Shown in pieces: positions 1 through 64,000 of a stretch of DNA of 64,000 nucleotides. The position numbers and the translations under genes were made by a program. The stretch lies in NCBI GenBank assembly GCA_964036295.1, contig OZ038466.1:11938001-12002000 (forward strand). The letters are read 5' to 3'. A model generated the notes under the pieces. The model ran no database searches. It worked only from the letters and a program-made list of their open reading frames with translations, and was not told the DNA's origin. Position 1 is the stretch's first letter. Every line of letters starts with the position of its first letter. This stretch comes from Plumapathes pennacea. Taxonomy: Eukaryota; Cnidaria; Anthozoa; Antipatharia; Myriopathidae.

Positions 1-1937
1 AGTCCGATACACTAATATGTTCAAGACTGTTATGCCTTAATACTTACTGCAAAATTCTGGGTCGACACAAAATACCTATCGGGAGCTATGGACGTTTGAA
101 TACCGTGACAACAAAACCGTGTGACACGCTCGTGGCCGACTAAAATCGTTGCTTGTGTCTGAATTATAAAGTTTTCCTTCACGAAACATTTTAAAATTGG
201 CACTGCGAAGGATGTGAAGTAACATAGAATCAAACTGAGTCGTACATCAGCTTCATTTCGTGTTCCGAGTTATTGGCCGCCATGTTGGTGTACAACCTTG
301 GTCCACCAACATGGCGCCGCATACAAACTCTTATCAAATCTCCAAAAAACAAATTGCCGCTGCTTCGCCAAAATTAAGCCTGGACAATCCAAAATTGGCA
401 TCTGGACTAATTCAGGTGTGCTCTTTTCAGTTCTGGAGTCAGAAAGGTACAATCTGTTATTTTGGAGGGTGCTGCGGTCACGTGACCCGTGAAAACCACG
501 TGAGTGCAAACCAAGAATTATGACTCAGCTGCCGTTTGCATTGGGCGGGTCGGAGCGCCGCGACTGTCTCTGCTAGCACTGACCTGCTAACTAGTACGAA
601 ACTGCATTTGACTGCTTATTGAAAAACAAGTTTCGTCTTGCTTCACTGAATATTGATTTGTTTTGTGAAGCGGAGACGAAGTGACTGACCATGCATGACC
701 TCTGACTATGGGTGCGTTCGATTGGGTCTAATCCGGAATAGGAACTGTAACCAAAATGGCCCATAGTTTTGCTTGTTCTGGGGGAGACTTTTTTCGAAAT
801 TGTTTTAAAAACCTAAATGCTTGCATTGTTGAACAGATGATTCATCCTAACCTTGATCAGCTCCAAAACAAAGAATTTTACCGATCAGCAGCGCTATTCC
901 TATTCAAAAAACCCAATCAAGCGCGCCCTATATTTGAAGATTGATACGTTTTCCGTCTTCTTTATATGCTTCTCCGAGTCTTCTTCTCTAGTAGCTCTTC
1001 CTTCTTTTTCTTCAATTTCTATTTCCTTCTGCTTCCTCTTGTTCTTCTTCTTTTTGCAGTCATTTTGATCCCTTTCTTCTTCCTGTTTCTTTAGTTCCCC
1101 TTCCGACCCGTATTTAATTTGTCATCTTGGTTTTCTTCAGTGTATTGTTGGGCAGGGTATGCAGACAAAAAGCGTAAAAGCACCAAGGTATGATCTACAG
1201 TCAAGCATTCCTTTTACGTACAGGTTTTTATGTATATACGCTATGCCCTCGCGTGCTATTTCCGTTGGCCACGCGCGAGCCGTTTAATATCATGGGCAAT
1301 TTAAACCTTCATTTACAGCTGTTGGTGATAACAACAGATCCGCCTACTACTTTGGTAAAATGGCTTATCGTTTTATATCTCTAATGCAAAGACCGGTACG
1401 ATTTAAATTATTCGCCACTAATAGTTTCGAAAACTTGACCCCTTTCTGACAGGAACATCAGGCATTTTCACTATTTTTTTCATTTTCCTGTCAACCAATA
1501 AAAAGAAAATAGTAGTTAATTTGACGTGTTCATTGATTCACCCTACTAATTAGTGACATAGCTTTTAAGTTAATTTTTCGCTTCTTATTACCTAATGCAT
1601 TCTTCCTTCGTTGAGTTTTCTATGGTTTGCTGAAGGTCGAGAATGAAAATGAAAGACAAGAGGAAAAAGCACTAGAATATCTCAGCGGAATATTTAGCTT
1701 CAGTTTGGTTTGGCAAAAATGAGGCAGCTTAATCCGCAGGGATTACTTTGCATATTCAGCGTATTTGTTCCCTTAAGTCAACATATTGAGTTTTCTTTTG
1801 ATTCTAAACAAAAGAAATTCATAATATGACACTCTCCTGTTGTGGAAGACATGTGTCACTCCAGTGCCTTTTTGGTTTCCAGGGAGTCTCGAGTCACGCA
1901 CGAACAATGTTCATGGCGCCACTTTTAATCTGAAACA
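1..1937. other. Upstream region with E-boxes, no supported gene
   Basis: I see no convincing exon here. The palindrome GGTCACGTGACC at 476-487 and a second CACGTG at 498-503 are E-boxes of the USF/MITF/TFE type. A pyrimidine-rich stretch lies at about 950-1140. A MITE-like inverted repeat at 710-928 is listed separately. Any promoter and 5' UTR of the gene starting at 1938 would lie in this stretch, but I cannot place a TATA box or start site. Confidence 0.4.
710..928. repeat. MITE-like inverted repeat, GGGTGCG ends
   Basis: The left end begins GGGTGCGTTCGATTGGGT. The right end, read in reverse complement, begins GGGCGCGCTTGATTGGGT, and both continue into an AATAGGAA word. The ends pair imperfectly over about 35 bp. 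The element is flanked by TAT on both sides, but no longer target duplication is visible. The ends recall hAT-type MITEs; the family assignment is inference. Confidence 0.5.
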
Positions 1938-4900
1938 ATGCTGTTCCTTCGCGAGTTTACTTACGGCCAGGTTGCTATAGTTCTTATGCTCCATGTTTAC
2001 TTTATAAAAGTCATCGTATCCGAGGACTGTGAGAAGGCATTCAGACAACTTGCTGTAAAACAAGAACGTGGAAGGCCATGTGTTTATGTTGAGAAGAGTG
2101 GACTCAAATTCATAGGGTGGAAATTTGCCTTAAACCAGGGACAGCAAGCAAGAGCAGTCTTCACTCATCTGGGAGCAGACTATGGACAGTTCTTCAAGGG
2201 TCCCGTCACTCTATCAGACGCACGCTGCGAATGCAATAAGGTGCCTTGTTTGAATAAGCAGCAAATGAACAAGCTGTTGATTCTAAGTTTGGAAGGAAGT
2301 CTTCGAGACACCCCAACTATCGTCCCATCGCTCAGGAACCTTTGCTGCAGTGTGAAGATTCGCATTTTGCTCTTGGTCTTCACTTCTGGGGGAAGAATAC
2401 TCAAAAACTTGGCCTCTCCTGATATCGAATATCACATTAAGATGCAAAGCTGGTTTGCTTTGTCACAAATGCTGATGCATACTGAGTGGTGTAGGAATTA
2501 TCAAGAATTTTGTACAGAACAGACGAGAGGTATTGTCGACGGGTGTGCTGATTACAGGGAAGCCCGCGGGAAGCGTGATAAGCGAGGGATTAATCTTCTA
2601 AAATCGAAAGAGAATGCAACATGTACGGGAAACACGTGTCATGGAGGTGAGTCATAGTCGAGTTCTGACAATGTTTTTGTTAACAGCCAATTGTCCTTTA
2701 ACTTCCACTTACTCCTGCTGTAAACAAGCTTGCAATAGTGCAGACAAAACAAGAACCTGTTTCGTTCTAGTTTCGGCGCGGCAGGAAAACTAACCGCTAC
2801 AGTAATTAATGCTTTATAGTTCCAAAACACTGGACATCCGTAACTTCGTTAATTTGTATGCTTTGTAAATGCTTTGTTCTTGGCTCCCAGGAAGCAGATT
2901 TTATCAGTGCACGATAATAGAGGACGATCCCTTTAATTATAGCGCAACAATGTTGAAAGACGGAAAGGGTCATCTTATTTGACATTTTTGCGGTGACCAT
3001 GGTCGTCTTAGCTCTGCGGGCAATAAATTAGCATTTTACAGCCACTTGGAAATCGCTCATGCTGAAAATTGGTTGCCTGATGTAGACCCGGCTCACACAC
3101 AGATTTCCTACACAAATGCATTATGAGTAAGCTGTTTAGTAAAAATAAGCACACGCAACTATTTACGGTTGTGAAAAACTCGTTATTAAAATAACGACGA
3201 AAACAACTGTTGACCAAGCTAAGCTGATTTCAGCTGGCCATCTGGCAGGGTCTTAAAATAATAAATTCTTGGAGGCTGTTCTTCACGCGAGTACATAAGA
3301 GACATGTGTCAAGTGAAAATGAGTGGCGCAAGCACACAAACTGAAGGAAAGGAAGAGTAGTCATCTTGTGCTCGTGTCGATCAGCTTAGTTTTCCCCTTT
3401 ATTTACGCTTGTGCTTGCGTCTCTAGCAAAAACCAGGCTTTAACCTGCGAGACACCCTACATAAGAACTGTAACGTAGAGGAACCCAAGCACTAAAAAGC
3501 AAGTGCTTGCATATTAATTATGCACATATTATTCGCTGTTTATGTTTGTCTCTGTTCTCTAACATTAATTATACTTCCCCTGACTCTATGTATATTTTGC
3601 GCGTCCTACACGCGCGTATACACGCACCTTGTAGTAAATGCACTCAAACACCCTGAAACACGCGCGTATACACGCACCTTGTAGTAAATGCACTCAAACA
3701 CCCTGAAACATACTGCCCAGTCACTTGCCACAGTTCACCCCTACAGTGTCGCGAGAATCTGGATTTAACTCATTAAATTTTCCAAACCAAACCTGTTTCA
3801 GAGTCCAGCACAAGCGTGCTCCAACCGTCAGCTACAATTGGTGCCATCAAATCAACAGCTAAGAACAAACTCATTCCCGTCCAGCCGTCCACATCAAGAC
3901 GCAGTCCTGTGGGAACTTCAAGTGCGGCTACACCAACAAACGCTGGAAATTCCAACGGAGACTCCCAACTCCTGCCTAGGCCATCACATATTCAGATGCC
4001 AGATGTGAACCAGATGACACGTGGTACTGACTTTTTCACCGCAACTGTTTCATCCGTGGCGACAAAGTCCCTTAGAAAAGACGCGCCACTGCAATTGACA
4101 TCTATGCCATCTTTGTTAGGCTATAGTCGAAATTACTTTTACTATGATGCTACCACAGTATCAGCCACATCCTCACCAAACCATCAATCTCCTCATGAAC
4201 AAAACACCCAGGGGACGTCAGAAATCAGCTATAGACTATCCTCGACAGATTGGGTTTCATTAACACCAAGTTCAAAATTTGTGACTGAAATTGCAAAACC
4301 ATCCGCTGGCATTTTAAGCAGCTCATTGAAACTATGGTCAACGACATCAGAAGCAGAAAGAGTGTTTCGGACATCTTCTTGGTCATTCCATCGCAAAAGC
4401 TCTGTACTGAAGACAGGAATGGCTTTCTCTTCTTTAGAACTTAAGGAATATCTCTCCACTATCTCGAAGACACCAACTGGTCAAAAATTACAATTTCAGA
4501 CTTCCCTAAGTCAGGTCCCAGGAACACTAAAGTTTGCGGAGAGTCTATTACCAACTACCTCGTCGTCAAAGTCACTGAGTCTCGCCGTGCCATTGGAAAC
4601 TCCCTTTGTCTACCAAACTGGGACTTTAGTAAAGTTTGCAGCTTCACTTCTGGTACATAAAGATTGGTCGTCCAGTTTAAAGTATGACAGCGAAAACTCT
4701 CCTATTCTTCTAAGCAACACACTGCAAGTCTCAAAAGCACAGTTGACTGAAGAGCGCGGGTTTTTGACATCCCCTTGGCCACTAGAACAAAGAACAGTTC
4801 AACGTACGAGCTCCATCTCGAAAGCAAGGACGATTTCTTCTTCCTTGGGAGGGAAGTCTCTATTATCAACAGCGTCTGCCTCAAATACAACCATAACTGC

Positions 4901-7808
4901 ATCATCATCATTTGACACTTTGCCAAGCCAGATCTTATTGACCTCATATTCCTTTGGTTTTACGCATTCAGTAAGCCAGGTCCTACAAACTAAAACATCA
5001 CTAAACGTTGCAGAACTTCAGCCTTCACCTACTTTATCTATGATACATGACAAGTGGGCATCTTTTCCAGCACCAGGCAAAAAGCTTGTGACTGAAACAA
5101 CAAAGTCAGCTTCTGTTATTCGAAGCAACGCATCACAATTTAGCAGAACACTGGCTTCGTTATCGTTAGAAATCGCAGATGGGTCCTTGACATCTTGGCC
5201 ATTACGTCAAACATCAGTCCATCGTCCAAGCTCTTTACTGAAGAAAGAAATGGCTTCCTCTCCCTTAAAACGTACGAAATCTCTCTCCACTAGCTCAACG
5301 GCGTCAAACAGTCATAAATTACTATTTGAGACTTCCCTAACTCAGGTCCTAGGAACTAAGACCACACAAAAGTTTCCAAAGTCCCTATTTGCACCTACCC
5401 TGGCTTCAAAGACATCACTGAGTCTTGCGCTACCATTGGAGACTCCCTCAAACCAGAAAACTAGGACGGTAGTAAAGCCGTTTGCAGCTTCACGTATGGT
5501 ACGTAAATATTGGTCTTCCAGTCTAAAGTTTGATAGTGAAAACTCTCCTATCGTTCTAAGCAGCACACTGCAAGTCTCGAAAACACGTTCGATTGAAAAG
5601 CGAGAGTTTTTGATATCCCCTTGGCAACCAGAACAAAGAACAGTCCACCGTACGAGATACGTCTCGAAAGCAAGGACGATTTTTTCTTCCTTGGGAGGGA
5701 AGTCTCTATCATCAACAGCGTCTGCCTCAAATACAACCATAACTGCATCATCATCAATTGAAACTTTGCCAAGCCAGATCTTATTGACTTCGTATTTCCC
5801 AGGGCTTACGCATTCAGTAAGCCAGGTCCTACAAACTAAAACAACACTAAACGTTGCAGAACTTCAGTCTTCACCTACTTTATCTATGATACATGACAAG
5901 TGGGCATCTTCTTCAACACCAGGCAAAAAGCTTGTGACTGAAACAACAAAATCAGCTTCTGTTATTCGAAGCAACGCATCGCAATTTAGCAGAACCTGGT
6001 CTTCGTTACCGTTAGAAGTCGCAAATGTCTCCTCACCATGGCTACTACAGCAATCATCATTTTATCGTACGGATTCTGTCTTGAAGGCAGGATTGACTTC
6101 CTCTTTCAGTGGACCCAAGCCTCAACTCTCCGCAATATATGCTTCACAGACAAGCACCGCCGGTCTTGATTTGACAATTGAGACTTTCCAAAGCCATGTT
6201 CTACTGAAGTCTTCCTCCTTGGTGGGGCTTAAGTATTCAGCATCCACAACTTCGACTTCGAGAACATCCAATGATTCTGAATCATCGTTTGAGACTTTTC
6301 TAAGCCAAGTCGTGCAAAGTAACATCTTGGATGTGAAGATTACAAAGCAACTGCAGAACACAGTTTCGAGGACTCCACAAACTCGACACACCCTTTCTAG
6401 TGTTTTTGCTGTACGTTCTATGGAACGTGTTTCGTCCGTCAGAAGATCAGATGCAACAGCTTGGTCTTCGACGCTGTCACCATCGGTAGGGCCACTATCA
6501 CCGTCGTCACCATCAACCACAATAACGATAGTAACGAAGACGATGGCCAACACAAGCCGTTCTGATTCCCTTGCCAACTTGCGGCCATCTGTGTCAGTAA
6601 CAGGAACACCTTCTTTTGCGGTGTCATCTTTTACTTCAGGGAAGAAAGCAAACTCGACCACAGTTAATGCTGTTTCAGTAAGAACGAGACGTCCCTATAG
6701 AAGTGGCCAAGCTACGTCTTCATTAAGATTGACTCTAGGGCTACCTTTACAGACATCGCAACGTATGGCAAGTGTATTGGATCATTCCTCGACTCCGACT
6801 TGGACGGAAAGGTCCGTGGCGCGCACACAATCATTCCCGGAAAAGCACACTGGAACGCGTTTACGCTCGTCTTACGATCTCAAGTCTGCAACGTTCATTC
6901 TTCCCTCGTCGCCTTCAGTTAACTTACCGTTCTCAACGTCATCAAGTTTATACATCACTCTTCAGTCCGTGGCTCCAGTTGTTCCAACTCCTTCAATTTT
7001 ACCCAGTTTCTCTTCATCTGAACTGGCTGCAACGTCTTCAGTTCTTGGCTTCGCAAAGTATGATCAGACATATCTGGTCATACTCTCAGGAAACTGCACT
7101 ATGTTGGAGAACAAGGACGACTTTTCGAGTCAATTCAAGGCCGTCTTAACCCGGCTCATTTACGTGCGTGCCGCTGACATTTCTGTCCTTAAGATTTCCT
7201 GTGGCTCCGTTCACGTTATGTTCTCTATTAGAGAAGCAAAACGAAGAAACATTACCAACAAATTGAGGTATATAGTAGAGAGTAATCTCTTCAAATTTCA
7301 ATACAACAACATTACATTTGAAGCTCTGGAGCTGTCAGAGATTTCTGCGAAACCATCTGGAACCACTACAAGACCATCAAGGACGACACACGCCTCAAGG
7401 ACACCGGAGGCAAAACAAATTGCTTTGATCATTTTTATCTTGGTTTTGAGCTTTTTTGCCGCGTTGTCTGTACTTTTAGCTGTGATATTCTGCATTCGCT
7501 TCTGTCGCTGTTGTCAAAAACGAGAGGGGAGTCGAAAGCGAAAGAAAACGCCAGCTGAGGTGGAGCTCAAAACATTTTCCTTCTTGTACAATAATCTTTT
7601 TCGTAAAGTTGATTATTACGGAGGAAGCCGGCAGCTGCCGCGGACGCCAAGTAAAGATAAGCATGAAGAATTCGAGCTGGCGGATATCGAAAACCAGCAA
7701 GTCAGTACTGCGACTGCTCTCTTGAGTGAAACTGAGAAAGTTGCTGATGAGGAGAAGAAGTTCAGTTTTGATGATGATGATTCGTGCGCAAGCGTGCTGT
7801 TTTACTGA
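1938..7808 (+). CDS. Mucin-like type I membrane protein, SEA-like juxtamembrane domain
   Basis: Two coding exons are seen: 1938..2646 and 3802..7808. The donor is GAG|GTGAGT and the acceptor TTTCAG|AG. The split codon G/AG joins in frame, giving 1571 residues. A TAA in frame just upstream supports the ATG at 1938. The first 30 residues look like a signal peptide, followed by a cysteine-containing N-terminal region of about 200 residues that I do not recognise. Residues of about 240-1310 are a Ser/Thr-rich, presumably O-glycosylated stalk with 282-residue internal repeats. Residues of about 1320-1415 have an alternating strand/helix pattern with NCT and NIT glycosylation sites, resembling a SEA or dystroglycan-type ferredoxin-like fold (inference). 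One membrane segment (about 1441-1467, followed by CIRFCRCC) and a charged tail of about 100 residues ending SCASVLFY follow. It is probably a cell-surface adhesion or sensing protein; the ligand is unknown and orthology is not established. Confidence 0.75.
3611..3710. repeat. Perfect 50-bp tandem duplication in intron 1
   Basis: Two identical 50-bp copies, 3611-3660 and 3661-3710, each begin CGCGCGTATACACGCACC. They lie 92 bp upstream of the exon 2 acceptor of the mucin-like gene. The identity indicates a recent slippage or duplication event, or possibly an assembly effect. Confidence 0.9.
4266..6115 (+). repeat. 846-bp coding tandem repeat in mucin-like stalk
   Basis: The stalk contains two full copies and a partial third copy of a unit 846 bp (282 codons) long. 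The phrase SASVIRSNASQFSRT is encoded from about 5106 and again from about 5952, exactly 846 bp apart. TLSMIHDKWAS and GGKSL.STASASNTTITASSS also recur at that spacing. A more diverged first copy begins near 4290. The partial third copy runs from about 5952 and fades after 6115. The unit is a multiple of three, so copy number can change without a frameshift, as in mucins and adhesins. Confidence 0.85.
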
Positions 7809-7831
7809 AGGCGTCAAGATCACACATTTAA

Positions 7832-8106
7832 AGCCCCTGTCAAACGGTTACAACATTTGTCTCAACATTCTCTCAACATTGTTGAGAGCCGATGTTGAGG
7901 TCGTTTGACACCCCCTCTCAACATTGTTGAAACATGTTGAGAAATGTTGTGAAGAGTTTGAGTTCGTTTAAATTTTTTCTCAACATCGTCTCAACATTTC
8001 TTTTGTTTTCGAAATGTTGTAACCGTTTGACACGGCACGTTCTCAGCATGACTCGACAATGCTGGGAGAATGTTGAGACAAATGTTGTGACCGTTTGATA
8101 GGAGCT
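7832..8106. mobile_element. Harbinger-type MITE 1 (iterated CAACATT word)
   Basis: The element is 275 bp, flanked by TAA at 7829-7831 and 8107-8109. Its terminal inverted repeats are AGCCCCTGTCAAACGG and AGCTCCTATCAAACGG, followed by a longer paired region. The interior is built almost entirely of the word CAACATT or AATGTTG in both orientations. It starts 24 bp after the stop codon of the mucin-like gene, so it probably lies in that gene's 3' UTR. The TWA target duplication is typical of the PIF/Harbinger superfamily. Confidence 0.85.
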
Positions 8107-8625
8107 TAAGATTTTACTGACTCAAAAATTGCGTCACCTAAAGTTCTATAAATTAAGACACATGCCACTCTATAAAGTATATAGTATTTCTTGAATAACA
8201 TTCTTTATTCGTATGAGGAAGATGTGGATATATTATTTAATATTATTGTTATATTTTGTATAATTCCTTGAAGACCATTTTTTATTCCGTATATGGAAGA
8301 TGTGCATATGTAGTGACGGTGCAGTACGTCAGTCAAACTCTTGACAACCTATTTACCAGTTGACCAATTAGCTCTGTTTTTTAGTAAACCCTCCTGATAA
8401 GCCATTTTCTAGTTGCCTGTTTCCTCTATTTCAACTGAACGAGGCACAGTGCGAAACCTTTCCATTAAAAATAGTTTTTCTCTCCTTTTTATCTTCATGC
8501 TAATTAAATTTGTTTGATAAGAAAGGTTTCGCACTAGGCCTCGCTTTGTAACAGAGGCAACGAGTAGCTCGGAAATGGCCTATGTAATATATTAAATGCT
8601 GTTTTTATGTATTTCCGTCTGGAAC

Positions 8626-8762
<137 letters not shown>

Positions 8763-9554
8763 CATAAGATAAACGCACATATCCTATGTTACAAGATTAT
8801 GAATGTAAAAAGAGGCAAAAATAAATAAATAAAAAAAGAAGCAAGCTACAGTACATGAAATAGCAATAACATATACTAAAGACTTAAAAAGCTAACTCGT
8901 ATTTAAAAATTAGGCGGTTTACAAAAGAACTCATAAAACGCTTCGTGTTTACTTTAGGTTTCACGGCTGACTTTCTTCTAAGCTGGTATCTGGTATTCTT
9001 GACCACCGGCAACATGTAATACAGCGGGTGACCCTCTAAGCCATAGCTTTAGTGCGTATTTTTTTATCTTGTTTTAAGCCTCTTTCACAACCATGCGAAG
9101 TTGGCGAGCCTGACGACCAAGTTGACTGGCGTTGTGGAGAACTCCTCCATTGGTGATACTGCAAAACCAAACTCAGTAGAGAGTTACTTCATAGCCTTTA
9201 GTTTATAGGGCCGCGTAAAACTGAGTACTATTGGCTGCAGCTGATTGTGCATGCATCATGACTATGGAAGTGGCCAGCCTTCATCGCATCAGTGCGAAGC
9301 TATCAGTGCGCACAGTCCGTTCAGATGCTGCGCAGGCTAAAGTCTGCCAGCCCATCATGATAATTTCCTTCAAATTAATAAATGCTTTATTATAACTTGT
9401 ATGTCTGTAAACTGTTATATATTCATATCAAGAAGGTTTCCCCTACAATTTCGAGTACTGAATTGCGATGAAACAAGACAAATCTTGTACCAGGATAATT
9501 TCGTCCTCATAATTGTGGATTTGTCTCCACTTTTTAAAAGACCTTGAAGCCAGT

Positions 9555-9610
9555 TAGCCTGAAATGTCAGTCAGTTTTGGGTTGAGGGACGAGACTGACA
9601 TTTCAGGCTA
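9555..9610. repeat. Perfect 18-bp inverted repeat (hairpin)
   Basis: TAGCCTGAAATGTCAGTC at 9555-9572 is perfectly inverted at 9593-9610 with a 20-bp loop. It is flanked by the 'tta/cta' context of a tiny MITE or a structured remnant. It lies about 200 bp upstream of the TRAPPC14 start. Confidence 0.75.
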
Positions 9611-9742
9611 TCTATAGATGTCTTTTCTCTCTGTTTCCAACTATAGTTTCTCAGTTACTGGCAATAAGGGTGCGTTCCTTTGGTTGATGAATCCTGAAAT
9701 GGAGTGTTTGCTAGGGCTGGATCGGAGGTCAATTTCTTCTCC

Positions 9743-9754
9743 GGTGACGTCACC
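9743..9754. promoter_or_regulatory. Palindromic CRE upstream of TRAPPC14
   Basis: GGTGACGTCACC is a perfect 12-bp palindrome containing the full CRE TGACGTCA, about 80 bp upstream of the TRAPPC14 start codon. CREB/ATF sites close to the start of transcription are typical of housekeeping promoters. Function here is inferred from position and sequence only. Confidence 0.5.
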
Positions 9755-9817
9755 AAAATCTGCGACTGCAATCATGCATTATTGCGGTCAGTGATTACCC
9801 GCCAAGAGTAAATCAAG

Positions 9818-9850
9818 ATGGCGTCGAGTTCGGCATGGCTGAAGCGTTAG
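9818..9850 (+). promoter_or_regulatory. uORF overlapping the TRAPPC14 start codon
   Basis: An ATG in good context (aagATGG) opens an 11-codon frame (MASSSAWLKR, then TAG) that ends 16 nt past the TRAPPC14 ATG at 9835, in another frame. If both ATGs are in the mRNA, TRAPPC14 would need leaky scanning, which would keep its translation low. If transcription starts between 9820 and 9834, the uORF is absent. Confidence 0.4.
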
Positions 9851-12800
9851 ACAGCAATTTTTTCATCTTTCTGCCGAATGTCTTCACTTCAGACCCTGTG
9901 GCTGACTTAGAGAAAGGAGCTCGCTTCTCGTGTTTCGTGGGAGAACTTTTGGACTTCTTCCTGATCGCGCAACAGCGCAGCAAAAACAGCGCAGATGGAG
10001 AGCTCTTGGAATGGCAGAGAAGGTTGCAACGGATTTCCACTTCTGTCAGCGTTAGCTGTGTGGATTTAGCAACAAGGAAAGAAGACGAATTTTGCTGTAA
10101 TGGCTTTATTACGTGCTGGCCTGCCACGTCATCTCGACATCAAAAAGTTGCACTGGTAGAAAAGGTAAACAACTATTTTATTGTAGTGTAATGTTAATGG
10201 AAGCGACAAGTGATGCTTTTAAAATCTTAATATATGCACAGATTAAACAGAGCAGGTGCGAGTTCTAGCGGCAGATGTTTGGTTTGTTTTGATTCTCAAA
10301 TCTCTTTCGTTCGCATCGCGCTGTTCCGCTTTAATACAACAATGACTCATGACATTTTTAAATTAACCGATGACATTTTTATTTATTCAATTTTTTAGTC
10401 TTTAATCTTCGGGGACTTCCAATATTTAAGCTTTCATCCATCTTCCTGACAAGTTTTCTTAAATAATACTTTTACCATGCAGTATTTGTTTTCCAGGCCC
10501 AGTCCGCGAGGAGGGTATTTTTTGTGAGGGGAAGAGTGGGGACGTACAGTGACTTACTGAAAACATGATTTTTTTCGGAAACCTGAAGTGTATAATAATA
10601 TTAAGCCCACACTTTTTTTTAAATCTAACCAAGTCCAAAAGGTACTGTATCCTGCAACCAAGATGTCAATTTGTCATAACTGATTAAATGATAAAGTTTC
10701 CCAATATTCTTTGTCACTGCCACTTCATTTAGTTCCGCCAAATGTATATATAACCTTCTTTGACAGGAGCTTGCCTGAGATATGCCAAAATTTATTTTAA
10801 GCACTAAAGTCTGAAATTCAAACTCTCAAAAATTTGTTTCTGTGAAACGCAAAAAATCAGCAAATATCTGAGAAATCCCCGGTTATCTTCTCCCTTAGCC
10901 TCCAAGGGCCGTGTGTGTCTACATTTGCATGGTTGGGGAACTGTAAGTTCATGATTTTTCTCACAGGTTTTTTTGGGTTAAATTCATGCCAAACAGCACA
11001 TGTCACTTATCAGGCTGAAATGGAAGGTTGGAAAATGTGCCTCGAGAATGCACACGCATAGTTGTCTAGTTGTGTATTTTTATAAATGGGAAGTTATATT
11101 GTTTACAGTCAGATGTTTTTTCCTGGGAGTTTATTTTTATGGGATCTAATTTTCATGGATTGTTGGAAAATCTGCAAAATTTGTAAAAATTTAAAAATTT
11201 CATGCCACACATTTAAACCTTTTTGGTCTGCTGGATCTGCACTGCATCCTTGTAATTTTAGTGTTTGGTGTGGGTTATAAGGATAATAAATAGAGTAAAT
11301 TTTTGCAGATTTTTTTCTCAGGGGAGTTTATTTTTATGGGATCTAATTTTTGTGGATTGTTGGAAAATCTGCAAAATTTGTAAAAATTTGAAAATTTCAT
11401 GCTGCACGGTAAACTTTTCTGTCTGCTGGATCTACACTGCATACTCTTATATTTTTAGTGTTTGGTGTGGATTATAAGGATGTATGTACATTATTCAGCA
11501 ACTTTTGTTTGCTCTTACAGCCACTGGAACCCACCATCACATCCAGGGGAGACATTATCTTCCCCCTCCATGTATCACTGGACAATTTACCAGCGTTGAC
11601 AAGGAGGATAAGGCTTTCTGTAAATGTATGGACACCCGAACTCAGCATTTCATACTTGAGCCACGGTCAAGATGAAAGTGATTTTATTGACTCCATTGTT
11701 TGTTGTGACAATGAAGGGGGTGCAGATGAGATACAAACAGCATTCAGATGTCATGGTGAGGACTTGATAATAAGCTCAATGTCATGTATTTCTGTGATAC
11801 ATTCCTTTTGGTACACTTTAGGAACAAACAACAGACAAATTGACAGGTCAACAGAACATCAACCGACCAATAACGAAGACAACCGAGCCAACTCGACCAA
11901 CCATAAGATGACAAAACGGACCAATCACATTAATGACTAGAGACATAAATACCATCATTTGACGAAACCTTTTCACTTGACTCTCCAATTTAGAGTGATG
12001 CTAAAGGATTTCTGACACGTAATAAAGTTATTCATTCATTCTCTGAAGATGACTTCCACTCTGAGAGCTGAAACGTCAGTCACCAACAACAGTCTTCCTG
12101 GAGACTATTAAAATAATAATGAAATTTTCATTCTAACCTGGATGATCACAACCACTACTGTCCACTTATTATTGGTGACCAAAACTCCATTTACACATAC
12201 ATGTAGGGATATAGCTAAGAAAAAAAAAATGTGTCAGTTTAGAATTGAACTTAGCCAGCTATCAATACAGGTACTGTAGCTGCTTTGCTCGATGCCCTTT
12301 TATTTGGACAATTGCCAATCAAATTCCAGCAAGTGATGTGGTGCTTAGTGACATCCCTGTATATTATGTCATGCTAAAAAATGGCATGGGTTTCTTGTTT
12401 TACCCATGTTGAGTCCTCTCATAGGTACTGTATTCTCAGGCACCTCTAGTTTCAGGCATCAGTACTTACTGAATGCCAATAAAGTTTGGCCTACCAGCCA
12501 TGCAGATGGATTTAGAGAATACTGCCATGCATACATGTAGCTATGTAATTCTATCAACAAGTTATCCACTGTACATGTATATGACATGTAACTTAATCTC
12601 TGCACTCAAAGTGTGCCATTTAACATTGCCTACTTTGTTGTTATATACTCCTGACCAATTCTGTTATTCTTTCTGAAATGCTGGTTTTGTCTAACATTTC
12701 ATCTACTGAGATTACGAGTGCATCACTGGTTGGTGAATAAAAAGGAAAATGTCATGTTTTGTTTTATTTTTCAGTAAATGCAAGTCTTCCTATTGTGGCT

Positions 12801-15800
12801 TCACCAAATGTACGATGTAAATATATGGCTGTTGGGGGACGACATTACCTCTGTGTTGAAGGTATTACTGTATATAAAATAGATGTGTGGAAAAAGTAAA
12901 GTATGGAATAGGGGCTGGTCTGCGGAGGGTTTATTTTAGACCAAGAGTAGTAGCTACTAATAATACAGGATGCTCCAATAATAGGGTCTTTGCAGGATTC
13001 AGTAAGTGACTAAAATTTTTTCACTTAAGGCTGTATGAGTGCCAGGATTTCAGGTCCATAGCATATATATGCATCAATTTTAGCAGCACTCAAAATAGTA
13101 AAACCTTATAACAGAGGCATGTAATAATTATACAATTTCTGATAATTCTTTCTTTAATAGTTTAGTACATATTGGGTAACCATGGACTGTAAACCTTAAA
13201 ATGTTAGTAAAACCATGTTTAACTTTGCTTATATTTAACACAGAGTGGCTGTTATTTAACACATTACTATCCGCGCCAGTTGTACTAACATTTCTGTTAA
13301 TTTATCTTTAATAGTTTAATACATGGGTAATCATGGGTAACCCCTAAAATGTTAGTAAAACCACAGTTAAATATTACTATCCACGCAGTAAACAAGTATC
13401 CTCATTATGTGGTTATTTATAAAGTATTATTAAGCTTCACTCAAAATCTCTACTTGAATTTTTACCACAGTGGTGAACAGTTTGGTAGAAACAATGAAGA
13501 TCCACCATTTGAGAGTTCATTCTGCTTTAGATGTCACACCACAGAACATAAGTTATATCAACAACACATATATTAAAAACACAGCTCAGAGGTGAGTGAT
13601 TATTAAAGGCAGCTTTATAAAAAAATATACTGCAATAATGCAACTTGCTACATGAGTGAAATTTACCACAATTATTGTTTATTGTGCAATAAAACAGCTG
13701 ATACTTACCCTGGGTACCAGAGATTATCTCGCTATTGGAAGCTCCGCCGCCCATGGTTTAGCCCATATAGCCCTACACGACCATGCAGTGCAGATCTCCA
13801 AGAGCAAGATAACCTCTGGTACCCAGGTAGCTGATACTTAGAGGGTCAACAGTACATTTTACAACTGTGTATCGTAGCTCTCATCTGAGAGTATGTCAAT
13901 ATTGACAAAATTTTTAGACAACAAATTAAAAGTAGGCAAATCTCTCTGAAACACCACAAAGAATGCTCCAATATGAAGACTGTGCCAAACTGTGATATGG
14001 GATCTTTTAATAATACCGCTGTCCCAAAAGAGTGGCAGATTAAAGTACATGATGACTGAGATGTAAACCATCTTTACTGATGGAGGTGGTAGTCTAAACC
14101 TTGAGAATGCTTGTACTGTATAAAGTAAAATGAGGGTCATTCCACAGTATTTTGGACATGGATATCAGTTTTCTAAATGTTTTGAATCAAACCTAAAATG
14201 TCCTTTAAGTTGTAGCTTGGTGTTGATAGTTTACTTTATGATGTGATTTATGGGGGTAGCATGTTGATAATGATGCATAAATTATAATCAAACATGAAAA
14301 AAGTAAAAATGGCCGTTGCGGAGAGGACAAATCAATTTATTATTTAAAAACAAATGAAAAACTGAAACCTCACAAAAGTTATCAGGACATAAACTATTAC
14401 TGATGCGGTTTACAGAACAGTTGTTACAGGATGATGTTTTACCCAGAGGCCTGTGCTAGAGACTGTCCATTTGCTAAATGTCCTCTCTGCAACATTTTGA
14501 CACCTAAAAGTTTATGTTATGGATGACCACATAATCATATTAGGTACACAGTTTGATAACTTCTAATTTATAACGGGAGGTATATTTTATTGTGTTCAGA
14601 TATTCTTCAGCTCATCACCTTAATGATTTAGGGACGTTTTCTTTTTGTTGCGGAGAGGACATTTCTGTTGCAGAGAGGACACATTGCTTAGAAGTTGATT
14701 TAAAATAAACTCATTATAAACTAAATAAATTCTAAAATAAACTCATGTTAGGTAAATTGTACTTTTCAGGGCTTTTAGTATATTTTGAAGTGTGCAGCAG
14801 TGTACTTAGACTGCATTAGTTAAAAGTTTGAGAGGAAAAGGAAGATAACATTAGTACAAGGCATTCTGTCTACTCAAACAGCATTTGGGAGAGCACTTGC
14901 TAATAAAAATCACTTCACCACATTCAAAGTTCTTGCACAGAGTGGGTGCCAAAATGTTTGATTGGCCTCAGATAGATGAAATTGATAAAGTACATGCCAC
15001 CTGTGTGTTTTATGGCCCAGTACGATGGCAGGGCAATGGCCCCTTTGAAACTCCAGATCTGGAGGAACTAATTGGAACTGTTTTTCAAGCTTTCAAGGAA
15101 GCAGAGTTGTCACTAAACTGCTACACTATGTTGCTGTTCAGTAAACATGAGATATGTACAAACATTGTACATTAACATGTACAAGTATTTACATGACTGT
15201 GTTGAAATCAACATTGTTGCAACAAGTTTGAAATGAAATGTTTTGAAGTTACTGTGATTAGGACCTTGTTATTGTTGACATTTAACAGCATAGTATGTTT
15301 CTTTAAAAGCTGTTATATATTATAGGATATGTTAATAACAAAGAATTTATGTGTACTTGACAAGAATTATTTTGGGGGGTATTTTTGCCAAGTATTCTGG
15401 ATTTTTGGTTTTACCCATAATGCTTTGTGGTCTGAGTCAGCATTAAAGTTTATGCATTTCATAAGTTTTTTCCAGAGTTTCTGGTAACATCAGTTCTTGA
15501 TGCACCAAATACAATGATTAAAACTACAATGAAGTAATAATGTCTATCCATATCAAAATCAACTTGAAAAATGTGACCACAACCCTTTTCTTTTTCAATA
15601 CCATGCTAGTCTGATCAAAGGACCTTGTTTTTGTTGACATTTATCACCATATGTTTCACTAAAAGCTGTTTTATATTCTAGAATGTTAATAAGGGTTGTT
15701 TAACATAACACACTTTGTCAAATTCAATGAGATTTTTGTGTTATTTGTTCATGGACAAAAATGTCCTCTCCGCAACGTCTTCTCCGCAACAGAGACACAT

Positions 15801-18800
15801 CAAAATATGGTCAGTTTTTCTGATGATCGAACAAATGCAGCTAATTTTTTTTGCCATATATTTAAAATATATACACCACTCTTCAATACAAAACAAAAAG
15901 AAATTGTGAATCCATCATAGAATCAGAGAACTTTTCACTTAGATTTTGTAAAACAAAAATAGCAAATTCTCTGAGTCTTCTCCGCAACAGTCACTTATCT
16001 TGCTGTAGTCTTCCATGGTTAAAACTTACAGAAAATTGCAACATAGTGGGCATAGCTATAATAAATGTCTACAAGAAAAAGGTAGAATTTTATTACTGTG
16101 ACATTTGGATTTCGAGCTGTGGCATACTGAATGTCTCTAAATGTCTTCTCCGCAACATACGAAATACTGTGGAATGACCCATGAATTAATACACATTTAA
16201 GTTACAGTATTCTATAGCAACAGGAGTTTTTAAAATATTTCTGTCTCTTATTTTCTAGGTCATCTGATTTAGATGTGTTTCCTGTTATACTGGATGAGAC
16301 AGATTCTGAAGATTCTTGCATAATGCTACGCCCCTGGGAACAAAACTCATGCATTTTTCGAATAGTTTACCATGAGAACCAAACACACCACAAGGTGCTG
16401 CACAATATATAAATATACAATAATTTAATCATTGTAATATTATTATTACAGTGGATCTCAATTTTTCAAACCAAAACTTGTTTCCCTTGGACTTGTTAAG
16501 ACACCTGTAAGTTTACCCCAGATTTCTCAACTCTTGATGATGAACCTGAACTCGAACTCTATTTTGGTTGCCCTTGAAGGTTTGAAAAATCAGGATCCAC
16601 TGTACGCACACATAATACTGTATTCTAGTTGGAGCAGGCCTTTTTATACTTTTTGTATCACTCTTGGGCATGATTCAAATGTCAAGCCATTGTGTATCTT
16701 GGCAACACAGAAATGTTTTTTGGCAGTGCGTTTTTGAGTTTGGTCACTGCAGAAAACTGAAATAACAGTAAATTGAGGCACAGTTTTCATATCTAGTTTC
16801 ACATAAATGTAATGCTTGTAAAACCCCAAATTACAATGCACTAAAGAGAACTAGATTTTGTTTGTGTCGGCATAGATAAAGATGTGTATAATATTGACTG
16901 TAAGGGCGGATGTGTGAAACCTAGATGCTGTAAAAGAATAACATTGGAAGCTTCCATTTTGAGCGCTAACCCCTCCAGCGCTCGACATTAACGGTTGCCT
17001 GTTTGCCCGGGGCAACCAAAACTTTTGGTCGGGCAGGTAAATTCTGGGCCGGGCAACTAGAAATTGCTTGAAGTCAATCTACAGTCTGAAGGGCAACCAA
17101 CCTAAAACCTTAATGTTGAGCACTGCCTTTGTAGGAGCATTACATTTTTGTCTGTGCTTGCTCTGATGAAAAGGTAGCATTCAAAACATCAGCTTCAATT
17201 TCTTTTACTGCATCTAGCTTTCACACATCAACCCTCCTCAGTGGATTCATTATACATGTCTCAAGATATGTACACCAAGTTGGCGTTTATTGCTTATTTT
17301 TGTTTATTTTTCTCACTAGTCTTTAGAAGTTGCCCTTACCACTTCTGTGACTTGGAGTGTGGATACTTTACAGTCAAGAGAACAAAAGATAACCACTCAC
17401 TACAGGTTGGTACATTGAGCACTGCTGTATTTACTTACAGTTTATGTTATAGCTAGTGGTTTTTGAGCCCATTCTGTCAGCTGTGAAGTGTTCTGACCAC
17501 TAAAACTTATTTTACGCATTTTGTTTGCTTTGCCGCAGCATGCCTGTATTCAACATCAGGAGATCCTCAGTGAGTCTACATGCCACATGTCCTTCAGTGG
17601 TCACCAGGGGAGACAGGTAAATGTTCACCTGCAAAATTCTGTCTGTACAATATTATTATGATTCAGAATATATTTTTTATTTAATATATTCCTTGAGGCT
17701 AAGTGCAATTTAGGCAAAGTTAGATTTGAGACAAGATGCTTGCCAGCGGTCTCCTCAAAATTATGCACTGCCGCACAATATTGTAATGCAGGTCCACCAT
17801 AATGTATCAGATGTAAAGCCTAAGCCACCATGGACTACTTTAAATCCTTATGCTTGGGAAATTTGAGAAACTGCAATATTTATCATCTCTTTCATGCATT
17901 ACGCTTCCCTCCACTCAGCGCTATGCTTTTGCTAAACAATACTGTGTTACATACATGCATTGCTAATGTACTGATGCAATGATAGCGAGTTGCTCAGATT
18001 GAACTGATTTACCTATTAATTACTACTCAAACTGACACCACTAAACTAGTAGTAACACATTTTTTGCTTGAATGATTAAGATAATTAATCTATCATTAAA
18101 TAAAATTTTTATATCATGAACTCAGGACTGACAGAGTTTTTTAGACTCCAGGTGAAGTACACTGTCACCAACATGGAAAGAGAGGACTGTAATGTGTTCC
18201 TGATCTGGATGCCACATGAAAACAGAGCAGCACGGAATGTGTCAACAGGGCCATTGATATGCTTACAACCATTGATCAGAATAGGGTATGAAAGGTGCAC
18301 AAAATCTGTGCCTTTCTTTTTTTGCCTCTGTCTTTTTGTGTCTGTCTTTCTGTCCATCTGTTGACTCTGTCTGCTTTCTGTCTGTCCATCTTCTGTTCAT
18401 CTTCCCACTTGTCTGTCTGTCCATCTTTTTCACTGTCCAGTTTCTGTCTTCTATTCCCTTCTTTTTTGTGCCTGTTTGTCTTTTGTCCATCTCTTTCACT
18501 GTCCTTTTTATGTGTCTGTCTGTTGGTATGCATTATTACTGTACATGCTTTGTAATATTGTTTAGTGGCAGATCTTGTGTGACAAATGACTGACAGCTGT
18601 CAATCATTTTGCAGTTATTGTGCATCAGGTTCATCACACACTGTGCATGTTGAGTTTCTGGCTGTTGAGGAAGGATTGCATGAGGTAAAAAAAAAAACCA
18701 TAGTTAAAGAGTTAAGCCCTGGCCAAACGGATTCCCAAATCAAGCCAATTCAAGCCAAGTTTGCAAAATCACTGAATTTGCATGCAGGTGGCCAAAGGGT

Positions 18801-19265
18801 ACTCCCAACTCAAGCCAAGTTGCAAGGAAATCAATTAAATGCGATAACAAAAGCACATGATACCTTGCATTAACCTTGGCTGGACTTGGCTTGGGGTGGC
18901 CAAACAATGATAATCTTGGCTTGAGTTGGCTGAAAATTTGAACTCAACCAAATTTGAGCCAACTCATACCAACTTGGTGGCCAAACAATGGCCAACTCAC
19001 AAGGTTGGCATGAGCTGATTGGAGTTGGCAATACTGTTTGGGCAGGGCTTTAAATTGTAGAATTGCAATGATTGCATACTGTGTCTAGAAAAAAAAGTTT
19101 TTTTTTTTCAGTAAAATGAGTTCTGTTTTGCAGGTTGGGAAACACATGCTTTGTAAACAGTATGCAGACATTGGCAAGGCTGACTCCTTTACAGATACAC
19201 CTGATCCAAGACATATGACCACTGTGTCACACTCATGCCAAGTTTATGTTATGCCTGCAAGATAA
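9835..19265 (+). CDS. TRAPPC14: TRAPPC14 (TRAPPII subunit, C7orf43/MAP11 orthologue)
   Basis: TRAPPC14 is a TRAPPII-specific subunit that links preciliary vesicles to the mother centriole during cilium assembly. Ten coding exons join in phase: 9835..10164, 11521..11755, 12775..12861, 13471..13591, 16259..16394, 17320..17405, 17539..17616, 18145..18294, 18615..18684, 19134..19265. They give 474 residues (human about 580; the human Pro/Ser-rich C-terminal part is missing here). Landmarks shared with the human protein as I recall it: FVGELLDFFLI near the N-terminus; DIIFPLHVSLDNLP (human EVIFPLTVSLDRLP); VGGRHYLCVEVVNS (human VAGKHLTVLKVLNS); TTHYSMPVFNIRRSSV; GDRLQVKYTVTN (human ERFTVTYTLLN); VFLIWMPHE (human VRLVWTPE); VEFLAVEEGLHEV. 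The start at 9835 is the first ATG of the long frame. It converges with LAMTOR4. Confidence 0.93.
11105..11490. repeat. 197-bp tandem duplication in TRAPPC14 intron 1
   Basis: GGGATCTAATTTT occurs at 11141 and 11338, and GTGTTTGGTGTGG at 11261 and 11458, both 197 bp apart. The second copy ends about 30 bp before the exon 2 acceptor (11519-11520). Reading frames across both copies give the same spurious peptide and are not exons. Confidence 0.85.
12040..12110. repeat. Hammerhead-like dispersed repeat tail
   Basis: CTGAAGA (12043-12049) is followed 21 nt later by GAAAC-GTC (12070-12077). The spacing and words resemble a hammerhead core (CUGANGA ... GAAAC ... GUC) of the sort carried by Penelope-like elements. 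Pairing of stem II is weak, so this is probably a decayed copy. It lies in TRAPPC14 intron 2. Confidence 0.35.
13708..13828. mobile_element. Short MITE, CCCTGGGTACCAGAG ends
   Basis: CCCTGGGTACCAGAGATTAT at the left is inverted at the right as ATAACCTCTGGTACCCAGG. A relative at 20537-20642 has CCCTGGTGCTGGAGGTCTCT and AGAGACCTCTGGCACTCAGG ends with a similar GAGCAAGA subterminal word. The element lies in TRAPPC14 intron 4. No clear target duplication was found. Confidence 0.7.
14134..16180 (+). mobile_element. 2.05-kb TIR transposon with ATGA target duplication
   Basis: Perfect 19-bp terminal inverted repeats (GGGTCATTCCACAGTATTT) bound 2047 bp, flanked on both sides by ATGA (14130-14133, 16181-16184). 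Eight copies of GTTGCGGAGA(G/A)GAC or its reverse complement lie near 14315, 14479, 14648, 14667, 15761, 15777, 15975 and 16141. They are mostly direct in the left third and inverted in the right, as expected for transposase-binding sites. One 97-codon frame is present (14885-15175). The element sits in TRAPPC14 intron 4 in the sense direction. A 4-bp duplication does not fit hAT or P (8), mariner (TA) or Harbinger (3); I cannot name the superfamily. Confidence 0.85.
14885..15175 (+). CDS. Fragmentary transposon-borne ORF, unknown family
   Basis: A 96-residue frame lies near the middle of the 14134-16180 element. Visible features are MFDWPQID, VFYGPVRWQGNGPF and an acidic amphipathic stretch ETPDLEELIGTVFQAFKEAE. 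There is no DDE triad, zinc finger or known nuclease motif. It may be the surviving tail or one exon of a larger transposon protein. It is not an exon of TRAPPC14, because the flanking exons join in phase without it. Confidence 0.35.
   Translation: MGEHLLIKITSPHSKFLHRVGAKMFDWPQIDEIDKVHATCVFYGPVRWQGNGPFETPDLEELIGTVFQAFKEAELSLNCYTMLLFSKHEICTNIVH
16890..17260. repeat. Dispersed repeat (CTAGCTTTCACACATC family), copy 1, with nested MITE
   Basis: The right part carries CTGATGA (17163), AACATCAGC, a TCTAGCTTTCACACATC word and TGGATTCATTATACATG. Copies 2 (about 35300-35660) and 3 (about 43400-43565) share these words in the same order. Inside lies another inverted repeat at about 16974-17127, with ends CTCGACATTAACGGTTGCC and AATGTTGAGCACTG. 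A partial relative of that one is at about 37330-37430 (GTGCTCAACATTAACAGTTG). The location is TRAPPC14 intron 5. Confidence 0.7.
18300..18530. repeat. Degenerate CTGTCTGTC pyrimidine tract
   Basis: An irregular array of CTGTCTGTCC- and TTTCTGTC-like words fills TRAPPC14 intron 8 just after the donor at 18295. Long frames on both strands across it are low-complexity artefacts. Confidence 0.8.
18715..19049. mobile_element. Harbinger-type MITE 2 (iterated CAAGCCAA word)
   Basis: The element is 335 bp, flanked by TTA at 18712-18714 and 19050-19052. Its ends are AGCCCTGGCCAAACGG and, inverted, AGCCCTGCCCAAACAG. The interior iterates CAAGCCAA, CCAACTC and TTGGCTTGA words in both orientations. It fills most of TRAPPC14 intron 9. 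Confidence 0.87.
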
Positions 19266-19332
19266 CAAGGCCTACACTGATTGCAGGCAATCAGAGAAGG
19301 AGATCTGCCCACAACTGTGGACGCTACTTCAA

Positions 19333-19456
19333 CGGCATGTTTAGTTCACGGAATCGACGGAAACAAAGGAACTGTAACCCTAGGGTTTGGTTAGGGTTAG
19401 GATTAATTAGGTTAAGGCTTATAGGGTTATGGTTCCGTTGGTGAATTAGACATGCC
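19333..19456. mobile_element. Small MITE with telomere-like core in TRAPPC14 3' UTR
   Basis: GGCATGTTTAGTTCAC at the left pairs with GGCATGTCTAATTCAC read from the right. The centre holds TTAGGG-like words (CCCTAGGG, GGTTAGGGTTAGG). It begins 68 bp after the TRAPPC14 stop codon. Confidence 0.55.
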
Positions 19457-19789
19457 ATACTTCTACTCTTTCCTTCTTTTCTCCCTTTCAAGGTAGTGAG
19501 ACTTGATATGTTGACCACTGTAGACATGTGGCATTTGAGGTTCAACAAAGGATAGGATGGAGAGGTGACATGATTTTCTTTAGACAGCTTACACTATGCT
19601 ATGCACTAGGGATTTTCAAAATGCTTAAAGTGCCCATAAATGTTGATTTTGCATACCTCATGGTGTACATCTTGGGTCAACATGAAAAAGGGGAACTCCG
19701 GTTGAACTGTGTTGGGTGCTTGAAAGCTTACAAACCCATGTTGTGGCCAAACAATACACAAGTTGTGTTGAATGCAAATCCATTTGTGC

Positions 19790-19802
19790 AATAAACAATA
19801 AA
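19790..19802 (+). terminator. Poly(A) signals of TRAPPC14
   Basis: Two AATAAA hexamers (19790-19795 and 19797-19802) lie about 530 bp downstream of the TRAPPC14 stop codon and are the nearest clear signals. Use is inferred. Confidence 0.55.
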
Positions 19803-21478
19803 TTTATCAGTTGACCCTATTAAGAATGTCTAAGTTGACATTTCAAGGATTATACCCTTCACCAGAGAAAAAAATGAACAGTGTAAAGGCTTAGGCTTGA
19901 AATTTCATTCTTTGTACCACAGTTGACCATAAATATTATTTATCATTGGACCAGTGGTATGCTTTTACTGTATTTATAGGCCCACTTGTGCGAACTGACT
20001 ATTATGGTCTGAGCACTTTGAATATTATTGTATTTTATGGGACTATTTCTCATGGGTGTGAGGCTACTTGATGGTGAATTTTCTGCTTTCAAATTCTAAC
20101 CAAAGATAGTTGGTATAGTGAGGAGAAGATGAAGTCTGATACACAGACAAAAGTCTACAATAATGTCAATAAGTATTACTTATACATTTTTTATAAATTA
20201 ATATTAGGGAGTTTGTATAAACTCTTGATTGAATTTTCGTAAACTTGGCTGCAAGGGGTTTTACTTTGAAACTATGCTATTTATACTGTATTTAAATTTT
20301 ACACTAAATAGTTTTACGCTCAGATACCACAGTTGTCGCTGTGTTTTGGTATGATTATGTATCAAAAATGACAGGGACTGAGTGTATCACAGCTATGGTT
20401 TAAGTTATATTTATTTTGACATGTATGAGTTTATAGGGTCAGTCATGGTGCAATATATATTATTTTGGTTATACTGGTATTATTAATTTCATGTTGCTAC
20501 CATTACTAATATCTCAGTGCAAGTGTATAAGCACATACCCTGGTGCTGGAGGTCTCTCGCCCTCGGCAGCGTTACCTCACCCCAGCCTCTTGCGGCCCAC
20601 GTAGCCTAAACTGCTGAGAGCAAGAGACCTCTGGCACTCAGGATAATAAGTACAGAGTACAGGGGAAATAACAAGCTATTTTCCTTTGTGTTTGTTTGTT
20701 TTTTGTATGTTTTATCTTATGTAACAACAAACATACATTTATCTCCAAGATAGTATGAGCAAGTGAAAAATGAACATGACTGAAGTGAGTGCCAATGGCC
20801 AGTTTTGTTCTTTTGTCCATCCCTTGGTCCGATTGTGTTCATTTTTCATTTGTGCATGATCTTTGAGAGAACTGGTGGGACTGTGAATGGTCTACCGAAA
20901 AGGAAATGAGGGGGAAAATACCTAATTTTAATGTGTGTTTTTTTTTGTTTGTGTGTGTGTGACCTTTTTGGGAGAATCTAATGCAGGACATTTTTTAGGA
21001 TTTTACTGTACTTGAAACTGTCTCATTAAACATTCCTTTACATTGTCATCAGTTTCTGGTTTTGTTTTAGGGCATGTTTTATGTTGCTTCTATGAGTGCA
21101 ACAAGGAAAATTCATAAAGTTTTGAAGGAAAAGAGAGGTTGGCCAGTTTTCTCTTGCTAGGGCTGCAGAATTTGTATGGTATGTGTTCAACTCTTACTCC
21201 CAGCTGCAGGTAAGGAGATCAGAAATATTTGAATAGTATATTTTTTTATTAGAAATAATTACTAGTCATAATTATAACAAGGTGAAGAAGGAGGGGCATG
21301 CAGTAGATGTTACAGCAAGTTGGATTTGGTGTAGTCTTATCAATGAAAAATGTGAATTACATGATGAATTACACTCTTGTGATGCCACCTATAAACACTT
21401 ATTATAACTGATTCCCGGAAAATCTGGAAAATTCAGTGATTGTACAAATTCTTATTTGTAGTTAACTAACATTTTTTT
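19803..21478. other. Convergent intergenic region between TRAPPC14 and LAMTOR4
   Basis: No exon was found on either strand. The region contains the short MITE near 20537-20642 and AT-rich sequence. The TTTATT at 21245-21250, which is AATAAA on the minus strand, is a possible LAMTOR4 poly(A) signal. The 3' ends of the two genes face each other here. Confidence 0.5.
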
Positions 21479-23689
21479 CTATTCATTCTCTTGTCTCAGT
21501 GGTCTCTTCACCACAAAAACTTTCTGATTTGAAATGGTTGCCATCAGTGCAAAGTCACCAAAGTGTACTGCAATGGAAAAGGAAACTTATGAGTTAGCCA
21601 AGATGCATTCAAAAGAGATTCTCGTGCCTGAAAAGCAAAATCCCCCAAATTTTACAAATCCTGGCTAAATCCTTCTGTTGGATAGTGTATTAAGAACTGT
21701 AAAAATCCAGAAGAAAAAACAAAAACAAAAAAACAAAAAAAACATTGGGGTAGGAAGTATTGCTAGTTTGCTCCCAAACTTGTCATACCTGACATCCTTT
21801 TGAATGTTTGCGTCCGGTCTCCAGACAGAGGTATTCTGCTTGCAGTTTGTAGCATGTTCAAGATGACAGCAGCTGTCTTCTCATCATTCTGCAGGTCGCC
21901 TGAAGACTGAAGACAAAAAGCCACATAATTTTCAAAATTGACACTAGCTGTTGACTTCTAATATTAATTTATGATATTCTATTTATACCAGGCAAATTCA
22001 ACATAGTATCTTTTTTAAATCTTCATCCCTGTTCCCAGGTTCTGCATGTTTTTGATAACAAATTTTCCTCATTGGTGGATCCCTCCCTTAGGTTCATTGT
22101 GACACATGAATCAGCTGCAACCAGGGTCTTTTTCTCTCCTCGTGTGGGGTGTGGGGTAGGCAAAAGAGCCTGGGAATGATGATGTTTTCTGCAGATGAGT
22201 TCCAATATCTGTCTCTAAAGCAAACCAGTTGTAAATTACTTTGGTTTCTGGTTGGTTGAAAGACTTTCAACCACTAAAATGCTTAGTATTTTCTTAATGG
22301 CTTTTGTGATTTTGAGGTACCATAAAATATTATTACAGTCGAACCCCGCTATTTCGAAGTCGCACGGGACACAAAAAAATGTTTGAAATAGTGGGGTTTC
22401 GAAATAGCTGATAGTAAATGACTGAAAAAAAATATCCAAGGGGGTTCGGCTTGACTTCGAAATAACAGGGTCTTCGAATTAACTGAGTTCCAAATAGCGA
22501 GGCCGGTTCGACTGTACTTTGTTTTTGGTTTTACAGATTGTAAATAAAAAATGCTCTAGAGCCATTTTCGGATGATTGTCGAAAGTAATATTGTGTAATC
22601 ATTTTGGTTTTGTGTTTGCTACACTTTCTGATGTTAAGCAATTTAACTTGATCGCGATATTGTTACACAAGAAAGTGTAGTGATGGCATGTTCTTGTTCC
22701 GCTGACTGGTTTCTTCTTCAGAGTAAAACCAAACGTGAGTCAATTTTGGCTTCTGATTGGTTGAAAGTGTTTCTTCACAGCCTCTGTAATTGGTGGTGTA
22801 CATAATACTTTGGTTTTGGTTTTCAACAGTTATATGAAAATGGCTCTATATATGGTGGTGATGGAAGCAACAATATTATTTACATCAGTTTCAAAGATGC
22901 ATGTTACACAGTTTTGAAGAACTTGGCATTTGACAGGTTGCTCAGAATGCCAAAAACAAACAAACAATCCTGTACCTTCCAGATATGTAGAGGGAACCTA
23001 TACAGTCCTGCAAAAATATCTGCATTCACACTTCATGTGTTGAGATGTTAAATAATAGTTTAATAATTTATTAACTTATATTGTGCAAATTTCATAAATA
23101 TGATCAGATGCACAAATATGAATATGATTAAAGCTTTGGACTTACAGCAAGAACGGCTCCATCAGTGTTGATGACAAGATAACCCTGTGCATCTGGTATC
23201 TTGTCGAGGCCATGTTGCAAAACAGATGCCTGGATAAAAGTATAATATAGTGAGCAACGTCAATGTTTGGTAGACCATCTGTAGCAATCATCTTTACATC
23301 TGTAAGCAATCATCCGAAGTAACGAAGGAGAATCTACAGTCAGACAAATTCATTATGAAGATGATCGCAAGAACGTGAATAAATATGGATCAGAACTGTT
23401 TGTCAACTTTCGATACAACATCAGCACGTACACGAGGTAAACGTTAAGTAAAATCAGAGAATCAAAATAGACATCGTCTTCCATAGATTGAATTAAGGTA
23501 AAAAAGTGTAATCGGCTGATCTATGACTTAGTTGTCATCTGCATCCACAGAAATTCATTCTTTAATTCCCACATACTGGTGTCGCCGATGACAACTTCTG
23601 TAAGACATACACTATCGAATTCACCGCATCAAGATACGTCTGATTATTGTATATCTGGCAGACTGAGAACGAAGTCACAAGCTTACCAT
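21479..23689 (-). CDS. LAMTOR4: LAMTOR4 (Ragulator subunit, C7orf59 orthologue)
   Basis: LAMTOR4 is a small roadblock-fold subunit of Ragulator, which anchors Rag GTPases and mTORC1 on the lysosome. Four minus-strand coding exons are read: 23687..23689 (ATG only, donor ATG|GTAAGC), 23146..23229, 21789..21906 and 21479..21567. They join in phase to 97 residues (human 99). Conserved words, human version in brackets from memory: LQHGLDKIPDAQGYLV (LTQGLERIPDQLGYLV); GAVLASSGDLQNDE (GAVLASSGDLENDE); FKRMSVHFGD (FKRLSVVFGE); QKVFVVKR (QRVFVVKR). The ATG lies in a good context (AAAATGG). The gene is head to head with a tRNA-Arg gene whose 5' end is 124 bp away, and tail to tail with TRAPPC14. Confidence 0.95.
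22336..22514. mobile_element. TA-flanked MITE (CAGTCGAACCCCGCTATTTC)
   Basis: CAGTCGAACCCCGCTATTTC at the left and its imperfect inverse GAAATAGC-type right end (CGGTTCGACTG) are flanked by TA on both sides. The interior repeats TTTCGAAATA. The TA duplication and CAGT-like ends suggest a Tc1/mariner (Tigger-like) non-autonomous element. It lies in LAMTOR4 intron 2. Confidence 0.75.
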
Positions 23690-23813
23690 TTTTACGCCGT
23701 GAAGTGTCCTGTACTGTGCAGCTCACGATCACGAGACGGAAGGCTTAGTAGCCAAGCTTGTTTAGATGACGGTGCATTAATTAAACTACTTTTCACATTC
23801 ATGAAGACCGTGA

Positions 23814-23886
23814 GCCTCCGTGGCCTAATGGATAAGGCGTCGGCCTCCTAAGCCGAAGATTGCGGGTTCGATCCCCGTCGGAGGTG
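23814..23886 (+). tRNA. tRNA-Arg (anticodon CCT), copy 1
   Basis: A 73-nt gene with acceptor arms GCCTCCG/CGGAGGT and discriminator G. The box A region is TGGCCTAATGGA, the anticodon loop CTCCTAA (CCT, Arg codon AGG), and box B GGTTCGATCCC. There is no intron. A run of T starting at 23887 is the Pol III terminator. It decodes AGG. The 23690-23813 interval is shared with the LAMTOR4 start. Confidence 0.97.
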
Positions 23887-23964
23887 TTTTTTTTTTTTTC
23901 ATTAAAAGAAATGTCTCCTTCGTTTTTTAAGTTCTTATTAAATAGGCCAGTTCCAAGATGGCTG

Positions 23965-24115
23965 TGGCCTCTGTTACAAGCCGAGGCCGAGTGCGAAACC
24001 TTTCTTATATATGAAAAATGAGTTTTATTTGCATGAAAATGAAAATTAATTTCCATAGGATACGCACTAGACCTTGTTTTTAAACAGAGGCAACGGGCAT
24101 CTCAGAATAAGCCCC
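23965..24115. repeat. Dispersed repeat, 'gcgaaacctttc' family
   Basis: GAGGCCGAGTGCGAAACC, then an inverted counterpart (GCACTAGACCTTG) and CAGAGGCAACGGGCATCTCAG. It is related to the sequence at 8440-8580 and to about 56365-56490. A fragment, CAGAGGCAACAGGCATCTCAG minus its last base, is also present at about 28830. Confidence 0.6.
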
Positions 24116-24377
24116 TGTCCAATAATGCCCTCTACAAGGTCAAGTTTTGAAATAAGCCCCATTTTCATTCTGCCGACTTGGAGCAACAACATTGAGATTG
24201 AGAAACACTGACAAATGACGTGCAGTAGGTGCTTGGTGATATATTTTTGAACATTACACTTCCCACATCTAACTTCACATAGTATTTTGTTGGACATGAA
24301 TATAGTACTTCTAGTTGTCATCTTATATTTTTGAATAAGTCACCCCCCTCTTAACGGTGTTCAGCTCTGTTAAACAG

Positions 24378-25189
24378 TGGCTGAGGTCACACTTCACGCT
24401 TTAGCCTAAATCTGTGTGACCGTAAAAAACGCGCTTTAGCAGATCGCATGGGGGGAGGATGTAAAGCGATACCAATAGCGGCAAAGTTCAAACAAGTAAC
24501 TCTCCTTAGTACGAGCTTTAGTGAAAGCTCGATTTGCTGACCAATTACATGCACGCTTGGAAAAGCCGCTGTCAATTCCGCAAGTTGATCATCACCATGC
24601 GTTGGGAATAGAATCACGTTCTTTACGGACTTTTGAGCAAGTTTCGTCCGTCTTAATACTTCGATGGCGTTTCGCATTTTAGTGTCTTCCTTGGCGATCT
24701 CTGGTCCGACTTGTTGACAAATGTTAGCAAATGTTTCTCTCGATATTCGAAAATGCCTCCTCCATTCCGCTTCTAGGGCAGGGGAATTGATGAAAACCCA
24801 CATTAACAGGCGGCCGTGCTCTCGGTTGTGGCCAAGATATCGCTGTAAACCGACAGCAATCCTTCTCCTCCGTTGTCTCAGAAGTAAGATAGTCCTGATT
24901 CTTTTGAATCGCCTACACCGCGCTTTCCAAACAAGTTTTCTAATCAAAAATATAGCAAAGAGAGCTATGATAACATTTACGATGGGCAATGTGCTCGGAT
25001 AACTGATCCACGGGTGTTCGGGTGAAACCTTTAATGGGATTAGTATGTTGGCTGCCATATTTCTCATATTTGACAGCCAAAGGAAACCTGAACATTACGT
25101 CTCCTAAAGCGTGATTAAATCGTACGGTTTCGTAAAGCACGATTTCGACCCCTAAAGCGCGCTTTAAGTTTCTAGTGTGACCTCAGCCA
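24378..25189 (-). mobile_element. Truncated PIF/Harbinger element between tRNA genes
   Basis: Inverted ends TGGCTGAGGTCACACT (24378-24393) and AGTGTGACCTCAGCCA (25174-25189) bound 812 bp. Subterminal copies of GCTTTAGC or its inverse lie near both ends. The interior carries a transposase N-terminal fragment on the minus strand. No target duplication could be recognised. It separates the two identical tRNA-Arg genes. Confidence 0.75.
24387..25067 (-). pseudogene. PIF/Harbinger transposase, N-terminal fragment
   Basis: The 226-codon frame contains FRISRETFANICQQVGPEI and EDTKMRNAI, preceded by an Arg-rich stretch and INSPALEAEWRRH. These match the conserved N-terminal region of Harbinger (HARBI1-like) transposases, in which a Phe-x-RMS-x-x-TF-x-x-L...VGP...T-x-x-R-x-AI pattern precedes the DDE nuclease. 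The DDE domain is missing. The frame instead runs into unrelated sequence and ends inside the left inverted repeat, so the copy cannot be autonomous. Confidence 0.75.
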
Positions 25190-25233
25190 AATAGTGCCGG
25201 AAGCTCACACTACTTATTTCTAACCGTAGTGGA

Positions 25234-25306
25234 GCCTCCGTGGCCTAATGGATAAGGCGTCGGCCTCCTAAGCCGAAGATTGCGGGTTCGATCCCCGTCG
25301 GAGGTG
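25234..25306 (+). tRNA. tRNA-Arg (anticodon CCT), copy 2
   Basis: Identical over all 73 nt to the copy at 23814-23886, with its own terminator (TTTTT at 25308-25312). The flanks differ except for a few bases, so this is a dispersed or old duplicate whose body is kept identical by selection or conversion. It lies about 340 bp upstream of the TRIP12 start exon. Confidence 0.97.
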
Positions 25307-25312
25307 CTTTTT

Positions 25313-25646
25313 CCCTTTTGGTTTCTCTACGCCTTCGTTTATTTTTCCTTATCAACCATAAAAATCCATGTTTCCCAAATTTTTTTTCATTTTCCTGTGC
25401 TTTCGTCACTCAGTACTTCCGGTACCCAGACTTTACAACTTCCTCAGTCCCAGTCTGTTTGTGGCCACCAGCAGCCATTTGTTTTGCGACCGTCGGTAGC
25501 TTGGGAACGAGTTCTGACCGCTGACCGCTGACCGCTGATGCGTTTCGAGGAGTCGAGGATCGGGCGACGAAAGGTCTATATATTTTGTCTGTTCAGCAGT
25601 AAGTGAAAGTGCCCCCTAATATCCCTTGGACGCCTTTCTTACATGG
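25313..25646 (+). promoter_or_regulatory. Probable TRIP12 promoter and 5' UTR
   Basis: ACTTCCGG at 25414-25421 is an ETS/GABP-type site, common in TATA-less housekeeping promoters. GACCGCTGACCGCTGACCGCT is a short CTGACCG triplication at about 25515-25535. A three-codon uORF (ATG at 25643, stop TGA at 25652-25654) overlaps the TRIP12 ATG at 25647. All functional statements are inference. Confidence 0.4.
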
Positions 25647-28600
25647 ATGGATGATAGCTTTGACAGAGAACAAAAAGGGGACTCTGTAACCCGCTTTAAC
25701 AGGTATGCCTTTACCGTCTGTGATAAGCCTTTTAAAACTGAATGCGTCGCGCGATGAGAATTGGTTTCGGGTTGAGATGGTGAGATTTTAGACGTATTCC
25801 CTGTTTATTTGGCTGAGTTATCTTTATGGCTAAGTTCGTCTTATTACTGAGGGAGACCGCAAGGCAATCTATACCATTCTAAACCCAAACCAATTCGTTC
25901 CTTTGTGCATGTTATAAACATTTACAATGTCGCTGTTCGATGTTGTGTTCCCCCGCTTCGCGACAGGAACTGACTGTTATATCTAAGCACGCGGTAAGCT
26001 TTGTACTATGAAAAACTAATGAAAATAATCTCCTGAGCAAACCTTCCTCGTTTCTAAAGCGGAGAAGGTTTGGTCATGTCTTTATAACATATCTGCGACT
26101 GTTGTGCAAATTATAGTCAGGCATACTCGAATTACTTGTCTCCAACGTGAGGAGAGAGATGCCAGACAAACTGGAAATTTGTAAATCTGATACTTATTTG
26201 AGATAACTATTACAGGGTAAATAATATTACGATATTTGAACTTTTTTTGGTGTTTGACCACAGAAACCTGATATACTGTACTGTAGACAACATCCGTTAT
26301 GCTTGTTGTAAAAGGACACATGGCTTCAGTTTGAGTGCTGAGAATCTCGACTTTGATAATCACATAAAACGGTCGTTTTTGTGGTAGTATTGCTGTTGTT
26401 TATTTTATAAAAGAAATATGAAACGCTTGCCATGTTTACATAGTCTGATGCAAACACTCGAGTGAGTTTGGGAGAACTCAAAAGTTTGTGTAGACCCCCG
26501 CCGCGGTGGCTCGGGTTTACACAAACTTTCTCATTCTCCTAAACTCCCTCTCGTGTTTGCATCAGGCTGTGTAGACATGGCGTGCATTTTATATTTCTTA
26601 AATATTACATAGTTAGTAGCATTAGTACTCATCTCATTACTGTTCTACTAATCTGGACAAGTGTCGGTCCGAAAGGACATTATGTATCTTTATCACATTC
26701 ATAGTTATTTAGGGACCTGCTGTAATATTGTCTTCCTTTGGATGGGCATGTGATCAAAGGAATTAACTGCTCATACTGGCACACCTTAGAGATCATGTTT
26801 CCAGTTCAGATTTATCAGTTATTTTTAATAATTAGTAATTTTGTAAGCCATCATATGTTATTTGGATTCAGGCCAAAAGTACCAAGCAAGAGAAAACCAG
26901 CACATAACACTTCAGCCAAAGAGGAGACAAAAAGTAAAAGGTGAGGAATGACTTACTGTAAGGTTTTAGACACACAGTAACAGTACAATAATGTACCTTT
27001 CACGGCTGAAGATAATATACTGAAAATCTTGATTATTAAACTTCTTTCCAACTCATCAGCTGTCAAAAAGAAAACTTTTCATACTCTATATATGAAATTA
27101 AAGATCTGATTGAAACATAATAACAACACTCTTGTTTTGACTTTATGTGTTGGGCAAATTACCCCATTGTAGACAAGATGCAGACAACATGAGAGAGTTG
27201 GCAAACAATGGAATTATGCAAATTTGAACTAAAATTATAATATTATCAGTTTTTCCCATGTGATGTGAAAGCTTTCACTTGGCAAGATTAGCATTTTCCT
27301 TTGATGTTTTCGTCTTGTTGAACACTTGAATGTATTTAAACAGTGCCAGATTGAGTCCAGAAGCAGCACAACAGCATCCCAGTAGTTGTCCATACAAGTA
27401 AGTCTTCAGTAATCAAAGAGAGGGATTTTATACTTGTCGTACAGTTTCCCTACATTGTACCTCCTTGTGCTGTGCTGAAAAGTTTGTTTGTTTAGGTGTT
27501 TGTCTGTGTTGGTGTTTCATGACAGAATATCCTATAGACAGTATCAACAAAAGGTTGAACCAAGATTAAAACTACAGTTAAAATAGCTCTCACAGGTGCT
27601 AGTAATATTTCATGTTAGGAATTGTGGCCTTTTGCATTTTCAAGCTTTAGGCAGCCCTTCATCAGAGAAAACAAGACTTGTTTAGAAAAAACAAAACACT
27701 CAGTGTTTTTTCAATACCTTTTTTTTTTGTATACATCGTATTGTATCCATACAGTATCAGCATTGCATATTTGTGGTCAACAAAGAGATCTCACACTGTC
27801 ATCTGTTGTGTATACTTATAGTAATTACACACAGTTAATGAGCTACTTAATGAAGCTGCATGTGCACTTTAGACCGGCCGCTTTTCGCATTTGCATTGAT
27901 TACATGCTTGTAAATGAATACGAGTAGTCAATATATTTGCGTTGAGTTTGCACTGAGTTTGTGTGTCTACGCATGAATTAAAATGTCCCATGACTATATA
28001 TCTTTAATTGGAGTTGTCATCATTCTCAGCTTAATTTTTGTTGCACTCTGGTTTAATTGTTTTAACAGGATGTTTGTTTTTATTTTAGCCTCAGATCTCG
28101 AGGTCCAGTTTCAAGTTCTGCTCCTTCAAGTTCTGTTCCTTCAAGAGGCAAGTCTACAAGGTACAGTCGTTGTCTCGTGATGTATAATTTGTGTTCTCAT
28201 TTCTACCAATAGACTCTTTGCAGAATCTGGTCACATAATCCAAAGTTGTATATTATCATGATGGTACGGTATTGTTACAAGTTGCTGAAAGCCACCAAGC
28301 CTAGACAATGGCCATCCCACAGAACTTAGTGCAATTTGAACAAGTTTTGTTAATTCATTGACAATGTTGCAAAGAAAGCAATGAACTGTCCCTGAAACTG
28401 CAGAGGATGGTGCAGCAAAAATGTGACATGATGTTTTCTTCGTTTCACCACTTGCACATGATGCATAAATGTTGTGCAGTTACAGTCTGTGTTAACAAAG
28501 CTGTTAGCTCATTTTCTTTTCTGCATATATCTGCGTTGTCTGATGTGGTGACATACAAAGTCATACAATTGTAACAGGTTTTTTTTTTCCTGGCTAAGTC

Positions 28601-30317
28601 TGGCTACTATCTGTGTACAGCCATGTACTACCAGGTGCCATTTTCAAAGTGCTCTGCAGTGCAGTGATATTACTCTGTTCCACTTTTGTAGGTGTTTGTT
28701 GTCCAGGACTTCAACACAAACAGCTTGCTCAGAAGTCGCAAAGTTACGAGAAAAGGCGACTTCACTGTCCCAAACTCCTTTGCCATCCTCTGGGCAGGAT
28801 AATAAGGCAAGTGAATCATTTTGAATCAGAGGCAACAGGCATCTCAGAAATAGACTATATTTTTCTTGTGGAATCCTGGGCAGGGAAGGTTTTTAAAGTG
28901 GGGGATTCTGAGGGGGTTCAGAGAGAGTCTTCAAAAAGAGTATCATGTGCAAGTCCTCGTTATGTCAGTTGGAAGGAGAATCTTGACCTTAATCACACCA
29001 TTTTTTGCTTGTTGCAGGGCAACCAAGAGTTATCTGACCAGCCTGAGCCTGAGGGCCCCAGGCGGTCAGAAAGGATAAAAAAGGCAACGGGGTCCTGTGC
29101 AAGTAACAGGTAAAGTAAAGATTAGAGCTTTGTTCAATAAATGTCTAACTTTAGGTGTCATAAGCTCTTTATCACTACACTGCTACTACAGTATTATTGG
29201 GGACACTGCAGTATGGTGTCACATTATGTTTGTTAGTGACCAGTGAAGCCTGTAGACTTGTACAGCTACTTAATTTATGTGGTTTTGCATCTCACTTGGG
29301 TACCGTATTTTTTTATTGAGCAGAGGTGATGATTTTTTTATCTTTCTCTGTTTCTTTCTGCTTTTAGTCGGCGTGGCTCGCAGGCAAGGAAGCCGTCCTG
29401 GACACGCCGGAGTTCAGCAAGCATGTCTGCAGATCAAGAGTATGTGCAAGTCCTGATCGTAATGATACAGTGACATAGTGAAGTTTGATGTTGCACTACA
29501 GTCCAAATAACTGAGTGGTACACACATGCCCAATCTGAACTCAGTGAACAAGTAGGGAATTCAGTTTGACCTTCGGTCTATGGACTGTTAGTCAATCATT
29601 TTGAGGCTTGTATTATTTTATTAGTTTGACTGTCGGTCCTTTGGTCACTGTCAGTCAACAGTTTGGCAACCTGTATGGACACTTGCAATATTGTCTTTGC
29701 TTTATTCTAAAAAATAATCAGGCACCATTGGTCAACAGTTTGGAGGCCTGTAGGCACTACATGTATCACTATATATCCAATCATTATTTCCATTTGTCTA
29801 TTAGACACCATCTGACTCCCTAATTTGTACTTGCCCATTGGACAACTCATAAGTCAGAAGTCTGTAGACTGGAATTGTTTTGTTTTTCTTTTATAAGAAC
29901 AAAGTATCATAATCTTTGATTTTCTTTCTTTTCAGTGGGAGGGCTGAACAAGGAGCTTCCTCAGGTATAGGAGGTTCATGACCTGAACAGATTTCCATTA
30001 TCAAACTCATGGGTTATAAACAGCAGTTTATGGTGTCAGCTAGGAGTAAAGTCACTCAATAGTTTTCTTTCAAGAGTTATGGTGTTTGTGGCAAAAAAAA
30101 AAAAAAAAAAAAATGCTGTGGTTCATTTGATGTGTGATTATTGGGTTTTCTAGATTTTTGATGAGGTTTGCAGATTGTAGTATTAAGTGGTTTGCCTGAC
30201 CCTTTTTTCCCTGATTATCTTATCCAGCAAATGCAGAGTCTGCTGAAAATGAAGAGGAAGCCCATAGTCTGTTTGAGAGTGCAGAGTTGAAAGATGGAGA
30301 GCTGTCAAGATTGCACT
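25647..30317 (+). other. TRIP12: TRIP12 exons 1-9, disordered N-terminus
   Basis: Exons: 25647..25702, 26872..26940, 27344..27397, 28089..28160, 28692..28806, 29018..29109, 29368..29439, 29936..29964, 30228..30317. The sequence is rich in Ser, Arg and Lys. The anchor is [20 protein letters not shown], matching the human RRSTRQKTTGSCASTSRRG motif. Exon 9 is acidic ([20 protein letters not shown]). Exon 5 ends AATAAG|GCAAGT, a GC donor. The first three exons are the least certain because the human N-terminus is poorly conserved. Confidence 0.85.
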
Positions 30318-31917
30318 GTAAGGTTTCTTTTGTGGCCTGTATGCCAAATACAAGGTTACATTGTAACATAAAGTTCTACAGTACAATAAGTTCATTTGCT
30401 TTGGGTTTGTCTTTATCCTCAGCTCTTCTGGAGGCCCGTGGAATTCCTCCTCATCTTCTTGGTTCCCTTGGACCTCGCATGCACCAGCTGTTAAGCAGAA
30501 CTCTCAGTGGCGGCTCAGGTTTGTCTCAAAAACAAAAATTTATTTTGATTTTCTTTGCAAGCCCTGGAAACTATAAAGTTTTTTTCACAAAGGCTCTTGT
30601 TTTCCACTTCCTCTTGCATGCATGAAAGTTGTTGGCATCATTTTTGTAACATGCATGTTGGGACTAAGTTAACTGAGTGTATACAAAGTTATGGTAATAA
30701 TGGAAAATGTCCTAATACTTTTATTATATATATTATATTTATTATAAAGAAAAATATTTAAAGAAAATTGGTATTGTTACAGTATTGTGAGCAGCTCTCA
30801 ACTGTGGTTGAGACTGTGATTCAACATTTTTATGAATGCTCAAGACAAATGCTCAAGACAATGCACACAAAAATGTCTGTGTAGGGCCCTGTTTGCACTT
30901 GGCAATATTTTTTATGAACAGCTACAACTTTTCAAGTGAAAACAGCATTTCATCACTGAAAGCTTTTTATTTTAAGTCACCAACATACTAGGAGGAAGCC
31001 ATCATCTTGCTCTGATGCTCTCAAAATGTTCATCCAGTCTACTGTAGTGCAAATATGTCGCATGTGGGGATCTATCTTTAGAAAATTAGGTATTTTCTCA
31101 GGAAGTTTCTCATCATATTTTGATTTCATTTGTAGGTGGGAAAGTCCAGCAGTTGCTTACAGGGATCCAGTCGTCAGATGAAGGGGTGCAGCTACAGGCA
31201 GTCATAGAAATGTGCCAGGTGAGGGCAACCACAATTTTGTCCTTGTATCATTAGAACTTTAGTTCTTTTTCTTATTTACTGATAACCATAAAACCTGAAG
31301 AACTATTAGCAAACAGTAAATTTAAAGACCCTGTGCCCCAGCCCTTGATGCACTGTGTGCGCATTGTTTTGATTCTCTCTTATACAAGTTTGAATAAAGA
31401 CAGTGTAAACATTTTGAAAGATATGATGACTGAATTTACTGCTGGATTCTGCCGGATTATAAAATCTTACTAAAAGACTGAACAAAAGTTTAACCCATGA
31501 AAATCATTAACATTTTTTGTTTGCATGGTGCATCATGGGCTGGACACATGGTCTTCAATTTACGTTTATTATACAGTGCATGAGTATGAACTTGTGTAAA
31601 AAGGGTAAAGAAAACAACAAGATGATGATGGGAGAAATTTGTTGCTAGGAAGCAACTTGAGCCTGTGCTTTTTCAAAATGTTTAATCTGCCCACATTCTT
31701 ATATTCTCTGCATAACCAAAGCATTAAAGTATGTGATGATATGTAACAACTTTTAATCTGCATATTTTAGTTTCTTGTGATGGGTAATGAAGAGAGCCTG
31801 GCAGCCTTCCCTGTCAAAGAAGTTGTACCTGCTTTGGTGAGTACAGTAGTTATACTTTAGTCTCTGATGTTTCATTTCAGTTCACTGTGAGTGAGAAAGA
31901 ACAACAACAACAACAAC

Positions 31918-31958
<41 letters not shown>

Positions 31959-32423
31959 TGATGATAATAATGACAATAATAATAACTAGCAGGCCCCTGT
32001 AAAATATGGTGATTGGATTTCTTTTTTTTTTTTCCCCTTTTTTTTTCTTTCTTTCTCTCTTTTTCCCTTTTTGAAGTTCATTTCGAGCATCTGGATTGTA
32101 GTTTACAGTGTCAAAGTACAAACTTCTCTGTAGTACGTGTACCAATCAACCGTACCACTCAATGAATCGCAGATTGATCGACATCCACATCTCCCCGTTT
32201 TTCATGCGGCAGCATCAGCCCGACATCCAGTCACCTGACAGCACAAATTCTTTTTTAAGCTCATTTTCGATTTCAAAAAGAACTGTGGTCGGCATACGAG
32301 GCCAATAATTATACAAAGTTTCACTCAATGTGGCAGCCATCTTGGATTTTTTTATGATAAGGAGGCCTGGGAAAGAGCGTTACGGATGGATGGACGGAAG
32401 TGAGTTAGCATATTATTATATAG

Positions 32424-32465
<42 letters not shown>

Positions 32466-35400
32466 TTAATAATATAATAATAATGTTGAAATGACCCATT
32501 TGTATGTCTCGTTTGTATGTCAAACCACTAGCATCTGCAATAACAGCTGTTACTGACATCACACAAACAAATTTGAAACTGTAAAGTCTACAGAGACAAT
32601 CAAGATGCATGTACACCTTTGGTCAGGCTCACTCATGTTTTGACATGAATCATGCTGTACTAACTGACTTTGTTCATCAATTTCTAGGTCAATCTGCTTT
32701 CTATGGAGCACAATTTTGATATGGTATGTCATTTCCTCTCTCTGTGTGATTGGGTTGGTCAGTGTTTTGTTATGTGTATGTTATGTGATTGTGTTTATGG
32801 CAATGATAACAATATTTTTTCTTCAGTCAGTAACATTTGTGTGTATTTTCCCCTAAAGATGAACCATGCCTGCCGTTCCCTTACTTATTTGATGGAAGCC
32901 CTTCCAAGATCAGCAGCAGTAGTGGTTGAGGCAGTACCTGTTTTTATAGAAAAGGTGAGATGTAATTATCAGGGAAACATGTATCACAATTCCTGCTTTT
33001 TTGGGACTTGCTGAATAAACTTAAATTATTGGAGAAACTGGTGACTGCAAATAGATCGGGGACCATCAGTGGCGATGATTGTTGCTTTTTGAAATGAGCA
33101 AGATTATCAAGAAGGTGTAAAGCCTTGGCCGAACGAGATGCAAGTGGATGCAAGTTTTCAAACTTGCGTGGACTTGCATTTTGTTTGGCCACCCACTTGC
33201 ATGGACTCGCATTGACTTGCATTGAATTTGAGCATGTTCAAATTTTCATGCAAGTTGACACATGTTTTTCACCTAAAACAGTGAAGAGCGTGTTAGCAAA
33301 GGCAGGTCTAAACCAAAAAAATAGAGAGTAAAAGCCTACTGCAGCTCAAGTGAGACATCTGACTTGAATTCTGACTCGAAGAAAAAGTGTTTACGAAACT
33401 TGCATGAGCTTGCATCGAGTTGCGCCGATTTGCATTTCGTTTGGCCAAGGCTTAAGACTTTCTTGTCAATATTGCCCAAAATACAAATTGCCATTCTAAA
33501 AGAAAATCCAGTCTTTTGCCATGTATAGTACATGTTGACAGCAGACTCCATATTCTCCCTGCTGTTTAACATAAAGGACAAACGTTACCTCAATATTCAG
33601 GGGTAATAATCTTCATGTCTCCATGGAGACCCAAGATCTCTTACACATAGGTTTGGAATCATACAAGTTTTATTTGGGGTCAACAGGTGCAAGTCATTCA
33701 GTGTATGGATGTTGCTGAACAAGCACTGGCTGCACTAGAGATGCTCTCCAGGAGAAATGGAAAGGCAATTCTGCAGGCTGTAAGTATTTGCTTGACATTA
33801 CAATGTGGGTTAAGTGTCAGCGATGTATTTTTGTTTCATTTCTCGTTGTTGTTGTTGCAGCTGGTGTGGCTGCTTCTGTAATGAAGTACTTTTGGTGTTG
33901 TTATTTTGTTGTGTTTTGGCCTTGATTACTGGTGCCATTATTTATGTGAAGTTTTATCATGACATACTGGTGGTGGCTCCCAAATCCGTTTAAAAAAATG
34001 TTGTCAACATCGTCTTTAAAGTCTTTTGTTTCTGCTTCAAATACCTGGTTTATGATGTGGATATTTATTGGTTGATAACAGTAGTAAAACTTTTGGAAGT
34101 CTGCTGAGTTATATTTTTTAAGTGTAAATTTTGTAGCAACAAAATAAATACCAGTGGCTCAAGTTTCCATAAAAACTCCTATTTGCAGGATTTAAAAAAA
34201 TGTAAGGATAATACCGGGTAAGACTATTAGTCAGCATATTGTAAGGTTCTGTAATCTAACCAGGAGTATGAACAGAGGTGGGAAAGGTTTTGTAACCATA
34301 ACTGGAAGATTAGGAATAGATATTGAGTTGCTAGACAATTTTCTTTGGACAAACGACTTGTTGATGACAGACAATGTTTTACAGGGAGGTATGTCTGCAT
34401 GCCTGTTGTACTTGGACTTCTTCTCTATAACAGCCCAGGTATGTATACTGTATTCAAGATGTTATACTGTACTGTTTATTAGAGATTTAGCTCTAATAAG
34501 TACTATACAGGTCCTAATTCTCCCAGTCCATGCCGAACAAACTATTTTATGAGAAGTGCTGGGAGAATATCAGTGATTGTTTAACCTGCTCCAACCCAGG
34601 TTAAACTCATCAACCAGATGAGCCTGAGGTAGGTGCCCAGTGAAGGGAGGGGCTGCTTATTCGCAGAAACATCCTAGCAAGGAGGTATCCATGGCAACCC
34701 TGCCATGCCCAACACCACGGCACCCATCACACTGAAAATCAGTTGAACAGACATACTTACCAGGGGAGAGGGGAAGGGGGCAAAAGTTTGCCTGGTCTTG
34801 TTATGCAAGCCATTGATTTGCATATTGATCAAGCACATGGAGGCAATACAAACGCCCCTGCAAAGCCTTGGGGTCACCCCCAGATATTGGGGGATGACAG
34901 CTGACCAGCATGGTCTTGAGGTTAACTTTGCCTAAATTACATTTAGCCACATGAAATTTTTTGTCTTAAGCCAAGGAAATCCAGGAAGGGGGAAGGGGAA
35001 CATAAGTACTGTACCTTTTTCTGGACCAAAATACAAAAACATATTACCCTATTTTCGACTAAAATACTAATAGTGGTAGTTTATTAAACAAAATACAAAT
35101 TTTGTGAGCTACAGTAACTAATACACTGCTGTCATGTTTCAGAGGTCAGCTTTGGCAGTGGCAGCCAACTGTTGTCAAAACGTGACTGATTTTCAAATTG
35201 TGTCTGAAGCCATTCCTGTGCTCAGTGCAAGACTACAAAACCAGGTGGGCGTAGGATTTATCTGCAACAATAGCATGGTGTGACAATCAATGTGCTAAAC
35301 TGCACTTGCTCCAATGAGGGCTGGTGCTCAAAATGACAGCCTCAAATTCTTTTACAACATCTACAATCAGTGACAAAAGTTCTTGGGACACTTTCAAAAA

Positions 35401-38400
35401 TTGATGTATCTCAGACACAAGTCATTGACTAAGCATACTGAAAGGCGCGAAACCATTTTTCTCCCCCCCTCCCCTCTGTACAATGTTGCGTGTGTTTGGG
35501 AAAACAAGTTCAGGCCACTTCAACATTGAAAGGGTGGGAGGGGGGTTGTCCTTCAACTGAAACAGTAGAGAAATTACTGAAACTGTGCAAGTGTCCCAAG
35601 ACTTTTGTCACTGATTGTAGCTTTCACACATCAATCCTCAGTTGATTCATTATGCATGTTATCCTCTGTGCTGACGCAGTCAATATCTAGTTCTCTTTAG
35701 TTGTAGTAGTTTTCCAACATGCTACACAGTTTTAGGGCAGTTTTGGCTGCTGCTTTAGGCAGATTGATTGATTGATGGAAGCTTTGCAGCATTGGCAATT
35801 CATTTCAAATGAACCAACCATTTTTACTCCTGAGGATAGTGAGCTCATACCACAAATTATTCCAACCATCCAAGAAGAAACATAATGTATGGACAGTTTA
35901 ATCAGAAGTCATCAAATGCCAAACTCTCCAAACTATATGATACTTTGTATGAACTAAAAGAGAAAATTAAAGTTGATCTTTTACAGACTGAAGTGAAAGA
36001 GTCATGCAAGTGCTTCAGTTCTGATTGGTCTCTCTTTCAAAGTAAAACCAATTTTGGGTTTAATACTTTAATCGGCTTCTGGTTGGTTCAAAGTGTTTCC
36101 TTTGAAACTGGCCCTGTCATTACATTTTGTTTTATTTTCTAACATAAAAGCATGAATGAGTGTCTGTATTGACATGTTTCTAACAGTGTGTTATTTCTTT
36201 TATCAAGGATAAAAAGTCTGTTGATAGCTGCTGCCTTGCTTTCTCAAGACTTGTTGAAGTTTTCCACAGCAATGAGGTATATTGAACATACAACATTTTA
36301 GTGTCTTTAGATGCCTGCACCAGGGATTTAAGTACATGTAGCTCCCACAGTATCAGTAATCATGTTCTGTAATGCCTTCAAGTCATGATACAGTATATAA
36401 ATTTCCTCAAAATGAGCCAATTCGATCCCTGTGTTTGATCTCCCCTCTCTGTGTGGCCCCCTATATTAATTTTAGTCCCCCTCTCCATATTACCTCCTGA
36501 ATTTATTTTCCTTTTGGGCAAAGGCTCAAAAGTATTTCTGAACTATAGTCCCATGCTTGTGAAAAGCCCAGCCCCTCCCCCTGTCTGTGTGTGTGCGGGA
36601 GTTAGTGATTGAAAGAGAACATAGAATTGAGGGTTAACTGCATTTTTGGAAACCTTTTTGGAAACCAAGTCAGAAATTCTTGTTTTCTCTTTTCTCGCCA
36701 CTTTCTGTATCCAGAAACATCTCCAAGAAATAGCCTCACATGGTTTGTTATCAAACCTTCAACAGCTGGTAAGTCTGGTCTACATGTATATATACATTGT
36801 CTTTTCTTTTCCATGATGACAAAGCTTTTTCTCTACTTTTTGTCTTCAGAAACATTCACTTCTTCAATCAGTTATAAATTCTAATGGCTAATGTATTCTG
36901 ATTTGGTGAACTGATTAATTGTAAATATAGATTAGTCACCTTCTTTTAGGAACCACTACAATGCCCCTTTCCCCTTCAAAAATATATGGGATGAGGTGCA
37001 TCTCATATTGGATTGTAGAGTTCCCTTTCTCCAATCTCGCAAGGTTTTCAAGAGGGCCGGTTTGGATTTAAAAAGCTGCAATAACAGCTTACTATTCTGT
37101 TACTAACTCTACATCTCTTTGTCTGTAGCTGATTGTGACTCCGCCCATAATAAGTCCAGGGACGTTTGTAATGGTGCTTCATCTGCTGGCTGTTGTGTGT
37201 GCCAATAGCCCCTCTCTGGCTGCTACCCTCTTGAAGCAGAGTAAGTCCTACAGCAAGCATTCCTGGTATCTGTGCTCTTCACACTCAAATTCCCTTGCCC
37301 CTTAGCATTTGAACTTTCAAGTGATCCAGTGCTCAACATTAACAGTTGCCCACTAGGCAACCAAGTAAAGTCGGGACCGGGCAAACAGGAATTATGAAAC
37401 ATCCAACTGCTTGAAGTCAATCTACAGTCCTTCAGGGTTTGAGGTTCTTCCCTGAAGCAATTTGTTATTATTGACTACATGCAAAGGTTTTCTTTGTGTT
37501 CTTGTCAGATATATCAGATACCCTTCAATACCTTCTGGTGGGCACTACAGATGTCATGGAAGCAAACATGGAGGTAAAGATGTATTAAGATTCAAGCTTG
37601 GATCTCTTTCTGTGTGTCTTTGTCTGTCTTTTGTGTCTATGTTTATGTCTGTCTGTTACGTCTCAGGTTTTAACCCGGACATTCCGGGCAAGTGTTTCAA
37701 CTTTAAAAATCTCTTCTTCTGACTATTTCCTGTTCTGCTTATTTCAGTTGCTGCCACGAATCCCCCAGGAGTTCTTTGAACTAACCTGCATCGTTAGGTT
37801 TGTATACAGTTCGATTACAGTTAAACCTGTATTAAAGCAAACCTTCTAACCCTCTATTCAGCGAACAGTTGTCAAAGTCCCGAAAATCTACTAAATCTGT
37901 ATTTAGTCAGATACTGGAACACATCGTTTTCACCTGTATTAAACGGACATTTCCACGCCGAACGTCAAAAGAAATAAGTGCACTAGTTGCACGATGACAG
38001 CGTCAAACAATGGTTGTACTTATATATGAACATTGAAATATTCGCTTCGTTACATCTCCAAACCATATATCGGTTATCGCAGCCAGTTATCAGCTTGACC
38101 ACACCAAACATTAATTTTTAGCGGGCCTGTATTAACCCTTTCGCTCCCAGGCGTGATCAAGTTCAATTTTCTCATTCAGTTTTAACAGCACAAATATATC
38201 ATATAGTAAGGAGAACTTGGCTTTTGATACCTTGCTCAGATGATAGCTGATTAAACTACCAATTCTCAGTGCATCACTCGTACAATTTCCTTTTCAAAGG
38301 TTGGGAGAATCTGCATTTTGAGCTTGGGAGTAAAAGGGTTAAGTGGACACCCTGTATTATGGGATGTCCGCGAGCAACTGTTTGTCTCAACTATGGAGAC

Positions 38401-41400
38401 TGAGAGAGTGTTGCTGAGTTTTCCTCATTGTCATCAACTTTTATCTCTTCTGTCATTACTTTACAGTGAACTTCTGCCCAGCCTACCCAACAATGGTACG
38501 TGCATTTGACTATCAAAAGATCGTGCGCATTATCCAACTGAAGTCCGAGAGGGTCCTAATATCCTCCAGTAATACCTTAACGGCGTTTACCTTTCCCACA
38601 TATACTTTTGATTGATTGATTTTATATTTTATCTCCACACCGACATATTCTAAACTTAGTTCTCACAAGTGCTAGCATTCGATTGTAACTTCAGTTACGT
38701 TGAGAAAGCCTGGACATTTTACTTGACGTAATTTGAGAGCCATGTGAAAGTATGTCTTGCTGTACACGTCTTCTCTTTTAGAAATATTTGCAGTGGACAG
38801 TCTGCTTAGCAAAAATCGACAAACGGCAGAGCAAGGTCTCTGGCAGTGGAGGGATGACAGGGGAATCTGGCACACATACTCATGGATCGATAGTAAGATA
38901 ATCGAGACTGCTTATCAACGCAGAGAGGATGAAGTTAGTTTCACGGTCATGGGGCGTCCGTACAATATTGACTTCAACACCATGCAACAGGTAGATACTG
39001 TTATTTTTGTACCATATTTAAATATTGTTCTTCCTTTCCCGGTTTTTTTTTGTAGGAATTCATTATCTTATTTGTTGCACACCTGTGAACAATAAATAAT
39101 TTTACAGTCATACTTGTAGAACTTGGGTAATGATTCATTGTTTGAACCAATGTTCTAATTCAGCTTTCACAAATTCAAGACATCGCCAAGAGTATTTTCA
39201 AACAATCGTTGAGGACACGTTACATTCTAGTTCAAGATATCCGCTGAATGCAGCTTTAGATAACGTGGGCCTTACACATATTCACAACGAGCAGTGAGAT
39301 GTCTGGTTTGAGACTTCTATTATTTTACCTCCAGATAAACGAGGACACTGGGACTCCAAGGCCAGTGCAGCGTAGCCCAGGCACTACTGACTCAAACGAA
39401 ATTCCCCCTAAAATAAGTGCGACAAAGACCAAAACAAACAAAGAAGACGAGCGCTTAAAAGCCTTGCACGAAGACAAAGAAGTCGCGTCAGGATATTTCA
39501 GTGGGATCTTTGCGGTTCTGTACAGCATATGCGACTCAACAGTGGGTCCGGCCATCAAGCATAAGTGTATGAATGCGATTTTGAGAATGTTGTACTATTC
39601 TCCGCCTGAACTTCTTGCTGTGATTGTGAAGAAGCACCGCGTTTCAAGCCTTATAGGGGGGATGCTGAAATCCGAAGACCTTCAGATTTTGGTGAATGCC
39701 CTCCAGATGGCCGAGATCCTGATGCAAAAGTTGCCCGAAGCTTTTCACGTCTCCTTCAGACGAGAAGGAGTCATGCACAAGATTCATGACATAGCGTACG
39801 TGTGGTCTAAAGAGCACGTTTCTGCAAACACCAGCGCCACTGCCAAGGAAAGTCCTTTAGCGTCGGACGTGAAATCTCAAAGCCCAGAAAATTCGTCCAT
39901 GCAGCCGAGGCAAGTATGCATAGGCTGCGTCATGAATGTTTGAAGTTCTCTGGTTGTTCGTTGGTTGATAAAGTTCATTCAGGACTAGTTTAAGTTTTTT
40001 CTCTCGTGCTTTTGGCCAACAACCGGGCAAAGGGGCGGGAAAGGGCGGTTAATGATTCTTTTATATGAAGTATTAGTCATTTTAATCAATAGTATTTTAT
40101 TTAGCTTTATAACATTAGAAAACCCAGACTTTGCAGAAATTGAATTGAATTTAGGGGGGGGGGGGGGGGGGGGGAACGTGTAATGTTTCATTTTACATGA
40201 AGTACCGCCAAGCAGTATCTTACAATGTAATTAGAGCAGTTTCGTGGCATACCTGTAAATTAACTGGACCATCTCGTATTGGGAAGGTCATCAGAGCTAA
40301 GTGTATTGACCACGTCAGATAAAGTGTGTGTCTATGTACTGTGGGTAACAGTAGCAAGCAATCTGAGCTGGTCAGCTTAGCAGTTCTCCCAACACTAATC
40401 ATACATTTTGTTCAGCGAAGGCTGGGAGAATCAGGCTTCAGATACATGGGGACTGAAGGGTTCAATAAGCCAGGCCCTAAACTGTTACTGTGAGTGACTT
40501 TTGTTTTGTATTTCAGGAGGCTTGGCGATATTCTGAGAAGAAAACGCCGTTCAAAGAGGGCGGTCATGAAGGGCAAGATGCAGGATGCCAACAGTAACCC
40601 TAAAAAGACTCTGGAGGATGATTTTCATCCAATTGAACCTCGTGAATGTTCATTTTCAATAAGTCACGAAAGAATGTTGTCTGAGTTGACCTCCATCACG
40701 CCTGGAAGTTGGGGACCACGGACACTTGGGGGTACTCTATCAGCACCTGTCTCTCAGCGCAACAAGGTATGTAGCTTCAATACCAGAATCTTGTAAGCAC
40801 AAAAAAGTGATCAAGGCTAAACTCCTCCTTTCAATACATAGTCATCTTTATGAAGTATGGAGTATATGGAAAGTGATCTCTTGATTAAGCTCAAGCTGGT
40901 CATATTCTTCCTCTTACTGATATTGTTTTGTTTAATTGCGTTTGTTTTAACTGCGTTTGTTTTAAGAATACATCGAAGCTGCAAATCACATCGTATTTGT
41001 TATAAGTAATATGAAAGCAAGTGTTGTGGAAACAAGCCACGATAGTTTCGCTTTTTTCTTGCTGATATCTATTACATATTTACATGTAAATTCATTTACT
41101 CGCTGGTAACTAAGGATTTACGATGCATTTGATACTTCTGCCTTAGTGGAACTCAATACATTTATGTTAATAAATAAGCTTTTCCTCATATAAATCTTGC
41201 CATAGATAAGACGCACCCCAAACTTTAAAAGTGCCAGTTTTACGTGTGTTCACAGCATTTGTGGCTGTGTCGAGAATTTCTTAGACTAATTGGATTATGC
41301 CACTCTGTATCACTTCTTTTTCTTCATCTTGTGTTTGTGTTTAACGTTTGTCAATCCTTTCAGTTTGAATTAGGAGCTTGTGCAGCTAGTCCATCAAGCA

Positions 41401-44377
41401 AGAGCAAAGTTCGTCTGTGGATCAAAGAACAGGGTACGGTAAAACATGAAAACTGTTGTGTTGCCAGAGACTGTAAGAGAAAGTTTTCAATTGGTGTACT
41501 ATAACTACAGAAACGTTCACAAAGTAAGAAACAATTTCAACCAACCAGAAAAAAAAGGTAATTGTATTTGGTTCTATTTTTAAGAAGAGACCAGCCTGGT
41601 TGTGTGCTTGCGTGAAAAGATCGCAAACTGGTTTTGTTCTTGTCCCCGATTCGCTATTAAATAATGCTGTCAAAGCTGTTTGCACCAATCCGAAAGCTTA
41701 GCAAACGCAAAAGCAAGGCAAGCAGACAATTATTTTTAAGAGGTATCTGAAAACATGCTCTAACAACTGCACTAAGGGTTTACGGAATGCATGACACTGT
41801 CCGGTTTTTCAGTTTGAAAAGGGAACATGAACCATGGTTAGTGGTGACCATATGTTCTCATGTTTTGGTTGTGTTACCATGGTACCTCTGGTAACACAAC
41901 CAAAACAGATAATGACGCACATTTGCTATAAACGACAAGCCTTGAACTGCAACTGAACGTCTCTTTTATCACTTCCAGCGGAGAAATTCTGTGTAGCTTA
42001 CTTCGACAAAGACCAACAAGAGACCCACCCAGCCCTTGATATCATGCACAGATTACGTTCAGCAGCAGAAGGGCTCTCGCTGACCGTAAGTATCACATGA
42101 TAATCACTCGTGATTAGCATGTAGTCATTCCTCCTGGGCGCTGCCTTCAGGCTACTGAGCACAAGGCGTTATCGGCTTCGACAACAACAGACTATCCGTC
42201 CAACACACGCATCCCACCCACTATTGCATCCACTTATGTACTGCGAGAAAGACGTGTTTTTATTAGTGATTAGAACGATTTCCCATTTACGCAAAGTAAT
42301 TACTATACAGGGCAAATCACTGCAGCTGTAAGAACGGACAACTAACCAAAGGCCAAAGTAATTTTTGATTGGTTTAATCACTTTAAAAGAGAGGTCAATC
42401 AGAAGCGTTAAAAAAAAACGCCATCGCCGCTTGCTGCTTGCGTAAACAGATCGCAATCGGGTTTTGCTTTTCTTGTTGATTGACTAGAACATAATTACTT
42501 TCGACAATCAGTCACAAACCGCTTTATTGCTGTAGTATGTAAAACACCCACTTATATTTTCTTGCTTTGTTTTTACATAAGAATGAGGACAGTTTATCTG
42601 CACTCAAGGTAGGTTTGTTTGTTTTGTTTGTTATTTGTTTGTTTGTTTGTTTGTTTTTCTGGTATTTCATGCACTCATTTGTGTTTGCTTTGCATTGTTT
42701 CCTTCTCTTGTCTGATTGCCGTAAATTTTTTTTTTCTTCAGGAGGTCTGCAAGTGTGTCTCAGAGTCTACGGATAGCGCTTGCACTTTTGAAATTCTGCA
42801 CAGCGGTTTGGTGCCAAAACTGCTCAGGTATGAGAACCACTACATAGATTTCCACTAGAATTAGATTTCCACTAGAATTAGATTTCCACTAGAATTAGAT
42901 TTCCACTAGAATTAGATTTCCACTAGAATTAGATTTCCACTAGAATTAGATTTCCACTAGAATTAGATTTCCACTAGAATTAGATTTCCACTAGAATTAG
43001 ATTTCCACTAGAATTAGATTTCCACTAGAATTAGATTTCCACTAGAATTAGATTTCCACTAGAATTAGATTTCCACTAGAATTAGATTTCCACTAGAATT
43101 AGATTTCCACTAGAATTAGATTTCCACTAGAATTAGATTTCCACTAGAATTAGATTTCCACTAGAATTAGATTTCCACTAGAATTAGATTTCCACTAGAA
43201 TTAGATTTCCACTAGAATTAGATTTCCACTAGAATTAGATTTCCACTAGAATTAGATTTCCACTAGAATTAGATTTCCACTAGAATTAGATTTCCACTAG
43301 AATTAGATTTCCACTAGAATTAGATTTCCACTAGAATTAGATTTCCACTAGAATTAGATTTCCACTAGAATTAGATTTCCACTGCGTCAGCGTAGAGAAA
43401 TACGTGTATGATGAATCGACTAAGGATTGACGTCTGAAAGCTAGACACCGTAAAATAATTTCACTTGTTCCGACGAAGGGCTAGCACTCGAAACAACATC
43501 AGCCTCAAATTATTTGACGGCGTCTAGCTTTCACACATCGACCCTTAGTCGATTCATTATATACATGTAATGCCCTCGTGTTAATCGAGGGGCGTCACTT
43601 TTTGCCGATGCCCCTCGCAAAGGACTGAGTAAGAAAGAAAAAGACGTCACATTGGTGACTCTGTTTTCTTATGTGTGTGTATTTTTTTTTAGTTATTTAA
43701 GTTCGACTTCATCAGAGTGTGTGCTTCCCCTGGAACAACGGCTTAAGTTGTTTCTTTGTGCCTTCATGGGTGTCTCGGTAAGTTACCTTTTTATTTTGTT
43801 TTTTTACTCTGGAAACATTTATACATTATAGATTTACATGATTTACATGACAATGAACATTGGTCGATTTTTTACTGTTGTGTAACAAAACGTAATGACA
43901 GAAGCAAGCGAAGTAAATAAGGTGTACTTGATGGGTAATCCAAGTTCTGATCTCAGTTAATTTTCCATTTAATAAAGAAAAATGTGTATACGGTGAACAT
44001 TTAGTGCCTGCCTTAGAGAGGTGTCCGCTTTAGAGAGAGTTCAATTACAGAGAAACAAGTGAAAATCTGCAAGGACCAAATCTGCATGATGTCGGCCTTA
44101 GAGAGGTGTCCGCTTAGAGAGATCTGTCGACTTAGGGAGAGTTGACTTTATTGCAACTGCCGGACCTCCTTTATACACTGAATATTGTAAGAGTGTTAAC
44201 AATTTATGTATGAGAAAGGAATACTAGTCCTTCTGGACACCGCGGAGATAGTTCTTGAATTTAACGCCCCAAACGTCAGCCAATACATTCATTACGACGT
44301 TATCTCTACGTTATATATCGCAAGTTTGATTCATCTGAATTACAGTTATTCGACACTCAGCCCTCCTTTTACTTGTT

Positions 44378-44415
<38 letters not shown>

Positions 44416-47400
44416 GATGTTTTTTCCCCTCTGGTGTGTAGTTACAGGACTCTGACAAGGGGTCACCTTCGATTGGAGAGGTATGTAGCAGCCCTAATGC
44501 TCGTCACTTTCACTGAACCACTCTCAGACAGAGTAGCGTAATGGCCTGGCAAAACGAGGACATATTGGCGGCAACATTGTGTCCTTCGATGTTTCCAGGG
44601 TGGCAAAACGTGCGGCAACATTGTTGCGTTCCGCGTGGACACAACAAATGTTTCTGAAGTTTTTCAGAAACATTTTTTGTGTCCAGGATACAAATTTGTG
44701 TCCGCAACAAATGTTTCGCGCGTGGCAAAACGGGGCAACATTTGGGAAACATGCGCGCGCTAGCAATGTTGCCGCCACAATGTGTCCTCGTTTTGCCAGG
44801 CCTTAAGAGTACTCTATACCCAATCTGTACAAGCCTGGCTACGGAATACTGTAAATCTCTGCACAGTCCAGTCTTACTTCCACATGATTCGCCATTACAA
44901 TGTGCATGGCGCACTGTAAGTCCTCAGCCTCCGCAGATTAAAGCATTGCGAATGTGGGTTATGGACCTGAAGAATTGTGGACTGAATTGGGCAGACAGTC
45001 TACAAGTCACTGTCTCTTTTTTTCTTTTCCTTTTCAAACAGAACGACCGGAAACCCGCACTGATTCCTCTGTTGCAGAAGCTTCACTCGTGCACAAATCA
45101 GTTGGAGCAGGTAATCAATTGTAGTGACGTCATTCTTGCTCATCTTGTAACAGAAGACACGTTTCTTTTTTAATTCTCCAGCTGCATTTCCCCTCATCTC
45201 GCTGCCATCTATATTCCTCCTTACTCAGCCTCCTGATTTGATCTGATATACTGCGTCTACTGCGTCTACTGTGTATTCTCCTGTCATAATAACATCACCA
45301 GTTTCTGAATTTAACCCTTTGGCTCCCAAGAGTGACCAACTTCAATTTTCTTTTTCAATTTCTCACCTGAAGTTTATCAAACAGTAAGGTGAATTTGGCT
45401 TTTGATACCTTACTCAGATGAAAGTTGGCCCAGCTGTCAATTCTCACTACATCACTCATACATTTTCTTCTTAAAAGGTTGGGAGAATCTGTAGTTTGAG
45501 CTTGGGAGTGAAAGGGTTAACTCCAACAGACATGAGTCAGGAGTAAGACGAATGTTTGCTCTTTTATCCTTAGTTTCCTGTGAACCTTAACGACACTCTT
45601 ACAGGGCTGACAGGATCGGGTGGATCCAGGTAATGTGATTATAAGACATATCTTTTATTATTATACAACTCCCTTAGTAACGTGAAAATACCGCATAGTA
45701 ACGTGCGAATAACTCCATAGACACGTAAAAAAGATAAAGAGGTTATTACACGGGAAGGAGTGCAATACGGCAGAGTATTTTTACGAGTCGATTTTATTTT
45801 TTCGAGCCTGCTTCAGGCGAGAAAAAATAAAACTGACGAGTAAAAATACAGCCGTATTGCACGACTTTTCGTGTAATAAATTGTTTATTATACGACAAAC
45901 GAAGCAGGGCAAACGTTCTCGCCGCGCGCAAAATGGAACAAAAAATGACGCGTTCGTAAACTTTGCTTGCGAAAATTGATCACGTAAGTTAATAAACCAG
46001 TTGATCTGGTTCCTGACGAGTGCAATACGCTCCCATATTTGCACTCGTTTTGGCCCGTATTTGCACTCGAAAATGTGAAGTCGTGTAAGTCGAAAAAATA
46101 AAACCGACTCGTAAAAATACTCCGCCGTATTGCACTCCTTCCCGTGTAATAACCTCTTTGTATCCTGATGACCACGCTTTTTGAGCTGGTGGAACTTGCA
46201 ACGTTCAATGCTCTTCATAGAGCAACTGCAAGACGGTTCTATATAACTCACGATCATTATTAACGCGTGGACCTCCCCACTGCTTTTCTATATCAATACA
46301 CTCTTTTACACTAGTATAATGGATGGTATGTCTTTATAAGTCGTTCAAAAACCAATAACAACTAGTAAATAAAGCGTCGAGAATAAATGTCCCATGATGC
46401 AGTGGCGTGCCAGTCCTTGTAGAATTAGCGTTGTTCTGCGCAGTGGTGAAACATGGGCTTGGTGCCTGGGCTAAAACTTTCAGCATTAGCTGTTGGATTG
46501 CACTGACGAAGGGCAAACATTTAATTCTATCTGGCCTTCAGAACATCCAGACCAACATCTTGCCCTGTGCCTGGATAGCACTGTAATCACCCTGGGCCCG
46601 GTTTTTCGAAAGCCGATTAAGCTAATCCAGGATTAACGAAATTCTTTCTGACGACCTCTCTGCCGATGAAATGCAGGGTTTTGTTCAAATATGGATTAAA
46701 AAGCTTGTTTTAGCTGAATACGTATAAAGGAAATCGTTGCAGGACAAAATCTTCACATTTTCAGGCTTATAAATGACAAGAAAGTTTACACCTAATCCAG
46801 GATTAGCCTAATCGTGCTTTGAAAAACCGGGCCCTGAGCAGTTTCTCGTGTAAATACTGTATGTATGAAGTGTAACGATGTTTCATGACTTCTGTCTTTC
46901 CTTTTATTACAGAGGCTCCCAGGCTTTGAGGTTTTTCAGTACTCATCAGATTAAGGTAAATTAAGTATGTATGCGATGGCACTGTGACTATACAGAGAAA
47001 GGGGGGGGGGGGGGGGGGGGGGGGGTAGAGGGCGCACCGTCGGCTTTCATTGATAACAGTTCTCAGAACTGACGGAACTACCGACGTTAAATAAAATCAC
47101 TTTACCTTTACCTTTACCTCTACTTGATGTATGTTGTGTTACTCTTTACATGAGATATATAATGCCTGTGTTCGAAGCACTTTTGTAAAACTGAAACCAA
47201 AGTGATTGCAGCACCAATCACAAAAGCTGTTTTAAGAAAAAATAGTTCAACCAACAAGTAACCAAAGTACTTTTAAATTGGTTTTACTTCGACCGAAAAA
47301 CCAATCAGCAATGTGAGAAAACGGCAAACGCCAGTTGCTTGTTTGAGTTTAGAGATGGCACAGTTGGGTTTTTCTTTTGTTCCTGTTTGACCAATAATGC

Positions 47401-50400
47401 TGCCAAACTTGTTTGGACTAACAGTGTAGCAAACGCAAAACCATTTAACAATCACATGTTTAGTTTGGACAATTGTCCGAACACGACTCTATTCACAGCT
47501 CTGTGTATTTTTGTGTGCAGTGCCAACTTCAACGTCACCCATCGTGTGTAAACGTGAAGCAGTGGAAACGAGGACCTGTCAAGATCGACCCTCTGGCTCT
47601 TGTCCAGGTATTGATACTTCCTTGTCTGCTTGTACCAGAATGCAGCTCCGTCAGTTGTCTGCTTGTACCACATTGCAGCCTTGTCAGTTGTGTCAGTTCA
47701 TTCAGCGAGTAAAGCCAATAATTTCCAAATGAAGCAATATTTTAACTGACTGTTTTTAGCCAGGAAACGGCGAACCTTGTGCTGCTGTGTACAACCTTTG
47801 GTATTTCAGCATACCACGATATCTTGAGGGGTCCTCTTACAGCGCACCCGAAATCCTCCATCTGCAAGCCCATTTTTAGAACCCCCGAAAATCAATTAGC
47901 AATTTGCAAGCCATTTGCATTCGACTCTTCCGAGAAGATTAATTTCATTTGGCGTAAAAGTGTCATTTACCTGTATTTTTGTAGGCTTTTTTTTCTAAAA
48001 CTATTGCATTATGTTCTGTTTTCAGGCCATTGAACGATACTTAGTGGTACGCGGCTTTGGAAGAACAAGAGAGGTATTCACTTTGTGTGGCGCATAACGT
48101 AAAGTCCCATATATGATCCGCATTTTACACACACACAAAATCACTTGAAGGAAGGCACGCAGCGTTAGCTCAAATAAATATCTGGTGATGTTTGCTTGTG
48201 CTTACGTTCTATTTGCCGTGCAAATATCTGGGATTTCTGACCCTTTTGTAATACTGTTTTGTTATGCTGGCGGTTCCTCCGTCTTTTAAGAGAAGCGTCT
48301 GTGATTTGAGGCGAATTTTTTCACATCGATGACGTCAATCTGACCGGAATTCTTTTTATCGCTTTTGGTTGACTACTCATGTACTCTACCCGTTCTTATA
48401 TCGAGTGAAATGTTCTCCATCGCACTAAGAAGGCTTCGTCAGGTAGCAATTGACTTCATTAGTATGGAATACTTGGCTCGAATCGCAGTCGTTTCCCAGG
48501 AGGCGCCAGGTGTTCAGCGGCTGCACTTGCAGGCTCGGTTGTACTGTGTAATGTTGTTGATGGTTTCATTTGTGTTTGATGTTTCAGCAGGGCACTGATG
48601 ACGAGGGGAGTGAAGATGATGGGTAGGTGGTCTTACAATGACAGTAGAACTGTTTTCAGATGACTGTCGAATACAAGTTGTGTCACGCGACAGTGATTGG
48701 TTTAGTTTCCATTTGCTATTCTTTCGGATTGGTTAAAACAAGTTTGGCAGCATTCTTGGCCAATCAAAGCCTATGAATGCAGCCCATCCACGCCGGGCGC
48801 TTATACTGAATCACCTGTAGGCACCCTTTGTTAAGGGACTGAATTCGTAGGCTTGGCCAATCAAGAGCAAAAGCAAAACACGAGTGTGATCCTCTCACGC
48901 GAGCAAGTAAGTGGCGGTGGCGTTTCGTCGCACTGCTGATTAGTGCCTAGTTCAAAATAAAACCAAACGTAAATTACTTTGGTTTCTCGTTGCTTCAAAG
49001 TGTTTTCTTAAAGTCCCCGTGATTATGTAATTACTTCTGTTTAGGTGTTCGACAGTCATCCAATAACCACTTTACAGGGTCAGCAAATTTATCCACCCCC
49101 ACCTATTTTCCAAGCCAAAGCCCTTCCCATTCAGTTTATAAACGCTTACGGTAACAGGCCCAAGATCTGCAGGCCCTGATTTTCCCAACCTGTTTTGAAC
49201 AATACATAACCAGCTGAAATGCAAGAAATGATCGGCCATTTTCTCCATACACACAGCTGACTGTCCACTTCTGACTCTCACTTGTAAGGGTTAATATATG
49301 TTACTGGTACATGTATTTGTTGTTGTTGTTGTTCTGTGCGGCAGTGATAATGTTTAAACTGTTTGTTTGCTGTATTTTTCCAGGTCTGATGAGGATATAG
49401 ATGAAACCATGGTAAGATCCTCTAATAAATATCCCTTCAGTCTGCTATTTGTGTTGTAAATAGCTCAGTCAAACTAAACAACTAGGTGATATTGCATAAT
49501 TACACACGAGAGCGACTCAAAGTTGTACCAGCAGTTCCCCTAAATCAAACTGTGAAACTCAATTATCTCGATTTGCATCTTTCTTGCTGACAAAAAGTTT
49601 TGTTTGATGGATAAAAATCCCACATTAGTGCGGATAAGCCTTGAGGAGTCTTCTAGTTGATTTTCTGTATATCGATAAACGTGCAGTGCGATTTTGGGTC
49701 AAACGTCTATCACACACAACCTTCTTAGAGCATAGTTGCGACAGGTAAAAAGTTGTAGGACTTAAAACCGAAATTGTTAACAGTTATTGATATATTGTGT
49801 TACTTTACAGATGAAAGAGCTCCAGAGTGAGAGCAGCACAAGGTACGTTTTTTTTTTGTCATTATAATGGTGTGCGAGTGTACCTTTTTTGTGTGGTACG
49901 AGTCATGTTGTTATCACGTCTTTTTTGTCCCTAGGCTTCATATAAAGTTCCTCATTGTGGTGATCATGTTCTTGTGCAGTATTTCTATTTGTGTACATTT
50001 TTGTGTCTCGTTTGTCCACAGACATCATATAGAGATCCTCGTTGGTGATCACGTTCTTGTGCAGTATTTTTATTTATTATATACATACTGAGACATACTC
50101 ACGAAAAAGCCATGTCGTAAAATTTCGTACGCAAATGAGTTCTAGCCAATGAGAGGCCGCGAACGACGCTTTTCACACGTGAAAAAAATCGTTCGTCCAA
50201 TCACAAGCTGCGAACGACGATTTTTCACTACTTTTAAAGGGTTTCCCGGTCCCATCATAAATGTCTCAGTATGTATATAATAAACAGAAAACATCATGGA
50301 AAGTGCTTTGTACAGTTTTTATTCACTCGTTGTTTCGTATCATAAAACTCACTCGCTCGCAAAGCCTCGCTCGTTCGTTTTATGATACTTCACAACTCGT

Positions 50401-53400
50401 GAATAAAAACCGTACGCGCGCACTTTCCATGAAGTAATCTCTATTTATGTACATTTTGTAATGTGGTACCAGTCGTGCTCTTATTTGTGTCTCGTTTGTC
50501 CACAGACATCATATAGAGATCCATTGGTGATCATGTTCTTGTACAGTACTTTTATTTGTGTACATTTTGTATTGTGGTACCAGTCGTGTTCTTATTTGTG
50601 TCTCGTTTGTCTCTAGGCATCATATAGAGATCCTCATTGGTGATCATGTTCTCCCATACAACATGACAGTGTACCAGTGCATCAAGCAATATGGACAGGT
50701 ATGATATTTCTTCCTTGTGAAGCATCGGACAGGGTTCTTGTTCGCTGTTAGCTTGTCAGTGTTGGTACCGTGTTGTTATTGATGCATTGCTGTTGTTGAC
50801 TTCACAGTTTGATGAAGAGAGGGATGTGAACCACGACCACGGAATCCTGGGCAGACCAAGCATTTGGATAGGAACCCACACCATATGGTAACAGTGCTAT
50901 GTAGTTCACAGACCTTAGTGCGAATACAATATAATACAAACATACAGTACCAATTACCAAACTCTACCATTCCATGCTATGCTCACTTTCACACTACACA
51001 CCAGATACCCCATCAAACCATGCACACCACACCACACACTAGACACCACACACATTATACCGCCACACCACACCACAATACATATCACACCGCATCAAAC
51101 CACACACACCACACCATACGCCACAGGCCACAACACATTCATCACGTTATACATACACAACACGTTGCATTAAACCATATCCTACTACACTTTCCACATG
51201 CTACATCGCACACAACACATTCATCACGTTATACATGCACAAAGCGTTACATAAACTCTACCCCACTGCACACTCTACATGCTACATTGCAACACAACGT
51301 ATTGTATACGTGTTTTCATGATTAATGCGAGATAAATATTGTAGACTAGCTGGTTCATTGCTGGCTTGGTGTTCTATTTAGTCGGATGAATGATGCTTGC
51401 TTTTGGTTTATTTTGACCCGTGGGCCGCATCAGTTCCCTTTTATTTCTAACTACAGAAACTGTGCTTTGTTCTTGTGCTGTAGGTACAGACTTGTGAATC
51501 AAAAGGATCACTCCCCCGGCAGCAAGAGGAAAGCCAGTGGACCCCCGAAAGCTGCGCTAAAACCTTCTTCAAGACGATCCAGCAAAGAAGGTACGATATC
51601 CACAGGACTGTTGCCCAGATACCACGATAACACGAAAATATGCGTGTGAAATGGATTCATGGCACCTACAGTCGAGGTCTTACTCGCTCGATATTTTTTA
51701 TCCATCCACTTTTTCACCTCTAAAACCTCAACCACCACCCCTTGCATGATGCAGAGCTACTGTTGCAACTACACGCAACATTGTGTTGAGGGGGAGGGGG
51801 GGAGGTATAATTTCAATCCTCTTAGTTACTGGAGCCGTGTAATCTGTTCTTTTTGGTATTTGTCCCAAGGACGTTTGTGCCTTTAGTTAATTATTATGTC
51901 GGCTGTATTTATTTTACGGTATTTTATTAGCTTTTCACAGGCACGGTAATGCAAACACTTGAACAAAGTCCAAACCAATAAGTGAAAACAGAATGATATA
52001 AGAGAGTAATTATTACCAGCAAGGTTTGATTGGGTTGGAATTGGGCCCTTTCACTTTGCGTGCACTAGATTGTCTAACTTATTTTCGTTTCCTCTTCAGA
52101 CAAGTCTTCATTGACTCAAATCCTCTCTACCTGTACACCAACTATTTTCTGTGAGTATTCTCCACTTTTGTGCTCTCTTGAAAAGTGGGTACTTTGATGC
52201 GGAAGACATTTTAATTCTAACTTAGGCTGTTTTATGGACAACGGTTGTCCCGGGGACCAGAGTCACCCTGGGTGTTCCAACTATCTATACAGCAATCTTG
52301 GCTCGGCTGACAAGATAGGGTGACCCTAGGTTTTGGGGCAACTTTTCTTTCATAAAAACGCTTGGGAGAGTTGTATGGGGGGGGGGGGGGGGGGGGGGTG
52401 TGTCCCTGGCCCCCGGGAGAATGTGTTTGCTATAGTCAAGTCGAGTATTACATAATATTTCTGTCGATAAGACGTCTGACTTTTTTGTTTGACTGACTTT
52501 GTTTTTTTCGGCAGCTATTTCCGACCCATGTCTTGAAGCAGTGTGTTTAATGAAGGGCCTGCATGCCCTGAACTCCAGCTGGGCCGAGTTACATCAGGTG
52601 AGTAAACAAGGTAACATTGTTCCTTCGAGTGTCTTCCAATTTGTTTGTAAATGGCTGGAATTGTATTTGTATCTATGTTGAGTAGAGTTGTAAAGTACAC
52701 TGTGGGTGTGTGGAATTGGTGTGGAGGAATTTGAGTAACTAGAATTGTAGCATCCTGTGGCATGTCACTCATGCTTGTCGGTCGTATGACTGTCCACACA
52801 ACGGTCTCACACAGTGCATTGGGAAATGTGTACCAGGTGTTTGTCTTGTAAGAACTCTGTTTATTAGGGGGGAGGGGGCAGAAAGACCTATTGTTTGTTT
52901 TATACGATGCTATCAATTACTCGAATTCAAGTGTAAAAAATGTCGTTATAAAGACATGTGACGTTTCGACCGGTAGTCATATTTTAGAGTCAACAGTTTG
53001 TGGTCGTTGTTTGATTGGTCAGTTTACTCGTTGTGAGGTGATTGGTCGTTGAAGGGTGCAGTTTGTTGCTGTATGTTTGTTGGGTCGTACACTATTGATT
53101 ATTGAGTCATAAGAATGCTGAACTTGTTTTGTTCTTTTGTAGTCCACGCGCGTCCAAAAATCTCAGCCGTTTGTTTCTTCGGCCGAATTCATCAATCATA
53201 AGCTGACAGCAAAAGTAATGAGGCAACTTCAAGGTATGAACATCATTACTCATTAGATGCTAACTTTAACTATTTGTAAGGTCTTAACCATTTCATTCCC
53301 AGATGTGACTAACTTAATTGTTCCCTCTCAATACTTTCCAAAGCTTTAGTACTGAACCAAAAAAAAAAAAAAATCTTACATAAGGACAGAAAAATTGCAC

Positions 53401-54352
53401 ATATTGTACGTGCAGATTGTAGAGTAATGGTGGCTCCAAACAAGTTGGTGTTACACTAATCCTGGCTTGGTCTAAACATTGTCGTCGTCTTGTTAACCTG
53501 AAAATGAAAAGATCTCGTTCACAAGACGACCTGCCCATAATGTATTATTTGAGTGAGAACAAACTCTTTGTTGGTCTTTGATCAAAACTCTGCGGTTTGT
53601 TGAACAGGAGGTTGGGAGAATTTAATTAATCTTGTGTCAGTTAAATCTGGTTTTGAACAAGCGGACCCAGAGCTTTCATTGACACATAATTTGTGTCTTC
53701 CTGACATTTTGCAGATCCCATCACTGTGATCACGGGAAACTTCCCTTCATGGCTGAATGAGCTGCCCAGAAAATGGTGAGTCAGTCTTCTTCAAAGCGAT
53801 GTTTGGACAGTTGCCTTTTGTTTCCTATTTATTTGTGCACACAACGCGCCAAGTAAAAATAAAGTCAAACGCACTCCTGTAGTAGAAGTAATTTTTTCGT
53901 AAGCGTACCTGGCGTTGGGTCTTGCTTTAGATAGCCTAGTCCAAGTTGTGTGGTATCCTGGCTTTACTAGTTATATCTTCTCTGTTTCTTTCACAGCCCA
54001 TTCCTTTTCCCATTTGAATGTCGTCAGCAGCTGTTTTTCTGCACTGCATTTGACCGAGAAAGAGCAATGATCAAACTTGGGGTTAGTGTTTCGTGCGACT
54101 TGTAGATTTCAAGTGTATTTTGTCCTCCTAAGGCATAAATGTAACAAAAGCATCAACTGAAAAGCCCAGTATTTTACAATTTGGTCCAATTTCTCTTCAA
54201 GTTAAACATACACTTGACCACACACTGTTGCAGCTGCGCATTACAGACCTGCCATAATATTAAAGTCCGTTTTGTGGTACGGCTGTGGTGTGCATGTGTA
54301 AATGTTTATTGAAATGGTTTACCGTCTTGGTATCTTGATTGGACTTTTTTTG

Positions 54353-54383
<31 letters not shown>

Positions 54384-57300
54384 TTTTTTTTTTCACCAGG
54401 AGACGGTTCCTGACCTGATTAGTACGGAAGTCTCAGATCGTGTGGCTCCCAGAATTGATAGAAAGAAGGTGAGCTTTTCTCTCTGTGGGTAACCAGACAT
54501 TGTTTTTATTGGCTATAGTAGTTATTTCTTTCTTTTGTTGTGGGGTGAGGTGGTGTAGTGTGGGCCTTGTTTTAGATATGCAGATTAGTCTGGCATTTGA
54601 AGTGGTCTCCTGTATTCGATACTTTCGATTACACCAACGTCGAGGCTTGAGGACGGGGGCAAGGGTGTTTTCAGGGGCAGGATACACGTTCACGGGGAGG
54701 ACCAGGGCACATACAGGAAAGGGACAGTGACGAGGGCACGTACAGGGGCAGGGACAACTTCAAGGATAGGAACAGGGACGGGGACAAGGGCACATACAGG
54801 AAAGGGACAGGGACGAGGGCACGTACAGGGGCAGGGACAACTTGACGGACAGTAACAGGGACAAGGGCACATACATGTACAGGAAAGGGACAAGGACGAG
54901 GGTTAATGACATGGATACGTAAAGGGACAGAGACAAGGACGGGGACAGGGCAAAGGAAAGAATGACATTTTTTTAAATCTTGCTATTGCTTTTTTTCTGT
55001 GCAGCTTAAAGTTGCTCGTGAAGGGCTGTTTGAGCAGGCTGAGAAGCTGATTGAGAATCTTGGAGGCTCAAGCTCAGTCTTGGAAGTTCACTACGAAGGC
55101 GAGGTATAGCGCGCACGCTTGTCAACTTTATTCAGGTTTTACGATGACTCGGCATATTGCACATGTGTCTTAAAATGACACCTAAGCTATTAAACTACAA
55201 TCCTGGCCAAAAGTATGTGGGACACTCTGAAAAAATGCTATTTTTCAACATTACTCTCTTTTAAACAACGAAAGCGGCTCTGCACACTCAGTCAACATTG
55301 TCAGGGGGAAGGGAGGCGGGAAGAGGGAAAGTGTCATAATTTCTAGAAAAAAGGCTAAGTGTCCCACGACTTTTGGCCAGGATTGTAGAAACAAAATATA
55401 CCGTTCTTATTGAAGTTAAATCCTGTGTCATTTCTAATCAACCTACATGGAGTAACAGTGTTTGACTGATCTAAGTTGTAGCTAAAAGAAAGTGCATATT
55501 TCTCGAGGGTAAACCCTGAATATTGAAGAACTCAACAGTTAAACCTGTATCAAGTGGACACCCTGTAATGTGTTGAGTGGACAGTTGTCAAAGTCCTGAA
55601 ATTATACTCCCAGTAAGACACCTCTAACTCTACCTATATCGAGAAAGCACTTCGGAATTTGTCAAGGGTGTCTGCTTAACACAGGTTTAACTGTAATAAT
55701 TTTGTGGCCTTCCGGTTGTTCAAAACACGGTTGGGCTAACCCTAATTGCAAGCCACACTACAAGCAGTCAAATTGACAAAAATCTTATAAAAGAACAGAA
55801 TATATTGCGAGAAACGATTGAAATAAGCTACAATTGACATGTGGGCACTGAGAAAGTTCTGCCTCCTGACCTCAGTTTACAAGGCGGAACTGCTGCCACG
55901 CTGCTTTTGCTGTTGTTTTAGTTTGGTAGAACAGTCCTTACTAATTTCTCCCACATTTGTCGTTAGGTTGGCACCGGATTAGGCCCGACGTTGGAGTTCT
56001 ATGCTCTGGTGTCCAAAGAGTTTCAAAGCTCTGCATTGGAAATGTGGCGAGGAGAGATTTCCACGCCTGATGGTAATTCGATTTTTTTTTCTTTCCAGCA
56101 GAACGCGCCGAAACTCCTCTTAGTTTCAGCTGCTCTCACAGATATGATTTTTGTCTTAAAACCTGAAGATGCAGCATTGTTTTATTTTTTTTTATTTTTA
56201 ATTTTTTTGTTTTTTGTTTTTTTTTTTTTTAATGTACATTCTTGTTTTTTCTTTACAGTAGCAGGTGGCTCATCCTACATGTTTTCATCCACTGGACTGT
56301 TTCCGGGTAGGAATGTTATTATCAATGTCAAGAGGCCATTTCCGAGATTCTTTTGCCTTCGCTTCAAAACCAGGCCTCTTTCGTATGAAAGTTAGTTTGA
56401 TTTTACATGAATGCGAGCAAAACTAACTTTCACTGCAAAGGTTTCGCTTGGGCCTCGTTTTGGAACACGCTGAAAAAATTTCGGAAATGGCTTTGCTCAG
56501 ACTAAAGGCTGACGTTCGAAACGTTGCGCTTTCCCTCATAAACCAGTTCATTTATCACACATTTTATATCCACAACGATGTTGTCCAAAACTAGTTCTCA
56601 CAAGTACTAACACTGCATTGCTTTTCTGTTCAGCTCAGTAACAGCTTTGTCCATTTTACACTACTAACTAATTTCTTTTCCCTTCTCTTTCACACAGCAC
56701 CCCTGGCGAAGAATGCAAAGCAGCCCTTGGTCAACAACGTCTGCTCTAAGTTCAATTTTCTCGGCAAGTTTCTGGCCCGGGCGCTGATGGACTTCAGAAT
56801 GGTGGACATTCCATTCAGCAGAACGTTCTACAAGTGGCTACTGGGACAAGAAGACACTCTGGGTCTGAAGGATTTTGAGCAAGTAGACGCGGTCCTTGCA
56901 CAGTCAATTGGCCATCTGTACGAAGTCGTGCTGCAAAAGAAACGTTTAGAAGAAGATCCAGAACACACTCCTCAAAGCCTGCAGCTCGCTATCGATAGTC
57001 TGACGCTGGAGGGAGACAGCATCGAGGACTTTGGTTTTATGTTTGTTCTACCTGGACATGACGATATCGAACTTAAGGTTCGTGTTCTCTCTTAACTCAG
57101 ACCCCCACCCCCAATCTCTGTGTATAGTCCTGTCGCAGTAGATAATTGTTTTAGTATATACCACACAAGTTTAATAGCCAACTCCCAAATAGCTATTTTA
57201 TTTCCGACAAAAGTGGGCAAAAACTGGGTTCACGCGCCATTTTGTTTTACCGGAAGCCGCCGGGAGGTGAATAATACTTGATATTCCGAGATTGAGGAGC

Positions 57301-57690
57301 CAATCAGAGCGCGCGAAAAGCACTATTCACTTGTGTGGTATATACTAATGCTCAATATTATCACTAATATCAAAACCTGAGAGTGGTCTGAGATGTATGC
57401 TTTTAAGCGTGGTCCTCACTAGCGCATAAGCACAAACACAAACATATGCACAAGAGAGCGACAAGTGGCGACATCAAACACGTCCGTTCCTTGTGCTTAT
57501 GCTTATGCTTATGTCGCAACTGTCGCTCTCTTGTGCTTATGCTTGTGTTTATGCTTGTGCTTATGCACTAGTGAGGAACAGGCTTTAATAAGATATAAGC
57601 TTGCTAGTTCGTAATGTTAGGAACTTCTCGAAATTTTCATTTTGTGGTTGATGATTTACTCAACGCCCTCGTGCCGGCATTCGTTCCCTT

Positions 57691-57728
<38 letters not shown>

Positions 57729-60075
57729 TAGAAACACGGGGCAGACACACCAGTGACGATCCGAAACCTGGAGGAGTACATCAAGGTGTGAAAACAGCAT
57801 TGCTTTATAACCACATACAGTACATTTAACTGTCATCCTCAAGATTCAGTCCCCAATTCTCCCAACCCGTCATGAACAAAATGTATCAGTAGTGTTAGGA
57901 GAACTGATAGTTTGAACCCAAGTGATGAATTTGACCTTTCCTCTATACTGAGGTACGTTTGGTAAGTTTGTCTGCAATGTAGTACTTCTAAGGTAGATAC
58001 GTAAGTGAAAAATTATGCTGTTCAGAAGGAGAAAATCTTCATTCATCACCCCCACGAGTTAGAGGTTGAGCATATTTTCTTGATTATTGGATAGGTATAT
58101 TGCACATTCGTGAATTCAACTATCAGATCCCATTAGTATTCATGCCGTCAGCCGTGGTGTATTAAACTGTCGTAACTGATGTACTTCTCTGTGTTAGCTG
58201 GTGATCCACTGGTCATTAGTAGAGGGCGTCAAACGACAGTTCCAGGCTTTCAAAGAAGGATTCGAGTCGGTTTTCCCACTTTCAAGGCTCAGCATCTTCA
58301 CACCTTCAGAGGTAAGACTCAGTCAGTATATTGACCCGTTCGACCCTGTAGTTCTAAGTCTAGGTCCTAGTTCTCCTAGCTTATTCTAAACTTTGAATTG
58401 TGTTGAGAGAATCAATTGATAGTCTGAACAGCTTGAATGCAAGTGAGAAAGATAATCATCATCTCCGTACTAAACTGCATAAAGCTGACTATGTATTGGA
58501 AGAAACGTTTACGTCCACAACTTGTCTGTATCTCTCACACTCGTGCTTGACTTTGGACTCATTGTTTTATTTCATTATTTTAAGTTGGAGTTGCTGCTGT
58601 GTGGTTCTGCAAAGGAGTCGTGGAATTTTGACAGTATGTACCTACTTTCTATATGACGCTGATAATTATCTAGTTCCAGTAAAAGAGTCATGTTGTCTAA
58701 CGGTGCCAGATTCGTTTGACAGGGCACTTTTGTCCCAAAGATTTTTTGCAAGTACTGGTATTTGCTTATAAGATTGTTTCCAGGCACCAGTGTCTGATTA
58801 GTTTAGGGACAGTCCTTAATTTCATACTATGTAAATGTCCGAGAGTTGGTTAAAAATCAGCTTTGATCTGAACAAAGTAGACAGCTTTCTGTGTGATATA
58901 TGTGCAGGATCAGAAAAGATCGATAATTAATCTAAAAAGCGAAAAGGGGAAGACATTTCGCTGCCATTGGTCGTTTGTTGGATGTTTAGTGGAATAATGT
59001 CGATTTGTTGAATGGCAGGTTTGGTGAAGAGCTGCAGACCAGACCACGGCTACACTCAGGACAGGTAATGTGCGCTTTGCTATTGTGTTGGTTGTAGGAT
59101 GAAGTTTATGAAAGAAAACCCCGGCTGCTGTGACAAATTGCTATTAATCTTTGCTGCACCCACCCCACCCGTCATTTGCCCCTGTACCAACCACACTCTA
59201 TATACCGTTCACTTGTCCCTGTGCCCAACTCACCGAGTGTGAACTTGAGTGACTTTGCATTTTGACTGCAGCCCGACCATCAAGTTCCTGTATGAAATCC
59301 TCGTCTCCTACACATCCGAAGAGCAGAGATTGTTCCTGCAGTTCGTCACTGGGAGCCCCAGATTACCTGTTGGAGGTGAGACGAGCTGCACAGTTGTCTT
59401 GCGTATCAATTTACGTTCCTTCTGAATTAAATAATGCTGCGTGCTTTCTTTGGATGCACTAGTCATGTTTCTTGTGGTATCAGGCTTGGTGTTTTATTTG
59501 GGAGTTCAGGAATTGGATATTTGTTTTGTTGTGTGAGTTTGTTTGGAGTATGGTTGGTCAGCTTGAAGGCTGAAAGTTGGACTCGTGATTCAACCGTGCT
59601 CCTGCTACACGAGGCAATTTCCCTTGCAACGCAACGCCATAACGAGAAGAAACTGTGCGTGTAACACTCCCCCCTCTCCCCTCTTTGCAACTTGTCTCGC
59701 AACGAAACTGCGAGACAAGTTCCATAGAAAGTAGGATTGTTTTTCTTTTCGTAACGTTTTGATTAGTCGCGGCGTGTAACATCTATCGTGTAACTTGTCT
59801 CGCAATGGCGTTGCGTTGCAAAGAAGTTTGTCTTGTATAATCTTCACAGTTTATGTCACACTGTTTTCTCCGTCTCAGGACTCCGCAGTCTAAACCCACC
59901 GCTGACCATCGTACGCAAAACGCTGGAGCCTCCTCTGTGCGCAGACAACTACTTGCCGTCCGTCATGACGTGCGTGAACTACTTAAAGCTGCCGGACTAC
60001 TCCAGCAAGGAGATCATGAGCGCGAAGCTTCGAGTGGCTGCTATGGAGGGACAGCGCTCCTTTCACCTATCATAA
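25647..60075 (+). CDS. TRIP12: TRIP12, HECT-type E3 ubiquitin ligase
   Basis: TRIP12 is a nuclear E3 of the ubiquitin-fusion degradation pathway that builds K29-linked and branched chains and acts in DNA-damage control and chromatin turnover. I assembled 59 coding exons, all in phase, totalling 5403 bp and 1800 residues (human about 1992). Order: Ser/Arg-rich disordered N-terminus (1-216); ARM-like helical repeats (about 217-551); WWE domain that binds poly-ADP-ribose (about 560-640); helical middle region (to about 1435); HECT domain (about 1436-1800) with [18 protein letters not shown], catalytic Cys1767 in [16 protein letters not shown] (codon 59971-59973) and C-terminal SFHLS. Cys lies 33 residues from the end, as in the human protein. 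The start at 25647 is the first in-frame ATG after a stop at 25617. Introns are GT-AG except two likely GC-AG. A possible poly(A) signal, ATTAAA, is at 60585. Exon coordinates are in the five block entries. Confidence 0.97.
26430..26583. mobile_element. Palindromic MITE in TRIP12 intron 1
   Basis: GCCATGTTTACATAGTCTGA at the left pairs with the right end TCAGGCTGTGTAGACATGGC. The internal TGCAAACACTCG and GAGTTTGGGAGAA words are also inverted. The arms cover about 48 bp each. Confidence 0.75.
31902..31985. repeat. (CAA)n(TAA)n microsatellite
   Basis: CAACAACAACAACAA runs into about 20 AAT/TAA triplets with GATGATGAT interruptions, in TRIP12 intron 12. A second TAA array lies at 32428-32483 in the same intron. 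Confidence 0.95.
33121..33452. mobile_element. Harbinger-type MITE 3 (iterated TTGCATG word)
   Basis: The element is 332 bp, flanked by TAA at 33118-33120 and 33453-33455. Its ends are AGCCTTGGCCGAACGAGATG and, inverted, AGCCTTGGCCAAACGAAATG. The interior iterates GCAAGT and ACTTGCATGG words. It lies in TRIP12 intron 14. Confidence 0.88.
35300..35662. repeat. Dispersed CTAGCTTTCACACATC repeat, copy 2, interrupted
   Basis: The words GGGCTGGTGCTC, CAGCCTCAAATTCTTTTAC and AGCTTTCACACATCAATCC match copies 1 and 3. The repeat is split at its CATC|TA|GCTTTC site by a 256-bp MITE (35363-35618). Confidence 0.75.
35363..35618. mobile_element. TA-flanked MITE (CAATCAGTGACAAAAGT), nested
   Basis: Inverted ends CAATCAGTGACAAAAGTTCT and AGACTTTTGTCACTGATTG are flanked by TA on both sides. 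The empty site CATCTAGCTTTCAC is visible in the other copies of the host repeat (near 17214 and 43520), which proves a TA duplication. A related copy lies at 55198-55385. This is a Tc1/mariner-type non-autonomous element by target site. Confidence 0.88.
38136..38338. mobile_element. TTAA-flanked MITE (CCCTTTCGCTCCCA), copy 1
   Basis: A 203-bp core with inverted ends CCCTTTCGCTCCCA and TGGGAGTAAAAGGG (reading inwards), flanked by TTAA at 38132-38135 and 38339-38342. It is inserted into another repeat. The host sequence CCTGTATTAAGTGGACACCC is seen uninterrupted as CCTGTATCAAGTGGACACCC near 55549. Confidence 0.85.
38782..39909 (+). other. TRIP12: TRIP12 exons 24-25, WWE domain
   Basis: Exons 38782..38990 and 39335..39909. 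The WWE domain shows [20 protein letters not shown], then ...[19 protein letters not shown] across the first exon and [13 protein letters not shown] in the next. WWE domains bind iso-ADP-ribose units of poly-ADP-ribose. Here the domain is full length with the extra strand region. As I recall it, the common human isoform skips from IDSRIIE to INEDTGT, so exon 24 corresponds to the long WWE isoform. Exon 25 ends CCGAG|GCAAGT, a GC donor. Confidence 0.93.
40154..40174 (+). repeat. Poly-G tract (21 G)
   Basis: Uninterrupted G21 on the coding strand of TRIP12 intron 25. Two similar tracts lie at 47001-47025 and 52377-52398. Confidence 0.95.
41863..41905. repeat. Perfect 17-bp hairpin in TRIP12 intron 27
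   Basis: TTTTGGTTGTGTTACCA (41863-41879) is perfectly inverted at 41889-41905 with a 9-nt loop, about 73 bp before the exon 28 acceptor. The arms are too short for a typical animal pre-miRNA. It may be a MITE remnant or a structured intron element. Confidence 0.75.
42845..43382. repeat. 17-bp minisatellite, about 31 copies
   Basis: The unit ATTTCCACTAGAATTAG repeats about 31 times with essentially no variation. It begins only 17 bp downstream of the exon 30 donor of TRIP12 and ends at a copy broken by ACTGCGTC. It lies wholly inside intron 30 (42828-43692). The homogeneity means recent expansion. Confidence 0.97.
43400..43565. repeat. Dispersed CTAGCTTTCACACATC repeat, copy 3
   Basis: This is the best-preserved of the three copies. 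GAATCGACTAAGG at the left and CCTTAGTCGATTC (13 bp) at the right are inverted, with GAAAGCTAGACACCG and CGGCGTCTAGCTTTC also inverted. In the middle CGACGAAGGGCTAGCACTCG is followed by AAAC, a hammerhead-like motif. Confidence 0.75.
44375..44418 (+). repeat. (GTT)n microsatellite
   Basis: About 13 TTG/GTT triplets lie 24 bp upstream of the exon 32 acceptor of TRIP12 (44440-44441), within the polypyrimidine tract region. Confidence 0.9.
44542..44803. mobile_element. Harbinger-type MITE 4 (iterated GGCAACATT/TGTCC words)
   Basis: The element is 262 bp, flanked by TAA at 44539-44541 and 44804-44806. Its ends are TGGCCTGGCAAAACGAGGAC and, inverted, AGGCCTGGCAAAACGAGGAC. The interior iterates GCAACATT, TGTGTCC and GGCAAAACG words. 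It lies in TRIP12 intron 32. Confidence 0.88.
45315..45516. mobile_element. TTAA-flanked MITE (CCCTTTGGCTCCCA), copy 2
   Basis: A 202-bp core with TTAA at 45311-45314 and 45517-45520, similar throughout to 38136-38338, including GGTTGGGAGAATCTG and GAGCTTGGGAGTGAAAGGG. It lies in TRIP12 intron 33. Confidence 0.88.
45736..46159. mobile_element. Long-TIR MITE (AAAGAGGTTATTACACGGG)
   Basis: The ends AAAGAGGTTATTACACGGGA and their inverse pair over about 65 bp. They include GGAGTGCAATACGGC and GTATTTTTACGAGTCG, with CGAAAAAATAAAAC words further inside. Frames across it on the minus strand are spurious. It lies in TRIP12 intron 34. No target duplication is obvious. Confidence 0.8.
46594..46834. 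mobile_element. MITE with GGGCCCGGTTTTTC ends
   Basis: GGGCCCGGTTTTTCGAAAGC at the left and, read inverted from the right, GGGCCCGGTTTTTCAAAGC. Both are followed by a CGATTA-x-GCTAATCC-x-GGATTA word. 241 bp, TRIP12 intron 34, directly upstream of exon 35. Confidence 0.82.
47001..47025 (+). repeat. Poly-G tract (25 G)
   Basis: Uninterrupted G25 on the coding strand, 45 bp downstream of the exon 35 donor of TRIP12. Confidence 0.95.
50073..50284. mobile_element. MITE with TTTATTATATACATACTGAG ends
   Basis: The left end TTTATTATATACATACTGAG continues into ACAT and is perfectly inverted at 50261-50284 (24-bp arms). The interior has inverted AACGACG and TTTTTCAC words. It is inserted between pseudo-exon copies 2 and 3 of TRIP12 intron 40. 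Confidence 0.85.
50295..50431. mobile_element. Palindromic MITE with CATGGAAAGTGC ends
   Basis: CATGGAAAGTGC is inverted at 50420-50431, with ACAG/CCGT-TTTTATTCAC and GTATCATAAAAC words also inverted around a CTCGCTCGCAAAGCC centre. It lies next to the previous element and may have inserted into or beside it. Confidence 0.75.
50960..51310. repeat. CA-rich degenerate array
   Basis: Loose CACACCACAC-type repeats, with a clearer unit of about 87 bp marked by ACACATTCATCACGTTATAC at two sites near 51134 and 51217. The array fills most of TRIP12 intron 42. Confidence 0.8.
52377..52398 (+). repeat. Poly-G tract (22 G)
   Basis: Uninterrupted G22 on the coding strand of TRIP12 intron 44, about 115 bp upstream of exon 45. 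Confidence 0.95.
54340..54394 (+). repeat. (TTTTG)n and poly-T tract
   Basis: About five TTTTG units run into a poly-T tract that serves as the polypyrimidine tract of the exon 49 acceptor (CACCAG at 54399). Another long poly-T (57695-57722) precedes exon 54. Confidence 0.9.
54653..54956 (+). repeat. Degenerate AGGGAC minisatellite
   Basis: AGGGAC-like hexamers are arranged in a higher-order unit of about 80 bp. The unit is marked by GGGCACATACAGGAAAGGGA, which recurs near 54707 and 54787, and in modified form near 54865. It occupies most of TRIP12 intron 49. A Cys/Pro-rich frame on the minus strand is an artefact. Confidence 0.88.
55198..55385. mobile_element. TA-flanked MITE, relative of 35363 element
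   Basis: Inverted ends CAATCCTGGCCAAAAGTATG and CGACTTTTGGCCAGGATTG, TA on both sides, 188 bp. It shares CAAAAGT-x-x-x-x-GGGACACT and purine-rich inner sequence with 35363-35618. TRIP12 intron 50. Confidence 0.85.
55538..55697. mobile_element. MITE with CAGTTAAACCTGT ends
   Basis: CAGTTAAACCTGTATCAAGT and, inverted at the right, TTACAGTTAAACCTGTG. The interior carries GTGGACACCC and GGGTGTCTGC. The same family forms the host of the nested TTAA element around 37818-38375 (CAGTTAAACCTGTATTAAAG). Confidence 0.75.
57406..57584. mobile_element. Harbinger-type MITE 5 (iterated GCTTATGC word)
   Basis: The element is 179 bp, flanked by TTA at 57403-57405 and 57585-57587. Its ends are AGCGTGGTCCTCACTAGCGC and, inverted, AGCCTGTTCCTCACTAGTGC. 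The interior iterates GCATAAGCACAA and GCTTATGCTT words. TRIP12 intron 53. Confidence 0.88.
59605..59837. mobile_element. MITE with GCAACGCAACGCCAT arms
   Basis: TTGCAACGCAACGCCAT at the left is inverted at the right (ATGGCGTTGCGTTGCAA), inside looser TACACGAG/TACAAGAC ends. CTTGTCTCGCAA is iterated inside. It fills most of TRIP12 intron 58. Confidence 0.7.
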
Positions 60076-60609
60076 TCCAGTGAGGATAACCACATCCCCA
60101 CCCCTTTCCCCCTTGGGAACTTGCTGATGGGGAGGGGAGGATGGGGAGGTGAAGTTATCAGATTGTTGGTGCAGTTTACTTTATGACTAGGTACTTTGTG
60201 ACTGGTGTGGAGTCTCTATACCCACGGCTGGTCGTAGATTGACAAGAGGAACTGCGACTTGGTGACTGTTCAGCAATAGCCGAGAGCGCAGTTGTTCAAA
60301 GCACGATGAAGTTAATTCAATTTTGCCATCCGGAAGCGCTGAACTGGGGATGTTTCGCTCACAACACAACTTCCTTGATGTGTTTTGAGCAAAACAAGCT
60401 TTTTAGTTTACCAAACCCTGCTGTTTGTTGGCCAAGAGGTTTTGGTTAACCTTGGATAACCTTTTGTCTCTATACTCGGTCAAAACTTTGTTTTAAACAT
60501 ACCTTCCCTCGGACAAAGGTTACCTTTTCAAATCTACAGTCAAATCTAAGGGTTTTTTTACCAGGAGATTGAAAGTAAAAATTTATTAAATAATCCTGGA
60601 CGAGCTAAA

Positions 60610-60810
60610 CCCGTTCACTCCCAAGAGTGATCAACTTCAATTTACTCTTTTGTTTTCTCACCAGAGATATTTGTACAGTTGGGAGAACTTGGCTTTTTAT
60701 CCCTCGCTCAGATAAAAACTGATCAAACTATCAATTCTCACTACATTACCCGTACATTTTCTTCTTAAGCAGTTGGGAGAATTTGGATGTTGAGCTTGGG
60801 AGTGAAAGGG
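60610..60810. mobile_element. TTAA-family MITE, copy 3
   Basis: A 201-bp core with ends CCCGTTCACTCCCA and TGGGAGTGAAAGGG. The left flank TAAA and right flank TTAG are decayed TTAA sites. It shares GTTGGGAGAATTTGG and TTGAGCTTGGGAGTGAAAGG with copies 1 and 2. It probably lies in or just after the TRIP12 3' UTR. Confidence 0.8.
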
Positions 60811-61671
60811 TTAGTGAAGTCTTGAACAATTGGCCTCTGTTCTGATATCATCGTCATTTCAAGTGCTTGCCAAATGTTCCTTTTGAGCTCACCCACGGGT
60901 CGTGGAATATGCAGAAATATTTTTTGAAGCAATACTCTATTATGTAGACACATGTTTCGCTTACTTAGAGATATTATATCTTAATTTGCTGTCATTGAAT
61001 TTGTATAAAAAAAAAAAACAGTTTAAAAGCTCACTACGTTGACGTGACAGTCACGTAGAGCAAAAAAGCCCTATTTTGGTTTTAGTTTTGTACCGTTCAC
61101 CTGAAATTTGTTTTCTGGTAAGAGATGTCTCTACGAAGCTACCGAATTTGTTTTTTTCTTTTTGCCCCTTTATTTAATATTTTTAGTTTTTCCTTGCTTT
61201 TTCTTCTTTTTCTTGTTGTATACAACTGCTTACCAGCTTATATTTAATCATGTTCCTGCCAAAGACGAAATTGAATCAACCAAGAAAACCCTCAACTTCT
61301 AAACCTAAAGAGGTGACCTCTCAAACGAAAGCTATCGCCAGGTACATTCATTCTAACAGCAGTGTTCATTTTCAACTTGGACGCAGATAAAGTCAACGTG
61401 AATAGGTTCAGATTTCGTTGTAGGACTATGTCTTGGGAGTAAATGTCCGGAATTTTATAATCCTCCAAGATAATACCTTGCTGTTCTCTCATTGCTAGAA
61501 ATGGAAGTGGTCTCTTGATAAGATGAACGTTGTATGACTGCGTATCAGCAGAGCTTAAAGTTTCAGTTGTATGTCCTCCTGATTGGCGTTGATTTTGCAG
61601 GATGAATTTGATATATACGCCTTGTAAGACATATCTAATATAAAATGTGTAACTGCAAAATGTTTTTGAGT

Positions 61672-61743
61672 TTCCCACCCTCCCCCCATAAGTGCCCCGC
61701 CTAGTTGAGTTCCCACCCTCCCCCCATAAGTGCCCCGCCTAGT
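61672..61743. repeat. 38-bp tandem duplication
   Basis: TTCCCACCCTCCCCCCATAA begins at 61672 and again at 61710. The 34-bp word ending GCCCCGCCTAGT is identical in both copies. Confidence 0.9.
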
Positions 61744-63601
61744 GGACAGTGCGGTCACCTTATTTCTCAGTCAGCGGTCATTGCACCGTTCCAGTGAGAT
61801 TTCGTAGTTGTCCGCCCAGTGGACAGCGTTTGTCGCCATTACTGTTTAAATGGGCTCGGTCATGAGCTGTGACTCGCGGTAGCTCGGCTCTCAAAACTTG
61901 AAAACTTGAAGCTAACGTTTATGGCGGATGAAGCGAAGCTCGAGGACAGCAAAGTAAAATTACACCACGTCGTTTGTCTTAAAACTGAGATACACTGTCG
62001 GGAAGGAAAAGCAAAGTTCGGTCGGTGTTAATCGAGCAGTCGCCAACGCGAATTTTACCGTTTCTGAATAAAATTTACAGGATCCATTGCCGAAATGTTT
62101 TGCTCGTCACGGGCGCTGCAATAGAAATGATGATTTTCGCAAATTGCATGAGGACTGCTCTTTTTTTCGAAATCATTGAAGACGGAACGTTATGCTAGCC
62201 ATATCCTTGTGTGTATTACTGACTCGATCACTTGAAGAAAACATAAAAGCTGTTTTTGTTTATGCTATGAGCCAGTGATTTTTACACGAACCCAATGAAT
62301 AATTTTCTGTTGACAGTTTCAGCTGGTGTATTCCTCTCTGCAGAATCGGAACTTAATCTCTTAGTCAGTTCTTTCAAGATTTAAAATTCGTCGGGTTTGA
62401 AAGCTGTCTAATCGATAAATATGCTGCGATTTGAGCCGGAGGCGATTTGTACAATGAGAACCGTTGACAAGCCGTTGGCGAAGTATGGCTAGATTTGAGC
62501 GCTGCAGAAGCTAGCGAGGTAAGGTCCGTGCACTTTGAAGTAAACCCTTCTGGTTTCGCTTTGATTTTGGGAGAATTTTAACCTGTTTTGAGGTTGACAT
62601 ACAAAACAAATTGAACTAGACTGGCAGTGCCAGTATACTCATGCCGGGTATGATGTTTCATACGGAATAATATTTCCAATGAGTGATTTGCTTTTGTCTT
62701 GAGTGGTCGTTTTTGCCGGGAGCATTTTGAACTTGCTTTCCGATGCACGTGACAATACTGGTGTGACGCTTGCTATATAACCTGGCAACCTTGTTGAGTG
62801 AATTTTCAAGCTGACATGTTTTGTGGAGGAACTGTGTTGTCATTTTGTAATGGGATTGACTGGGGAATACCCGACATCTTAAGTAGCCGTAAGACAGCTT
62901 TTAGGCTATTAAAATAGCCTTATCTCATGTTGGAATGCTTTTAGAACATGATGCCCAGTATCACTTTCGGCTATCTGTAGTGCCCACATCCCATAAAACT
63001 GGTGACTCACACCTATCAACCGACTGCCCAGTGGTGAAGTTGCTGCGTCATCTCCACTGGAGTTCTCCTCTTGACAATAGAGACTTTAAGCACCACGACG
63101 TCGAGACACGAGGACGACGACCGGAAGTCATATGGCCACTTTTTGGCCTTACTGCGCATGTCAGTTTGATATTAATGTCGTCGTCCTTTCGTCCACGACT
63201 TGAAAGTTTCGGTTTTGGCGTCGTCGTCAATAGGTAAGGCTTTTATCGGTTTCTGTTTGAGTTTCCTATCTAGTTTAGGTCAAAGTGTGATCTATATCTT
63301 TTAGTGAAACATCGCGTGAAGTTTATACGACGATTCCAAGGCCTTTTCTGTCATAATAAAAGTGCTGAATTCTCCTTCGCTAGGGAATATCAGGATGGAC
63401 GGCACTGCAGCCCCGGAGAGGAAAAACATGTAAGTGAATCATGCCAAATACAATAAATCTTTCCTGTTGTGCCTTTTGGAATCCCTTGCGACTTGCTCTG
63501 CCGCCGCCGATGACCGGCTTTACCCTTGTTCGTCAAAAGCGCGTGTTTACATTTCACATGCCGCAATATAAATGTACAAATGAGCGAACGTACACGCAAT
63601 A

Positions 63602-64000
63602 CTACGGTGACCGGGTTATTTTAATTTCTATGTGAACTGAGTTTTCCTTTTCGCCGGTTTTTCTGTTCATAGGAGTACAAATGTTCATTGGACCGAGCAG
63701 CATACAGAGTCCTTCAATTCCATCACAAACGGATCGTTGTTGACACTGGAAGGTCTCCGGTATTTGTAAGTGACGTGCGAGGAGAGGAATGTGGTGCTTG
63801 TGGAAACGAAACTCAGCAAAGCATTCAGAGTCTTCCACTTGATCAAGATCAAACGCAGGGTACGACTCGTGTGGAAAGTCCAGATTCGTAGACTGGTGTA
63901 CATCGTACAAATGGACGAACTCCTCGTCGTCAAATACATCGCCGACGTAGCACCAGAGAAGCAAATCTTGGATCTCTCTAAAATACGTTTCTTGAACCGG
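63602..64000 (-). mobile_element. PIF/Harbinger transposase, 5' part, cut by window end
   Basis: An open minus-strand frame runs in from the right edge. It reads WCYVGDVFDDEEFVHLYDVH, then ECFAEFRFHKHHIPLLARHL, QIPETFQCQQRSVCDGIEGL and CMLL. The pattern Phe-Arg-Phe-x-Lys-x-x-(I/L)...Leu...F-x-CQQ-x-x-VC-D-G-x-E-GLCMLL is typical of the N-terminal part of cnidarian Harbinger transposases. After CMLL near 63690 similarity stops, which suits an intron donor or truncation. The DDE part would lie at lower coordinates but I do not see it before 63390. Confidence 0.7.

Follow-up and report, generated by a model that had tools for sequence, protein, structure and literature searches.

TRAPPC14 and LAMTOR4 are convergent neighbours in the anthozoan Plumapathes pennacea, as they appear to be in human

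Ancient gene neighbours and the human pair

Ancient metazoan microsynteny is reportedly the subject of a 2012 study by Irimia et al. According to Robert et al. 2022 (PMC8851819), 162 new microsyntenic blocks arose in the planulozoan ancestor, as compared to 17, 19 or 25 in shuffled genomes, where a block means three or more genes and not a pair. The two genes considered here have human counterparts that also go by older names, TRAPPC14 being C7orf43 (PMC8145766) and LAMTOR4 being C7orf59 (PMC6722880). They appear together in the gene tables of PMC3111411 and PMC4263743, which list the pair without commenting on it there. A search of the open-licence literature found no discussion of the pair, under current or old names, nor of LAMTOR4 microsynteny.

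The order of genes at 7q22.1 is given in PMC4263743 as TAF6, CNPY4, MBLAC1, C7orf59, C7orf43, GAL3ST4, GPC2, STAG3. The table of PMC3111411 places C7orf59 at 99584465-99589769, C7orf43 at 99589978-99594238 and GAL3ST4 at 99594800-99604309; by these coordinates the ends of C7orf59 and C7orf43 lie 208 bp apart and the gene bounds do not overlap. As for orientation, the variant c.G249T in exon 4 of LAMTOR4 (NM_001008395) is written as G>T at chr7:99751536 in PMC6418313, and human LAMTOR4 would therefore lie on the plus strand. Among the 24 Sanger-confirmed novel fusions of PMC6435891, GPC2;GAL3ST4 and GAL3ST4;C7orf43 are marked as read-through. Since GAL3ST4 lies at higher coordinates, the latter would put C7orf43 on the minus strand, heading toward LAMTOR4, on the assumption that the first-named gene of a fusion is the 5' partner; read-through is, however, also the label given there to KANSL1;ARL17A, a reading that the paper's text deems improbable. 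The earlier note on this DNA had described the human genes as adjacent and convergent: the tables bear out the adjacency, and the LAMTOR4 variant together with the GAL3ST4-C7orf43 read-through points to convergence. The coordinates of the human genes, beside which no assembly is named, fit hg18.

The two genes and the interval between them

The window (the whole stretch of DNA analysed, 64,000 nucleotides) contains the features listed below. Both genes are manual splice models predicted from the genomic sequence, and the poly(A) signals are candidates named by their match to the consensus.

9835..19265, plus strand: TRAPPC14, 10 coding exons, 471 amino acids
9835-10164, 11521-11755, 12775-12861, 13471-13591, 16259-16394, plus strand: TRAPPC14 exons 1-5
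17320-17405, 17539-17616, 18145-18285, 18615-18684, 19134-19265, plus strand: TRAPPC14 exons 6-10
13709-13827: hairpin in TRAPPC14 intron 4
19266..21478: the 2,213 bp that separate the two stop codons, without a recognisable gene
19790..19802, plus strand: AATAAA at 19790 and at 19797, candidate poly(A) signals of TRAPPC14
21025 (ATTAAA) and 22543 (AATAAA), plus strand: distal poly(A) candidates
20543..20637: transposon-like hairpin, 27-nt arms, 81% complementary
21245..21250, minus strand: AATAAA beginning at 21250, candidate poly(A) signal of LAMTOR4
20932 (ATTAAA) and 20415 (AATAAA), minus strand: distal poly(A) candidates
23689 down to 21479, minus strand: LAMTOR4, 4 coding exons, 97 amino acids
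23689-23687, 23229-23146, 21906-21789, 21567-21479, minus strand: LAMTOR4 exons

Both models are intact, and the ends claimed in the earlier note (19265 on the plus strand for TRAPPC14, 21479 on the minus strand for LAMTOR4) are exact. GT and AG bound all nine introns of TRAPPC14, whose reading frame is unbroken, and all three introns of LAMTOR4, whose frame is open and whose first coding exon (23689-23687) consists of ATG only.

The longer protein is assigned by its sequence to TRAPPC14, the TRAPPII accessory subunit, with both Pfam models above their cut-offs: TRAPP14_N at E 1.7e-19 (70.8 bits, cut-off 27) and TRAPP14_C at E 8.8e-14 (52.4 bits, cut-off 28). A match to Trs65 IgD3 falls under its cut-off (22.7 bits, as compared to 27.4) and fits the kinship of TRAPPC14 with TRAPPC13 and Trs65 stated in PMC10152722, where the interaction of TRAPPC14 with TRAPPII is also said to require TRAPPC9 and TRAPPC10. 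The PDB held no relative of the protein at E <= 1. The shorter protein is likewise assigned to LAMTOR4, the Ragulator subunit, by a strong and nearly full-length match: the best PDB entry, 5x6u_D (LAMTOR4), aligns with residues 1-93 of 97 at E 7.7e-23, and all nine PDB matches at E <= 0.001 are named LAMTOR4. Pfam's Robl_LC7 (Roadblock/LC7), a generic model and not a specific test for LAMTOR4, was a near miss (21.4 bits against a cut-off of 23, E 0.0002).

Paralogues elsewhere that might confuse the pairing were ruled out across the assembly (290 Mb in 24 contigs): all matches at E <= 1 fall at this locus, 3 of 3 for LAMTOR4 and 10 of 10 for TRAPPC14. Beyond this genome, 87 pattern matches to TRAPPC14 in a prokaryote contig collection and 10 to LAMTOR4 in a viral contig collection yielded no confirmed relative.

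That nothing lies between the genes, as the earlier note had it, holds for what was scanned in the 2,213 bp. Thirteen open reading frames of at least 50 amino acids lie fully inside the interval, and in the 10 of them given to Pfam no domain reached the cut-off (best E 0.1, 11.8 bits as compared to 25); Rfam at its gathering scores found nothing in the interval. By these scans a recognisable gene between TRAPPC14 and LAMTOR4 was rejected. Elsewhere in the window Rfam recognised two tRNAs, both outside the interval. The hairpin at 20543-20637 is similar to the one at 13709-13827 in TRAPPC14 intron 4, and this likeness suggests that mobile DNA has entered the interval.

Common descent and the chromosome around the pair

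The two genes are thus a conserved microsyntenic pair: in both species they lie at a single locus, adjacent and with no gene between them (by the scan of 10 of 13 open frames in P. pennacea and by the gene tables in human), and their relative orientation is the same, that of the human genes being deduced as above. I judge it very probable that the pair was inherited from the common ancestor of cnidarians and bilaterians rather than assembled independently. The flanking genes identified in the window are different from those in human: upstream is a Ser/Thr-rich open frame of 1,343 codons and downstream is TRIP12, neither of which is in the 7q22.1 list given in PMC4263743.

The wider chromosome gives more to go on. 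The pair lies at 11.95 Mb of chromosome C5, which makes up 26.55 of the 290 Mb. Five families of the 7q22.1 neighbourhood were chosen, and the count of context took in TAF6 and STAG and left out MEPCE, SRRT and glypican (which I take to be PF06859, PF04959 and PF01153, respectively). Both families counted (2 of 2) are on C5: TAF6 lies at 7.61 Mb (PDB match to TFIID subunit 6, 9.8e-16), and the STAG family is represented by a gene at 6.95 Mb (63.1 bits, cut-off 25). Their presence on the same chromosome places the pair in a conserved linkage-group context and favours common descent over chance. STAG is the weaker evidence of the two, because vertebrates carry several STAG genes and the result therefore fits 7q22.1 and other STAG loci equally well. 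A TAF6_C match on C8 was rejected as TAF6, its sole PDB match being the paralogue TAF6L.

Other searches of the genome concerned genes away from the pair. Two STING genes were found, on C12 and C6, and the nearest PDB structures to their STING domains are 8gjz and 8efm, at 177 bits for one (L018) and 198 for the other (L019). The next are 8efn (166 and 170 bits, in the same order) and 5cfl-5cfr (155-158 and 151-154 bits), and the remaining matches are at or below 113 bits among the best 60 of 77 (L018) and of 76 (L019). The first two structures are presumably from a coral (Stylophora), 8efn from an oyster and 5cfl-5cfr from Nematostella. Taken by itself this ranking makes an anthozoan the most probable source, an indication weakened by the oyster structure scoring higher than those of Nematostella. 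As markers of phylum, GFP gave no match in the genome and let-7 gave none among the 57 of 41,272 first-look candidates that were scored; no positive control gave a signal in either search, and these negatives are weak evidence.

If 20,000 genes are assumed, the chance of adjacency in a given orientation is 2.5e-5 genome-wide, and it is 3.1e-4 if both genes are taken to lie on one chromosome with an assumed 1,600 genes. Because its match to human is what drew attention to the pair, chance is fairly judged only over all pairs. An independent meeting of the two genes in two lineages, within a conserved chromosome, is highly improbable: scrambled order on conserved chromosomes, at about 3e-4 per oriented pair, would yield a handful of such pairs per genome on the assumed numbers, but a handful is small against the 162 new blocks of neighbours counted for the planulozoan ancestor, which makes common descent much the likelier source. 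Of the earlier note's proposal that order and orientation were kept since before the cnidarian-bilaterian split, what stands is the arrangement shared with human and the context on C5; the age, which is given by two end points, an anthozoan and human, is probable.

Why the pair may have stayed together

Given common descent, I incline to passive retention, in which no rearrangement would have chanced to break the short interval between TRAPPC14 and LAMTOR4. The nearest canonical poly(A) signals of the two genes are separated by about 1.45 kb, as compared to the human gap of 208 bp, and this spacing, together with an insertion-like hairpin, is odd for a tightly constrained junction and so favours such retention. 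PMC8851819 also reports that 85% of the blocks new to the planulozoan ancestor disappeared in vertebrates, and the survival of this pair in human may thus hint at some constraint.

One form of constraint would be a regulatory bystander effect, in which either gene depends on a control element within or beyond its partner, or both are enclosed in an insulated domain. Coordinated cis-regulation is the general explanation offered in PMC5560861 for ancient animal microsynteny, and introns 1-4 of TRAPPC14 (1.36, 1.02, 0.61 and 2.67 kb by the exon coordinates) leave room for elements. The same introns, however, contain repeats, and broadly expressed genes have less need of distal control, TRAPPC14 being called ubiquitous in PMC11728246. 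Nothing in the present analysis points to such an effect, and I regard it as unlikely, though worth keeping in mind.

The constraint might instead reside in the 3' ends, if these overlap or regulate each other through antisense 3' untranslated regions, a shared terminator or transcriptional interference. The genes converge in both species, and the listed human gene ends are just 208 bp apart; in P. pennacea the distal signals, if used, would give overlapping predicted 3' ends (ATTAAA at 21025 on the plus strand with ATTAAA at 20932 or AATAAA at 20415 on the minus strand). But the nearest canonical signals stand about 1.45 kb apart (all of the signals, near and distal, being matches to a consensus), the two human genes as listed stop short of each other, and a hairpin sits inside the P. 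pennacea interval. The earlier note's suggestion of 3'-end overlap or shared regulation as the constraint is accordingly unproven, and the explanation by the 3' ends looks improbable. A functionally constrained convergent pair older than the split, in which the 3' end or intronic elements of one gene tune the other, is more doubtful still; were it true, the tuning would tie a vesicle-tethering subunit to a lysosomal nutrient-sensing scaffold by way of gene regulation.

The pair is of use beyond this locus. Every pair of ancient neighbours is one more measure of how slowly local gene order decays, and those surviving in both an anthozoan and human make up a natural test set for constraint against luck. 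A convergent pair is useful in that it rules out the explanation usually given, a two-way promoter shared by both genes.

TRAPPC14-LAMTOR4 is a new example of the well-known ancient microsynteny of animals. As with the blocks described in PMC8851819, neighbours have been retained across the cnidarian-bilaterian split, but those blocks need three or more genes and here there are two. The closest comparison is the human segment MBLAC1-LAMTOR4-TRAPPC14-GAL3ST4, in which LAMTOR4 and TRAPPC14 are adjacent and convergent as in P. pennacea, whereas the outer neighbours differ and the human gene ends lie much closer together than the nearest predicted 3' ends of the anthozoan genes.

Age of TRAPPC14

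One passage of a review describes TRAPPC14 as a subunit found in vertebrates (PMC10152722). A clear copy (9835-19265) is present here in a probable anthozoan, which suggests that the subunit is older than vertebrates.

Genes near the pair and elsewhere in the genome

The surroundings of TRAPPC14 and LAMTOR4 contain these features:

23814-23886, plus strand: tRNA-Arg (anticodon CCT), upstream of LAMTOR4
25234-25306, plus strand: tRNA-Arg (anticodon CCT), second copy
38748-57092, plus strand: TRIP12 E3 ligase gene, partial model, with a WWE exon, a TRIP12-matching exon and a HECT exon
3777-7805: Ser/Thr-rich open frame, 1,343 codons from stop to stop

The first tRNA gene lies head-to-head with LAMTOR4, 124 bp upstream of its start codon. 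At the TRIP12 locus, one exon encodes WWE, one has TRIP12 as its sole PDB match, and the HECT exon has TRIP12 as its nearest relative. The Ser/Thr-rich frame, in which internal repeats are visible by eye, gave no Pfam match at E <= 0.01; a transmembrane segment and a cytoplasmic tail are likely, and on these features, read by eye, its product is a putative mucin-like membrane protein. Two STING genes lie on other contigs, L018 on C12 and L019 on C6, each carrying the ligand-binding domain uninterrupted in a single open frame (387 and 362 codons, respectively).

Repeats within TRAPPC14 introns

About 10745-10876, intron 1: dispersed repeat with matches elsewhere in the genome
11116-11210 and 11313-11407, intron 1: 95-nt repeat present twice
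About 18708-19053, intron 9: MITE-like element, from by-eye reading and an inner inverted repeat

The dispersed repeat recurs at 76-84% identity in at least 37 further genomic places, a lower bound, since scoring covered 40 of 138 candidates. The 95-nt copies are 92% identical and spaced 197 bp apart. Besides its inner inverted repeat, the intron 9 element (approximately 350 bp) has, by eye, similar inverted ends with TTAA adjoining both sides, and in these inverted ends beside TTAA it resembles a piggyBac-type MITE.
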